64,000 nucleotides of DNA, from the NCBI GenBank assembly GCA_037951105.1, contig JBAMJV010003016.1:40209-104208 (forward strand), given 5' to 3'. Each line of letters starts with the position of its first letter. The stretch's first letter is position 1. The notes under the pieces were generated by a model. The model was given only the letters and a program-made list of their open reading frames with translations, was not told the origin of the DNA and made no database searches. This DNA is from Echinarachnius parma. Lineage: Eukaryota > Echinodermata > Echinoidea > Clypeasteroida > Echinarachniidae. Positions 1 to 64,000 of this stretch are shown here, in pieces. The position numbers and the translations under genes are program-made.

Positions 1-1155
1 TCTGGGTAAACATTTTTATCATTACCAGCAAGCAGAGAGGATTATTTATAATTTAAAAAAAATTAAAAAACACTAAATAATCGTAATTTTGTGACACAAA
101 ATCGTAAGGCGGAATTTAAAACAATAAATCGTAATGATTACGCCAAAATCATAATAGTTGGCAGGTATGGAAGACCATTTTCGGGCACTGAAGACCACTG
201 AAGTAGAAAGTTTTACTTTTTCTATGTCATGTGCATTTTAATATGGCTATGCTTGTCATGGTGAATTTCTGAAATAAAAATACATTTGCAAATAATATAT
301 ATTGTTTCAATTATTTTTAATATACCTGTGCAGTGTATCATTGTTCTACATGCATACCGTTTTTATCTTCTTCTCCGAATTATAGTTCAAGTTGGAGATC
401 ATGCATCATGCCTAGGAGTAGGAGGCTAGGAGCATGCATGTACGCAAGACACCGACTCACGCTTTAAGATACTCAGGAATCAGACTGACGGAAATAAGCA
501 AACAACCTTTATTTTTCTATACTGTATTTCTCATTTCTGTTTTGATACTAGAAAAAAATGAGGCTTTTGAATGAAAAGTTATATAGGCTTCTCTCCTGAA
601 CCTGTTAAACAATTGTGTGAAGTATATTTAAGTTGCATGCATAAATCAGGAGCATCAGTGAGAAAAATCTGAAAAATCTACATACATCAACTTACAACTA
701 TGTGCCCAGTTCAATGCTTAAATGCATCATAAAAAGGTTTTAAAGTAGGGTGTTCAATGCTGAAAACTGTTCAGCATTGAACACTGTCATTATTATTTCA
801 TGTTTCATTTATATTGATTTGCTTGATTATGTCCTTTGTAAATAACTTTACTTAGAACATTTTTCTCATTTACCTGTGTTTCATTTGATTTTGAAGATGA
901 ATATATGTGTAATAAAATTCATGTGTGTGTGTGTCTTTTTATTCAGTAATATATTCATCATAATTCACAGCAATTTTATTTTAAAGGAATAAAAACCTCA
1001 GTGGAACACTAAAACTAAAAGAAAGTAAAACCCTTTTTAGTTATCAACATCATGATTCTCAGAAAGAACGGGGGAAAGAGAAGGGGAAATAACACTATAG
1101 ATAGAAAAACAAATACTAATATCTTTACAACAATACAAAATAACCCCAAAAGTCT
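1..1155. other. Intergenic, no gene seen
   Basis: AT-rich sequence with stop codons in all frames and no exon-like stretch. The only structure noticed is the hairpin at 750-784, listed separately, and a short TG run near 925. Confidence 0.6.
750..784. repeat. Perfect 15-bp-arm hairpin
   Basis: Arms 750-764 and 770-784 are exact reverse complements (GTGTTCAATGCTGAA) around a 5-base loop. No terminator role is expected in animal DNA. It is probably the remnant of a foldback element. Confidence 0.7.
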
Positions 1156-1370
1156 AAAGCCCGGCGCAGACAGAGCCGACTCGACTGGTTGTCATTCCGA
1201 TCGGCTCAGTTTTAGTGCCTCGCGACACACATTTTGCCAGTCGAGAGACAGTCGGATGCCAGTTGGGGCCGATTCAACACGATAAATCTGCTCCGACCGA
1301 CCGGGCCCAACTCTAGCCTGATTAAAACCAGTCGGATCGGGTCGAGTCGGCTCTGTCTGCGCCGGGCTTT
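1156..1370. mobile_element. 215-bp MITE with 30-bp perfect TIRs
   Basis: The terminal inverted repeats 1156-1185 and 1341-1370 match at all 30 positions; they begin AAAGCCCGGCGCAGACAGAG. The element is flanked by a direct repeat AGTCT (1151-1155 and 1371-1375), read as a 5-bp target-site duplication. There is no coding capacity. The superfamily was not determined. Confidence 0.85.
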
Positions 1371-1375
1371 AGTCT

Positions 1376-2590
1376 AAGAAGTTGATATATTTCTGAATTT
1401 GATCTATTCGCCCCAAGGGCAAGGCTACACTGAGAAATAAAACATAGAACTGAAAAATTAACAGGATACACAGCATAACAAATAATATAGGGAACCGTGA
1501 CCAAATTAAGCGCTAGGCCTAGGTAAGAGTTAGCCAGGTTAGGGAAGGTTGTGCATGTTTGTTTATAGCGATCAACAATAATTTAGACCACTAAAAGTTT
1601 AAAGCACAAATATATTGATTTCAAAACTCATTTGTGCGACTACATCACCGGCATCATGCCATCAGTATACACACTAAATTTCCCCCACAACTCCGGGCAT
1701 GGTTGACTATACCAACAGACCTGAAGGTAAAGAAAAAAATCCCGTTTCGGTAGGTTCCCAGTAAAATATTTTGGATTGTGTATCGGCAAAAATGCAGTGT
1801 TTTAGGCTTATGATTTATCTATCTATATGCCAACAATATTACACATTTTGATTCTTTGGTGGATAAATATACCAATCTGTACGGAAAAATAGTTATAGAC
1901 TATCCAGAATTAACTCCGTTTCACACAAAAGGAAATTTTCTCAAAGTAACTTGGACTTCAACTACATGGTTTGTTCGACATCGTTTGTATGTGCCGCGGG
2001 CGGGCAGCGGCGGCTGGGATCGGCTGGCTGACTTGTCTCTCGGCGCGGCGAGACATGAAATGGTTATCAGCTAATCAAGCTGGAGCGTTTGGACATCCAA
2101 AAAGTCGGAAATAATAATAATTTGTAAGATCTAAACGATGATAAACGATTTTCATATACTACTTACATGATTACATGACATTTGACAGCAACATAACCGC
2201 GCTGAATATCGCTATCTCTCTCGAAAAAAAAAGTTACGAGGAATTAATAGTTGAAGTTAGGAAATACGTTAGCACTCGGTTTTCAGTCGTTGCCAATTTG
2301 CATGTGAGCTGAACAGCTATGCGAGATGGTGCGTGTAATACACGTAGTTATCGCAGTCTGCCTATTGGCAATGATCAACCAATAAACGAGTTTTACGTGT
2401 TACTTCAATCGAGCAATCAATTGATTGCTAGCGCGGAGAGATCGTGCTACTGCATGCATGTGCATGCGGTAATTATGATCGTGTGCAATATTGCAATGCA
2501 TGCATAGCGCGAAATATATATTTTTGCCTGTGTTACTATTATCGATCTTCTTCGCGCAACAGCTGACCGATTTGATTTCCGAGACAAGGC
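1376..2590. other. Intergenic, no gene seen
   Basis: No supported gene. Short open frames occur (for example 1856-2074) but lack codon structure, splice context or recognisable protein sequence. A GC-rich island at about 1990-2060 and TGCATGC-rich text near 2450-2505 are the only compositional departures. Confidence 0.5.
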
Positions 2591-2599
2591 ATATGGCGC

Positions 2600-2800
2600 A
2601 TTTTGCGAAAAGGGCAAGTTTTTAAGACTTTTATGAACTTGAAAATAATGTGAGAAGGGCATGCACGTATTTTGGGAAAAGGGCACGGCGGCCAGCATGT
2701 AAAAAGGGCACAGCCGTTTTGGCCGAGAAGACATGATTTTTGGGCAGGGCATCACGGCCAGTACGAAGGGCATCGGCGGCCTGGCCGTCGATGGCCGTCG
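2600..2800. repeat. Degenerate AAGGGCA-type short repeats
   Basis: Variants of AAAAGGGCA recur about every 25-40 bases (near 2608, 2655, 2680, 2703, 2743 and 2766), interspersed with GGCGGCC and GGCCAG text. It is a decayed minisatellite-like patch and not coding. Confidence 0.45.
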
Positions 2801-2819
2801 TGTAATTTATGCCCTGGGA

Positions 2820-3080
2820 TATTAATCATGTTTTGGAGTCTAGGGTCAACTGATCATTTTGAGACCCTGCATCATCCATGATGATGAGAGTTGTCCAGGT
2901 CCACTAACCCCATTATGACGAAACTCATTTAGGATTGCTTCCTTGGGGATGAACTGTTTTAATACATGATTCCCAATTCTTGGAGGGGAAAAAAGAATAT
3001 TTGTAATTAGCTCCAGATATTTAATAGTCATCTCTGCACTCCAGGTCCAATGATCACTTTAAACACTGCATAATTTTTGA
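2820..3080. repeat. Dispersed repeat, left portion (GAGACCCTGCATCA family)
   Basis: The same words (GAGACCCTGCATCA, TACATGATTCCCAATTCTTG, TTAGTCATCTCTG) reappear in order at 6775-7045. The two blocks bracket the inverted-repeat-bounded segment 3101-6766. The simplest reading is that one repeat array was interrupted by an insertion. Confidence 0.6.
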
Positions 3081-4039
3081 GAACTTGTTTAGGTCGCCAC
3101 TGGTCGCTAACGCTGTAACCGATCATCGGATCGGCATGCTGATCCCGATCCGATCATGGCTTTTTTGCCGTTTTTGCCGATTTCCGATCATGCAGAAAAG
3201 ATCGGAGATCGGATCGGATGAAATTTTGTTTTTGTTTTTTTTATGTGTTATGACTTATGTGAAGAAAAAAAAAATCCCGGGAGAAAACCATCCATTTTCT
3301 TTGCAAGAATATCGGAATTGAAATTTTAAAAAGGGACAATCTATATCATTTACTTGAAAAAAATGTTATTTTCGAGATACTCTTTGTTAGTTTACTTCGT
3401 TTTGAAAGGCGAAAATCGGAACAAGACTCGCAAAATTGCTAGTCATTTGAACGATATTCCCGACGGATGTTCACATGAACTCCAGGCCGTCAGACCCGGC
3501 GCGCGCAACGATCGGCGCCGCGCTGGCGCCGTGCATGCATGCGGCCGGCATGCGTGTCCTATGTCGCAAGCTATTATAAATCAATGAATTATCGTTTTCA
3601 TATCCTCTTTTACATGTTAAATTCAGTCTTTTACTGTCGGCCGACTGATAGAGAATGCTGATAAATTATGGAAGAGGACATAAAAACGATTTGTTGATCT
3701 ATATAGTCGCCAGCAAGGCCTAAGATTCAGGGGAAAGCTGGTACATAATTATATTAGTATACATGTATAATATAAACTGTAAATTTGCACTCTCGATCTC
3801 CCGGTCCCCGAATTCCGGGAGATCGAGAGTATATAAATTGTTTGATATGTTGTTATTGACTAATGGCGTCAAAATTTAACTATATAAACATAATCATAAC
3901 ATGTTTTTTTTTTTCTTTCCTTTTTAGGAAGATGACGGACGCTCCAATTTTGACTTGTGTTGCGCGTGCGAGGACTACATTCGGCCGATCCTTCTTTCAA
4001 TTTAAAGAATTATAATTTGTTTACGCTTTGAGTATAAAT

Positions 4040-4990
4040 GTAATGACGAGGAAGATGAGATAAACATGAGCATGGGGGACTTAAAATGATACTTATGATA
4101 ATGCAATTGAAATGTGGTCAGCCAACTCCACCACCCCCCCCCCCCCCCCCCCAATATCAAAAACATAATTCTGTGACCGCTGATTATGATTTAGTTTCAC
4201 GTGCGACCATGGATAGTGCGACTATGCGTTTTTGTTATGATTAATAATTCATATGTACTCTTTCTCATGATGATGTTCACATGATATAAATACTTTATTA
4301 TTTCTAGTAGGATGATGGCTCGTGAAAGTGTATACTTGATGATAAACATCATAACATAAATGTCAAATTGAAAATAATGGTGATGATTAGATAATTATGA
4401 TTACAATTGAAATGTGGTCGGCCCCCTCCTCCCACCCCGAAAACATTCTGCGGCCCATGATTATGATTTAGTTTCCGTGCGACCATGCAATTTTAATTTG
4501 TATGTACTCATGATGATGTTCAAAATATAAATACTCTATTATTTCTATGGATGATGGCTTGTGAAATTGTATACTTGATGATCAACATCATAATATAAAC
4601 GTCAAATTGAAAATAATGGCGATGATAAGATAATCATGATAACAATTGAAATGTGGACAATGTGGTCAGCCCCCTCCCCCAATATCAATGCGGCCCCTGA
4701 TTATGATTTAGTTTCCATGTGCGACGGGGCGATTTTTATTTTTATGTACTCATGATGATGTTAAAAATATAAATACTTATTATTTCCGACGGATGGCGGC
4801 TTGTGAAATTGTATACTTGATGAAAAACATCATAATATAAACGTCAAAATGAAAATAATGGTGATGATAAGATAGTTATGATAACAATTGAAATGTGGTC
4901 AGCCCCCACCCCCAAAATCAAAACATTCTGCGGCCCCTGATTATGATTTAGTTTATGTGCGACCGTGTGATTTTGTATTTTTTCAGGGGG
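4040..4990. repeat. Tandem repeat, unit about 240 bp, nearly 4 copies
   Basis: The words GAAATGTGG, ATTATGATTTAGTTT, GTATACTTGATGA and CATCATAA recur in the same order. GAAATGTGG sits near 4109, 4409, 4648 and 4889, giving spacings of about 300, 239 and 241. Each unit includes a C-rich run and ends in CAAATTGAAAATAATGG-type text. No coding potential. Confidence 0.8.
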
Positions 4991-5787
4991 GGGGGGGGGG
5001 GGGCACGCAAATTGGGGAACTGTAATTATTTCGTTCACACTGCCATTAGGCTAACGCTTTCTTCATTTTTTTGTCACACTGTATTGAGGACCTCCCCATA
5101 TATTGCAATAATTGTACGTAACGCAATTAAAAATAATAATAAATTATATACTACTTACATTTTATCGGGGAGTTGCCACGACGCAGTTTACAATGTTCTT
5201 GCTTCGCCCCTAGCTCCATTATAATGGCACTTTGTCCGTCTCGATGTTAGTAATTATTATAATCATCACCAGTCAAACATGCACCATCATCCTCATCTTC
5301 ATCATGGATCATTACCATCCTCTTTTTTATCATAATAATCATTGGCATCGCCATCTTCATAATGATCATTCATTGTCATCCTCATCAGTTCATCATTTCC
5401 GTCATTTATCAATCATATTAGGCGCTATATAAATCGATATTATTGTTATTATTATTATACGGTACATAACAATAATTTATATATTTTAAAATATAATACC
5501 CGGTACTCGTTTTGTATCGGGGAGGGGGTGGCAGCCTTCTCACTTCTCAGTAGACTGGGGGAGGGTACTTTGTTTCTTGAGTAGGCCTATACGCCGGACG
5601 ACGGAAAGTTTGGGGGCGGGGGCTATTATTTTTAGTACATTTAAAACATTTCGGATTGTTGAATGACGTGGGGATCGGTATTGGGGCTATTGGTACAAGT
5701 AATTAGCGAACAAACTTATGTACTAGTTGCAAAATAACAAAGCAATACACACTAATCAAATACAAACAAACAAAAAAACACATGTAG

Positions 5788-5920
5788 CCAGTGGCGAAGG
5801 TGGTCGGACTGGTTGGGGGGGGGGGGGGGGGGCACGAAAATTATTGGGGGTACACCTGTGTATTACTATTACTTTGTTTATTTAAAAAATGTCCCCTTAA
5901 TTTTATGTTTTCTATTGTTT
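5788..5920. repeat. Poly-G dispersed repeat (AGTGGCG..GGTCGGACTG family), copy 1
   Basis: It begins CCAGTGGCGAAGGTGGTCGG and runs into an 18-20 base G tract and GGCAC. Other members are at 41374-41490 and 45232-45412. The 45-kb copy ends in the mirror text CAACGCCACTG, so the family appears to have inverted ends. Confidence 0.55.
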
Positions 5921-6624
5921 TTTTTTTTTCAGAATTATTTACTGCATGTAGCTTATAATACATCATGTACCCAACTTGTTGATCGAGTTAAACTGATTCT
6001 AAAGGAGAACAAAGAATAACAAAAAAGTTAAATAAACTCCAGTTATTTTTTAGAAAATCAGTCGTGAAAAACAGCAACAAAGAAATCAAAATATCTTATT
6101 CTTAATTATTATTTTATACTGAGTAATATTAATAATCAAGCTGCAATTCAATTAAGGAAACAGGATAAAATAAACAAGCGATGCGCAAAAATCTGACTGA
6201 AAATGCATGCAGCAACAGCATAAAAAAACGATGTCAAACTAAAAACAACAAAATGCAAAAGTTAAGTAACTATAATTATAACAACAACATCAACAAAAAT
6301 AGGTCACATGGACGGAGATAGATCCTGTCGCGTGCTACCTGCGTGCATGCTGCGCCGCGATGCCGTTATAAAGCACGTGAAAGCATAGCCTCGGGATCCG
6401 CTGACGGTCTTCTCCGCCGTATCTCTACCGGTTGGCCACGCTAGCGCCAGCCCTGCGCGATGCACAGCTCCGAGCAAGCAGCCTCGGCGCATCCAAAATA
6501 TTGATTTAAGTCGTCCAAATGGCTTTAATGTTTATAAAAAATACTACGGCGGACTATCGAGTGACCAGAACAAAAATGTGCAGTAAGTAACGAACCAGTT
6601 TTGTTGCAAAGTGATGCAAATTAA

Positions 6625-6663
<39 letters not shown>

Positions 6664-6774
6664 GCCGATCATCCGATCCCGATCATCGATCCGATTTCGA
6701 AGATCGATAAAATTTTGCCGATCCGATCAAACGATCCGATCATCAAGGTCAGTTACAGCATTACTGGTCGCACT

Positions 6775-7050
6775 ATGGTGTCTTGTCCTTGCCAGGTGAT
6801 GAACCATTTTGATACATGATTCCCAATACTTGTAGGGGAATAAATGAAATGTATTTAATTAGCACAGGAATTAGTCATCTCTGGAGTCCAAGGATTAACT
6901 TAAGGAGTAATTAAGGTTCTTGCGAGTGAGACCCTGCATCACTATGGCTGCATTATGGTGTAACTCTCAAGTTCTTCCTTGGAGATTGTACGATTACCAA
7001 TTCTTGAAGAGGAGTACTAAAGGAAATTTAAAATCACCATTTCTATTTCG
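6775..7050. repeat. Dispersed repeat, right portion (GAGACCCTGCATCA family)
   Basis: Counterpart of 2820-3080, lying on the other side of the 3.1-6.77 kb insertion. It shares TACATGATTCCCAATACTTG and GAGACCCTGCATCAC text. No gene. Confidence 0.55.
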
Positions 7051-7234
7051 TTATAAAAGATATTTGAATGATTGCTTATGAAATTGACTAATAACACTAC
7101 TTGTATTAGTAACGTAGTGTTCAGATTTAAAACGTATAAGTCACCCTGTCCCTGGCCTGGGGTCTCCTACTTTATACATGTTCTAGGAGAATTTCAACCG
7201 TCATGTAGCTGTGTACAAAGTTACATGTACATGG

Positions 7235-7345
7235 CCATAGGTGTACCCGGGGGGTTTGACTTTGCCTTTGGGGGTTCAAACACCCCCCCCCCCTTTGACC
7301 AAAAATTGACTGTTTGGGGGGTTCGAACCCCCCCCCCCTTACCAC
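7235..7345. repeat. Poly-C/poly-G low complexity
   Basis: Alternating G-runs and C-runs with GGGGGTTCAAAC and GGGGGTTCGAACC steps. The sequence is self-complementary and could fold, but there is no gene evidence. Confidence 0.6.
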
Positions 7346-7539
7346 TTGTAGCTGGTCTCGAGACCACATTTTAGCGGTCTCGACAGGCAATGCCAATGCA
7401 ATGGTCTCGAAAAAGGATCCTGGTCTCAGTCTCAACATTTTTTGACCGGTCCTGGTCTAGGCATCAACCATTTTGAAGGTACTTATTACTACTTGGTCTC
7501 AGCTTCAAAAACTTTCTACGGACACCCACCCCCCCCCCG

Positions 7540-7805
7540 CAAGGTACCAAGGTACCCATTGAATACAATGGGTATTTGAAGACATAAACGGTACCCCGGG
7601 GTACCAGACAAAAATCCGCCATTTTGTTTAATTATTTATTTAATTTCTAGGGCTGTACTGTGGAGTGTGGGTATAGCGTGCATACAATTGCGCGCTGCAC
7701 TGCATGCACAACGCAATAGCTGCGGTACAGTTGGATGCAAGATGGCGCTACACAATGCGGTACCCCGGGGTACAACGCCAACGGTACCCCGGGGTACCGC
7801 GTGTC
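7540..7805. repeat. Repeated 16-bp palindrome GGTACCCCGGGGTACC
   Basis: The perfect palindrome occurs at about 7592 and 7783, with a near-copy at 7761 (final CC replaced) and related GGTACC words at 7544. GC-rich palindromes clustered in 200 bp of otherwise AT-rich DNA point to decayed transposon ends. Confidence 0.5.
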
Positions 7806-9420
7806 ATCATTTCGTATTGGGTGCATGACACGAGTCATGACTCACGAGAAAACAAAATACACTTTGCATAAATTCCCATTTGTCCACGATATTATTCAGT
7901 CATATTTTGTATCATTTAATTTGTCTTACTTAGTCGAGTCTAAGGTCTCTAAGTCTAAGTTAGAGTTAGACTTCCAAGAATTTCAGAAATACACATTTTA
8001 TTAACTCTTCGCCTCAGCTACGTCAAGTTTATTGTTAATTGTGACATTGTCATTGTCATTGAGTCAACAATGACGTAACTAAACTATACAAACTAACTTT
8101 TACATTAAGATTCTGCAGTTTAAATTTGTATTAAAAACAAAAAAATATTATCATCAACTGTCAAGACAAGACTCAGTCTCAGACAAGAGTATACAGCCCT
8201 AGGCTAGGCTACCTAAACAAAAAAGCTTACCTAAAATATATTAAATGATCCAGTCCAGGACCCGGCAGCTCAGAGTCAGAGGTAGAGCGTTGCAATGACT
8301 GGCAATTTCCTAAATCTTGCTGTTTTCCCCTGTTTTTCTTAGACTACCAGGACAGGTTGCCAAATCTCTTCAGTCTTCACGTCGTCACGCACGCGGCATT
8401 CAACTCTTTTCTTTCTTAATTAATTGGCGGGAAAATCATCAAAATTAAAGCGGTACGGTAATCGGTACGTTTACGTCTACGGAAGATCGAAACGCCCCTG
8501 TGAATTGACATCTCGTTACTAAATTCGAGCGTGGACGGTACTTGCTCGGTCTTCGGACGCGGCCGGTGCGGCGGCCCCGCCGAGGGTACCGGCGGGGAAA
8601 AGCAGGCCAAGCCGTTAGCGCAGCGGTACCAGCTGGCCATGCATTTTTCGAGAATATAGCAGCCAAAATTGCGTAATACATTAGGCGTAATACAGGCGTT
8701 TACTCCACTCTGGCCCCGTTGCTGCACGTCACATGTGCGCGTAACCATGCATGCAATTGTAGAATCTGTCTCCACAATTACAACAAACGACTGGGAATAC
8801 GTATTTAGTATGTTGGCCCTAGAGCCAGCTAGGCTATCGTCAATCGGATTTCACCACATTTTCTAACTTTCTGCAATATTTTCTTGGCCAGAAGTTGAAG
8901 TCGTATGCAAGACAATCGGGCAGAGAATCATCATTGCGGTGAAGAATAAAGGTAATTCGCGATCATCGTCGGTGCGGCTCTACCGCTCTTTTACAATTAT
9001 CTACAACTGCGAAGTGCAAGTATTTTGCATTGTCCCACCTACTAATTTTCATGTATGGTACTTCAGGTCCAAGGTTCCACGCTTGTAAAAATAGTCATGA
9101 CTCTTTGAGTTTGAGGTACCAATTGTTAGTTTACAGACTGAAGTCAATATACAATTATATGTAATATTGTGCTTGTAATTTCGAAGACAATACTTTGTAC
9201 TAGATATGCCATATGGTTAACTGTGATCAGCGCTGTCCGTAGCCGTAGTCGTAGACGTAGTACAGCGCTGTGTGTGACGCGACGTCGCTCGAAATGTTTG
9301 GGTGATTTTGCGACGGGGTGATTTATCAACTTTCCTTTCATTATTTATTAATTTGTTTCAGTTCTAGAAATTAATTAAACCTTCAACCTACCTTGTATGA
9401 TATTTAATTTGTTGAAAAAG
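7806..9420. other. Intergenic, no gene supported
   Basis: Two overlapping open frames on the minus strand at 8416-8775 lie in a GC-rich patch. They do not resemble a known protein and have no splice partners, so I do not call them. The rest is AT-rich without repeats that I recognise. Confidence 0.4.
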
Positions 9421-9423
9421 AAT

Positions 9424-9634
9424 GATAACTTACCCAAAATTGATGATTTTTATGGTAGTCCTTGCTGATATTCCAACTGATCGCGCTGCAATGATGACCC
9501 CGGAAGCTAGTCGGCTATGCATGCTGCATATGCATGCATAGCCGACGAGCTTTCGGCCGGGGTCATCATTGCAGCGATCAAATGGAATATGACACGGACT
9601 ACTGTCAAAAATCATCAATTTGAAATAAGTTATC
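9424..9634. mobile_element. 210-bp foldback element
   Basis: Nearly the whole interval is one imperfect palindrome centred near 9529. The outer arms begin GATAACTTA and end TAAGTTATC; the inner arms carry GCAATGATGACCCCGG against CCGGGGTCATCATTGC. The centre is TGCATGC/GCATGCA-rich. It is a foldback MITE without coding capacity. Confidence 0.75.
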
Positions 9635-9807
9635 CTTCTTTTTAGCCTCGGTCATTTCACCATTTGGAACATTGAAGTCCATGCATAACATAATTCGTAA
9701 GTATGAATACTATGAACCCAGATATATAATTTTAACTAACTTTTTCTAAGGTAATGTTTGTTTTTATAAGTGTGTTTGCCGTTATCCTCAGGGTATACAC
9801 ACTTCAG

Positions 9808-9842
9808 TATGCCAGGCGCCGTACTTCGCACGGTGCCTGGTT
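9808..9842. repeat. Short GC-rich stem-loop
   Basis: CCAGGCGCCG pairs imperfectly with CGGTGCCTGG around a TACTTCGCA loop. It lacks tRNA geometry. Origin unknown. Confidence 0.4.
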
Positions 9843-10139
9843 AGCTTTACCATATTGTAAGCATTTCAAGCAGGGCAAAAAATAAAACTTGTTTTTCCAG
9901 GACCAGGGGATACTTTTCAAAATTCAAGCTTGCCTGCACTGCATGAAAATAGCACTGAATTTTTGTTGTTGCAATGAACTCCCTGATGCATGATGTCGAT
10001 GATATTAAGTAGTTGATGACCATGTGACATGGTAACCCATATGGTGATGATGATGAGGAGCAATGATGAAGAGATGCTGCTTGTGCGACAGTCGGGTGAA
10101 ACATGCCTGCTCAATAGAGGTGTCGATTTCGGGAGTATT

Positions 10140-10440
10140 TACCTCCCGGGACTCGCAAAAGAATTTTGGGCGAGTCACGGGTACCCGAAATTTACCCATT
10201 TCTTGATTTCGCTATCGGCATGTCACGCCAGCTGGGAAAAGATGTTCATTCAAGTGACAAAAAAGCAAATTTGCTGTATTTTAGAACATGATTTATTGTC
10301 ATTTTTGTCACTTGAATGAACTTGATAACTCTTGCATTCAATGAGGGGACTTTTGCTTTTTTTTTCGGGATATCGAGTATTGGTTTTTGCGCCCGGGACT
10401 CGACATTTTTCGGCGGGACCCGGGTACCCGTGACTCGTCA
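10140..10440. repeat. Repeat block with inner 20-bp-arm foldback
   Basis: GGGACTCG and GTCACGGGTACCCG-type words at the left (10149-10195) return at the right (10392-10440). Between them is an inverted repeat with arms GTTCATTCAAGTGACAAAAA (from 10243) and its complement ending at 10321. It is probably a foldback inserted in an older repeat. Confidence 0.55.
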
Positions 10441-10977
10441 ACAGCACTACTGCTCAACATGCTAAATTATCATGTGGCAGAATTTCTACTAGCGAGGGCA
10501 TACCTGTACTTATGTGTAAAATACTTTGTATGTTACACATGGCGCCGCACACTACGTGGTACCATTGTTCTATACCGCTAGCGTCGGGTCGTAACCATTA
10601 ACAACTCATTGTCAACTGGGTCAAAGTAAATTCGCCGACACCCCTCGCACAATCAATTGCCCCGCCGAGCGAAAAAATAACGCACTACGGCAATGTGATT
10701 CTGTATGCTATACACAAACGGTATAGGTGGCCCTGCTGGTGAGCGAGGGTAACAAAGAGGTGATTATCTGACCGAAGATAAATTGACTGGGTCAGAAAGG
10801 TCAGCCACTGGAGACGAGTTGGATCAACATTGGTCTGGCCAGGGTAGATGTGGGCCGTAATAAATTAGGTTGTTACATGAGGTGTCAACTGCAGTGGTTG
10901 TTTTTCAGCCTATGGTTAGTCTCTTGTATGTTCAGACTGTAAATATAGAATGAAGTGAGTCAATACAAGACCTACAA

Positions 10978-11217
10978 TCTAGGGTCAATTTAGTTTGGAT
11001 GGGCAAACAAATTTGGAAATATCAGTACTTTTTTAGCAACAGCTGTATTATAGTCTGGAGCCTGAAATGGCTGATATGCACTGTATATTATACTAACAGT
11101 GCAAGTGCGTGTATGTGGTAGTGCACTTGCACTGTTAGTTGCATACACAGCTGTTGCTAAAAAAACGTGTTTATATTTCCAAATTTGTTGCCCATCTGAA
11201 CTTAATCGACCCTAGAT
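10978..11217. mobile_element. 240-bp foldback MITE upstream of EFL1
   Basis: The outer arms read ATCTAGGGTC (10978) and GACCCTAGAT (ending 11217). The arms continue inward through CAAATTTGGAAATAT/ATATTTCCAAATTTG and TTTTTTAGCAACAGCTGT/ACAGCTGTTGCTAAAAAA, then an inner hairpin CTAACAGTGCAAGTGC/GCACTTGCACTGTTAG. It ends 237 bp before the EFL1 ATG, so it lies in or beside the 5' untranslated/promoter region. Confidence 0.8.
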
Positions 11218-11453
11218 CAAAAAGATAATAATACCTGCCATATTATGTATTGTGTAAAAATTTGAAATTTATTTGACCCATGAGGAGTGATTTTCCCATA
11301 TAAAGACAAATTTTTAACAAATTTATCATCTTTTTTTTTTTAACATCTTTTTCCTTCAATTCTATCCTCAGTTTTGCAGAAACTTTGAAGCTGACAGACA
11401 CTGTGAAGCAGAACTTTCTACGAGGAGGGAACGGTCACAAGGAGACTGGAACA

Positions 11454-12650
11454 ATGCGGTCCGTCTCTGTTCAGAAGCTTTCAGAACTGCAGACAAATGT
11501 GGCCAAGATCAGAAATATCTGCATTTTGGCCCATGTTGATCATGGTAAGAAATCAATATTGTTCCGTGTTCCATATTAGATTTTGCAATCCCCAATCAAG
11601 AGTTAATACAAAGGACACACCAGGTTCCCCTCTGGAAATGGGTTAATACAGTTTTTTTATAAAAATGCAAAGTTTTTAAGAACAATTCAATATTCATGAA
11701 CAAAAATAATACAAAAATGACAAAAAATGGATGGTTTATTGTTCTTGGCTTGGTTGTTACAGCAAAACATTGATTGGCCAAAGTTAATTTATGTTCGTAA
11801 TTATTTTTTAGTCGCTTTTTTACATAATTTGTCGGGCTGGTGTTAAATAAGTACAGTGTAATTTATTAGATTTCGCATTTAGCACATTTTATATAATTAT
11901 ATCAATTCTTTTTGGAGTATTTGGTATTGTTTTTGTTATTCAATATTTGTTTCTGTTTTACTACTTCCCCCCAAATACCACAGGTAAAACCACCCTGGCT
12001 GATGCCCTGATTTCCAGCAATGGGATCATCTCGTCACGCATGGCTGGGAAACTGAGGTACTTGGACAGCAGGGAGGATGAGCAGCTACGAGGCATCACCA
12101 TGAAGTCCAGTGCCATCTCACTCCTCTACAGCAGCGGGCCAGGTGAGGGCGCTGCGTTGTTTGTAATATTGTCAAATTTAATTGAAAAGTGGTTAATTTT
12201 CTGTGATAAAATAAATGCACTTGATTTTTAGTCAGGCAAGCTGAGGTATTTATTTATTTCATTTCATTTTTAGCTCATCCGGCCCGAAGGGCCCGATGAG
12301 CTTATGCCATGGCGTGGCGTCCGTCGTCCGTCCGTCCGTCCGTCCGTCCGTCCGTCCGTCCGTCCACAGTTTTCAAAATGCTTTTTTTCGTTATTTTTCA
12401 ACCGATTTTGATTCTGATTGTTTCATATGATAGGGCTAGGAGGGGGATTTAAAACTTCTACACAGAATCATGAAATTCATTATCTATGGTAATTTATGCA
12501 AATTTATTCGAAATCACAAAAAATACTTCTTCTCCTTCATTTCTTGACCGATTTTGATTTGGTTTGCTTTATCTGGTAGAGCTAACTTTGGTACACTAAA
12601 CTTCTACACAGAATTTTGAAATTTTTCTCCATTAATTAATTATGGTAATT

Positions 12651-12682
<32 letters not shown>

Positions 12683-15600
12683 TTTATTTTATTTATTTTT
12701 TATTTTTTTATTTATTTTTTTAATTTTTTTAAAAAATTTATTTTTAAAAATTAATTAATTTATATATTTATTTATTTATTTATTTTTTTTTTGTTTTCCC
12801 CATGTCCCTTCCGGGGCGTCAAATTTATATTTTTTTCACTCTAATTTTAAAAAAAAAATTGTACCACATGAAATTTGCGATATTTGATGTTGCGAGATGG
12901 CGGATGAGCGCTACGTCATTGACGTTCTGGTTTTAATTCTCCACTCGTGGGATGGATTGCCATTGTCAGCTAAAAGCTATTTGTGACCGGTTATAGCAAA
13001 ACCCTGCACTTGTCGGTAACAATCAAAATGTAGATTTTCATACCATTAGAAAGGCCTCATCACAATCTTTCATTTGATACTTTGTTCTAACAAATAGGTC
13101 AATAAACCCACCAAGTGCCTGCAACTGTATATCCGCATCATGCAGAGTTTGTTTGCAGTATCAAGAAGAAGAAGAAGAAGAAGAAGTTTCAATTTAACAT
13201 TCATAAGTCTGTTACACACATGTGAACTTAAAATGCCATTTCTTCAAAACATTCATCTTATTCCTCTACAGCAGTGGCCCAGCCGCCCAGGAGAAGGCAA
13301 CATTTGTAGTATCAGATTAATTGAAATGGCAGCCATTTCTTACTGTCAGAATGTTTTTTGGGTTGTCCGTCCATCCGTCCGTCCGTCCGTACGTACGTCC
13401 GTCCGTCCGTCCGTCCCGTTTTCGTTCTCGCGATATATCAAGAACCAGTTGACGGATCAATTTCAAACTTGGTATGAGTGTACATATTGGGGTGACAATG
13501 ATCTGATTAGATTTTAGGGGTCATGAGGTCAAAGGTCAAGGTCACAGGACTCAATATATATGGGCAATTCCGTATGAGAGAAGGCAAAAACACCACATCT
13601 CAAAGTTGAGCAATCTTCCCTAAATCAAACTGTTATCAATAGAGGAAAACTTGAATTTTAGGAAACTGAAAACCGTTTGTATATAGCTCGATTGGTTTTT
13701 CAAATATTTCTGCTTGAATTGAACAGAAATTTATGACCTTTTATTCATAAATCAGCTTCATTTTGTGAAAATAAAGTGAATCTTTTAATTCAATGACTGT
13801 TTCTGCTCATTTTCTCATATTTTCCATACGATGTTGTAACAAACACAAATTGTAAAGCATGGGCAGTAACTTCATTGCATATTTTTTTGAGAAATTGTTT
13901 TAATCTATGCACATTTGATCGTAATTCCGTTACGATAAAACGATTTAAGTTTTTCTCAATATCTTATTACTTGTTCTTTAGTCATGTCATTGTGAATTCT
14001 CTTCCTTCACCATAGTCCTAAGAACTTCCAACATAATTTTCTGAAATAATGTCACTACTTTTTTCAAAAATGGCGTAACAGTATTAGTAATTCCGTTACG
14101 TAACGGAATTACATGCACATGGTTTGTAAGGTATTGAATGATATTGCTGAAAATAACATTTTTTCTTGTTCTGAATGTAGAAATACACTTTAAATAGCAT
14201 GAACTGTAGCCATGTAGACAATAAGTCATTATACATACATTACATGTACTGTACAATGTTACTTTATCTGACTCATTACCTCACATGCTTCATATTGCAT
14301 CAATGGTGATTTAACTAAATTGATACACGATAGATAATTTCTCTAATTTCTCCATGAACATAATAGAGATGATAATGTTCTATCATTAAATTAGTTTCCA
14401 GCAAGACCCACTTGACTGAAATTATGAAGATGCAGCAGATTCATGTTTGTACTTTAGAAAGGGAAAAACGAAAACAATAACAAAAATTTAAAAATATCCA
14501 GTAATTAGTATGACACTGGTTCTACATTTATTTTCTCACATTAATTTACATTGATGTATTTTAAGATATAAATCATACCTTCAACTTTCAGAAGATTTAA
14601 TATTAATAATTTTGTATGTAGATTTGAATATCATTCATCAGTTAAGGGCTCATAACTCACCATTAATTATGTAAATTTGTATTAAACTGAAGCATATAAA
14701 ATCAAACATAAATACAGAATAGGCTTCAAGATATTCAAAACTATACATAATACAGGCTAAGATATGTTTTATTCATTATCATAAAGTCAGAATTCATTGA
14801 GTGTTCAGTGTGCTTCTGTATGCAGATCAAAGAAGATGTACAAAGTATTTGCATTTTCAAATGGGAATTCCTAAAGGTGTCTTTCATTTTTTGCAATTTG
14901 ATTTTTATATTTTAAATGCCAACTTTTTGTATTTGGATCATACATGTTTATATCCGTACATGTGTATTTCATGAAATGAATGAAAACGCATTCTAAATTG
15001 ATTTGAGAGTAAATTAAGATCACTTTAGGATGAATTTTTAAAAGAATAATTTTAGAATATAACAAGAGTTTATATAACAAATCTTGATTTGTTTGTAATT
15101 CTGTTACGCACACACATAAATTCAGGACTTGTTCTGGTCCTTATATAAGAGTTTAACAATGCATACATTGTTTAACAATGCATACAAATTAACAATGCAT
15201 ACAAATTCTTTACTATAGACTGTACGCAGAAAAATGTAACCAAGAAAATAGAAATTGCATTTTCATGGGTGGATTCATGGGTGGATTTCACAGGCGTAAT
15301 TCCGTTACAGTGACATTCATTTGTCTTAAGGTAATTTCAGAGGTTAAAATAGATCATTTCTGGAAAAAAGATGTACCAAATTCAAGTTTGTAACTTAAAT
15401 GATAAGTTTTTATTACCAATGAAGAATTGTTTGTGGTAGCTTTTGCAGAAAATCATTACAAAGTTAGTGTTGAATAAAAGACCCCTTTCCGTTATGATTG
15501 TATTTTGGTCTCCTGACGCTACAGTGTTATAGATTTGTACCTCTAGTACCCCTGCCAGTTATTAAAGTTGTAAAAACTGTGGAAGTGAAAGGAATTTTAA

Positions 15601-18600
15601 ATATGATTAAGAAAACAGAGCTAAAAATCACTTATATGTCATTCTGTAACAGTGGAATTGCCCATTCACAATGCATTTCCATTCACACAGATTTCCAATA
15701 TTCAGGAAGTTTACGAGGCTTTATAGCATTGAAAGTTGAATTATTTGACCTGTTTGTGATTTTAAATTGTTTAAATGTTTCTTGATATTGATGATGTGCA
15801 GTTCTTTAGCATGTCACATAATGTAGGTACTTTTTTTTTTTTTTTACTTTGGGTTTTTTCACAATTTAACCATTTTTCTTGAAGTAAAGGAAAAATTAAA
15901 AAATGTTGCTATTTTTTACTTCAAATATGGTTATTATTGTCAAAGTATTGATTTTTGAAAAGTATTGAAGCTAAAATGTGAATTTGTTGTTGTTCATGTA
16001 CCGATTTGTGGAAAAGTTGATCCCACTGCTCAAGTTGTGTAATTCCGTTACACACTTTAGTGGACATAGTTTCTAGGATTTTTCTTTCATTTAATTGATG
16101 CAATCCTTTTTAATTTCTTGCCTACTAATATGAAGCTGAAAATAAACCGAAATAAAGCTGGAGTTTAGCAATATTTTTTTCAAATTTCACTCTTATTTGT
16201 ATTTTGGCCATATTTTCATTTGTTTTACACATAACAAGTTCAAAAATTGCTTTACAGATATGTCAAATTATGGTTTATATTCAAGTGCTAGATAGCCTTG
16301 ATGTTTGCATTAGCATGTAAGAAAAGTTTAGTGCAAAATAATTGAGTTTTCCTTGTAACTTTCAGAGATGTAATTCCGTTACAAATTTGTGTAATTCCGT
16401 TACAGTGGTCTTTTTTCAAAAAAGTGAATTTGTGAACTTATCATTGTGTTGTTTATGCACGTACTTGTTCCAAAATGAAGTTGACATTATCAAGATAGAA
16501 AAAATACATAAAATCAGTTTCAAAGTGTCTTATATTTCAGAGAAACTCAACGCAAACTTGTAGCAAAAAAAAAACTCCATTCTCCGGTAATTCCGTTACG
16601 GTCACACATATTGGTCTAGTGTGCAACAACACATGGAAGATATAAAACCATTTCCCTATCATGTTGTAGCCTGGTTACCCGTGCAACTTATATAAGTATC
16701 AAAATTTACTTAAGTCATGAGAATATTGCGCAGGGAATGAAATAATGAGCAAAAAACGTCTCTGAATGTAATTCCGTTATGGTGGAATTGCCCATATACA
16801 AAAATGCCTCGTTCTCGCGATATCTCAAGAACTGGTTGACGGATCAAATTCAAACTTGGTATTAGTGTAGATATTGGGGTGGCAATGATCTGATTAGATT
16901 TTGGGGTTCATGAGGTCAAAGGTCAAGGTCACAGGACTCAATGTATGTGCAAAAATGCCTCGTTCTTGCGATATCTCAAGAACCGGTTGACAGATCAATT
17001 TCAAACTTGGTATGAGTGTACATATCGGGGTGCCACTGATCTGATTAGATTTGGGGGGTCATGAGGTCAAAGGTCAAGGTCACAGGACTCAATACGTATG
17101 CGAAAATGGCTTGTAATGGCAAAATTTCAAGAACTGAATGTTAGATTTCAATCAAACTCGGTACCTGAATGTATCATAAAGAGTCAACGTAGCCATAAAA
17201 TGTTGGGGTCATGAGGTTGAGGTCAAGGTCACGGGACTCATTATACATGCAAAAAAGCTTGTAATGCCAAAATCTCAAGAACTAAATGTCAGATTTCAAT
17301 CAAACTTGGTACCTGAATGTTTTTTAGGGAGCCATCAAAGATTGGGGTCATATGGTCAAGGTCACAGGACTCAAAATATATGAAAAATATTTTTAAAAAT
17401 TAAATCAGTGCGTGTTAATTTGGGCTTGATATTAAAATCGCGTAATAGCGGAGGCATAATTTTCGATTGCGCGCAATCGAAGATCCATCTAGTTTGAAAT
17501 TTATTTATTCTCCACTCATGGGATGGATTGCCCTTGTCAGCTACAAGCTGTTTTTCAAAGGGGTCCAATTGAACGTCAGGGCGGACAAAGCATTGTACTA
17601 TGAAGTCCAATGTTATCTCATTCATCTACAGCAGTGGCCCAGCAGCCCAGGTGAAGGCAACGTTTGTAAATGTCAAATTTATTGAGATGGCAGCCATTTC
17701 TAACTGTAAGGAATGTGCCTAGCTGTCTTCTCATTTTCATAATTTGTATAAATGTTCTGTTTTGTTGTATCATTGTAGTTCTTTTGTCATTGTATTTTAT
17801 GAGATATGAAATAAATTGTCAATTCTATTCAAATTCTTTCTTCATTCAATCCTGCAGGTGAGGAGTACCTTGTGAATCTGATTGACTCCCCTGGTCATGT
17901 GGACTTCTCCAGCGAAGTGTCGACTGCAGTTCGGCTCTGTGAGGGCGCACTTGTGGTTGTAGATGTAGTAGAGGGAGTTTGTCCACAGGTAATTCTTATT
18001 TCATGTCTGTTACAAGGGTTGCATGGAACATGAACTTTTTAAATTTAAATTCTTTAATTCTAGTATTCTCTGCTTCATGGGTAATAATTTAAAGGTATGC
18101 TACAGCTAAAGGGACAAAATGACCTAATTACTAGTAATCAGAGACTAACACTTTATGAATTATTTATGATATTGAGTCTCAAAAACAGTATAGCTAATTT
18201 CAGAATGTATGTCCTTTGAAGACTTATCAATAAAGAGCTGTTACTTGGCATGTACTCCGATAATTTGTGTATGTTGAGTCAAGCATGGGTAAAAGAAAAA
18301 AAAGTTGGGTCCTAAGGGAGATTTAACTACCAGACCAGCAGGCTAAAATACATGACTTGCAGGTTGAGTTTGGAGCTTTGTATATTTTCTTTGATTATTC
18401 TCACCTAAATGATTGTTTAAATTAAGTGATTTCCTAATTTTTTACATGAATCGCATAATTCTAATTGTATAAATTATTTACACAGACACACGTGGTGTTG
18501 CGCCAGGCCTGGCTGGAGCACATAAAACCATGTTTGGTCCTAAACAAGATTGATCGTCTGATCAGCGAGCTGAAGTACACCCCCATGGAGGCCCACCTGC

Positions 18601-21600
18601 ACCTACAGCAAGTCCTGGAGCAGGTCAACGCTGTTGTTGGGAACCTCTATGCTTCAGACGTTCTCGAGAAGGTCTCATCTGTGAGTATAGACACAACCAA
18701 AATTTTGTTTTGTTTATTTCAGTGCAGTGTTTCTAAAAATTGAACAGTTCATTTAAAAAACATTTCTGATTGCATACACTCAACAGTCTCCTTGATTTAA
18801 CCCTCCGTCTACGGGGATGTAAATAAGTCATAAGGGATGCAGTGCCCCTATTCATAAAAATAAAAGGGCCAAGTATTACAGCAACACAAAGTTTTCTTAA
18901 TCGCTACTCATGGCACAATTAACACTGTTGTTTTAAAACAGACTTTAAAAATGAATATTGGAACTTTTATAGGCTCTTGTAATATCTCATCTTACTTATT
19001 TCATATTAAATCAGACTCTTCAGGACTTACTGCAATTTTTTTTCTTCTAAAAAATCATCTCGACCCTATGTTATTTTGATCTAGAAATACATGAGACAAA
19101 CAAGTCAACAGATACCACAGGTGATGAGCAAGATAAAAGAGGAGGGGCAGTGGGGGAGGAGGAGGGGAGCAGCAGGTTTTGACTCGAGTGATGGCTTTGA
19201 TGACTCCCGTGACATTAAAATATTATTCTCTCCTGATCAGCCAACAACAAGAGATTCATCTAATTTTATACATTTTCTTGATCTAGAAATCATCACAAGA
19301 GACAAACAAGTCATCAGATGCTACCAGTGATGCCCAAGATAAAGGAGGAGGAGGAGGAGGAGGAGGAGGAGAGCAGGTATATGACTGGAGTGATGGCTTG
19401 GAGGACTCTGATGACTCTCACATCTACTTCTCTCCCGACCAAGGCAATGTCATATTCGCCAGTGCCTATGATGGTTGGGGTTTCAGGTAATTATTTCAAG
19501 AATGCTCTTGGCCTTCTTGGAATATAATAAATTCCCTCCTAAATGTTTCAATTCCCATGAAGTCCATACATTAAGTTACTGTAAGCAATGTGTAAAGTGA
19601 TATTGTGATTCGTCAATAGACGTTGTAGGTTTTAACTGGGGAGGGTTATCAGTAAAAAATTACTCCTTTATCTACTAAGAACTCTTCCTTTACATAAGTG
19701 TCAATGATGGATGGGGTTTCAGGTAGTGTATAGGCTAATATATTGGCAAATATAGTTCAACGAGAACTCTTTTCCTAGTTTGAAAATGAGTATATGAAAT
19801 GGTGCATATATCTTATACTTCAATATATCTTCTCCTCTTTTAGCAATGAAAAAGATTAGCCAGCATCTTTTTCATTGCTAAAAGAGAAGTAAATATATTG
19901 AAGTATAATATTTTGATTGGGCTTTTGTCAAGAAACTGGTAGCTGTGTCAATTGTTTGTATTGTGGGGTAATATGAGAATTTAATTAGCATCATATTGTA
20001 ATTATGTTTTAAATTGTTTACAATTTTAAATAAGATAATAGTCATGCTTCTAGCAAACCATAGAACTAGCTGTATAATCCAGTTTAGATGCAGTTACCTC
20101 AATGTACATTATTCCATTATTAGTCATGTCTCCATTTATTTACTTTTTACATTTCAGCATTAACCATTTTGCGGAAATGTTTGCCAGCAAGTTGGGGCTG
20201 CGAGCTGATGTGCTTCGCAAGACCCTGTGGGGGGACTTCTTCCTGCATGCCAAATCAAAGAGGATCATGAAAGGAGCACAGGTATTATTTATTTCTTCAT
20301 TGATTTATTGTAAACTTTTCAGTGCAACTGTTTCAGCAACTTTATTTGGTTTATTGAACTTAGTGGTCATATTCTTTTCCTACCCTCAATATAAAGTTAT
20401 TTGACAGTTGTTTCAGATGATTATCAAATGTAACTGATATTGAAGAACTAAAAGGGATGTTTTCATATAATTAGGGTTTGTTCCCGAATTCCCCCCCCCC
20501 CCCCCCCTTTCACACTTTAATAGACCAGGGAGTGTTGCATGACAAGTTGCAATTAATTGCAAGTTTTGATTATTCACAAGTCTGAAATTGCCTAAATGCG
20601 CAAATCTAATCAGTTCCTTGTTTAGATTGTAGATTTGTCAGATTTTGACCTTGCCTTTCTTTATTGCACAGGCTAAAGCCAAGAAGCCGTTGTTTGTGCA
20701 GTTCATCCTGGAGAATATCTGGTCTCTGTACGACACAGTGCTTGTCAGAAAGTAAGTAGGAAACCATCTTCAACATTTCTTTATAAGCTAGAGTTAATTC
20801 TAACTCTTTTGGTGCAAGAGCCGCAAATTATGACTATCCTATACACATAATTTCAAAAGAGATGCAATTTGTGAAAAGAAATTAAAAACACAAGGAAAAC
20901 AATTGATACAGCTGAGCTGAGAAGTTCATAGCATTTTTCAGTGAGTAGGCTGTACTTCATGAAATCTGTGTGAAGTAAACCAACAGTTTTTATTCTCTTT
21001 TTTTGTGTGCTTCTCCTTCCTCCTTCTCTTGCTCTTTCCCCATCTCTCTCCCCCCTTTCTCTTTTCTTTTGTCTCTCCTTTTTTTCACTTTCATTTTCTA
21101 TTTATCACATTCCTACTTGTTTACAGAAAGCTTGTAACTTTCCTTCCTGCCTAGAACAAAGGACACCTGCATCATGTACATTTCACATTCCTCATTCTCC
21201 TCCTACACATTCCAACGTTGTAGATTCCATCTTGAAAAAGAAAAGTGTTACCAATCTAACTGTTGTTGATTTTGTTACTGTTCTAAAGGCTGTGATGGGC
21301 GAAAGACATGTTTACAAAAAGCTTGTAACTTTCCTTCCTGCCCATAGCAATGGGCAGCTGCATAATGTAAATTTCACATTCCACCAACCCTCTCCCTCTG
21401 AAAGTGAGGAGTTACCATCAAAACTATGTTGTGTTTTCTTTTTAAATTCTGGGGATGGGGGGGGGCAATTAATTAGATGTGTGTATAAAAAAAAAACATG
21501 TTTTTAAAAATATTTGTAATACAGGGTGGCCCAGAAATAACGGAACGGGGCACTTTCCAAAATAAAGTAAAAAATTGACTGGGTCCATCGGATAGTGTGT

Positions 21601-24600
21601 CCTTTCAAATGAAAATTGATACCAAGAACATTAATTTTGGTCGTGCAGTTTTTGTTTTAGAGCGCTGTGAGTGACACCATGTCAGGGTTCATTTTTCTTC
21701 AATTTTGAATGACCTATTGGCTAAAGAATGACCCGAACGTCTTGTCATAGAATGACGGTACGCTCAAGATGCGGACACCTTTGTTAATGTGCATTCGACT
21801 GAATAACCAAAGCGCCGTACTTCTATGACGAGCCGTTCGGGTCATTATTTAGCCAATAGATCAGTCAAAATGGAAGAAAAATGAACCCTGACATGGTGTC
21901 ACTCACAGAGCTCTAAAACAAAAACGGCACGACCAAAATTAATGTTCTTGGTATCAATTTTCATTTGAAAAGACACACTATCCAATGGACCCAGTCATTT
22001 CGTTACTTTATTTTGGGAAGTGCCCCGTTCCGTTATTTCTGGGCCACCCTGTATAATTTCAATGATCTTTGTAGCTTTCATTTAAGAATATCAAGGCCTA
22101 AATAAATCACACTAGTAATGACATGTATGATTTGTTTGTGTGTAAGTTACTCAAGATTTTATCACACAAATATTTCACTTCCAGGCAGGCAATTATGAAA
22201 TGTAGGATTAAAGGTAAAGGCCAGTTTTGGAAACGCCCCCCTCTCAAAAAAATGAAATGGAAGCTCTTATTACCAATAATGTGAAAGAATATAATTGTAC
22301 TAATATAGGATTATCCAAATTTGGCCAAGAAACCGCCTACTAATTGATATGTTTGCAAAATTATAAATTGATCTAGGACGGATAGATATCGCCATTGCGG
22401 AATCGCTCATACGCTACATGTATTACGACCACGAGGTGTACACGAGGTGTCGCGCTATACAGGCTTGTTTTTTGCCCACAAATCATATTCATATAAGAAC
22501 TAAACCATTCCTTTCCATTTAACCTATTTAGAGACTGATCCTGAAAATACTCCAGCTGGGTCTATGAGAATGCATTTTATAGCCAAATAACATACTCTTG
22601 AATGAGTTAACCTGTTCAGGACTGGTCCCGAAAAATAAATGAGCTGGGGTCTATGGAGAATGTATTTCATATCAAAATCAAATAGTCTTGAACTGGTTTG
22701 TAATAGTTTTATCAATATCTGCATGGTCACATTTTTCTTTTTTGTACAGGGACAAAGAGAAGATGGAGAAGATTGTACATTCTCTGGGACTGAAGCTGGC
22801 AGGTCGTGACCTTCGACACAACGACCCCAGAATCCACTTGCAGGCCATCTGTAATCAGTGGATTCCTGTCTCAACGGCAGTTTTGTGTATCCTTTTGTAA
22901 TATTTTCTGTTACTGTTTGCATTTAAGCAGTTTTCAGCAGTATTTTTGCATCATCACTGTTTGGATAAATGAAAGTGTGTCCCAAAATAGCACGGGCATA
23001 GCGAGTTACATAATACCTATTCAACTGGGGGGATGGATGAATAGATCATCCCCCCAGTTGAATGGGTATCAATGACATGTCTACGCCCGTGCAAAATAGT
23101 ATGCTTCATATCATTGGTTTATGATAACAATCACTTTTGTAAATATGATAAATATATTAAATACATGAAAAAATGGTTGAAATGTTACATCAGTAATTAT
23201 GGAAGGACTGGCCTCGACTAGCAGTCTTCACTATAGTTGTTTTTGTTTTTACCAGTTATATATTCTGTCAATTGTGATTATCAGTGTGTGTTTTTTTTGG
23301 TAAATATATTTGGTTTCATTCCAAAATCAAACCAATGTTTTGGTGATTAAATGGCCCATTCTGTTACACCAGTCATGTATTCTGCTGACTTGTGCCAGTA
23401 TGTAGCAGCCCTATACCATGAATTGAGCATTCTGTTCACAACATTTGGCTTGATTTTGGAACAGCATATCTCCTTTGGTAATTGTTTGCTATGGAAGTAC
23501 TTATATGATTGTAAATATTGAACATCTATGAGGAATGTTGTTTTTCTTAAAAAATGCTTAGAAAATGTCGGTGGATACGAATTAAGAAAAGAAAGAAAAA
23601 TACAGAATGCCATGATTCCTTGACAAATACTTGCTGTTTAGCCATGATATGTGAGAAGCTGCCTAGCCCTACAGATGTGAGTGAGGAAAGGATTGAGAAG
23701 CTCATGTGCAGTGGGGGACAGCGATTTGATACCCTCCCAGCGGAATCACAACAACTCAAATCAGGTATTATTGAATATATGTGAAGAATATTATCGGTAG
23801 TATTAAAAAAAGTTAAAAGTTAATATTGTGGTGTTTAGAAGGTTGCATAGCCCTACTGATGTGAGTGATGAGAGGATAGCAAAACTGATGTGTAGCGGTG
23901 GACAGCAATTTGATACCCTCCCTGCCGAATCACATCAACTCAAATCAGGTATTTAGTTCAATTATTTCAAATATGTAAAGAATGTTGTTATTAAGAGAGT
24001 TTGTTGTAATTAATGTGGTATTTGGAAGGTTGCCTAGCCCTACAAATGTGAGTGAGGAGAGAATATAGCTAAACTAATGTGCAGCGGTGGACAGCAATTT
24101 GATACCCTCCCTGCCGAATCACATCAACTCAAGTTAGGTAGGTATTTATTTATTTATTTTAATTGTCATCTTACATTACAGTTTGTGGTCTTCGTTTCAG
24201 TAGGCTTTGCAATTTCTTCACTTGGTCTATCTTGACTTGAACATTAGCTTATAATTTTAGCACATGTTTATGTTTGCTGTTAGAAGATTTTTTGTTTACA
24301 CATTTGTAAATTTAACACATAAACCTTGATTATGGATATACATTTCCATTTATTTCATAGCAATATATCAATGAACAATCCATGATCCCACTGCATTCCA
24401 ATGTAAATGTGTATTTTTCTCTTTTGTTCCTTTTGTTTTATGTAGCTTTCCAGAGCTCAGATGCAAGTCCCGATGCACCAGTCATTGTGTACATCTCCAA
24501 GATGGTTGCTGTGGAGAGCCGCATGTTACCACAAAACAGACCAAAGTAACTGACATTTGGTGCATTTCTAGTAGTTATAATAAAGTGTGATGCATTTATG

Positions 24601-27600
24601 AATAGTGATTAATATTCATAGTGTAAGGGATCCACCATTTGTCTCTGTTTTTAGAAATTAATATAATGATTATAATACGTGTGGTTTGCGGTTGCACCAT
24701 GTATGAGGATTGGCGAGTCCTGAGAAGGACTGTTGGTATTCTTTCTAGGATAGTCATAAAAGGAATGTGGTAGTCCTAGAAAGGTCTGTTGGTAGTCCTG
24801 GAAAGGACTGTTGGTATTCTTTCTTGAGCTTACAGCGCCGGTATAGCTATTGTAAGAAGAGGGTGGGTAGTAGGAGGGGCTCTACGTTTCAAACAGGTTG
24901 ACTGTACGTCGTCGGGAGTGGGGACTCGCTGGCGTGCGCGGGCTTAAGGTTGCGGACGCGGGTGACGTACTTGGTGTCCGTGGGTGTGGTATCGGCGGCG
25001 AGCTGTGTGTACTGCTGACGCTGGTGGCGCTACTGTCTGTCGGCTTGAGGGTTGTGGACGCGAGTTATTTCTAGGACTACCACAGTCCTTTTTAGAACTA
25101 TCCTAGAAAGAATACCAACAGTCCTTCTCAGGAATTAATATATTGATTGTCTTTGTAAAAATAATGGAAGAAATAAAGATAATGAACTTCAGTGGCCCGT
25201 TTCATAAAACTTCTCTTTCACCCCCTCCCCCCGCCCCATTCCTCTAGGCCTCTGACGGATGAAGAGATGCAGCGGAGAAGAGAAGAAGCAAGAAGGAGGC
25301 ATGCTGAGAGGAGGGCAGCAGCCGAGGCAGTCAAGGAAGAAACTGGAGGAGAAAAGAAAGAAGGAGGAGAGGGAGAAAGTAAAGAAAAGAAAGGAGACAG
25401 CTCGACTCCAAAGATAGTCACCTTCAATATTGGTATGTACCATCATCATCATGTACCATCGTCCTTTTTAATGCAGTATAGTATTTTCTGTGTAAATGGG
25501 GTAGGCTTTCATACAAGGAATCCTTCCTCTCTGCCTACCCCAAATGCTCTTTCATACCATTGTGTGTTTTTACTGTTCTTATGTAATGTGTTTTTACTAT
25601 GTATCATGTACTTTGTAATTTTTATGAAGTGTTGAATAAATTTAAATTAAAAATCTTTAGCAAAATGAATTTAAAATACGATAAAGGAAGCAGGGTAGGA
25701 GGAAAAGGAAGAGAAAGTGAGAGGAAGGATGAGAAGAATGATAAACCATTGAACAAGTAAAGGAAGAAACAATTGGAGACAGAAAAGATGGAAAGGTGAT
25801 AACAAAGACAAGAAGATGAAGGAGACGACTCTAGTCACATGATGGTCTTTTATTTATGTTTGAATGTACCATCGTTATTGTGAAATTGTGTATTAAAAAA
25901 AATATACTGTATATATATTGAAACTTATTTTCTTCTCTTTTTAATAAAAATACCCCCTTTTCAAGTTTATTTTTTAAAAAATGACTAGCAATCATCAGAA
26001 CAAATAAAATGGACCCAAGGATAGAATAAGGCATAAGAAGCACTCTTTGCCTTTCTTCTGTGGTACGATTCACAAAGGACACACTATTTTTACATACAGT
26101 ACCTCTCTACGTGCATGTTTTTAAAAATTATTTTATAAATACAAATTATTTTGTTTCATTTTGTGTATGATTTTGTTTCAGAAAATAGTCAGGAATCAAC
26201 ATTAGAAGTCAAACAGGAGGAGAAAGAGGCGGAGGAGACATTCTTAGCTTTTGCCAGAGTCTTCAGTGGCACAATACGCAAAGGGCAGAAACTCTATGTT
26301 CTTGGTCCGAGACACGATCCGCAAAAAGTCTTAACGGAGGTAAGAGTTCTCAACCCTTCAATATTTGGACATTAGTTTGATTTTGTATACAATTTTTATG
26401 TAATTTACACCATGTTTCATATTACTCCAAGAAACAAATTGTTGGTGTCAAAATGTCCATATGCATGCGTCCATATGCATGCGTACATGTGGGAACAAAT
26501 AAAATGAATTTGAAATTTGAATTTACATGCAAGTGGTAAATGTAGCTATATGTTTTATCTTCTTAATCAACTTACTAGCTAAGGGGAACAAGAACAATAT
26601 TCACCTCTGCTATAAAGTTTAATATATCTAGTCATTTGTTATACATTTCTCAAATTTTGTTTTATACAAATTATTTGTTTGAGTGTGTGCATAAGAAAGT
26701 TTATACCCTATAACATTCTAACAGTAACCATGTCCCCAAAATGCAAGTAATTTGACTGTTTGTTGTATTTTATTATTTATTCAGTTTGGTAAATACTAGC
26801 TCAAGAAAAAGAACAAACAATAACAGAGTAGAAACCTCCTGTAGCAGAGTGAAATCTACAATGTTGGAATGTGCAGAAGGAGAGGGTTGGAGGAATGTGA
26901 AATGTACATGATGCAGGTGTCCCTTGTTCTAGGCAGGAAGGAAAGTTACAAGCTTTCTGTAAACAAGTAGGAATTTAACCACCCTTATGCCACTCCTTTA
27001 CAACAACAACAAAAACAAAACAGTTATGATGGTAACCCTTGTCTTTATCTAGGTGAAATCTACAATGTTGGAATGTGTAGGAGGAGAAGGGAGGAATGTG
27101 AAATGTACATGATGCAGGTGTCCCTTGTTCTGGCAGGAAGGAAAGTTACAAGCTTTCTGTAAACAAGTAGGAATTTAACCAACCATATGCCACTCCTTTA
27201 ACTTATAACAATAAAAGAACAACTGTTATGGTAACCCTTGTCTTAATCTAGGTGAAGTCTACAATGTTGGAATGTGTAGAAGAGGGGGAGGGAGGAATGT
27301 GAAATACGTACATTATGCACTTTCCCTTGTTCTGGGCAGGAAGGAAAGTTAGAAGCTTGCTGTAAACACTTTCTATATTTATTGTAAAATTTGATTTCAA
27401 AAATATTTTATTTATAAGTCTACCCTGCTAGGGGACATCTTGACTTTTTAGAAAAAAGACAAAAAATGCTTATAGACTTCTTTGAAACAAATCTACAAAG
27501 GTTTTTAAATAGTTGATATCTATTTATCTACCCACATCCTGTCCTTGGCACATAAACAACAACAACAATGGAAAGTAGACACTTATAACTGTTATGATGG

Positions 27601-30600
27601 TAAAATTCATCTTTTCCAAGGTGTAATCAATAGTCGGTGTCACACTTGGGCAAATTATCTAGATAATTTGTATCATGTCTGTCACCCGTCTGTCACATAC
27701 GTAGGTGAATTATCTAGATAACTATTATCTAGATAATTGTGTGAGACACTGGCTACTGTGTAGAAGATGTGGAGGAATGTGAAATGTAAATTATGCTAGT
27801 TTTGCTCAGCAGGAAAGAACTTTTACAACCTTACCTTTCTGTAAACAAACAAGAATGTGATAAAAAGAGAGGATGAAAGTCTAAGAAGAGATAGAGAGGA
27901 AGAAAATAAACATGAATATTATGAAACCATAATTATCTTGGGTGTTTATGTTATTTATTTTAAGTACAAAGACAATGAGTTACATTTCTATAAATAAATG
28001 TGTCCAAAAATAGAATGGTGAAAGAAAGACAATTTAGGAAACATTTTAATTTTATTTTCTGCATGTTTACTAAGATGAATTTTTCCCTTTTAGTTCATTA
28101 AAGAACATCAACTTTCCCCTCATTATTGTTGATTCAGGCAGATGCAAGAGAACGGCGGACAACTTTTATCCAATTCAGAGTGCAACACATACAGTGTACC
28201 CAAGAATTATTTGGACACCTTGAAAAAATCACTTTAATTTAACCCTATCTGTGTCATATAGCACTGTTGCCAATGTCAGGCATATTTATGGTGAATTACA
28301 GTGTCTAGTTGATTGATAATTTTTTAACACTTCCTTCAAAGCTTTCCCAACACGTCATATATCATTTTGAAGCTTACGGTATACTCTTGCGTTTTCTATC
28401 TTTTTTTGATAAATAGCGCCCTCATTGTTGAATAGGGCACCCTCTCTAAGCCATGCAATACAAATTTCAAAATCAAATCTGCACCTGACCACAGCATTTT
28501 ATCATATAATGAGTAACAAAACATAATACATTTTTACATACACATTGTAGCATATACATTTATCTTTCTGGGGAAAAAAAGTTTGTCTTCATATGATGTT
28601 TGATGGCATTTTTATCTCCAAAATTGTGCGTCGATGTCACATATGAAATATTGCGAAAATATGATTATGGCTTTATACAGCATATTTATTCTGCCTTGGA
28701 CCGACTATAGTTAGGTTTTATACAATTTTCTGTAAGATATGTCATGTATTGGTTATATAATTTTGAACGTATATGGCTCTGGTTTTTTTAAAGGTGCCAA
28801 AAGGCTTAATGGCACTTTGAGGGCCTGTATTTTTAAAAACATACTGAACTGAAAACTTATTTTTGTATTTTCTTATAGCATCCACCTAGATTGATCTCCC
28901 ATACCTTAACGAAAATATTTGGACTTCCCTTTATATAGGTCAGATAACCCTAAAGGGCCAATTGTTAACGGAAATTTGTCAACCAAAAATGGGTTCAATT
29001 ATGTTCAGGTATAAAAAAACACTAACAGATTTTTTTTGTTTTTTTATTTGTTGATAATTATGAACAAGTGTGAGTTAAACTTTCAGAAAATTAACGGCGC
29101 TTAATATATAAAGTAATATTTTGACAGTACAATGCCATTAAAATTGGTGTTTCGGACGTTACATCCTCCGTTAACAATTTAACCCCTCATTACCCCTACC
29201 AGTATCATAATTTATTGAAATGATATCAGTATGAAAATTGAACTAACAGTTTCCTCATCATATTGCCTAAAAGGGAAATGACTGATTTCTTAAGCCAGCG
29301 ATTAAAAAAAAAACAAACATGAAATGCACACATGCTCTCATTTTCCGTTAACAATTTTGTAACGTCCGAAACAATATTTCTTTAGAAATAATTTTTAAAA
29401 GGGGGATAACACAAACAATTATTTATCTCAGTTTTGAAGAGACTTGATGTACCTTCCCATCACAGAAAAAAAAAATGCAATAACTTATTGTATTATTTTT
29501 ATATTTTTAAAGTTAACTTTCCGTTAACATTTGTAACATCCGAAACAAATGTAACGTCCGAAACCAAAAATGTAACTTATAAGCTCATAAGTCACAGGAA
29601 AGGGCACATTATATTAATCAATCATCATAATATAAAATAGTATTCATTTTGAAACAAATTTACACATGAATTGGGTAATTAATTGCCAAAACAAATGTTT
29701 GAGATCAACCAATGTAAACAAATGTGTTTCGGACGTTACATGGGGTAATTGTTAACACAAAATTGATATTTTAGTGCATTTATTTTCAAAATGATAATAT
29801 ATGGTTATTATTATTCATTTAGATCATGTAAATGAAACATAATCATCAAAATACATGATGCTTTAATAAGATTTAGATGCTTAGTCTGCCCCAAATCCAC
29901 ATTTTCACCAATTTTTCATCGATTTTTCTCAGCTAATTTGTAACCACTAAAGATTTACAAGACACTTGATATAGTGAATGATATGACTAATCTACTTGGA
30001 ACAATAACCTTTCTTTTGTGGAACTGAAACACTACCTGCTGCAACAACTCCTGTATTTTGTTTACCATTTACAGAATATTTTGTATGGTATTGTGAGCTC
30101 GTTTCGGACGTTACAAAATGGTGTTAACACACATTTTGATTGCACAAAAAATTCAATTTGGAACATTTAAAAAAGTATTATCTACATTTTTCATGATCTA
30201 TATGCTTCCTGCTCCAAGCAAAAGTGTTTAAAAAAATAAATTATCAGTTATTTGTCTCTGGGAAGGAACTTTTATTTATAAAATGTGAGGAATTGCTATT
30301 TTTGCCCCATAATTGTTCATGTTGTAAAGTACACACAGAACTACATGACTGTATACTGATTTTGTTTTTTTGTATCACATCAAATGCATTGATTGCCTTT
30401 ATAATGTTCTATAAGAAACAAATGTTAAGTCTCTGTTTCATTATTCATTTAGTGGAAATATAAACATTTTCATTAACAGAGCCTTTTAGTGGTATACAAA
30501 AGTACAGTATAACTATGCTAAATTTACTCAAAGTTGCAAAACATGTTTTTTTCATATACTTAAACTTGATAAGAAGAAAATAATCTGCGTTGATCCACAT

Positions 30601-33600
30601 GTTTTATTGACACTAATTAAAATGTTAATCATTTGTATTAAAAAAATCCACATGTTAAAACAAAAGTTAGTTTTGAAATACTATATGGCATATGCCATGT
30701 AAACTATAGGTACAGTACATGTACACCAAGATAATTCCTTATCTTATTCTTAAGGCAATTTCCAGAACATTACTGGTTTATGATCAATTACATTTTTGCG
30801 CAAGTCAGCTATGTTTGAAAAATGTAACCATATCTGCTGGAACGAATATATTTTCTTGACCATAACCTTATTTGGTACATACAAGTGTACTGTACATGTG
30901 CCATTATAACTTGAATTTGAGGTTTTGCTAATATCATATTGATCAGTAATGCATTTATGACAGTTATTCTAATTTTCGATAATAGTTTGATAATAGTTTG
31001 ATAAAATTAGTTTGAGCTTCATGTTTTATCAAAATAAGAAAATGGAAAATTCAAATCATATACAATGTATGTCATTGTACAATTTACATATACTTTTATC
31101 TTTTGTAAAATGATGAAGGAAACTCTGGAAAGTCACATCGATCATCCTTTGACTGTATATTAATAACAGTTTCTAATTGCATGTAATATTTGTACAAAAT
31201 CTTGGATTTTGTCTATCAATATGGACTTCATTCACTATCCCTTTCGTTGGGAGTTCAATTAATGCACATATTTATGGGTTTTGCTTGCAAAATCGTGCAA
31301 ACAAAGCGAGTTAAGATATGTTTTGAAGTGATGTTAACACCATGTAACGTCCGAAACAAAATAGGGAAGCAACTTTACTACAATAAATTACAGATCACAA
31401 TTCTCAAATTGTAGTTATTGTAGCACTAGGTACACAGTACTTCATACATGTAATTTCACTAAAACCCTTAAAATTGTCTCTACTTTGGAGATCTGAACAT
31501 ATAATTATATATAAATCAAGTTTACATGTACTGTACTGTACTATAATGTCTATGGTTGATAGAAGACCCCTTTCTGTGCTATGAAGTTAATTTGACCATT
31601 TCAAAGAAGAATTTGGATAGATTTACATCTAAACATATATTTTCTGTATTTAAATATTCCAAAATAGCAAAGATTTAAACCACAACTGGTCATAGAAGTG
31701 TAAAAAAAAGGGTAAATGTTAACAATGTGTAACGTCCGAAACACATACAAGAATCAAATTTGAATTTTATTTGCAAGTGTCTTGCTCCAATTTTATATCA
31801 TGTAAATATGTCCTATCATGTATTGTTTCCATACAATAAGTTTGAACCAACAACAGTAAAAAAAATTTGCATTACAAAAACTTCAAATTGCAAAATTCAA
31901 ATTTTAAGGCTATTTTTCACTTTAAAATGACCTAAAAACTAAAATTTAAGAAACAGAAGCCCCGAAAATGGCACACATGATGTCAGAAGCCCACTTTAAT
32001 TATTTGTATTATTTGTAATGCCATTTGGAATAGTAGGATTTTAGTATGGCAATGTGAAAATATATCATATTTTTCTTTTAAATATAGGAAATCCTAAATG
32101 TCCATAGATATTTCGCAGAATTGGGGATAGATTAAGCCCAGATATCTATATTTCACGAAAATATAAGTTGTGTCAATGTTAAAAAAACATGTTTGAAGTT
32201 AGTTCACTTAATTTCAATTTTGACCATGTTGGTTGACACATTTGGCATCTTAAAAAAAACCAGTGCCATATTATATTCGTACATTTTCAAATCAGTTTTA
32301 TGTAGAGCGCCCTCATTGTAATAATTTTTAGGGATAAAAGGTACAATTTTCTGGTGTACGCAAAGGCACAATACCAACAAAATCTTCCACGACCACGACT
32401 TTGACTTCGATCAATTTGAGTGGGAATAAAAAATTAATTGTGAATGATCTGTAGTCTGCAGATAGAAAATAATTATCAATAATCACACTCCCAGTCAATT
32501 ATTTGGTTTTTCTTCTAGTGATATTATGGGGAAGTTACTGAGCAAAACACAAAATGATAACAATAATGTTGGCGAAACTTCCAGCTTCGATCAACACTCA
32601 ACGGGAATCCCCGACATCGCGCGCCTGGCCAGTCGGCCTGGCGTCAACTTAGCTTACTGCCTAGCGCCCTAGCGGCCTAGCTAGATGTACGAGAATCCCA
32701 CGAAAATATCGTATTATTCAGACAATTTTATTTCTGTGTCCGTGTCTGTATGGTGTTGACGTTTGATATCAATGTAGTAATCATCAGTTACCAAAAATAT
32801 CTTGATAAATGCCGATTCTAGGTTGATAAATGGCTCCTCGTCCTCCGTTGAAACACTCATTCTTGGTTCCGAGAACTTCCAAAGTTAGCTCAAAATCACT
32901 GTAAATCATGTACTGAAAATACCGCTTGACAATAGCGACCACGTTGGGACATGCGAGTAGCGCATTGCACGTAGCGCATACGTCACTTATATACACGTAC
33001 TCATCACTCATACACACACGTATCGATACAACCACTTCCGGGCTGATTCACGTAACTAAAAAACAGATAAAAACTAAACCAAACAAGGGGAAAAAGAAAC
33101 AATCATTGTGATTGGACAACAAAAATAGAGACTTTATCTTTTACATCATCCATTGCCATACTTCTCGACCAATCACAGTTGAGCTTACAGCTCATGACCT
33201 GACTCAGTAAGCATGCAAAAGCTTGTCAAAGTGTGGGCCGATTATATCGGCCCAAACGTTCTGGTGGCGGAACCTGGGCCGATTAAATCGGCCCGTGACA
33301 CTGGGAGGGTTAAATGATGCTAGAACAAATTTTGAAAAAAATGTTTGGTAAAAAGCTGCCTAAAATTCATTGTACATGTATGTGTTTATTAGATCTTGCT
33401 TTGTTGAAATCAAGATAAAATATAAGACCATTTTTGAAAAATTATCAAAATAGTTAGTTTCCTATTTGTCAGGGTGTCCAAATAATTGTTGGTTACACTG
33501 TACATGGCAGTGTTGACTGTCTTTATCTGCTTATGGGATTAATAATAACAGTAAATCTTACAAAATAACAAAGTTATTACAGTACTTGGTATAAAACAGG

Positions 33601-36600
33601 ACATTTTAACATGATACATATATGCCTACACTACAGATGCAAGAAAATGGCGGACAACTTTCAGCCAACTCCGAGTGCAGCAAGTACATAGTGGAGTTCA
33701 CAGTTGAGAGTCTATATCTACTGATGGGAAGGGAGCTGGAATTGTTGGACGAAGTGCCTGCAGGAAACATACTGGGTAAATCAATTAAATGTCTTCATTG
33801 TTGATCATTCTTAGAAGTCAAACAGCCAAAAGGGTTCTGCTTCCCTGTATAAAGTATATGTATACTTCAGTTACAAACACATTCCATTATGAGAAGTTAA
33901 ATTTATATTGCACTTCCTTGAATAAAATATAAATATCAACAGGTTCAGTTTTGAGAAGTCAAGCCAAAAAAGTTGGACTTCCTTGCATAAATTTCATACA
34001 TGTACATCAATTATAAACAAATACATTTGTCTACAAAACCTTTATTTTGACTATACATGACACAATTCTTACGGTTATCTAAACTTTGTCTATTTCTAGT
34101 CAGTTTTCTCTATATGTTTGAATTTAAAAAAATGAAAATCACATTTTTTTTTATGAGACAATTTACTTGTAGGAATCAGTAAATAATTGTCAAAGACATT
34201 TTAAAGTGGATTATGTCTATTAGATAAAGACATACATGTAAGTCACATTTGATTGAATTGATGTTTACTTTATTCCACTTTCAGGCATTGGAGGACTAGG
34301 AGATTTAGTCCTGAAGTCAGCGACTGTTTCTAGCACATATGCGTGCCCAGCATTTACCGACATGACCTTTGCTGCACCACCCATTGTTCGAGTTGCTATC
34401 GAACCCAAGCATTTATGTAAGTACATAGAAAATATACTTTTTTTTTTCTTAGCTACTCTGGTTGAAGAATATGACTTAAAGGGTACCACCAACTAAAAAA
34501 TAATATTCTTATAAATGAGTAAGTAGTCCATTCCACCAGCAAGTTCAGAAAAATATGTTTCTAAACAAATTATATAAATGGAAAACGTCTCACTATACTA
34601 AAGCATGTGGTCAAGGGGTCTGCAGACGAAGACTACTTTTTGTCTAGGACGAACACATTGTCCCTGATTCTATCGTCTCCTAACGTTCGCTTGAATAGAA
34701 TTGACGCACTCGCAGACGTTTGGCGCATACGGAACCATGAGGCCATATTGGTTCTGTAAGTGGTGGTAATTAATTGTGTTGTTTATGAATTACACTACCC
34801 TTTTGCGGAATGTTCGGCATCTATTTAATATCACACAAAAGTACCAAAACATATAATTATGTGTAACTCTTTAAGTAAATTTTGAAATAATTATTGACTG
34901 TCTCTAGAATTACTTTGATAAGTTGATGCACCAAAATGTTATGTTATTGAGTAATGTTGTATGTTTACTTCAAATTACCTGTATTTGCGTGAATAAACTA
35001 CAAAGTGGAAGTTGTAGAAAAGAAGAAGCATAACAGTTTTGTCAATGCGCCAAAACAGGCTTTTTTTTTTTTTTGAGCGGGAAATATTTTCCTCCTTGAA
35101 ATTATTTCCTTTATTAGCTGACATGCAGGTGCTGATGAAACTATGTATTATTTATTTTCTTCAAAGTTGAACAAGTTTTTAAGAAATAACCAATAACTTT
35201 TCCCTCTATTATCCTTTGAAATTGTCTCCGTTATTAGCCGACATGCAAGCGCTGATGAAAGGCATGAGGCTGTTGAATCAGGCTGACCCCTGTGTGGAGG
35301 TGTTTGTGCAAGAGTCTGGGGAGCATGTAATAGTTGCGGCTGGTGAAGTTCATCTGGAAAGATGCCTTGACGATCTCAGAAAGAGGTAGACTTATTTCTT
35401 ACAAGTTTTGTCAAATACAATACAGTAAAACCTTGTTATAATTAGAATGTTGGGACCATGAAAATTAGCTTTTATCAGTTATGTTATATCAGTTATCATG
35501 TTATATCAGTTATCACGTTATATCAGTTATCACGTTATATCAGTAATGTTATATCAGTAATGTTATATCAGTTATCATGTTATATCAGTTATCATGTTTT
35601 ATCATGGTATACAAACTATAAAGAGCTTGAACCAGCAAAATAACCTTGTTATAAGAGGATATTGTTATGTTAAAATTAGGTTCTACTGAAATTTTTAAAA
35701 CCATTAAACTAACAGTGTTTGATAGAAATGCAGTGATTCTGTTTTATTTTTTTTACCTGTCCGGAAGTACTATGTATGCAAATAAATTTGTCTATTGATA
35801 GTTGATACAAATCATCAACTCTTCAGCACATTTTCTACATCTCATGGGTGGACTTTGTAAAATCCTTTCTTTTGAAATAACTCTGTTTTCACATTTCTTG
35901 AATGACTGCATTTTCTTGTATTCCATTTGAAAATATAAAAAAACACTTCAATTGTTACAAACACCTTTATCAGGGAAAGATTTGGTTTGAAAGATATATG
36001 ACAAATCATGCTTATTTTTAATTTTTTTTATAGGTTTGCCAAAGTTGAGATTGATGTCTCACCTCCAATCATCCCATTCCGAGAGACCATCATCCTGCGT
36101 CCCAAGGTTGACATGGTCAACGAGGTCATCGACGACATCAATCACATCCACAGGAAGCCGCAATCCCTGGACATCGACGATGAGGGGATCCAGATCTTCA
36201 AGAACGGGCTGCTGGAGATAAAGACGGCCAATAAGGCGTGCACGTTTCACATCAGGGCGGTGCCTCTACCTGAAGCGGTCACCGGCATCCTGGAGGAAAA
36301 TGCAGAGCTGATCAGAATATTGGATCACCACGTGTCTACCATTCTGTCAGGGAAGCCAGGCACCCAGCAGGCACAAAGTGCCTCTCTTGCCGCAACAACC
36401 CTCATCAGCATCCGTGAACTAAGGACAAAGTTGGAAGAAGCATTCAAGGATGCTGGGAAAAAGTGGAGGGGTTGTCTGGACCAGATCTGGGCGTTTGGAC
36501 CCCGCCGCTGCGGACCCAACATCCTGGTGAACAGGACTGAGGACTACAAGCGAGTTTCTGTCTGGAGCTGCCTAGAGGATGAGAACTCAACAGATGTCAC

Positions 36601-38561
36601 AAAGATGCGGGAGTTTGATAACAGCATCAACAGTGGCTTCCAGCTGGCCACCCTGGCAGGACCGATCTCTGAAGAGCCGATGATGGGAGTGTGTTTCGCA
36701 ATTGAAAAGTGGGAGATGGAGCTAAATATACTCACGAAAGTTAAGTCAGAAGACAGATCACATAGATCCAATGCGAAAGCAATTAGGGATGATGCTGGAA
36801 GTAGGACTTCATGCAGAACAAATCAGGAAAGGTCTTCTGCAGGGCAACAGTGCAAGGACAATGAGGACTCGAGTAGAACATCATCATCACAAAGTGTGAA
36901 TGTTGCTCCATTGGAACATCAGGTCAACTCAACACAGTCAGAGAACAGTGACTCGGCAAGAACTGCTTCCCAAAGCATCAACATAACTTCATCTGTAGGG
37001 GACGGTTCTACTCCAATCATGTCCCCCTCATTAAGCTCTCCTCCTTTTGGATCACCACTTATTGGGTCACCCTCATTTGGTTCCCCCCTACCACAGAGCC
37101 CTTCAAGAGGGGGGTACCATCAGGCCCCCATGGGGGTGTATGGCCCCCTCTCAGGACAGGTGATCTCAACAGTCAAGGAGGGGTGTCGCATCGCCTTCCA
37201 GACCAAGCCGCAAAGACTGATGGCAGCTATGTACAAGTGTGACATCCAGGCAACGGCTGAGGTCTTAGGTAAGACAGTTTCTGATATATAACTTTGTAGA
37301 CATTTTTAAATGAGTGTTCCATGTAGCCGTTCTGGACAAATATATTCCTGATTAAAAACCAAGTAAATCAAACCAATATACACTATATTGCTTGGATTGT
37401 CTAGTCTTAGTACCGTGTAGAATTGTGACATCAAGGTGATAGATGAGGTTAGGCAACATGTTTTCTGTATCTTTAGATAATGCTTTTCTTGATCAATCTG
37501 TCGTTTTACCCCAATGTGCAAATTTTTTCTGGAATATAATTTATTTGAACTTGAATTTGAACATGATTTATCTTGATGACGTGTTACATTTAAAGCAGGC
37601 AAAGTTTTCAAATGCTCTCTATAAGAACAAAATTAGTGAAACATGTGTCAACTATTTGTTGTCTTTGCTGCTTGTCTTCACTGCAGGTCGTATGTACGGA
37701 GTGGTGTCGAAGCGCAATGGCCGTATCTTGGACGAAGAGATGAGGGAGGGCTCTGATGTCTTTGACATAACGGCTGTCCTACCTGTGGCGGAGAGCTTTG
37801 GATTCGCAGAGGACATTCGAAAGAAAACCAGCGGACTGGCTAGCCCCCAGCTTTTCTTTAGTCATTGGGAGGTGTGTACAATGTACCAATCTTCATGAAT
37901 TAAATATAGAAATCTTGTATTATGGACATGTTATCGTCGGGTGAGAGTGAGAAGGACATTAGACCGATTTTTGGCTGAATTGAGTTCTGCAAACCATCTT
38001 ATCGGTCGGAGCCTTCACTATGCGATGCCAAATTGTTATAAATCATTCAGAAATTTGTTTTCTATAATATCTAGAAACATTCATCAGATATAAAAGAGAG
38101 CTACATTGGGTTTCTAAAATGCTCCCAATCTTGAAACATGATTATCTCCATAGTACAAAAAGTGACTTGGCGCCCTTTTCTTACTCAACTGACAATATGT
38201 TTGAGTACTAAATGAATTATCTTCAAAATAGGTTTTTAAAGTAACGGAGAAGAATTAAAAAAATTGCAGCTTGAGTTTATTGTCCATTATAACTTGTGCA
38301 TTTATTACTAGTACATCACAAGTACAAGTGCCAGTTATCATCGATACATTTTTATTTTTCCCCCTGCCGTAGGTTGTACCAAGTGATCCATACTGGGAGC
38401 CTTCGACGGAAGAGGAGCTACTTCACTTCGGTGAGAAAGCAGACTACGAGAACCAGGCCAAGAAATACATGAACGGCGTGCGCAGGAGAAAAGGGCTGCA
38501 TGTTGAAGAGAAAATAGTAGAACATGCGGAGAAGCAAAGAACTCTCAGTAAAAACAAGTGA
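11454..38561 (+). CDS. EFL1: Elongation factor-like GTPase 1, 18 coding exons, 1236 aa
   Basis: Cytoplasmic translational GTPase of the EF-2 family; with SBDS it evicts eIF6 from late pre-60S subunits. Coding exons: 11454-11544, 11984-12142, 17858-17988, 18486-18680, 19287-19486, 20158-20281, 20672-20751, 22750-22886, 23642-23764, 24446-24545, 25248-25432, 26182-26339, 33637-33775, 34285-34416, 35238-35385, 36034-37268, 37687-37871, 38373-38561. Phases chain without a break (3711 nt with stop). I chose the first in-frame [12 protein letters not shown] leads into the conserved [12 protein letters not shown] start, and a CAG at 11371 suggests a spliced 5' UTR. G-domain motifs: AHVDHGKTT (residues 26-34), DSPGH (93-97), NKID (147-150). 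The C-terminus ([17 protein letters not shown], ending TLSKNK) is the family's. It is about 115 residues longer than human EFL1 as I recall it, through low-complexity inserts in exons 5, 11 and 16. The exon 8 donor (GTATCC) is weak. Confidence 0.95.
12270..12420. repeat. GGCCCGAAGGGCC hairpin plus (TCCG)n repeat
   Basis: AGCTCATCCGGCCCGAAGGGCCCGATGAGCT is a near-perfect hairpin, followed by GGCGTGGCGTCCGTCG and a run of about 12 TCCG/GTCC units to 12363. A similar GTCC run appears at 13368-13416, with more of the same repeat family at 16800-17380. It is a dispersed repeat in EFL1 intron 2. Confidence 0.75.
12640..12830. repeat. AT-rich TTTA low complexity
   Basis: Simple TTTA/TTATT repeat with few other bases, inside intron 2 of EFL1. 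Confidence 0.8.
12937..13345 (+). pseudogene. Decayed duplicate containing EFL1 exon 2 3' end (copy a)
   Basis: 13254-13345 matches the end of exon 2 and the start of intron 2: CTCCTCTACAGCAG corresponds to TTCCTCTACAGCAG, then the downstream intron text TTTGTA..TCA.ATTAATTGAAA. The donor GT has become GA. The upstream text ATTCTCCACTC.TGGGATGGATTGCC (12937) recurs before the second copy at 17508, so a larger unit was duplicated. Confidence 0.75.
13420..13560. repeat. About 146-bp repeat unit with AGGTCA triplet, interrupted
   Basis: First copy of the unit that is tandemly repeated at 16800-17380 (CTCGCGATAT.TCAAGAACC.GTTGACGGATCAA.TTCAAACTTGG and so on). It contains three AGGTCA half-sites at 13526-13544 (spacers of 1 and 0). 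It is cut by the insertion at 13561-16794. Confidence 0.8.
13561..16794. mobile_element. 3.2-kb non-coding TIR element with iterated GTAATTCCGTTAC
   Basis: The ends are TGGGCAATTCC (13561-13571) and its complement GGAATTGCCCA (16784-16794), flanked on both sides by TATA (13557-13560, 16795-16798). The insertion splits a known repeat unit, and the flanks rejoin cleanly. The interior is AT-rich and shows no transposase-like frame. It carries GTAATTCCGTTAC or one-mismatch forms at 13921, 14087, 14100 (inverted, forming a 26-bp palindrome with 14087), 15095, 15296, 16039, 16370, 16391, 16587 and 16768. An internal copy of the right-end sequence sits at 15654-15664. Likely a non-autonomous DNA transposon; family unknown. 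Confidence 0.7.
16800..17380. repeat. Tandem repeat of about 146-bp units (AGGTCA-rich)
   Basis: About four units: 16800-16945, 16946-17098, 17099-17240 and 17241-17375. They become progressively more diverged. Each ends with GTCAAGGTCAC.GGACTCA. The first two keep AGGTCA-A-AGGTCA-AGGTCA (16913-16931, 17064-17082). It lies in EFL1 intron 2. Confidence 0.85.
17508..17710 (+). pseudogene. Decayed duplicate of EFL1 exon 2 3' end (copy b)
   Basis: 17599-17650 reads ATGAAGTCCAATGTTATCTC and onward, matching the last third of exon 2 ([14 protein letters not shown]). Unlike copy a it keeps a GT donor (17651) and the following intron text TTTGTAAATGTCAAATTTATTGA. No acceptor or upstream half of the exon is present, so it should not be spliced in. 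Confidence 0.8.
17989..18485 (+). other. EFL1 intron 3, nothing further seen
   Basis: Ordinary AT-rich intron between exon 3 (donor GTAATT) and exon 4 (acceptor TTTACACAG). No repeats recognised. Confidence 0.7.
19085..19255 (+). pseudogene. Duplicate of EFL1 exon 5 lacking its 3' end
   Basis: It has the same GATCTAG acceptor as the real exon 5, 202 bp downstream. Aligned words are GAGACAAACAAGTCA.CAGAT, AAGATAAA.GAGGAGG and GA.TCGAGTGATGGCTT. It is still open in the EFL1 frame and reads [10 protein letters not shown] then FSPDQ, where the real exon reads [10 protein letters not shown] and FSPDQ. The [14 protein letters not shown] end and the splice donor are missing, so it is a truncated fossil and not a working alternative exon. 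Confidence 0.85.
19287..19486 (+). CDS. EFL1: EFL1 exon 5 with a (GGA)9 poly-glycine tract
   Basis: Exon 5 encodes residues 193-259. A Ser/Thr/Asp-rich linker leads into nine GGA codons (Gly 212-220), then the conserved [16 protein letters not shown] and [10 protein letters not shown] block. The pure codon run is a trinucleotide microsatellite in coding sequence and is expected to vary in length between individuals. It lies in the species-variable linker after the G-domain, where length change should be tolerated. Confidence 0.9.
19697..19728 (+). pseudogene. Fragment of EFL1 exon 5 3' end with donor
   Basis: AGTGTCAATGATGGATGG then GGTTTCAG|GTAGTG, against the real AGTGCCTATGATGGTTGG then GGTTTCAG|GTAATT at 19461-19492. 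This is the very part missing from the upstream fossil at 19085, but it lies downstream of the real exon, so it belongs to a separate duplication event or to the other edge of the same one. Confidence 0.75.
19815..19906. repeat. 92-bp foldback with 42-bp arms
   Basis: Left arm 19815-19855 (ATACTTCAATATATCTTCTC and onward) and right arm 19865-19906 are near-perfect reverse complements with a loop of about 9 bases, in EFL1 intron 5. Confidence 0.85.
20282..20671 (+). other. EFL1 intron 6 with a C17-18 run
   Basis: A homopolymer C run at about 20490-20508 is the only notable feature. Exon-intron borders are CAG|GTATTA and GCACAG|GCT. Confidence 0.7.
21001..21100. repeat. Polypyrimidine tract
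   Basis: About 100 bases of almost pure C/T in EFL1 intron 7. Low complexity. Confidence 0.8.
21112..21410 (-). repeat. Two inverted copies of the 195-bp intron-12 repeat
   Basis: The words ACAGAAAGCTTGTAACTTTC, CTTCCTGCC, ACACCTGCATCATGTACATT and TTCACATTCC at 21122-21200, and again at 21312-21385, are the reverse complement of the repeat at 26850-27370. Confidence 0.85.
21522..22051. mobile_element. 530-bp palindromic Tc1/mariner-type MITE
   Basis: Flanked by TA on both sides. The ends begin CAGGGTGGCCCAGAAATAAC and the complement closes at 22051. The inverted arms extend, with mismatches, almost to the centre near 21790, giving a giant hairpin. The TA target and CAGGGTG.CCCA ends are typical of Tc1/mariner-derived MITEs. 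No coding frame. Confidence 0.85.
22200..22749 (+). other. EFL1 intron 7, 3' part
   Basis: Two similar fragments (GAGACTGATCCTGAAAATAC, TCCAGCTGGG.TCTATG.GAATG at 22530-22575 and CAGGACTGGTCCCGAAAAAT, GAGCTGGGGTCTATGGAGAATG at 22616-22662) form a short tandem duplication. Nothing else recognised. Confidence 0.5.
22989..23092. repeat. About 104-bp foldback
   Basis: The outer arms GCACGGGCATAG and CTACGCCCGTGC and the inner arms ATTCAACTGGGGGGATG and CATCCCCCCAGTTGAAT pair across a loop near 23040. Located in EFL1 intron 8. Confidence 0.8.
23839..23950 (+). pseudogene. Duplicate of EFL1 exon 9 (copy a)
   Basis: It matches exon 9 from [20 protein letters not shown] through to the donor (TCAAATCAG|GTATT). 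It reads [20 protein letters not shown] and continues [15 protein letters not shown], all open. A one-base insertion near its start (AAGGTTG for AAGCTG) puts the only nearby AG acceptor out of frame. Inclusion after exon 9 would therefore frameshift. Confidence 0.85.
24025..24137 (+). pseudogene. Duplicate of EFL1 exon 9 (copy b)
   Basis: A second downstream copy, closer to copy a than to the true exon (both share CAGCGGTGGACAGCAATTTG and CTCCCTGCCGAATCACATCA). It has an in-frame break (GAGAGAATATAGC) and an altered 3' end (AAGTTAGGTAGG). Together with 23642-23764 this is a tandem triplication at about 190-bp spacing. Confidence 0.85.
24718..25133. mobile_element. 416-bp TIR element, GC-rich core
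   Basis: The ends TCCTGAGAAGGACTGTTGG and TATTCTTTCTAGGATAGT are matched in reverse complement at 25090-25133. Internal partial copies of the end sequence (AGTCCT.GAAAGGACTGTTGG) lie near 24770-24830. The core is GC-rich against an AT-rich intron (EFL1 intron 10). No protein. Non-autonomous DNA transposon. Confidence 0.8.
25680..25880 (+). pseudogene. Probable decayed duplicate of EFL1 exon 11
   Basis: Purine-rich text resembles exon 11 in order: GTAAAGGAAGAAAC..TGGAG, GAAAAGA.GGA, AAGGAGAC.ACTC, ATGGTC.TTT, then TGTACCATC.T as after the real donor. Low-complexity purine text can align by chance, so this is less certain than the other fossils. Confidence 0.45.
26845..27850. repeat. Tandem repeat of about 195 bp, 3 good copies plus 1 decayed
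   Basis: The unit carries GTGAAATCTACAATGTTGGA, GGAGGAATGTGAAATGTACA, TGATGCAGGTGTCCCTTGTT, GGCAGGAAGGAAAGTTACA, AGCTTTCTGTAAACAAGTAG. Copies begin near 26850, 27053 and 27241; a weak fourth lies at 27745-27850. Inverted relatives are in intron 7. Located in EFL1 intron 12. Confidence 0.85.
28142..28191 (+). pseudogene. Duplicate of EFL1 exon 13, 5' half
   Basis: ATGCAAGAGAACGGCGGACA and ACTTTTATCCAATTCAGAGT match the true exon 13 (33637 on: ATGCAAGAAAATGGCGGACA, ACTTTCAGCCAACTCCGAGT). The copy stops abruptly at a TA where a mariner-type element has inserted; its remainder is at 33501-33541. Confidence 0.85.
28192..33500. mobile_element. Tc1/mariner-type TIR element, enlarged by a nested insertion
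   Basis: The terminal inverted repeats 28192-28219 and 33473-33500 match at 26 of 28 positions. They begin CAGTGTA.CCAA and end ATTATTTGGACACC, and TA flanks both sides. ATTTGGACACC-type ends with a TA target are characteristic of Tc1/mariner elements. Removing 28243-33309 would leave a MITE of about 240 bp. No transposase frame is present anywhere inside. Confidence 0.85.
28243..33309. mobile_element. 5.07-kb TTAA-flanked non-coding element with iterated bipartite motif
   Basis: It is flanked by TTAA (28239-28242 and 33310-33313). Its ends are CCCTATCTGTGTCA and the complement of CCCTCCCAGTGTCA, 10 of 14 matching. TTAA targets with CCC ends are a piggyBac hallmark, but there is no transposase. 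The motif GTAACGTCCGAAAC lies at 29149 (-), 29359, 29533 (one mismatch), 29551, 29726 (-), 30101 (-), 31344 and 31729. Most have a GTTAAC 5-18 bases away on the GTAAC side. The right end carries two GGGCCGATT.AATCGGCCC-type palindromes (33237-33295). The right-hand 1 kb is GC-richer. The boundary call is less certain than that of the outer mariner ends. Confidence 0.55.
33501..33541 (+). pseudogene. Duplicate of EFL1 exon 13, 3' part
   Basis: TACATGGCAGTGTTGACTGT then CTTTATCTGCTTATGGG aligns with the real exon's TACATAGTGGAGTTCACAGT and CTATATCTACTGATGGG. It continues the fossil begun at 28142 across the mariner insertion with TA shared at the join. It is 96 bp upstream of the working exon 13. 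Confidence 0.75.
33776..34284 (+). other. EFL1 intron 13, nothing further seen
   Basis: AT-rich. A loosely repeated phrase (AAGTCAA.CAGCCAAAAGG, CTTCCTTGCATAAA) occurs near 33820 and 33960. No exon copies recognised. Confidence 0.5.
34417..35093 (+). other. EFL1 intron 14, nothing recognised
   Basis: No repeat family, foldback or exon copy recognised in this stretch. Confidence 0.5.
35094..35145 (+). pseudogene. Duplicate of EFL1 exon 15 acceptor and 5' edge
   Basis: CCTTGAAATTATTTCCTTTA, TTAGCTGACATGCAGGTGCT, GATGAAA closely matches the real acceptor region at 35215-35260 (CTTTGAAATTGTCTCCGTTA, TTAGCCGACATGCAAGCGCT, GATGAAA). It is a decoy acceptor 120 bp upstream. Only the first 24 or so exon bases are preserved. 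Confidence 0.8.
35465..35606. repeat. Minisatellite GTTATATCAGTTATCAC
   Basis: Eight or nine 13-17-bp units of GTTATATCAGT(TATCA) in tandem in EFL1 intron 15. Confidence 0.85.
36034..37268 (+). CDS. EFL1: EFL1 exon 16 (1235 bp) with Ser-rich insertion
   Basis: One large exon encodes the EF-2-like domain IV region ([57 protein letters not shown]) and the start of domain V ([34 protein letters not shown]). Between them, about residues 935-1070, is a polar, Ser/Asn/Gln-rich stretch. It ends in repeated [25 protein letters not shown] motifs. Human EFL1 has a shorter acidic insert at this site, from memory. Several SP dipeptides could be proline-directed phosphorylation sites; that is inference. 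Confidence 0.9.
37269..38372 (+). other. EFL1 introns 16 and 17 (with exon 17 between), no repeats recognised
   Basis: Exon 17 (37687-37871) encodes [18 protein letters not shown] and then [20 protein letters not shown], both conserved. The surrounding introns show no mobile element or exon copy that I can recognise. Confidence 0.6.
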
Positions 38562-38622
38562 ATGGGATAGAACTGGACAGAAAATAGGAAAGGGGTTAAA
38601 CTATTAGATAGATTTGTCTCAA

Positions 38623-39037
38623 TTTCAATTCTCGCTATCTTAAATAGGTCCGAAAATCTCGAAATTCGCGAGACGAGACTTTTTTCCACTTTGCGGGTCG
38701 TCACTCCCACTTCCGGTTCCGTCACGGCTCGCGTGCGCATCATTCGCACACGCTCGAAATGGATGCAATCAGCGTAACTCACACAAAATATAATGCATTA
38801 ATTAAAAGCTTTCGACCACACGTCTCAAATGCGTTTGTATGCAGTGCATGTATACAGATCCCGGGCCGGTTACGGGAAAAATAAACGCCTCCCGCGCGCC
38901 ACACACATGCACACGACGCGTCCACGCAGTAGTCAGGAAGTTGGTATGACTAAAAGCTATCCCACAATTCCATGCGTGTTTTTGGGATTTCGATCGGATT
39001 TCGAGATAATCGCTATTTGGGGTAGCGAGAATTGAAA
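38623..39037. mobile_element. 415-bp TIR element just downstream of the EFL1 stop
   Basis: TTTCAATTCTCGCTA (38623) is matched by TAGCGAGAATTGAAA (39023-39037), with further inner pairing (ATCTCGAAAT against ATTTCGAGAT). The core is GC-rich with ACTTCCGG text. It separates the real last exon from the array of exon-18 fossils and probably lies in the 3' UTR or just beyond it. Confidence 0.75.
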
Positions 39038-39039
39038 GC

Positions 39040-39720
39040 TGACTACAAACACAAGCCAAGAATACACATGAACAGTGTGCAGAGGAGAAAAGGGCTGCCT
39101 GCTGAATAGAACACTGTGGAACACACAGAGAATCAACGAATCCTCAGTAAAAACAAGTGAATGGGATAGAATTTGACAGAAAATGGAAGGGGTTCACTTT
39201 GAGAAAGATTATGAAAATCAAACCAAAAAAATTAATGAACTCGGTTCAGGGGAGCAAGGGGCTGAATATTGGAGAGAAACGGTCAAACAGGCAGAGAAAC
39301 AATAGACTCTCGGTAAAAACAAGTGAGAGGGACTGATGAGAGATGAATGGTAGTATTACAATTTGTCCTACTTTCAAGCAAACTCGAGCCAAGAAAGTAC
39401 TTGAACAGGGGAGGATGTGACTGCATGTTGAAGAGAAGATAGTAGAACATGCAGGGAAACAACTCACCTTCAGTAAAAAATAAAATAAGTGAATGGGACT
39501 GAATTGGACAGAAATAGGGGTTCACTTTGAGACAGGATAAAAAAAACTAAGAAATACATGAGCTAAGAGTGGAGCAGGAGGGAAGGGCTGCATGTTGAAG
39601 AGAAAATATTTGAACATGTTGTAGAGAAGATAGTAGAACATGCAGACAAACAACTCGCCTTCAGTAAAAAAATAAATAAGTGAATGGGACTGAATTAGAC
39701 AGAAATAGGTTTCCTGGTTA
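39040..39720 (+). pseudogene. Tandem array of four decayed EFL1 last-exon copies
   Basis: Copies begin near 39047, 39205, 39375 and 39540, about 160 bp apart. Each aligns with the end of exon 18 and its 3' flank: GGAGAAAAGGGCTGCATGTT, GAAGAGAAAATAGTAGAACA, CAGTAAAAACAAGTGAATGG, GACAGAAA, GGGGTTCACTTTGAGA. All have stops or indels; copy 4 carries a small internal repeat. None is attached to an upstream exon. Confidence 0.85.
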
Positions 39721-40266
39721 AAAAAGCGAAAATATGCGTCAGCTTTTACAACAAATTACTGTATGAGGTTTATGACCGTTCATTAACGCTCTTGAGCTGA
39801 ATGATAGATATCGTCATACTAAAGGGGCATTTGAAAAAATCTAACCCTATTTTATTCTTCTCTTACCATAAGCTATTAAACAACACGGTAGAAGAGAAAC
39901 GAGGAAGCTCCAAGTAATTTTCGTGGAGTTAGACACTTTACAGGCCTCAAATTAAAGGTTAACCATGAAAACAATCTAAGACGTGCCGAGTAGAAACACA
40001 CTTCATGTGGAGGAGAAACTTGTATGTTGTGTCTACCGAAATTGCTATCCTTTGGGTAGATATGTGTATAAAGGGACAAGGAAGAAACAAAACCAGAGTC
40101 ATTTTAGTTGGGACATTGGAGATAAAGCATTCAGATAAAGCAGAATTACAATGTCAAGCAAAGTAATACATGGCTTGACTTGTATACCCATTCACAGCTG
40201 GAGCCTGGTATACGATGTATCAAGCTTATTGACATTAAAATATCCAGTGTGAATGGGTTAAGAATT

Positions 40267-40822
40267 GGGATAGTTGAGTTCTGGTATAAAAGAGAGTACA
40301 GTTTTGGTCAAACTGAATTTTAGTAAGCAAAACCTGCACCATTACATTACAAACTAATAGTTATAACTCCATCATGCTAAAAAGGCATACAACATTACAA
40401 ATGACTATATAGTAAAAAGCCTGTTATCGTTCAAAAAGAGCCGTAAAAACTCAAGAGGGCGCTCTCTAAACGCTCATCGGTTTTAACCGTTTTAAATAAA
40501 ATATTGTGCATGTGATGTTTTGTTGAAATAGTGATTAGATAGAGAGATAATCAACAACTATCTAAAAAGCAATTTTATACATTTTTGAAAAGCATTCCAA
40601 AAAAAATTTACGGCTGGTTCAAAATTGTTGAATATTATTGTGGGGCCCCACATTTATTACAAATGGCAATGTTTATGGATATTTCAGCCATTTCTGAACC
40701 GATTTTGATCAAATAAAGTATATTCTGTCATTAAAATTGTATGCTCTTTCGAATTTGACACTCAGTTTTTCATTATCTCACAAAAAAATTATTTTGTGTA
40801 GCGCCCTCTATACCAAAACTTA
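40267..40822 (+). mobile_element. TTAA MITE family, copy 1 (diverged)
   Basis: It starts GGGATAGTTGAGTTCTGGTA and ends CTATACCAAAACTTAAG. Shared internal words with the other copies: TACAGTTTT.GT.AAACTGAA, ACCATTACATTACAAACTAA, GAGGGCGCTCTCTAAAC, ACGGCTGGTTCAAAATT, GATTTTGATCAAA. It is the most diverged of four copies; no clean TTAA is visible at the right end. Confidence 0.75.
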
Positions 40823-40995
40823 AGGCAATCCATGCAAATGTTAAGCTACCGTATGCTTGGTATTTCTTCCCCATATAATTATGTTTCTCTATTCAGGATA
40901 TTTTGCTTTGTTTGTCAGGCACGCTAAATACTGAAATAACCACCCTTCCATTATAGAGCACAGAAGTAATGAAAAACTTGTTTGCTATAACATAT

Positions 40996-41291
40996 TAATG
41001 GTTCTTATCAACTTGTCCTTTGATTTGGGGTTTTGACATTGGGTAGGAGCTGTAATTGCCTCCTCAGCAATTACTAGGTCACACATGTCTGACTTGACTG
41101 ACATTGTTTAGAACCATTACCAATGGCAGTGATATTTGTGATATCTTATGTTTGTTTGTAGTAATGGTTCCTAACAGCCAATGCCCTTGGATTTGGGCTT
41201 TCAAAAGTGGGTTGGAGCTGGTCCCAATTGCCTTCTCAGCAATCAGAAGGTCACACATTTATGGCTTGCCTGACATTGTTTAGAACCATTA
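40996..41291. repeat. Two tandem small TIR units (TAATGGTTC..GAACCATTA)
   Basis: Units 40996-41119 and 41162-41291 each start TAATGGTTC and end GAACCATTA and share internal text (AATTGCCT.CTCAGCAAT, GGTCACACAT, CTGACATTGTTTAGAACC). These are two copies of a MITE of about 125 bp. Confidence 0.75.
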
Positions 41292-41373
41292 CTCATGACA
41301 ATATATGTCATATGAATAGCTGTGGCACCACACTTTGGTACTCGTTACACATTCATGGTGGTATCCTTCCTCC

Positions 41374-41490
41374 AATGGCGTAGCATGGTCGGACTGATTT
41401 AGGGGGGGGGGCACACATTATGTATTTCTTTGCTTTTTCAAATTATTGGGGGGCACGTGTCCCCCCCCCCCCCCCCCCCCCATGCAATTT
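41374..41490. repeat. Poly-G/C dispersed repeat, copy 2
   Basis: AATGGCGTAGCATGGTCGGA then CTGATT, a G run and GGCACAC. It closes with GGGGGGCACGTGTCCCC and a C run of about 20. Same family as 5788 and 45232. Confidence 0.7.
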
Positions 41491-41590
41491 TTAAATTTAA
41501 TTTAAACTCATATATCTACACTGCAATTTGTATTGATTGAAAAGGTTGCTATTTGTGTATGCGAGCACTGGTTTATTTATATATTCAAAT

Positions 41591-41761
41591 ACAGTATAAC
41601 GTGTGTACGGTAACCACCTCGGGGAAACAAGAAAAGTGGCCACTGTAGATAGGTGACCTCTATAGACAGTTCCTTATTGCTTTTCTCTCAGGGGAACACT
41701 TTTGGTGGCTGCTATTGGCAAGTTTGCTTTAGACAGGTGGCCACCAAGACAGGTTTGACTG
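41591..41761. mobile_element. 170-bp MITE with TA-flanked CAGT ends
   Basis: TACAGTATAACGTGTGTACG..AACCACC at the left is matched by GGTGGCCACC.AGACAGGTTT, GACTGTA at the right. Imperfect, but typical of small Tc1-type MITEs. Confidence 0.55.
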
Positions 41762-42083
41762 TACATGCAAAGTCAAAATTATAAACACACATTTTAAAAT
41801 TATTTATAGAAGATGTAGGCAGCTCAGAAGTCAAAACTGGGTTATATAACTGGGTTATTTCATAGAGAATTTCAACAACAAAGTATTGGAAATTATACTT
41901 GCAAATACAATTTGAAAGAACTGCTCACATTGTGTGAGAATAAATTATATATTCACATTGATTTTAAATGTTCTGTTGTGTATTTCTTTCACAGTGAAGT
42001 TATTGTCTTTGCATACTTGAGAAAGCTTCATTTTATATGTGTTTGTGCTGTGTGTTTGTAGACGGTAGCATACATGTTCTTAA

Positions 42084-42456
42084 AGGGATCTAGTAAATTT
42101 GTTGACATGTGCAAAGGGTGATAAATGGTTGATTCAATGTATATTGTTTTGATCCAATATTTCCACTGAGTAATGTGTGAAAATCATGTTAAATGGATGT
42201 TATATGGCCGAGTAGTGAGCGAAAATGCCGAGTGATATTCACTAACTCATTTCACTGACTTTGTACACGGTTTACACTATCCAGTGGATAGTTTAACATC
42301 CGGACACTTCAATCGTAAATATCTTTTTAATGAAAGGGACATTTAAATCAAACCTGTAACCTGTCCCATGCTCCTAATTTTAATACAACGAGGTATGAGA
42401 GAACCGCTAGAGTTCCAAGTAAGTTTTGAGGATTTGGACAATATTACTAGATCCCT
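42084..42456. mobile_element. 373-bp TTAA-flanked MITE, separate family
   Basis: TTAA (42080-42083) then AGGGATCTAGTAA; the right end reads TTACTAGATCCCT then TTAA (42457-42460). The interior is unrelated to the 40.3-kb family, though the first bases AGGGAT are shared. Confidence 0.8.
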
Positions 42457-42459
42457 TTA

Positions 42460-43145
42460 ATTTCATTAAAAATAACCTTTCATCCAACATTGTACAGTAT
42501 TGGATGAGTATTGTATTGCATGGAAAACAAACTCTGTTACACACATAATTTCTATTTCATATAATTTTATTAGATAAAATATATTCTGATATTCAAGCAG
42601 TAGTAAGGTTTGTAAGGTTCGGCATCGCGATACTCTAAACTCGTCTTTGGACTAAATTTTGTAATGACCAGTTGCTGTCCTGACATGATCCCTGTCTGGA
42701 CAGGATGAAGTAAAATTATGTATTGAAGCAGAAACATTCATGACGACCTGACTCATTGAACACATCATTGCCTTTGCTACTTCGCTTTAGACATCAAAGT
42801 TTCTTTTTAATATTCATTGTGTATTGCAAATAAGTTTCATTCACAATTTGTTTTTCTTTTTTCAAATTCCTTTTTTTTGGGGCCAGGTGGGTTCCTTTTT
42901 TCTGTTTTGCTCGGTTGGCAACTCTGCTGATACCATGTTCTTGGAAATGATGTACTTCAAATGGGTCCAGAGATGTCTAGATTGTGATTTCCTGTATTTT
43001 GGCCTGTGTGGGAGGTGTTCATCCACGCACTCGAGTCTCCAGACTATCCTTTACTTCATTGTGTGTCGTGGATGTTGATTCATCTGCATGGCACAGATCT
43101 TCAAAATGGTGGTCCCCTGGAAGTTGAACGGTGTTGATAGGACAT
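42460..43145 (-). other. Possible 3' UTR of the minus-strand MGCVKSKF gene
   Basis: A 3' untranslated exon of the left paralog begins at 43146 (minus, after CTGCAG) and matches the corresponding exon of the right paralog through CTTTGGACCCATTT-like text near 42970. A minus-strand AATAAA at 42571-42566 is a candidate poly(A) signal. The end of the transcript is not determinable. Confidence 0.4.
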
Positions 43146-43393
43146 CCTGCAGAAGTATCAAAGAAAATAAACACAGGGTCATCTATTGTATAACAAAACT
43201 ATTAACAATGTTCATCTTTGATTGGTTTACACTAAATGTTAGCTATCAAAAGTTTGACCTTTTAGATTTACGTGTTTAGAGTGAGAAAAATAATGTTCAG
43301 GGGGAAAATGTCTGATTAATTGGTTAAACCAACATTGAACTGTTGATTACCTTGTACCAGCACTGGCGCTGCTTCGAGGCTTTGGGGCATAGT

Positions 43394-46300
43394 TCATTCC
43401 ATTCTTCTTGGCAACGCCCAGCGCTCTTCGTCGCCATCCTCTTTGGCGGATGTGTCTTCTGGAATGCTGCTTTCTTGAAGCCTTCTCGCCACCACATTTC
43501 CTTCTACGAACGTCGCCACATCTTCCATTATCTCCGACAGGAAAACCCTCGCTGCCCTCTCATTCACATTAGCGGGGCAAACAGAGCATGGCGCATGTGC
43601 GTCTCCGGCTTCAGATGACGGTCGCTGCTGATGTGATGCCTGCTTAGCATCCTCATCAATATATGTGTACCCGGTCTCGGGCGATTGTGGCTGATTGGTT
43701 GTTGGCTGCTCATCAGCATCAACATCACATGAGCTTTCCTTCATTTCATCTGGATGGATATCAGTGCACACCTCATCCGAGTCTTCTCCTTCAGATGATG
43801 AATGCTTCAGGTTATATAGACGGGTGTCTTTGGAGGGCTGGTGCTCTGGATCTCCGAGGCCTGACGAAATATTTTGGCGACGTGCCGATGCAACGGCCTG
43901 GAAAATTGTAAATGAGGGGAGTTAAGCCATAATGTTCTTTTGATGGATAAAATACATGCACGTCCTGGTATGGAGATAACTTTATGATTTTTTTTTACAA
44001 AATGCTAACATTCGTATATGACTGTCAGGTATATAATTGCATACATCGTCTTGCATTTGCTAACTTAAAACCGAACTCTAGCTGCTTTATGTTAAAGTTA
44101 CATCACTAAATAAAAATACTAACAAGATAAAAACAAGTGTAATAACAATTTCTTTTCTACCCAAGTTAAAAAAAGTGGAAGATTAACACGAATTTGATGA
44201 CCTTTATATCCAGAGGAAAGCATGCAGAATGTCAGTAATACCTTGATTATGTCGAGCTTCATCTCCTCATCTTGGTTGCTAGGAAACATGATGGTGTATG
44301 CCCCGCCATTGGGAGCAACCCTTAAACCCGTCACGAAATAGGCTGGCACGTCACTAACCACTTCGGGGCTAGACAACTGGGCATCAAGCTCTGTAAAATT
44401 TAAGAGATTTGTTTTAGTGTTTAGTTAGAACATTGTTTTTACACAGAGTATTTGTGGGGCCACAAATGGGTCAAAATATAATAACGCCAGTTTTATAACT
44501 TAATGCACAAGACCAATAATAAACCATAGCCTACTACATCCCAATAATAAAAAATACAAATTTGTAAATAATACAACATAATACAAATACAAACTTGTAA
44601 ATTATACAACTCTCAGACACAAATTTGGAGGCAAATTCCTTCAGATATCTCTGATATTTTGCCAAAAACAATTACACAAATTAGTTTTTATCTTAAATTA
44701 TTACCAATTTCCATCATTTGAAGACGGGAGCTAGCTGATGGCATTGTCATTCTCCATTCTTCATCGCTCTCCTCTTCATTCTCCTCCTCGTCATTTGAAG
44801 AGAGTTCGACGTCAGCATCATAGCCGAACTCCTTCGCATCATTGACGGTTTCGACGTTGTCCTCTTCACAGGAGGAGCCTAGTGAAGAGACGTCGTTTAT
44901 GATCGGGTATTTTACGATCACGAGTGGTGGTATCTCGATGACCGCGGTACCCACGATCTCGCCGTCGAGTCTGTTGATGATGCAGACTGTTTGGATGCCG
45001 ATCGTATCCTGCGGGAACATAAAAAATACATTAAAAATGTTAATCTTATTTTTGGTATTCATTATCTTGAACATGGCATTAGTTCCGCATTCTTCCAAAG
45101 ATATCTATATATATATTTTTTTTAAATTACGCATACAACAAGTAGAGATATACTACAGGAGGATTGGCAATTTATGTTATCTGACAAATATCAAAATCAT
45201 ATTGGGACAGAGAAAGAATAAAGTTGAGACTCCATGACGGAGCGCGGTCGGACTGATTGGGGGCATACTCTAGAGTATGTATTACTTTATTTTGTCCAAA
45301 ATGTCCCCCAATATGTTTTTATTGTTTTGTCTTCAAATTATTGGGGTTGGGGATAAGTGCCCCCTCCCCATGCCCCATATTACCCGATAGCAACGCCACT
45401 GATTAAAAAGGATCTCTATAAACAGAGAGAAAATAATCTCACAAAATAGCTATTTTGACAGCATTATACCAGTCAATGAAATATAAGTATATTATACTCA
45501 CATTGATGGCATCATAAACGGGATCTATAGCTGGCATGTCTGGGACCGGTGACTTGGGTGTTGGTTTGTCATCAACAGCCTCCTCCACCAACTGGTCGCG
45601 CTCAGCTGGTTTAACGGGATCCCAGAAGGATGGGTCCGTTATTCCAAATTCCTGCATCAACTTCTTGCGAAGTTTCTTATCAGGACACTTTGAATATAAA
45701 AGTAAGCGAAACGGAAAATAATGGTGGGGCAAAAACTCTCAGGCCCTTTCAGGTTACTTGGAATTATAACACAGAATCATATATTTAAGTAATTTCACGC
45801 TTTATAATTCATCTTTATTGCTATATTGGTGCTTTGTTGATATATTAAAAATATACCTAAATGATAACAATAACAAATAAATAGTTTAGTAGGCCTAATG
45901 AAGGCGATATCACCCGATTATATCCAAAGAAGTGCATGACTGTATTCCGTATTTACTAGTTATCTTCATAATATAAAGTTGCAAAATATCAACAGAACAG
46001 ACAGGGAATCATTACTACCATTTCAAGAAAGTCACTCTCAAAAATTGTAAATGAATAGAGAACATAATCCAAAATCTGAAGTAATAACATGTTTTCCTAC
46101 GTATATTGGTTAACTTCTTTAATACATTTGTGTATTGAATAGACTAAAACAATAATTATATGATAATAACTTGGGATATGAACTATGCAGTGATATGTAT
46201 TACTATAACATCGCTTTGGCGTTAGTTTAGTTTATGATTTTGATTACTTTTTTAACATCAAGGCTATTATTATAATACATGATAATTTTCAATCAACATT

Positions 46301-47051
46301 TCGATTGGTTTAAAGGGATAGTTAAGTTCTGGTAAGGAGAGTACAGTTTTAGTGAAACTGAATTTTAGTAACCAAAACCTGCATCATTACATTACAAACT
46401 AATAGTTATAACTAGAGAGGAACACAAAATTACAAATGACGTAGTAAAGATCATGTTATCATTAAAAAAGAGCCGTTAAAACATAAGAGGGCGCTCTCTA
46501 AACACTAATCGGTTTCAACCATTTTGAATAAAATATTGTGCATGTGATGCTTTGTTGAAATAGTGATTAGATAGAGAAATAACCAACAACTATTTAAATA
46601 CCTATTTTGTAACTTTTTGAAAAGAGGAAGCATTTTTTTGAATTTTTAACGGCTGGTTCAAAATTCTCTAATAAACCCGGGACCCCGGGTTTATTACAAA
46701 TTGTTATATTTATGGATATTTCAGCCGTTTCTGAACCGATTTTGATCAAACAAAGATGATTTTATTGTTTAAATATTATGCTCTTTCAAATTTTATACTC
46801 AGTTTTTCATTACCTCACAAACCAATTAAGTAGTCTAGCGCCCTCTCTACCAAAACTCAACTTTCTCTTTAAAATGCAAATGTAGTTTTATAATGGTTAA
46901 TGGTTCATTATGTCTAATAATCCTTTTCTGCATGCGAGATAAATTTTGTTATAAGTTTTACCTTCTTCCGGAAGCGGGATTCTCTCCAATTAATGGCATC
47001 GGATGCAAATCCATCCTCTTTCTTGAGAAATTTAGATTTTACGCATCCCAT
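43394..47051 (-). CDS. Left paralog: N-myristoylated acidic protein, 410 aa, 5 coding exons
   Basis: Family not recognised. Coding exons on the minus strand: 47051-46962, 45687-45502, 45008-44705, 44390-44242, 43897-43394; phases chain to 410 residues. It starts MGCVKSKF: Gly2 and Cys3 with following Lys/Ser are the usual signals for N-myristoylation and palmitoylation, so a membrane-tethered cytosolic protein is likely. Exon 2 encodes CPDKKLRKKLMQEFG and FWDPVKPAERD; exon 3 a hydrophobic block (IGIQTVCIINRLDGEIVGTA) followed by an acidic run; exon 4 AYFVTGLRVAPNGGAYTIMF; exon 5 a Ser/Gln-rich region, then ERAARVFLSEIMEDVATFVE, a predicted amphipathic helix. A 3' UTR intron follows the stop (exon 5 continues to 43351). 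It mirrors the gene at 49483-53253, but keeps about 45 residues in exon 5 that the other lost. A PKA-anchoring role is hypothesised in the findings. Confidence 0.8.
45232..45412. repeat. Poly-G/C dispersed repeat, copy 3
   Basis: Begins CATGACGGAGCGCGGTCGGA and ends ATAGCAACGCCACTG; interior ATGTCCCCCAATATG and GTGCCCCCTCCCCATGCCCC. It lies in intron 2 of the left paralog. The ends GGAGCGC and GCAACGCCACTG suggest inverted terminal symmetry. Confidence 0.65.
46314..46868 (+). mobile_element. TTAA MITE family, copy 2
   Basis: Flanked by TTAA (46310-46313, 46869-46872). Starts AGGGATAGTTAAGTTCTGG, ends GGTAG..GCGCCCTCTCTACC, AAAACTCAACTTTCTCT in mirror. It contains a GGGACCCCGGGTTTATT insert-like step in the middle. 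Located in intron 1 of the left paralog, in inverted orientation to copy 3. Confidence 0.85.
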
Positions 47052-47268
47052 TTTTAGATATGATTTAAAGATATCAACAATACTTAGAAAGTATGAGAGA
47101 TAACTTTGATCAAGAACAGTAGCTGTCAGCAAGAGCTAGAAACTGTATGAATTGTATCATAGTCGAGACTCGTATGCCGTTGCTAAGGATTTTAGTGCGC
47201 GCAATAATGACAATGAACGCGCTTTTAATTATGACGTATTGCTACGTAAACAATGGCAGTTTGAGGCA
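47049..47268 (-). promoter_or_regulatory. Conserved 5' flank/UTR of left paralog
   Basis: Reading on the minus strand, TTTACGTAGCAATACGTCAT, AATTAAAAGCGCGTTCATT, TTAGCAACGG, TTTCTAGCTCTTGCT, CTGTTCTTGAT and TCATATCTAAAA precede ATG, matching the right paralog's flank at 49283-49482 in the same order. TACGTCA is a CRE-like half site. The last part probably lies in a 5' UTR. Confidence 0.6.
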
Positions 47269-47435
47269 TATTTCTATGGAGTCATCATACTTCTTTAGGT
47301 AAATGCAGGGGGGGGGGGGGTTCAAAATACGGGATTTTAAAAACAAATACCAATATTCTTGGCTTTCGAGTAAAAACTACCTCATTTTCGAACAGAATTA
47401 TCTCATATTCTGGCAAAACCGGGACAAAACCCTTA

Positions 47436-48050
47436 TAACTATGTCCCAGAAAGAATGGTACAGTCGGACAATATTTATGATGGTAAGATAAAATATACAT
47501 ATTTGATACCATATTTGACCTGTTTCCGTTCAGCGGATCCCGAATTATGTCGGGTTGATACGAATATACAAAAACCCATTTTGGGCTGATTTTCGTATTG
47601 GCACGGGAAATGTTGATGGGCATTCATTGCTCAAATTTGGTCTTCTCACATTTAAGATTTTGTAAAGACTCTGTTGATTGAACAATAGGCATAACATCCA
47701 TTAAAATAGAATTCACGTAATGGTAACATTATATTTAAGCATTACATTTAGCCAAATTAATAATTACTGAATATATTACATTCTACATTTATACTCTGAA
47801 AATAACATTCGGGTAAGTCATGTAATGCACAGAACATAAAATTGGCACAAAGTGAATTTCGCTTTACTGCAAACAAACGACTATATCTCACGACTGACGA
47901 ACCCAATTAAGTTTTTAAAAACCCAAACATCAGGAAGCCTGATTATTTGTCTCTACTATGATACCAAAAATGTATATTTTGGGATTACAGTAACCTTTAT
48001 ACCTTAAATACATATTTTCTGACTGTACCATTCTTTCTGGGACATACTGT
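47436..48050. mobile_element. About 610-bp Tc1/mariner-type MITE between the paralogs
   Basis: TATGTCCCAGAAAGAATGGT, ACAGTC at 47440-47465 is matched in reverse complement at 48020-48046. The outer bases TACAGTATGTCCCAG are clean only at the right end. No transposase. Confidence 0.7.
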
Positions 48051-48327
48051 ATAGGGGCAAACATATCACACATTCGGGTAAAATCAGCTCACATTATTTC
48101 TAATTTGAAGACACCTATAGGCAAAGGGAGGGTATCATTCACGCAAACGAGCTAAACCTTGTATTAAGAAGCGCGCGGAACGTCACCCGGGTAGAAGACG
48201 TGATGGCCGTGAACAAAAAACACAGCGCGCGCCGATACTATGTGTCGCCCCAGCTGTTCGCGTGATGAGGGAGGTGCGGTTGTTATGGTAACCTACCCGA
48301 GTGAGGATTTTGTGGATTTTAGATTAA
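48051..48327. other. Spacer, GC-rich patch
   Basis: AGCGCGCGGAACGTCACCCG and AGCGCGCGCCGATA text at 48170-48235 is GC-rich; no gene or repeat recognised. Confidence 0.4.
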
Positions 48328-48882
48328 AGGGATAGTTGAGTTTTGGTAGAGAGGGCGCTAGACTACTTATTTTTTATGTGAGGTAATGAAAAACTGAGTG
48401 TAAAATTTAAAAGAGCATAATATTTAAATAATAAAATCATCTTTGTTTGATCAAAATCGGTTCAGAGACGGCTGAAATAGCCATAAATATAACAATTTGT
48501 AATAAAGCTGGGGCCCCAGGTTTATTAGAGAATTTTGAACCAGCCATTAAAAATTCAAAAAAATGCTTCCTCTTTTCAAAAATTTACAAAATAGGTATTT
48601 AAATAGTTGTTGGTTATTTCTCTATCTAATCACTATTTCAACGAAGCATCACATGCACAATATTTTATTCAAAATGGGTGAAACCGATGAGTGTTTAGAG
48701 AGCGCCCTCTTACGTTTTAATGGCTCTTTTTGAATGATAACATGATCTTTACTACGTCATTTGTAATTTTGTGTTCCTTTCTAGTTATAACTATTAGTTT
48801 GTAATGTAATGATGCAGGTTTTGGTTACTAAAATTCAGTTTCACCAAAACTGTACTCTCCTTACCAGAACTCAACTATCCCT
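48328..48882 (-). mobile_element. TTAA MITE family, copy 3
   Basis: Flanked by TTAA (48324-48327, 48883-48886), inverted relative to copy 2, with very similar sequence including a GGGGCCCCAGGTTTATTAG step. Copies 2 and 3 sit on either side of the paralogs' start regions but at unequal distances. Confidence 0.85.
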
Positions 48883-49266
48883 TTAAGAATAGGTCCGAAG
48901 GCTTGCTGCGTGTTTTACGACCTGACCCTCTACTGTATTTTATCCACTAGTCGCTCGGTTAACATCGAGGTGAGGTTTATTTTTCCCAATTAAGAAGGGG
49001 TTTAAGTTAAAAGATATCGTTTAAATCTGCAAGCTTGAAAGGCCACTATGAGTGGAAAGATGTTGATATTCCTTGTATCCCATTCCACAAGATTATGTTA
49101 TCTTATCATGTATTTACGTCATGCTATAAATATTTTTTCTTAAATCGTAATGTGTACGAGATACGATTATGAGTGCTTTTTGCTCGAAGATGGGTATTTA
49201 AAAAAAACTCTCAGATTTGCATCCTCTGTAATTATGGTCTTTGCGCTGCATGTACCCAAATCAGTA

Positions 49267-49482
49267 TGACGTCAAATGCAAGTGTTTACGTAGCAATACG
49301 TCATAATCAAAAGCGCGTTCATTTGCATATGCGCGTACTAACATTTTCTTGGCAACGGTGCGAATCTTGACTCAACTAGCCTATAATTATTATTTCATAC
49401 AGATTCTAGCTCTTGCTAACAACTGTTCTTGATAAAAAATTTTCTTTGATACTTTCAGAGTAATTTTGATTTCATATCTAAA
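49267..49482 (+). promoter_or_regulatory. Conserved 5' flank/UTR of right paralog with full CRE
   Basis: TGACGTCA, the palindromic CREB/ATF consensus, is at 49267-49274. A second half site TACGTCAT is at 49290-49297, and then the blocks shared with the left paralog (AAAAGCGCGTTCATT, GGCAACGG, TCTAGCTCTTGCTAACA). CTTTCAG at 49452-49458 may be an acceptor ending a 5' UTR intron 25 bp before the ATG. Confidence 0.55.
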
Positions 49483-52400
49483 ATGGGTTGCGTGAAATCC
49501 AAATTTCGTCAGAATGAGGTATGCGCATCCGACGCTAATTCGTGGAGAGAGGCCCACTTTAGAAAGAAGGTATAATACGTCCATTATAACTGTTATAAAA
49601 CATTTTAATGTTGTTAAAGAAACTAAACAAAACATTTATTGCTAAATGCAATCTAAGTCAGAAAATGCAATCTGGATGCTTTGCTATACTAGTTGCTGGC
49701 TAATCATATCATCTCCGCATCATTCAGTTTTCAATGTGAATAATGTAACTTTTTTTAAAATAATAGTTTGATTGTACATAATGGAGAATCTTTTGTTCAA
49801 ATGTTGAATTTTTCTATTCTTATAATGATTGTGTTAAATGTATATTACTGAAAAATATTATATTTATATCCTGGGTTTCTGTATTATTATAATTTATTGA
49901 TTCGCTGTAATAACTTTATTATAAATAGAAACACTGAATTAAGAAGAGGCTAAAATCAATATTAGTATTTAGTGAAACACCTCCAGTAGCTCCCAAAGCC
50001 CACCGTGATGAAGGACAAATCTGTTTATATTTCTGTCCCTCCTAAAAAGTTAACAAATTACAAAATAATAGATATAACAAATTAAATAATTGAAACTTGT
50101 CTGTTATTTTTAGTCCTGTTTATTAACCGACAAGTAAAAAAAAATAGGTCTTCGCCCCCAAAATAATGTCGAACTTCTTTTTATTTAACATTCAAAGTGT
50201 CCTGATAAGAAACTTCGCAAGAAGTTGATGGAGGAATTTGGAGTAACGGACCCATCCTTTTGGGATCCCGTTAAACCAACTGAGCGCGACCTGTTGGTGG
50301 AGGCTGTTGATGACAAATCAACATCCAAGTCACCGGTCCCAGACATTCCAGCTATAGATCCCGATTATGATGCCATTAATGTGAGTATACTTATTCGAAT
50401 GATTATATTTGTTCTGATTTGCATTATATTAAAATGTTATGTATAAAAATGTGTAAACATCGAAATGTTTATGGATGAAAATTAATAATTACAAACCATT
50501 ATAATAATTACAATGTGATTAATATTTTGTATAATGTTGTCTTGTCAATCATAATGTACCCAGTAGAACACGAATTATGTGTAACACTCATATTATCATA
50601 ATGACAACAATAAATCCAACATAGTGTGTGTAATCGTTATTCAGTAAGTCTGTTGTACTGCTAGAGACCATTCTTATATTTCACTCCCTTTATCAAACCA
50701 TCACAATCATGTCTCCTCTTGTCAGGCCTATATGATTTAGGTAGTAGTATTTTGTGAGATATATTTTCTAAAGAATCTTTGATTAAAAAAATAAATAAAC
50801 TGATGGAGCATGGTCAGTAATATTGAATAAATCAACGCCTAGATAATGCCCATGAGATAATGAAAACAAATAATAAGATCAACCTTCTTCAATTCTCTTT
50901 CTTTTTAAAAATATTCATGCAGGATATGATCGGCATTCAAACAGTCTGCATCATCAACATACTCGACGGCGAGATCGTTGGTACCGCGGTCATCGAGATA
51001 CCACCAGTCGTGATCGTAAAAGACACGACCAATAACGACGACGCCTCTTCACTAGGCTCTTTCTGGGAAGAGGACGACGTCGAAACCACCAATGATAAGG
51101 AGAAGGAGTTCGGCTATGATGCCGACATCGAGTTATCTTCGAATAACGAGATGGAAGAGGACAATGACGAGGAGAGCGACAAAGATTTGGCAATGCCATC
51201 ATCTAGCTCCGGTCTCCAAACTGTGCACATTGGTAATTATTAACAAAACAATTACAATCCCCCCCCCCCCCAAAAAAAAAATATAAATAAATAAAATAAA
51301 ATAAATAAAAAATAAATAAATAAAAACAAATATTATAATAATATATGAATGAAAAAAATGCCCATAGATTGAAGAGTATTACTATTAAAGGGGTAGTTTA
51401 GTTTTGGTAGAGAGGGCGCTGCACATCACAATTTTTTTTGTGAGGTAATGAAAAACTGAGTGTCGAATTTGAGAGAACGTGCAATTTTAATGGCAGAATA
51501 AACTTTATTTGGTCAAAATCGACCCAGAAACGACTGAAATATCAATAAATATATCTGATCTTATAATTATTTGGGGCCCAAATAATTAGATATTTTTTTC
51601 AAAAAATTAAAAGAATGCTTGCACTTTTTCAAAAAAATTCAAAAGCGATTTTTAAATAGTTGTTGATGATCTCTCTATTTAATCATTAATTCAATCCAAC
51701 ATCACATACATAATTTTGTATGAAAAATGGTTGAAACCAATTCCTTTTAAGAAAGCGCCCTCTTGTGTTTTAATGGCTCTTTTTGAATGATAACAGGCTT
51801 TTTACTTAAAGTCGTTTGTAATTTTGTATACATTTCGAGCATGGTGGAGTTATAATCGTGAGTTTATAATGTTACTGTCCGGGTTTGGTTACTAAAGTTC
51901 AGCCTTACCAAAACTATACTACCCCTTTAAAGCAGTGTATATAATTATGGATGAAAACTTTGCCTTTGTTTGGTGTTTTAGAGTGTAAAACTATAGTATT
52001 TTGTCCTTATACTTCAAATAAACATACTCAGTCATATATATATCTACTTTAACAGAGCCCGGTGTAGAGAAATCCAGCTCCGAAGTGGCCAGTGACGAGC
52101 CAGAGTATTTCGTGACGGGTTTAAGGGTTGCTCCCGGAGGCAGGGCATACAACATCACGTTTCCTAGCAACCGAGATGAAACTGACACTGAACCAGAGAA
52201 GAAGCACGACATAATCAAGGTATTACTGGCATTCTGCATGCTTGTCTCCCAGAATACATACCTTGAACATACCTTGAAGGCCACACCTCACCATCTTCAT
52301 CGTGAGAGTAGACAGTTTAGCGTGGCAGGGTTTAGGGGGCCCTTTTGAGCCCATTTTAAAAACCCAAGTTGGATAGCTGTTTCTTAAAACTTAGGAGTGA

Positions 52401-53253
52401 GGGGACTTGGGCTACACTTTGTGGGAGTTTGTTCCATATGTTGACAACCTTTTGACTGTAGACGTTTTTCCTGACATCCAGCCTGCTTCTGAACTTTGTG
52501 AACTTCATGAAATTGCCTCTTGTTCTGCGGTATCCTGATCTCTCGAAGAAGTTTTCTGGTTTTGTTTTGTCGATCTGTGTCATACTAATTCATCCACGGA
52601 TGGTCTTAAAATGCATCATGTTTGTTGAATTTTAAAGGTAGAGGCTTCACTACTTGTTTTACTTTATCTTTTTAGAATTATCATTCAGCGGAGTGACATC
52701 ATAATTAATTAATATTCTAGATTTCCAATCTCATGATCATCAAGAGTCAATGGTTAGCAAGTTAGTTTTAAAAATATATATATATATATATTTATATATG
52801 CTGTACTTACCATTATACTATGACAAGCGTATCTGTCAATGGAACAGTACGCCTAAATATATTTTTCCCCTATCTCTAATCACCCAGAGTGTTGCGTTGG
52901 AACGTCGGCAGAAATTGCCAGGAGATCTCGGAGATCCAGAGCAGCCAACAACCAATCATCCACAATCATCTGAAGCCGGGAACTCACATGTTGATGATGC
53001 TAAGCAGGCATCACATCAGCAGCGACCTTCGTCTGAAGCCGGAGACGCTCAGGCGCCGCGCCGTGATTGCCCTGCAAATGTGGAGGAGAGGGCAGCAAGG
53101 GCTTTCCTGTCGGAGATTATGGAAGATGTGGTGACCCTCGTAGAAGGAAATGTGAATGCGCAAAGGCTTCAACAAAGCAGCATTCCAGAAGACACGACCG
53201 CCAAAGGGAAAGCTGACAAGGAGAGTGGATTGATGGCGAGGAGAACGGAATGA
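49483..53253 (+). CDS. Right paralog: N-myristoylated acidic protein, 369 aa, 5 coding exons
   Basis: Inverted duplicate of the gene at 43394-47051. Coding exons: 49483-49569, 50198-50380, 50923-51232, 52056-52219, 52888-53253; phases chain to 369 residues. It starts MGCVKSKFRQNEVC (myristoyl/palmitoyl type). Exon 2 carries CPDKKLRKKLMEEFG, exon 3 MIGIQTVCIINILDGEIVG and an acidic block (EMEEDNDEESDKD), exon 4 EYFVTGLRVAPGGRAYNITF, exon 5 ERAARAFLSEIMEDVVTLVE. Reading frames of both copies are intact, which argues that both are or recently were functional. The exon order, phases and stop position are shared. Compared with the left copy, exon 5 has a deletion of about 45 codons between GDPE and QPTTN. 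No signal peptide or transmembrane segment is seen. Function unknown. Confidence 0.8.
51389..51926 (-). mobile_element. TTAA MITE family, copy 4
   Basis: Flanked by TTAA (51385-51388, 51927-51930), in intron 3 of the right paralog. Starts AGGGGTAGTTTAGTTTTGG. More diverged than copies 2 and 3. Confidence 0.8.
52355..52583 (-). mobile_element. Non-LTR retrotransposon fragment (CR1/L2-like C-terminus)
   Basis: On the minus strand the frame reads GYRRTRGNFMKFTKFRSRLD, VRKNVYSQKVVNIWNKLPQS, VAQVPSLLSFKKQLSNLG. This is the typical C-terminal tail of CR1/L2/Jockey-type LINE reverse transcriptases (R.RG...K...R...R.N.F..RVVN.WN.LP). It is only the 3' end, as in most 5'-truncated LINE copies, and sits in intron 4 of the right paralog. 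Confidence 0.75.
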
Positions 53254-53509
53254 AGTATGCCGAAAGCCTCGAAGACGCATCAGTGTTGGCACAAGGTAAA
53301 TAATGGTTCAACGTTGGTTTACCCATTAATCAATAATGTTCTCCTGAACATTGTCATTTTTCTCACTGTAAACACTTAAACCTAAAAAGTAGATCTTATG
53401 ATAGATAGCATACTTTTAGTGCAAACCAATCAAAAATGGATATTGTCAGTAGAATGAAGGGTATTGTTATACATTAGATGACCCTCTTTTCATTTCTTTT
53501 ATACTGCAG

Positions 53510-54100
53510 GATGTCCTATCAACACCGTCACACATTCCAAGGGACTACCACTCTAAAGATCTGTGCCATCTAGATATTAAATCAATTTCCACAACAAACA
53601 GCGAAGTTAACGATAGTCTGAGGACTAAGGTGCCTGGACGAATACCTCTTAAACAGGACAAAGCACCCGTCATATCTAGACGTAATCTCTGGATCTGGGG
53701 ACTATAGTTTGGAGTACATCATTGCCAAGAACATGACACAACAGGAATATATAGTAAGCAGCCTCAACACACAGTCAGTGTCCATCAACATGATCATCCA
53801 TAAAGTATGTGGGTTCTGAAGAGCTTACATCACCAACCAGACAGAGGACTGGATAGAGAAGAGACTGGTCATTACAAAATCAATATGAAGATACACATTT
53901 CGACTCGAGACGAGTTTAATTTACATATCAACGCCAAGAACAAGATGATGAGGACTGGGCAGAATTGGTTCAAGATGACATAAAAGACCAAGTCATCAGG
54001 AGGAGATGATTGTCTCAAAATCAGTGTCGTATTCAACAACATGTGAGAGGAACATGTCATTATGACTTCAATTACAAATAAAATATTCCTCTCTTGTGTC
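53510..54100 (+). other. 3' UTR exon of the right paralog with poly(A) signal
   Basis: After the stop, exon 5 runs to 53295 (donor GTAAAT) and resumes at 53510 (acceptor ACTGCAG). The new exon begins GATGTCCTATCAACACCG, as does the left paralog's at 43146 on the minus strand. AATAAA at 54077-54082 is a plausible poly(A) signal. Confidence 0.6.
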
Positions 54101-55754
54101 CATTATCTACTCATCAAATACTGTATTTTAGCCAGGATTAGCATAGCTCATCATCACTGCCTTCCCGTTTGCTTCCAAGGTCTTGAAGACAGCACTGCTC
54201 ATCTACAGCCGGGCTTCTCACAATAAACTATTGTGAGAGTCTCTACTGCCACTGAACTCATGTTGCATTTCCTGCCCATGCATAACAAGGAGTCAACCCA
54301 TCAAGTACTGGAACTGGTACAACACGTGTTTTGTCTATAGAGATTAAAATATCTCGTATTCAACGGGTTAATGTGGTTGAGAAGCATCTTTACAAGCGTT
54401 GGTGAGAACTCTGGAACCGAATGATCTCTACCACAAGAACTATCCAATTTACATTGAACAAGCTGGATTGACTTGACTTGATACAACAAAAGATAGATAC
54501 CCGTGCAATCGTAGCAACACAGATGTGTGGAAAGCCTCTTGAAATTAATTAATTCTTTACTTATCTCTATCGAAAGTCCAAAGATGTCTTTATTTTGTTG
54601 ATGTCTTTATTTGTACATGAATTAATATTAGAAATGCTAAATGATACATCACGATTATAAAAAGTGATTTATAAGTGAAAAAGAACACTTCATATTTATA
54701 TTTTTACTATCACAATAATACACAATCGAGATGGCAGGGCATATAAATTCATTGGAAATAATTCTTACAGGCATGTATACATTATTTTGTATCAAAACAC
54801 ACTCATCATGCAACATACAACTTATCATTTCTATCGCACCTTTTTTTGGTATTGATATTATTATTTTCAAAGGAAGAAAACTCACTATTCCTTGACTATC
54901 AGAATATATTTTATAAATAAAATGAAAATGATATGAAATTAAAACTATGTATGCAGGAGTGTTTGTGTTCATACCTTACGTCATTCATTTAATGTTGTAC
55001 AATGTTGGATCCATAATGACATTAAGTATGCTGTATCCTCCTAACACACACATAAACACAAACAAACACGCACACACACACACACACACACGCGTGATAC
55101 AAATTACTCCAGTTAATCTAAGTGATCTATTCATAACATTTTTCCAAAGGTTATATAAATATTGAGACTTCAAATCATCTGATTATATACCAATCATGCC
55201 AATGTAGTCGTAGAAATTTTTCGAGACGATAATAAACATGCTAAATTCTATCCTGTAACAACAAAGTATAACTTCTGAACTATTATTTAACATACTGCGT
55301 AACAAATGTCATTCTAAACTATCCGATACATAACATTATGTTAACATTTGACGATAAAGAGTAATTTAAGAATCAATTTCATAATAAAGCTTCATACCGA
55401 AAGTTAGCCTATGCAAATACTGTGCTGTGCGTCGCACAACGCAGCGCCTAGCCCTATGGCTAGGCCTAGCAATTAAAATCAACTGCACTGTCGTTCGGAC
55501 TGCATTAAAACAACAACAATGCGAGTTATACGACACTAATTGTCCAATTCATCATCACAAGAATCATATCCAATCAGTAACAATATCAATGCTACTAATG
55601 TATAAACTATAACTTTACCTGGTATGTGAATTAATCCACTCTTGTTAATCTTCCATTTCGAGCCAAAGGTTGAATTTCACAATCAAAATATTAAATGGTA
55701 AGTGTTGCTAGTCTTAATTACAGACTTAATATACGCGCCGTGGCGCGTTACCTA
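54101..55754. other. Intergenic, no gene seen
   Basis: AT-rich. A CA microsatellite at 55059-55091 is the only feature recognised. Confidence 0.5.
55059..55091. repeat. (CA)n microsatellite
   Basis: ACACGCACACACACACACAC and so on, followed by CGCGTG. Confidence 0.9.
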
Positions 55755-57702
55755 TAGAAACAGTTGAGAATGCAGCAAAGAATCACATCCCAAGGAAAAG
55801 GAAACAAAAACAACCATGGATCTCAAATCAGACTTTTGAGCTATCAGACGAGAGGAAGGGGCAAAGGCGAAACACAATAGAGGGGAATGGACGAGACTCA
55901 ATAAAGAAGTCACAAGTAGTGTAAAGGAGGACAAAAGGAACTATATACATAGAGGGAAAGTGTGAAGACCTAGAACGTCATAAGAACAACTCCAAGGTAG
56001 CATTTGCTATTGTGAAAGAAATCACAAAGAAAAGAACCCCAAGATTGGATGTGATTAATGACGAAAATGGCAAAACACTGACAAATAGTGAGGACATAAA
56101 GAACAGATGGATGCAGTACAGTAGAAAGCTGTTTGCGGCACAGGAAAATGAAGATGACACAAGATGGGAGGAAAGAGATGAAATGGAGCCCCCTCCACTA
56201 AGATCAGAAGTATAGATAGCAATGGAACAACTGAAGGATGGCAAGTCTCCTGGTTTAGATAAAAACTTCTGAGATGTGGAAGGCTACCGGTGAAGAAGGG
56301 ATTGATTTGATGTGGCGTCTTTGCTGCAATATCTGGAAGGAGAAAGAATGGCCTAAAGACTGGTGTAGAGCTGTATTCATAACATTACCAAAGAAGGGGG
56401 ATCTGAAAGAATGTTCAAATCATCGGACAATAAGCTTGATTTGTCATGCAAGTAAAGTACTTCTGAAGGTCATTAGCAGGAGAATGAAAGTCAAGCCGAA
56501 AGAAGAGATCTCACTGAGCAGGCAGGGTTCCGTGAAGGCAGGGGGACAAGAGATCAGATTGTTAACATCAGAAATGTAATTGAGAAATGCAGAGAACTCA
56601 AACACCCTCTTTATTATGTGCTTCATAGATTACAGTAAGGCATTCGACTGTGTAAGCCACCATCAACTGTGGGATACAATGACAAAGATGGGATTCCCAA
56701 GTCACATAGTAGGACTGATCAAGAATCTTTATCAGGACCAAGAATCTACAGTGAGGACCAGTAGTGGGGATACTGAGTGGTTTGAAATAGGCAGAGGTGT
56801 ACGTCAGGGCTGTATACATATATCTCCAAACCTTTTTAATATATATTCTGAGGACATCATGAGAGAGGCACTGGAAGGTTTCAATGGAGGAGTGAAATTC
56901 GGAGGTACAAAGATCACAAACCTGAGGTATGCAGATGACACTACTCTAGTTTGCAGCAGCAGAGAGGAGCTCATTGACCTATTGAACCGTATTAAAAAGG
57001 CGAGTGAAGAGAAAGATCTTCTATTGAACACTAAAAAGACTAAAATAATGGTAGTCGACAAAGACAGCAACAACAACGATTTCACCATAGATGGAAAGAA
57101 GATTGAAGTAGTCAGTCAGTTTGAATACTTGGGTTCCATAATCAATAACAAAGGGGAGAGCACCACAGAGATAAGGAGAAGACTGGCAATAGCAAGATCA
57201 ACAGTGCAGAGCATGTCTCATATCTGGAAAAGCCGAGGCCTGTCACTCGATCTGAAGGTTCGACTTCTTCGTGCAACTGCATTCTCCATTGCTACATATG
57301 GATGTGAGTCTTGGGCCATGACAAAGAACGACATGAAAAGAGTTGATGCTTTTGAGATGTGGTGCTACAGAAGGCTTTTACAGGTGTCTTGGCAAGATAG
57401 GAAGACAAATGTATGGATTCTAAACAAGATTGGTACAGACTTAATTATCAGAAGGGGAATTATGGAATGAAAACTAAAGTACTTTGGGCACATCGTTAGG
57501 AGAACTGGAGGAATTGAGAAAAGAATACTGCAAGGCGCAATTGAAAGAAAACGTGGCAGAGGTCGTCCACCTACATCTTGGACTGACGATATCAAGAGAG
57601 TGTCCGGGGAAGGAATGAAGGGTGCAACACACTTGGCAGAAGACAGAGGTGCATGGCGTGCTCTCGTGAAGACCACAGCAGCGCTTTACAGCGCCACCTG
57701 AA
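55755..57702 (+). mobile_element. RTE-type LINE, 5'-truncated and frameshifted
   Basis: The reverse-transcriptase region is readable across several frames: WKEKEWPKDWCRAVFITLPK, CFIDYSKAFDCVSHHQLW, RGVRQGC, LRYADDTTLV (catalytic YADD at 56928-56939), YGCESWAMTKND, FEMWCYRRLLQVSW. The longest open piece is 56580-57470. After a stop at 57468 a second frame continues YFGHIVRRTGG and RGRGRPPTSWTDDI to about 57700. The YGCESW / EMWC.RRLL / YFGH..RR / GRGRP..W order is that of RTE/BovB-like LINEs as I know them. Several stops and shifts (near 56214, 56270, 56600, 57468) show it is dead. No endonuclease domain is present. The 3' end runs into GATGATATAGATAGATAGAT, a short-repeat tail usual for RTE elements. 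Confidence 0.85.
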
Positions 57703-57734
57703 CTTGATGATGATATAGATAGATAGATAGATAT

Positions 57735-57879
57735 AAATAAATTTAACTTAAAAAGTCCTCGTCGATGAAATAAATATAAAAAAGTCAATAAAATAAACTC
57801 AGAAACACGCTAGAATTCCTTGGTTAAGTCTTTATTCAATTACTTTCGACCGGTTTCTTTCTCTTCAAAAAAGTAAATA
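57735..57879 (-). mobile_element. Penelope-like element 3' terminal fragment
   Basis: Contains AAATTTAACTTAAAAAGTCC, TCGTCGATGAAATAAATA, ACACGCTAGAATTCCTTGG and CTTTCGACCGGTTTCTTTCTC, the same terminal segment found at 58113-58334 (+), 58468-58600 (-) and 63190-63355 (+). Flanked by TAGA repeats on both sides. Confidence 0.8.
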
Positions 57880-57934
57880 GATATATTAGATAAATATATA
57901 GATAGATAGATAGATAGATAGGTATATATAGATA

Positions 57935-58110
57935 AGTGAGCGCGCGTGACCTCAAATGAGAAAGGCGCGCATGCTACTTCCGGTTTTAATTCTTAAGAAT
58001 TCCAACTCTCGAGAATTGGCATCGTTTGAACACACATTTTGAAGTTCTTAAGAATTGCAATTCTTGAGAGTTGCAATTCTTAAGAACTTGGCTTTCATCG
58101 TCTGAATACG
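57935..58110. repeat. TTCTTAAGAATT palindrome cluster
   Basis: A 17-bp-arm hairpin (58044-58060 GTTCTTAAGAATTGCAA, loop of 10, 58071-58087) stands beside a related TTCTTAAGAATTCCAACTCT stretch at 57991. It looks like the end of a TIR element lodged between two Penelope fragments; GCGCGC text precedes it. Confidence 0.6.
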
Positions 58111-58112
58111 GC

Positions 58113-58334
58113 TATTATTGTTTACGCGTTGTCAAAACATTATGCGATGTATTCTGATCCTCAACATGTTTTTTAACTTTTAACTTCATTTACTTTTTTG
58201 AAGAGAAAGAAACCGGTCGAAAGTAATTGAATAAAGACTTAACCAAGGAATTCTAGCGTGTTTTCGAGTTTATTTTATTGACTTTTTTTATATTTATTTC
58301 ATCGACGAGGACTTTTTAAGTTAAATTTATTTAT
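58113..58334 (+). mobile_element. Penelope-like element 3' terminal fragment
   Basis: ATTATTGTTTACGCGTTGTC through GAGGACTTTTTAAGTTAAAT, the same as 63130-63350. It ends at a TAGA microsatellite. Confidence 0.85.
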
Positions 58335-58344
58335 AGATAGATAT

Positions 58345-58412
<68 letters not shown>

Positions 58413-58465
58413 GTAGATAGATAGATAAATATATAGGTAGATAGATAGATATATAGATAGATTAT
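58335..58465. repeat. (TAGA)n microsatellite
   Basis: About 30 TAGA units with a few TATA/GGTA interruptions, between a plus-strand and a minus-strand Penelope 3' end. Confidence 0.95.
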
Positions 58466-59004
58466 TATTTAAAAAAGTCAATAAAATAAACTCGAAAACA
58501 CGCTAGAATTCCTTGGTTAAGTCTTTATTCAATTACTTTCGACCGGTTTCTTTCTCTTCAAAAAAGTAAATGAAGTTAAAAGTTAAAAAACATGTTGAGG
58601 ATCAGAATACATCGCATAATGTTTTGACAACGCGTAAACAATAATAACAACATCACTATGAAAAGCGCATTGTAATGTGTACAATGTTTTGACAACGCGT
58701 AAATAATAATAACAATAACAACATCACTATGAAAAGCGCATTGTAATGTGTACAATGTTTTGACAACGCGTAATTAATAATAATAATAACAACATCATTA
58801 TGAAAAACGCATTGTAATGTGTACAACGCGCTTCATATTCTATTGTTGTGTGATTGCCAAACATTTTCGAATATAAACAAAAACATTTTTGTTATCTTTT
58901 ATAAACAAATCAATACAAATGATTAGATAAACAAAATAAAATAAAAAATAAAAAATAAAGAAGCAGAGCATGTAAATATAGCGGAATCTTTCAAATTCAA
59001 CTTC

Positions 59005-60373
59005 TTATTCCTTAGCATTTAATTCTGGTTTGAAAACAGAAATAAAGAAACTTTCTTTGTTTTTCCTTTCAATGTCATTTTCATTTCTCATTTTGTAAAA
59101 TGGAGAAATGGTAAATTCTGGCGTTATGCCTTTGGCACATTTTGCTATATGTTTACTCACACTCAGAATTTGATATTTTGAATCTCGAATATGTTGGCGA
59201 TGGACGGTCATTCTATTCCTTAACACGTCTCCTGTTTCGCCAATATACTGTTTCGAACATCCATTACATGTCATGCAATATATCAAATTTTTACTTTTAC
59301 AAGTGAATGATGATTTAAGGATGAAAGTTTTGTTTGTATATTTAAAAGTGACTGATTTCACAGAGGGCATATACGGGCAGGTTTTGCACCTCCGATCAGT
59401 ACACTTCGTTACAATCCCTTCTTCACGTGTACTCAGTAATGATTTAGTGAGTATTTTTTTCAAATTTGGAGCTTGTCTCCGACTCGCAATGATTTTGGAA
59501 TTAGTTAAAACTTTCTTCATAATATCATCATTTAATATACAAGGAATTGTATTTTGTACAAGCTGATAAGCATTAACATTGTTTGGATTAAACGTATGAA
59601 CAAACGGAATTATATCATTTGATTTTTCTCGCTCTTTCTTTTTTCTTAATTCTTTAATTTCCTGTTGGATGGCTCTCGATATGCCTCCTTCTATAAGTTT
59701 CTTAGGATATTTCCTATCTATCAACAAATGTCTCAGCTCATCCAGCCGCTTTTCTTTTAAATCCTTGTCCGACACAATTGTACAGATTCGTCTTGCAAGA
59801 TTGTATGGAATCATGCGTTTCGTATGCCGTGGATGGCATGAATCGAAATGTAAATATTGATGAGTGTCCGTTATTTTATAATGAATATCAGTAATAATTT
59901 TCCGTTCACGTTCAATAATCGTTATATCCAAAAAATCTACTTTTTTAGAATCACGTTCAATTGTAAATTGAATGTCTGGATGTAATTTCTGCAAAATGTC
60001 AGTAAACTTGTCAATATCACCAAGTTTGTCATTCCAGATAATAAAACAATCATCCAGATACCTAAACCAGTTATTTTTTACATATTCACTGGTTTCTAGT
60101 GACATAGCTTGTTTCACTTCATCATAAAGTTTCATTTCCAAATAACCGAGGAACAAATTGGCATAGGTTGGGGCCATTTTAGTACCCATAGCCGTGCCTT
60201 TCAATTGAATATAGTAATCACCATTGAAACAAAATACATTATTATTCAGAATGATATCAATAGCCTCTAACACAAAATCTTTTGATATTCTAGGATGTAG
60301 ATCACCAGGATACTTGTTAAACCAATATGAGATGGCTTCTATTCCAGCAGAATGATCAATATTAGTATACAAA
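59005..60373 (-). CDS. Penelope-like RT/GIY-YIG polyprotein, 5'-truncated, frame intact
   Basis: One open frame from LYTNIDHSAGIEA to the stop. Visible motifs: KGTAMGTKMAPTYANLFLGY, FRYLDDCFIIW (reverse-transcriptase YLDD catalytic motif), then a basic linker, a Cys-rich segment (CTDRRCKTCPYMP, FTCKSKNLIYCMTCNGC) and a GIY-YIG-type endonuclease (KQYIGETGDVLRNRM, HRQHIRD). The order RT, then GIY-YIG defines endonuclease-bearing Penelope-like elements. It lacks the N-terminal part of the RT, so it should be inactive alone. The open frame runs on to 60435, but that part is antisense of the neighbouring copy. Confidence 0.9.
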
Positions 60374-62774
60374 TATGCTGAACCATGGAGAGAGGTATTA
60401 TCGAAAGAAGAAGCCGTTTTTCCGGAAAGGCACATACTGCCAAAACAAATAGAACATGATAGTAATCACCTTGAAAATTTCAAACATGACAATATTTTTG
60501 AACACCTAGAGGATGAGCTAGTACATCCAGTTGTTTTAAATTTGTCTGAAAATAAAAAGCTTAATGAAAATGAGATTTGTTTATTGAAGAAAGGAGCGAA
60601 ATTCACTCCAGTGCCAAAGAGCGACGAATTGGAGGTGAAGAAAGACATTGAACAATTTTGTCGTACGCTTAGATTAAAGGAATTCTTTCATGGTAAAGAA
60701 TCTTCTGATAATAGCATTGCTAGAAACAGAAGTAAATTTATACCAGAGAAAAATAGAAATGTTCCTTTAGATACATATATTGAATTTCTACGAAAGAATG
60801 TACATAACACATCTGTAAATAAAAGTGCAAGAAGCAACCTTAAAACTGAAGAAATTGTTGCTTTAAGTCATCTAAAAGATGACGACTCCATTATCATAAA
60901 ACAAGCAGACAAAGGAGGATCGTTTGTTATAATGGACACACTGTATTACATAGAAAAGATTACGGACCTTCTGAAGGAAACGAACACTTATAGACATCTT
61001 CAAGAGAATGAAGATGGGAAGGTCATTTCGAAATTAAAATCATTTGTAAATAAATATGAACAAGAATTGACTAAGAAAGAAAAAGATTATATAATTAATT
61101 TTGAATCTAAAACAAGCAATTTTTATGGACTACCTAAAGTACATAAAAGCAGTGAGATAAAAGAGACTGTTATGAAAGAGAGAAAAGACTATATTGAATG
61201 TGTTAAACCAAAAGATCTCAAGATGAGACCAATAGTTGGTGGGCCATGCTGCCCAACACACAGATTAAGTAATTTCGTAGATATTCTGTTGAAACCTTTG
61301 TTGAAATATGTAAATAGTTACATTAGAGATAGTGTTGATTTTTTAAACCACCTTCCAGAAGAAATTGAGGAAGGAAGCTTTTTTGTTACATACGATGTCA
61401 AAAGTTTGTATACTAATATTGATCATTCTGCTGGAATAGAAGCCATCTCATATTGGTTTAACAAGTATCCTGGTGATCTACATCCTAGAATATCAAAAGA
61501 TTTTGTGTTAGAGGCTATTGATATCATTCTGAATAATAATGTATTTTGTTTCAATGGTGATTACTATATTCAATTGAAAGGCACGGCTATGGGTACTAAA
61601 ATGGCCCCAACCTATGCCATTTTGTTCCTCGGTTATTTGGAAATGAAACTTTATGATGAAGTGAAACAAGCTATGTCACTAGAAACCAGTGAATATGTAA
61701 AAAATAACTGGTTTAGGTATCTGGATGATTGTTTTATTATCTGGAATGACAAACTTGGTGATATTGACAAGTTTACTGACATTTTGCAGAAATTACATCC
61801 AGACATTCAATTTACAATTGAACGTGATTCTAAAAAAAGTAGATTTTTTGGATATAACGATTATTGAACGTGAACGGAAAATTATTACTGATATTCATTA
61901 TAAAATAACGGACACTCATCAATATTTACATTTCGATTCATGCCATCCACGGCATACGAAACGCATGATTCCATACAATCTTGCAAGACGAATCTGTACA
62001 ATTGTGTCGGACAAGGATTTAAAAGAAAAGCGGCTGGATGAGCTGAGACATTTGTTGATAGATAGGAAATATCCTAAGAAACTTATAGAAGGAGGCATAT
62101 CGAGAGCCATCCAACAGGAAATTAAAGAATTAAGAAAAAAGAAAGAGCGAGAAAAATCAAATGATATAATTCCGTTTGTTCATACGTTTAATCCAAACAA
62201 TGTTAATGCTTATCAGCTTGTACAAAATACAATTCCTTGTATATTAAATGATGATATTATGAAGAAAGTTTTAACTAATTCCAAAATCATTGCGAGTCGG
62301 AGACAAGCTCCAAATTTGAAAAAAATACTCACTAAATCATTACTGAGTACACGTGAAGAAGGGATTGTAACGAAGTGTACTGATCGGAGGTGCAAAACCT
62401 GCCCGTATATGCCCTCTGTGAAATCAGTCACTTTTAAATATACAAACAAAACTTTCATCCTTAAATCATCATTCACTTGTAAAAGTAAAAATTTGATATA
62501 TTGCATGACATGTAATGGATGTTCGAAACAGTATATTGGCGAAACAGGAGACGTGTTAAGGAATAGAATGACCGTCCATCGCCAACATATTCGAGATTCA
62601 AAATATCAAATTCTGAGTGTGAGTAAACATATAGCAAAATGTGCCAAAGGCATAACGCCAGAATTTACCATTTCTCCATTTTACAAAATGAGAAATGAAA
62701 ATGACATTGAAAGGAAAAACAAAGAAAGTTTCTTTATTTCTGTTTTCAAACCAGAATTAAATGCTAAGGAATAA
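60374..62774 (+). pseudogene. Penelope-like RT/GIY-YIG polyprotein, longer copy with one frameshift
   Basis: Open from the junction (YAEPWREVLSKEEAVF) through LLKKGAKFTPVPKSDELEVK, KQADKGGSFVIMD, FYGLPKVHK, MRPIVGGPCCPTHRLSNFVD and FVTYDVKSLYTNID to the YLDD motif (61718-61729). A run of seven A near 61833 (six in the minus copy) then shifts the frame. The second frame runs to the stop at 62774 with the Cys-rich and GIY-YIG parts (YIGET at 62532-62546). No ATG precedes the first block, so the true N-terminus is missing. One residue differs from the minus copy in the MAPTYA(N/I)LFLGY motif. Confidence 0.9.
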
Positions 62775-63355
62775 GAAGTTGAATTTGAAAGATTCCGCTA
62801 TATTTACATGCTCTGCTTCTTTATTTTTTATTTTTTATTTTATTTTGTTTATCTAATCATTTGTATTGATTTGTTTATAAAAGATAACAAAAATGTTTTT
62901 GTTTATATTCGAAAATGTTTGGCAATCACACAACAATAGAATATGAAGCGCGTTGTACACATTACAATGCGTTTTTCATAATGATGTTGTTATTATTATT
63001 ATTAATTACGCGTTGTCAAAACATTGTACACATTACAATGCGCTTTTCATAGTGATGTTGTTATTGTTATTATTATTTACGCGTTGTCAAAACATTGTAC
63101 ACATTACAATGCGCTTTTCATAGTGATGTTGTTATTATTGTTTACGCGTTGTCAAAACATTATGCGATGTATTCTGATCCTCAACATGTTTTTTAACTTT
63201 TAACTTCATTTACTTTTTTGAAGAGAAAGAAACCGGTCGAAAGTAATTGAATAAAGACTTAACCAAGGAATTCTAGCGTGTTTTCGAGTTTATTTTATTG
63301 ACTTTTTTAAATATTTATTTCATCGACGAGGACTTTTTAAGTTAAATTTATTGAT

Positions 63356-63420
63356 AGATTATTAGATAGATATATAGGCCAGATATAGATACATATATAT
63401 ATATTTAGATAAATTATTGA
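63356..63420. repeat. Decayed TAGA/TATA repeat at the Penelope right end
   Basis: GATAGATTATTAGATAGATA then TATATATATATTTAGATAAA. Same repeat context as the other Penelope termini. Confidence 0.75.
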
Positions 63421-63474
63421 TATTATATAACTTTCATTATCCGAATTTTGTTCGTAATTATCAACAGTTATTAG

Positions 63475-63610
63475 TCCAGGGGCGTCGATCACGGGGGGGA
63501 TGTGGGGATATATCCCCCCCCCCCCCCCCCCCAATATTTCAGGTGGGGGGGATGGCCTGTATTAATATCATCCCCCCCAATATTTGGGGTTCAAAAATAT
63601 ATAATAACAT
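63475..63610. repeat. Poly-G/C dispersed repeat (GGCGTCGATCACGGGGGG)
   Basis: CCAGGGGCGTCGATCACGGG, then GGATATATCC, a run of about 18 C, AATATTTCAGGTGGGGGGG, and CATCCCCCCCAATATTTGGG. Internally inverted. Different head from the 5.8/41.4/45.2-kb family but similar design. Confidence 0.65.
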
Positions 63611-64000
63611 TAGAATTAAGAAGCATTGCCCGCTCTCATGAATGGAAGTTGTTACTATAGTCTTCTTTAAACCACTTTTTTTTAATGCTAAACTGCCCAA
63701 ATCCAAAATGTTCCGGGGCTGCGCCCCTGGAAACCCCCATTAAGGTTATTATTTTGACCCATTCCCAGCCCTGTACTCATTAAATAGTTTTATTCAGGAC
63801 TTCTCTCTTGGCAAACTTTCAGGTGATCCTGGCCCACTGTGCGTTTGCGCTTCGCTCTCTAAAATTGAGCTAACTATTCAATAGATAATTGTATTTCTGG
63901 ATATTAAAAATCCCAAAGCTTAAGGGGGCTTCGCTCCCCGGATCCCCAATAAGCTTTCCAATGTGGGTATCCCTTGACTTATTCTATTCAGGGTTCCATC
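63611..64000. repeat. Probable continuation of the same dispersed repeat
   Basis: GGGGCTGCGCCCCTGGAAAC (near 63716) and GGGGGCTTCGCTCCCCGGAT (near 63924) are short GC hairpin-like motifs in AT-rich text. No gene. Confidence 0.4.

Follow-up and report, generated by a model that had tools for sequence, protein, structure and literature searches.

The 64,000-nucleotide stretch of DNA analysed here (the window) raises the question of why a single 14-mer, GTAACGTCCGAAAC, recurs on both strands of a few kilobases of non-coding sequence. The explanation that we favour, with a probability of about 0.58, is that the 14-mers, distributed along both arms of a DNA transposon that is itself non-autonomous, are sites recognised by a dimeric protein supplied in trans, and that they serve as an address which is replaced at all sites together when the specificity of the protein changes.

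An earlier reading, made from the sequence only, had noticed eight near-identical 14-mers on both strands, most of them with GTTAAC at a short distance on the same side. Both observations hold: the motif occurs seven times exactly and once with one mismatch, between 29149 and 31742, and all seven modules have GTTAAC on the same strand as the motif, at a distance of 4-11 nt on its 5' side. The 14-mer at 29551 lies 18 bp behind the site at 29533, both using one GTTAAC, and an eighth GTTAAC, at 28964, stands without any 14-mer. The sites are as follows:

29149..29162, minus strand: F1 motif site 1, GTTAAC at 29170-29175
29359..29372, plus strand: F1 motif site 2, GTTAAC at 29347-29352
29533..29546, plus strand: F1 motif site 3, one mismatch, GTTAAC at 29523-29528
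29551..29564, plus strand: F1 motif site 4, behind site 3
29726..29739, minus strand: F1 motif site 5, GTTAAC at 29751-29756
30101..30114, minus strand: F1 motif site 6, GTTAAC at 30123-30128
31344..31357, plus strand: F1 motif site 7, GTTAAC at 31333-31338
31729..31742, plus strand: F1 motif site 8, GTTAAC at 31718-31723

When up to three mismatches were allowed, shuffled sequence gave a mean of 2.71 matches and reached eight in 1 of 100 shuffles; seven of the eight window matches are exact. In the whole genome (1.2 Gb) the exact motif occurs 1617 times (818+799), against 9 (3+6) for the reversed word, which disposes of the random genome-wide frequency that had been named beforehand as grounds for giving the motif up.

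The motifs are carried by a TIR element, here called F1, which has inserted into an older element:

28775..32267: F1, the non-coding TIR element of 3493 bp in which the 14-mers lie
28775..28801, plus strand: left TIR of F1, GGCTCTGGTTTTTTTAAAGGTGCCAAA
32241..32267, minus strand: right TIR of F1, GGCACTGGTTTTTTTAAAGATGCCAAA when read inward in most copies, the window copy differing by one base
28771..28774: left TSD of F1, ATAT
32268..32271: right TSD of F1, ATAT
28243..33309: older piggyBac-like non-coding element with CCCT..AGGG ends and inverted arms, interrupted by F1; TTAA at 28239-28242 and 33310-33313
28192..33500: TA-flanked element with Tc1/mariner-like ends, enclosing both of the former; inverted arms 28190-28227 and 33465-33502

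Copies of F1 align end to end and terminate in GGC..GCC. From a sample of 39 sequences, 5 without a pair of ends were set aside, and identical 4-bp flanks were found in 31 of the remaining 34 (ATAT in 15, TTAT in 7, others in 9, with TTAA in 2 of the 31). The empty site is seen in a further copy (L050), so that F1 combines TIRs, a TSD of fixed length and an empty site, as a cut-and-paste TIR DNA transposon does. The 5-kb TTAA unit of the sequence-only reading exists, but the unit that bears the motifs is the shorter F1; likewise, the TTAA/CCCT ends are present, but they belong to the interrupted piggyBac-like element, of which L050 holds an uninterrupted copy of 1.57 kb.

F1 is a young, homogeneous family. 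Among 35 copies, 33 differ from the column majority by 0.96-2.47%, the others being L035 (4.45%) and L019 (9.6%). Because of this youth, with most copies at about 1-2.5%, the surroundings of the motifs are not decayed, and the idea of preserved words amid decayed sequence finds no support. The surrounding DNA was also said to be otherwise free of CpG-containing words; the window copy of F1 has 36 CpG, 15 of them within the 14-mers.

The non-coding nature of F1, in contrast, was correctly recognised, and no long frame explains the conservation. The longest stop-to-stop frame is 88 aa in the window copy and 73 to 99 aa across 12 plain copies (L033-L044); a Pfam search of 20 frames gave nothing above the cut-off and two sub-threshold hits, and Rfam found no RNA family at the gathering threshold over 28192-33498. 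A coding explanation of the motif was rejected on these grounds. Candidates for an autonomous or longer relative were also set aside: L025-L028 (6.7-8.2 kb) and L029-L032 (3.9-4.9 kb), long copies that run from TIR to TIR, are F1 into which other sequence has been inserted, L050 is F1 with an insert of the F3 family described below and a copy of the piggyBac-like element, and L051, which resembled a sister family sharing the F1 TIR, is an element of the F2 family adjoining an F1 TIR. L029 also lacks much of the F1 middle, and L032 contains a small internal repeat. In the copies whose frames were read there is no transposase or DNA-binding gene and no autonomous partner, the sole long coding match being the insert in L026, which, from its frames, we take to be a LINE-like reverse transcriptase element.

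Since F1 is young, low variation between its copies proves little by itself, and the array could in principle be a functionless relic of motifs inserted or copied once into an ancestor, too recently to have diverged. The comparison of columns within the same copies argues against this. In 20 copies chosen by their TIRs, the per-cell difference is 0.0041 in motif columns and 0.0171 in other columns, about fourfold less, which bears out the constraint first proposed for the motif. In the same 20 copies, 2 non-CpG singletons fall in motif columns, against 8.9 expected (P 0.0065; P 0.043 without the diverged L035). On a tree of 33 copies, 13 of which had been found via intact motifs, seven sites were counted over their non-CpG motif columns and have 1 change in 69 sites, compared with 868 in 3345, and a block test over these seven sites gave a modest 483 of 20000. 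The TIRs show 2 changes in 54 on this tree, a low count that lends no support because 20 of the copies were listed for perfect TIRs. The F1 copy tests are of moderate strength, which leaves the relic some room; it nevertheless appears very improbable, since site positions persist across families that are otherwise unrecognisable in sequence, and since, over the background divergence between the sister families F3 and F3b, two motif positions differ consistently from one family to the other, as described below.

A host transcription, replication or chromatin factor, exploited by the elements in place of an element-encoded partner, would account for the lack of a coding partner in the copies read, and both the GTTAAC at every F1 module and the dyad shape of the motifs are reminiscent of common host transcription factor sites. 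Outside the family, however, exact copies of the F1 motif occur at chance level: in the second-base test with GTAACGTCCGAAACNK they were found in 5 places, against 4 for the control, and 4 of the 5 are F1 copies. As far as this test shows, the motif is confined to one TIR family save for one of the five places. A separate 13-14 bp specificity for each transposon family, such as the motifs in the relatives of F1 would require, is moreover hardly to be expected of a host factor, and we regard this explanation as improbable.

These relatives are other large non-coding TIR families, each with a dyad motif of its own, and they place the F1 motif, beyond anything in the sequence-only reading, among several family-specific motifs whose positions are conserved. 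Five families or subfamilies were read (F2, F2b, F3, F3b and F4), and F5 is known by its positions only. The common form of the dyad is GTNAC-N3/4-NNNAC, and the main motif spelling of every family read has at least one CpG in CpG-poor DNA. The elements of the group measure 1.7-3.9 kb; their ends are GGC..GCC or GGGCA..TGCCC, and 4-bp TSDs were found for F1, F2, F2b, F3, F3b and F4 (outside F1, in single copies, ATAT, ATTT, ATTT, TATA and ACTA, with ACCT in an F3 copy). The TIR-plus-dyad pattern occurs at 3954 places in the genome, against 8 for the reversed pattern. An F2 element, 97.8% identical to the copy L052, is the second member of the group in the window, with ten sites for its motif GTAACRGAATTAC, nine exact and one with one mismatch, among them the following:

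13562..16793, minus strand: F2 element, 3232 bp, TIR GGGCAATTCC, TSD ATAT
16587..16599, minus strand: F2 motif site, position 195 from the F2 left end
16391..16403, minus strand: F2 motif site, position 391 from the left end
16370..16382, minus strand: F2 motif site, position 412 from the left end
14100..14112, plus strand: F2 motif site, 539 from the F2 right end
14087..14099, minus strand: F2 motif site, 526 from the right end
13921..13933, minus strand: F2 motif site, 360 from the right end

In families with GGGCA..TCC ends, left-arm sites lie at 14, 192-195, 391-392 and 405-412, near base-exact, and these positions match even between F2 and F3b, which have no blastn similarity to each other; right-arm positions are kept within about 25 bp. 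The GGGCA families have an end-proximal site at the left end (14 or 25), but the last 330 bp of the right arm are free of sites in all of them except F4, for which right-arm distances vary with the choice between two possible ends. The sites of F2 extend to about 1.5 kb from the nearer end, and we know of no subterminal repeats that reach as far inward. F1 is off the 14/194/391 grid, its sites lying at 375, 585, 759, 777, 952 and 1327 from the left end and at 526 and 911 from the right; its tie to the other families therefore consists of the motif form, the 4-bp TSD and one shared distance. A prediction made for F5 was largely borne out: the left arm agreed, and the right spacing was 164 bp against 166 predicted, in 8 of the 16 clusters listed, while the predicted minus-strand pair was not seen and the remaining 8 clusters lack the full left block. 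The F5 left arm looks partly repeated.

In the sister families F3 and F3b, one genome presents two spellings of a shared set of six or seven sites. At a background divergence of 13%, the six of these sites that are intact in F3 as well as F3b show the same pair of motif positions changed in 12 of 12 cells, and 0 of 66 changed elsewhere in the sites; random blocks gave two such all-different offsets in 0 of 100000, and among the first 100 matches listed, 0 of 15 arrays mix F3 and F3b motifs. In one F3b copy (C61:114291-118051), the stretch that separates the left from the right sites is longer by about 2.3 kb than in most of the F3b copies listed.

Such joint changes also recall the VANDAL elements of Arabidopsis, in which, according to the excerpts available, short family-specific motifs are repeated in non-coding regions, differ between related families and change together (PMC5735166; PMC10398659). 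The motifs could accordingly be targets of a transposon-encoded, VANC-like anti-silencing factor that coats the non-coding element, maintains it in an unmethylated, active state, and changes along with its motif; the sites here likewise run deep into the element, and their CpG content would suit such a role. The same source derives the VANC motifs from tandem repeats (PMC5735166, in the part seen), whereas the sites here are mostly single or closely paired, have unrelated flanks, and keep their place at fixed distances from the ends while their sequence differs, a partial arm repeat being found in F5 only. The near base-exact agreement of distances between families is not explained by anti-silencing, and the copies read contain no VANC-like gene. 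We therefore consider this explanation unlikely, if less so than a host factor.

The non-autonomous transposon with trans-recognised sites thus remains the preferred reading, and its closest known counterpart is the CACTA group (Spm/En, Tam1, Tgm), where, in the excerpted account, non-coding asymmetric arrays of a short family-specific motif, both direct and inverted, lie near conserved TIRs and are bound by TNPA-like proteins, and subfamily differences of the motif are thought to parallel the diversity of binding proteins (PMC2613891). The present families have such a family-specific repeated subterminal motif, but their TIRs begin with GGC or GGGC in place of CACTA, the TSD has 4 bp and not 3, the sites are few, widely spaced and at fixed distances, no tnp2 or TNPA gene occurs in the copies read, and the host has a 1.2-Gb genome whose genes in the window read as animal-like. 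The CAC..GTG termini given as a hallmark of Chapaev in the part of the source seen (PMC4079192) are likewise absent, which separates the group from CACTA and Chapaev (CMC). Sola2 shares short imperfect TIRs and AT-rich 4-bp TSDs such as ATAT, AAAT and ATTT; AT-rich TSDs are seen in F1 and others, with the F3 copy as an exception. No coding copy with a Sola2 transposase was seen, and the excerpted account of Sola2 contains no motif arrays (PMC3627910). Galileo, of the P superfamily, has several sites for the THAP domain of its own transposase away from the tips, but is described, in the part seen, with long TIRs (PMC3688188), and it belongs to a different superfamily; in the present elements neither arm is an inverted copy of the other. 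F1 departs from piggyBac (TTAA target, CCC..GGG ends), with which the older surrounding element agrees, and the TA duplication of Tc1/mariner is found only at 28192-33500, not in F1, F2, F2b, F3, F3b or F4. The elements are non-coding like MITEs, but exceed the size mostly given for these in the excerpt, under 500 bp (PMC10741241).

In mechanistic terms, the 14-mers would be bound by a dimeric, sequence-specific protein from the transposon's own mobilisation system, either the transposase or an accessory DNA-binding subunit comparable to TNPA of Spm/En. With several sites at fixed distances from the ends, this protein could build an asymmetric complex there, and which copies are mobilised would depend on the motif. 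A change in the specificity of the protein would then entail the replacement of all sites of a lineage, leaving related families with the same site geometry and different motifs. The elements with their ends, TSDs, arrays and conserved site positions are observed, as are the reduced motif variation in F1 and the F3/F3b difference at every shared intact site; the protein and its dimeric state, the end complex and the role as an address are inferred. The near-confinement of the motif to F1 as far as tested, its low variation and the family-specific arrays at conserved positions make sites for a trans-acting protein the likeliest use, as the sequence-only reading had suggested; that reading stands for the trans-acting protein, the constraint and the non-coding element, finds no support for the decayed surroundings, and is half right about the TTAA/CCCT ends.

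More tentatively, and at somewhat less than even odds, the families may form a group of eukaryotic DNA transposons not described before, whose address system is orthogonal: the geometry would be frozen across families, near base-exactly in the left arm, while motifs of 13-14 bp would be exchanged in place and all together, with no tandem duplication, at each change of protein specificity. A literature text search for exact GTAACGTCCGAAAC gave no match, the 15 listed of 38 matches for GGGCAATTCC include no title on transposons, and no description of the group was found, judged by titles and the beginnings of abstracts. If this holds, dozens of such families may coexist in a genome, each responding solely to its own protein. 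The joint switch of specificity by a protein and its dispersed sites is a general problem, still open, that concerns transposons, silencers and replicons alike. The F3/F3b pair, with the more distant families whose site maps nearly coincide, brings the order of steps, the protein and the cost of mismatches within reach of direct tests. A simple sequence signature is now available for finding this group, which is placed here in no known superfamily; the TIR pair with which to collect its members would be GGGCANNTCC / GGC(A/T)CTGG.

The 14-mer GTAACGTCCGAAAC occurs in the window as seven exact copies and one copy with a single mismatch (29149-31742), on both strands, as the sequence-only reading had described, and in 7 of 7 modules GTTAAC precedes it on the motif's strand, on its 5' side and at a distance of 4 to 11 nt. 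The genome-wide count which that reading had proposed gave 1617 exact occurrences in the 1.2-Gb genome against 9 for the reversed control word. The motifs belong to F1, a terminal-inverted-repeat (TIR) element which lies nested in other elements as follows.

28775-32267: F1, 3493 bp, non-coding, the limits at which alignments with genomic copies end
28243-33309: older non-coding element, host of the F1 insertion, TTAA flanks, CCCT..AGGG ends, piggyBac-like as judged by its ends
28192-33500: TA-flanked pair of Tc1/mariner-like ends enclosing both

The 5-kb element with TTAA/CCCT ends is thus real, since such an element was found around F1, but the motifs that had been assigned to it sit in F1 inside. 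A 1.57-kb copy of the piggyBac-like element in another genomic sequence, L050, is TTAA-flanked and lacks F1; this empty site joins window 28239-28774 and 32268-33314 contiguously, with a 4-bp overlap. The window copy (28243-33309) is interrupted by F1, and the L050 copy (2436-3997) is itself inserted into an F1. An exon-like stretch is present twice, at 28139-28193 and 33634-33688 (84% identical over 55 nt), the 28139 copy being split by the TA-flanked element 28192-33500.

F1 is bounded by inverted repeats that read inward as GGCTCTGGTTTTTTTAAAGGTGCCAAA and GGCACTGGTTTTTTTAAAGATGCCAAA, and has identical 4-bp target-site duplications (TSDs) in 31 of the 34 sequences with both ends (39 examined): ATAT in 15, TTAT in 7 and others in 9. 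Its TIR pattern, with up to three mismatches, has 452 matches in the genome (reversed control, 0), which suggests about 225 elements. The left 187 bp are 100% identical in 40 scored of 255 candidates, window copy included. For F1, CAC ends can be ruled out, as can targets of the TTAA or TA kind; Sola2-like TSDs (PMC3627910) are compatible with those of F1. The sequences examined contain no visible transposase. The non-coding character noticed earlier was borne out: the longest stop-to-stop frame is 88 aa in the window copy and 73 to 99 aa in 12 plain copies (L033-L044), Pfam gave no match above cut-off for 20 frames from F1, the further families F2 and F3, and neighbouring inserts, and Rfam gave no family match. 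Longer TIR-to-TIR copies proved to be F1 itself, lengthened by nested inserts of which one is LINE-like.

Conservation was followed on a tree of 33 of 35 aligned F1 copies (L019 and L029 omitted as diverged or partial), using seven sites without 29533, which is mostly GTAACATCCGAAAC. Non-CpG changes numbered 1 in 69 motif sites and 868 in 3345 other columns, CpG changes 11 in 29 and 37 in 37, respectively. Random sets of seven 14-column blocks were as low in 483 of 20000 draws, and eight-block sets in 381 of 20000. Thirteen of the 33 copies were picked through intact motifs, which biases the motif count, and the TIR count (2 in 54) is uninformative because the 20 others were chosen for perfect TIRs. 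Within 20 TIR-chosen copies (L029 included), motif columns had 0.0041 differences per cell and the other columns 0.0171, with 2 non-CpG motif singletons against 8.9 expected (P 0.0065) and 6 CpG singletons against 11.95 (P 0.047); leaving out the diverged L035 gave 2 non-CpG singletons (6.5 expected, P 0.043) and 5 CpG singletons (11.1 expected, P 0.035). Since motif columns vary less than others and singletons fall below expectation, these data argue that the F1 motif is under constraint, in keeping with selection, one of the two causes suspected earlier, the statistical strength from F1 copies alone being moderate.

Nested inserts led to further families, read in one copy each for F2b, F3, F3b and F4 and in three, one partial, for F2.

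Motif sites and arms of the families (distances from the left and right ends)
F1: left 375, 585, 759, 777, 952, 1327; right 526, 911; dyad GTAAC-GTCC-GAAAC
F2 (L052, part of L051, window 13562-16793, minus strand): 3.2 kb; TIR GGGCAATTCC; TSD ATAT or ATTT; ten GTAACRGAATTAC sites, of which one is mismatched; left 14, 195, 391, 412; right 360, 526, 539; dyad GTAAC-GGA-ATTAC
F2b (L027): 3.9 kb; nine sites GTAACGGAATTAC, G before each; left 14, 192, 392, 412; right 360, 515, 531, 548
F3 (L050): 2.0 kb; six sites GTAACGCCGTGAC; left 194, 391, 405, site at 14 altered; right 351, 517, 537; dyad GTAAC-GCC-GTGAC
F3b (L028): 1.8 kb; seven sites GTAACAGCGTGAC; left 14, 194, 391, 405; right 360, 526, 546; dyad GTAAC-AGC-GTGAC
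F4 (L009, around F1): TIR GGGCAGGTCC; TSD ACTA; seven sites GTGACGTACGGGAC, one with a mismatch; left 25, 194, 391; right, nearer end taken, 169, 334, 503, 523; dyad GTGAC-GTAC-GGGAC

One end of F4 is present twice (L009 1693 and 2405, ACTA before both), so that its length is 1679 bp from the nearer and 2391 bp from the farther end. Genome counts against controls were 3096 and 13 for CGTAACRGAATTAC, 7972 and 2554 for GTAACNNNGTGAC, and 3671 and 176 for GTRACGTMCGRRAC, a pattern which covers F1 and F4. In every family read, the motif can be read as two facing half sites. A pattern of this dyad form, placed behind a GGGCANNTCC end with a gap of 3 nt, matches 3954 times (reversed pattern, 8); the 68 of the first 100 listed that include sequence show 15 spellings, seven of them at least three times. 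One of these seven, GTTACAGAATGAC (7 places among the matches listed), is at C135 an internal F2 place (L052 2146) and no end. Two different GGGCAATTCC families, F3 (L050 5076-7081) and F2 (L051 6559-6568), occupy the same place in an F1 TIR (AAAG[A/G]T), which hints that the ends of other elements are preferred as targets. In an F3b array at G000:C61:114304-118051, left and right sites stand about 2.3 kb farther apart than in most listed F3b copies; the array may contain a nested insert or represent a coding relative.

Site positions recur across families, with extra sites between the arms in F2 and F2b and with F1 outside the shared left-arm grid. Agreement within 1 bp was matched by chance, among 200000 random placements, in 6 for the left and 111 for the right arms of F3b and F2, in 232 for the left arms of F4 and F2, and in 9 for those of F5 and F2. 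With blastn, F2 has no similarity to F3 or F3b, and F4 resembles these two in short stretches only.

The spelling changes jointly. F3 and F3b diverge by 13% outside the sites; motif positions 6 and 7 read GC in F3 and AG in F3b, the same change at all six sites intact in both, with no difference in the remaining 66 cells. Among 100000 draws of random blocks, none produced two such offsets and 3 produced one. The preceding base at these sites is T or C in F3, and G (5/6) or A (1/6) in F3b. The first 100 F3/F3b matches listed comprise 8 F3 arrays with 48 sites in all, 7 F3b arrays with 45, and 7 places standing alone; none of the 15 arrays mixes the two motifs at sites fitting the searched pattern, and 3 of the 48 F3 sites are spelled ACC, compatible with CpG decay.

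For a further family, F5, the layout was predicted before the genome was searched for its motif GTAACGGAAGGAC (8935 occurrences against 44). The 100 matches listed form 16 clusters, the last a lower bound in size. Eight have the predicted left arm (0, 179-180, 376-377 and 390-391 from the first site) and a right spacing of 164 bp (about 166 predicted); the other eight are shorter or different, and the predicted minus-strand pair is absent among the matches listed. Three extra F5 sites, at about 601, 780 and 978, suggest that the left arm is repeated.

In their sequence patterns, the sites behave as one functional set, with places kept, a common spelling and joint replacement. Because they are kept in place, spelled alike and replaced together, one protein reading every site of a family would be needed, and this is the predicted trans partner. 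A transposase or TNPA-like accessory protein would explain the kept distances to the ends. An anti-silencing factor like VANC, which we consider an unlikely reader of the motifs, would account for sites deep inside the elements and for CpG in the motif, but leaves the kept distances unexplained. The principle of motif change is already known, since CACTA subterminal repeats differ between subfamilies (PMC2613891), as motifs do between families here, and VANDAL motifs change jointly (PMC5735166). In VANDAL this proceeds via tandem repeats, whereas here the sites are dispersed at kept places. In the literature searched we found no description of dispersed sites of fixed place and differing spelling combined with GGC/GGGC ends and 4-bp TSDs.

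Other repeats also occur in the window. A near-perfect palindrome at 58461-63318 (arms of 1486 and 433 nt, 100%) has frames resembling a putative Penelope-type element which is present as two inverted copies and shows a GIY-YIG-like C-terminus besides a reverse transcriptase. Short CGTCC tandem arrays lie at 12301-12381 and 13344-13440, and several direct and inverted repeats at 40289-53261, which measure 80 to 560 nt and share about 78-95% of their sequence, probably stem from nested elements or from duplication of the locality.
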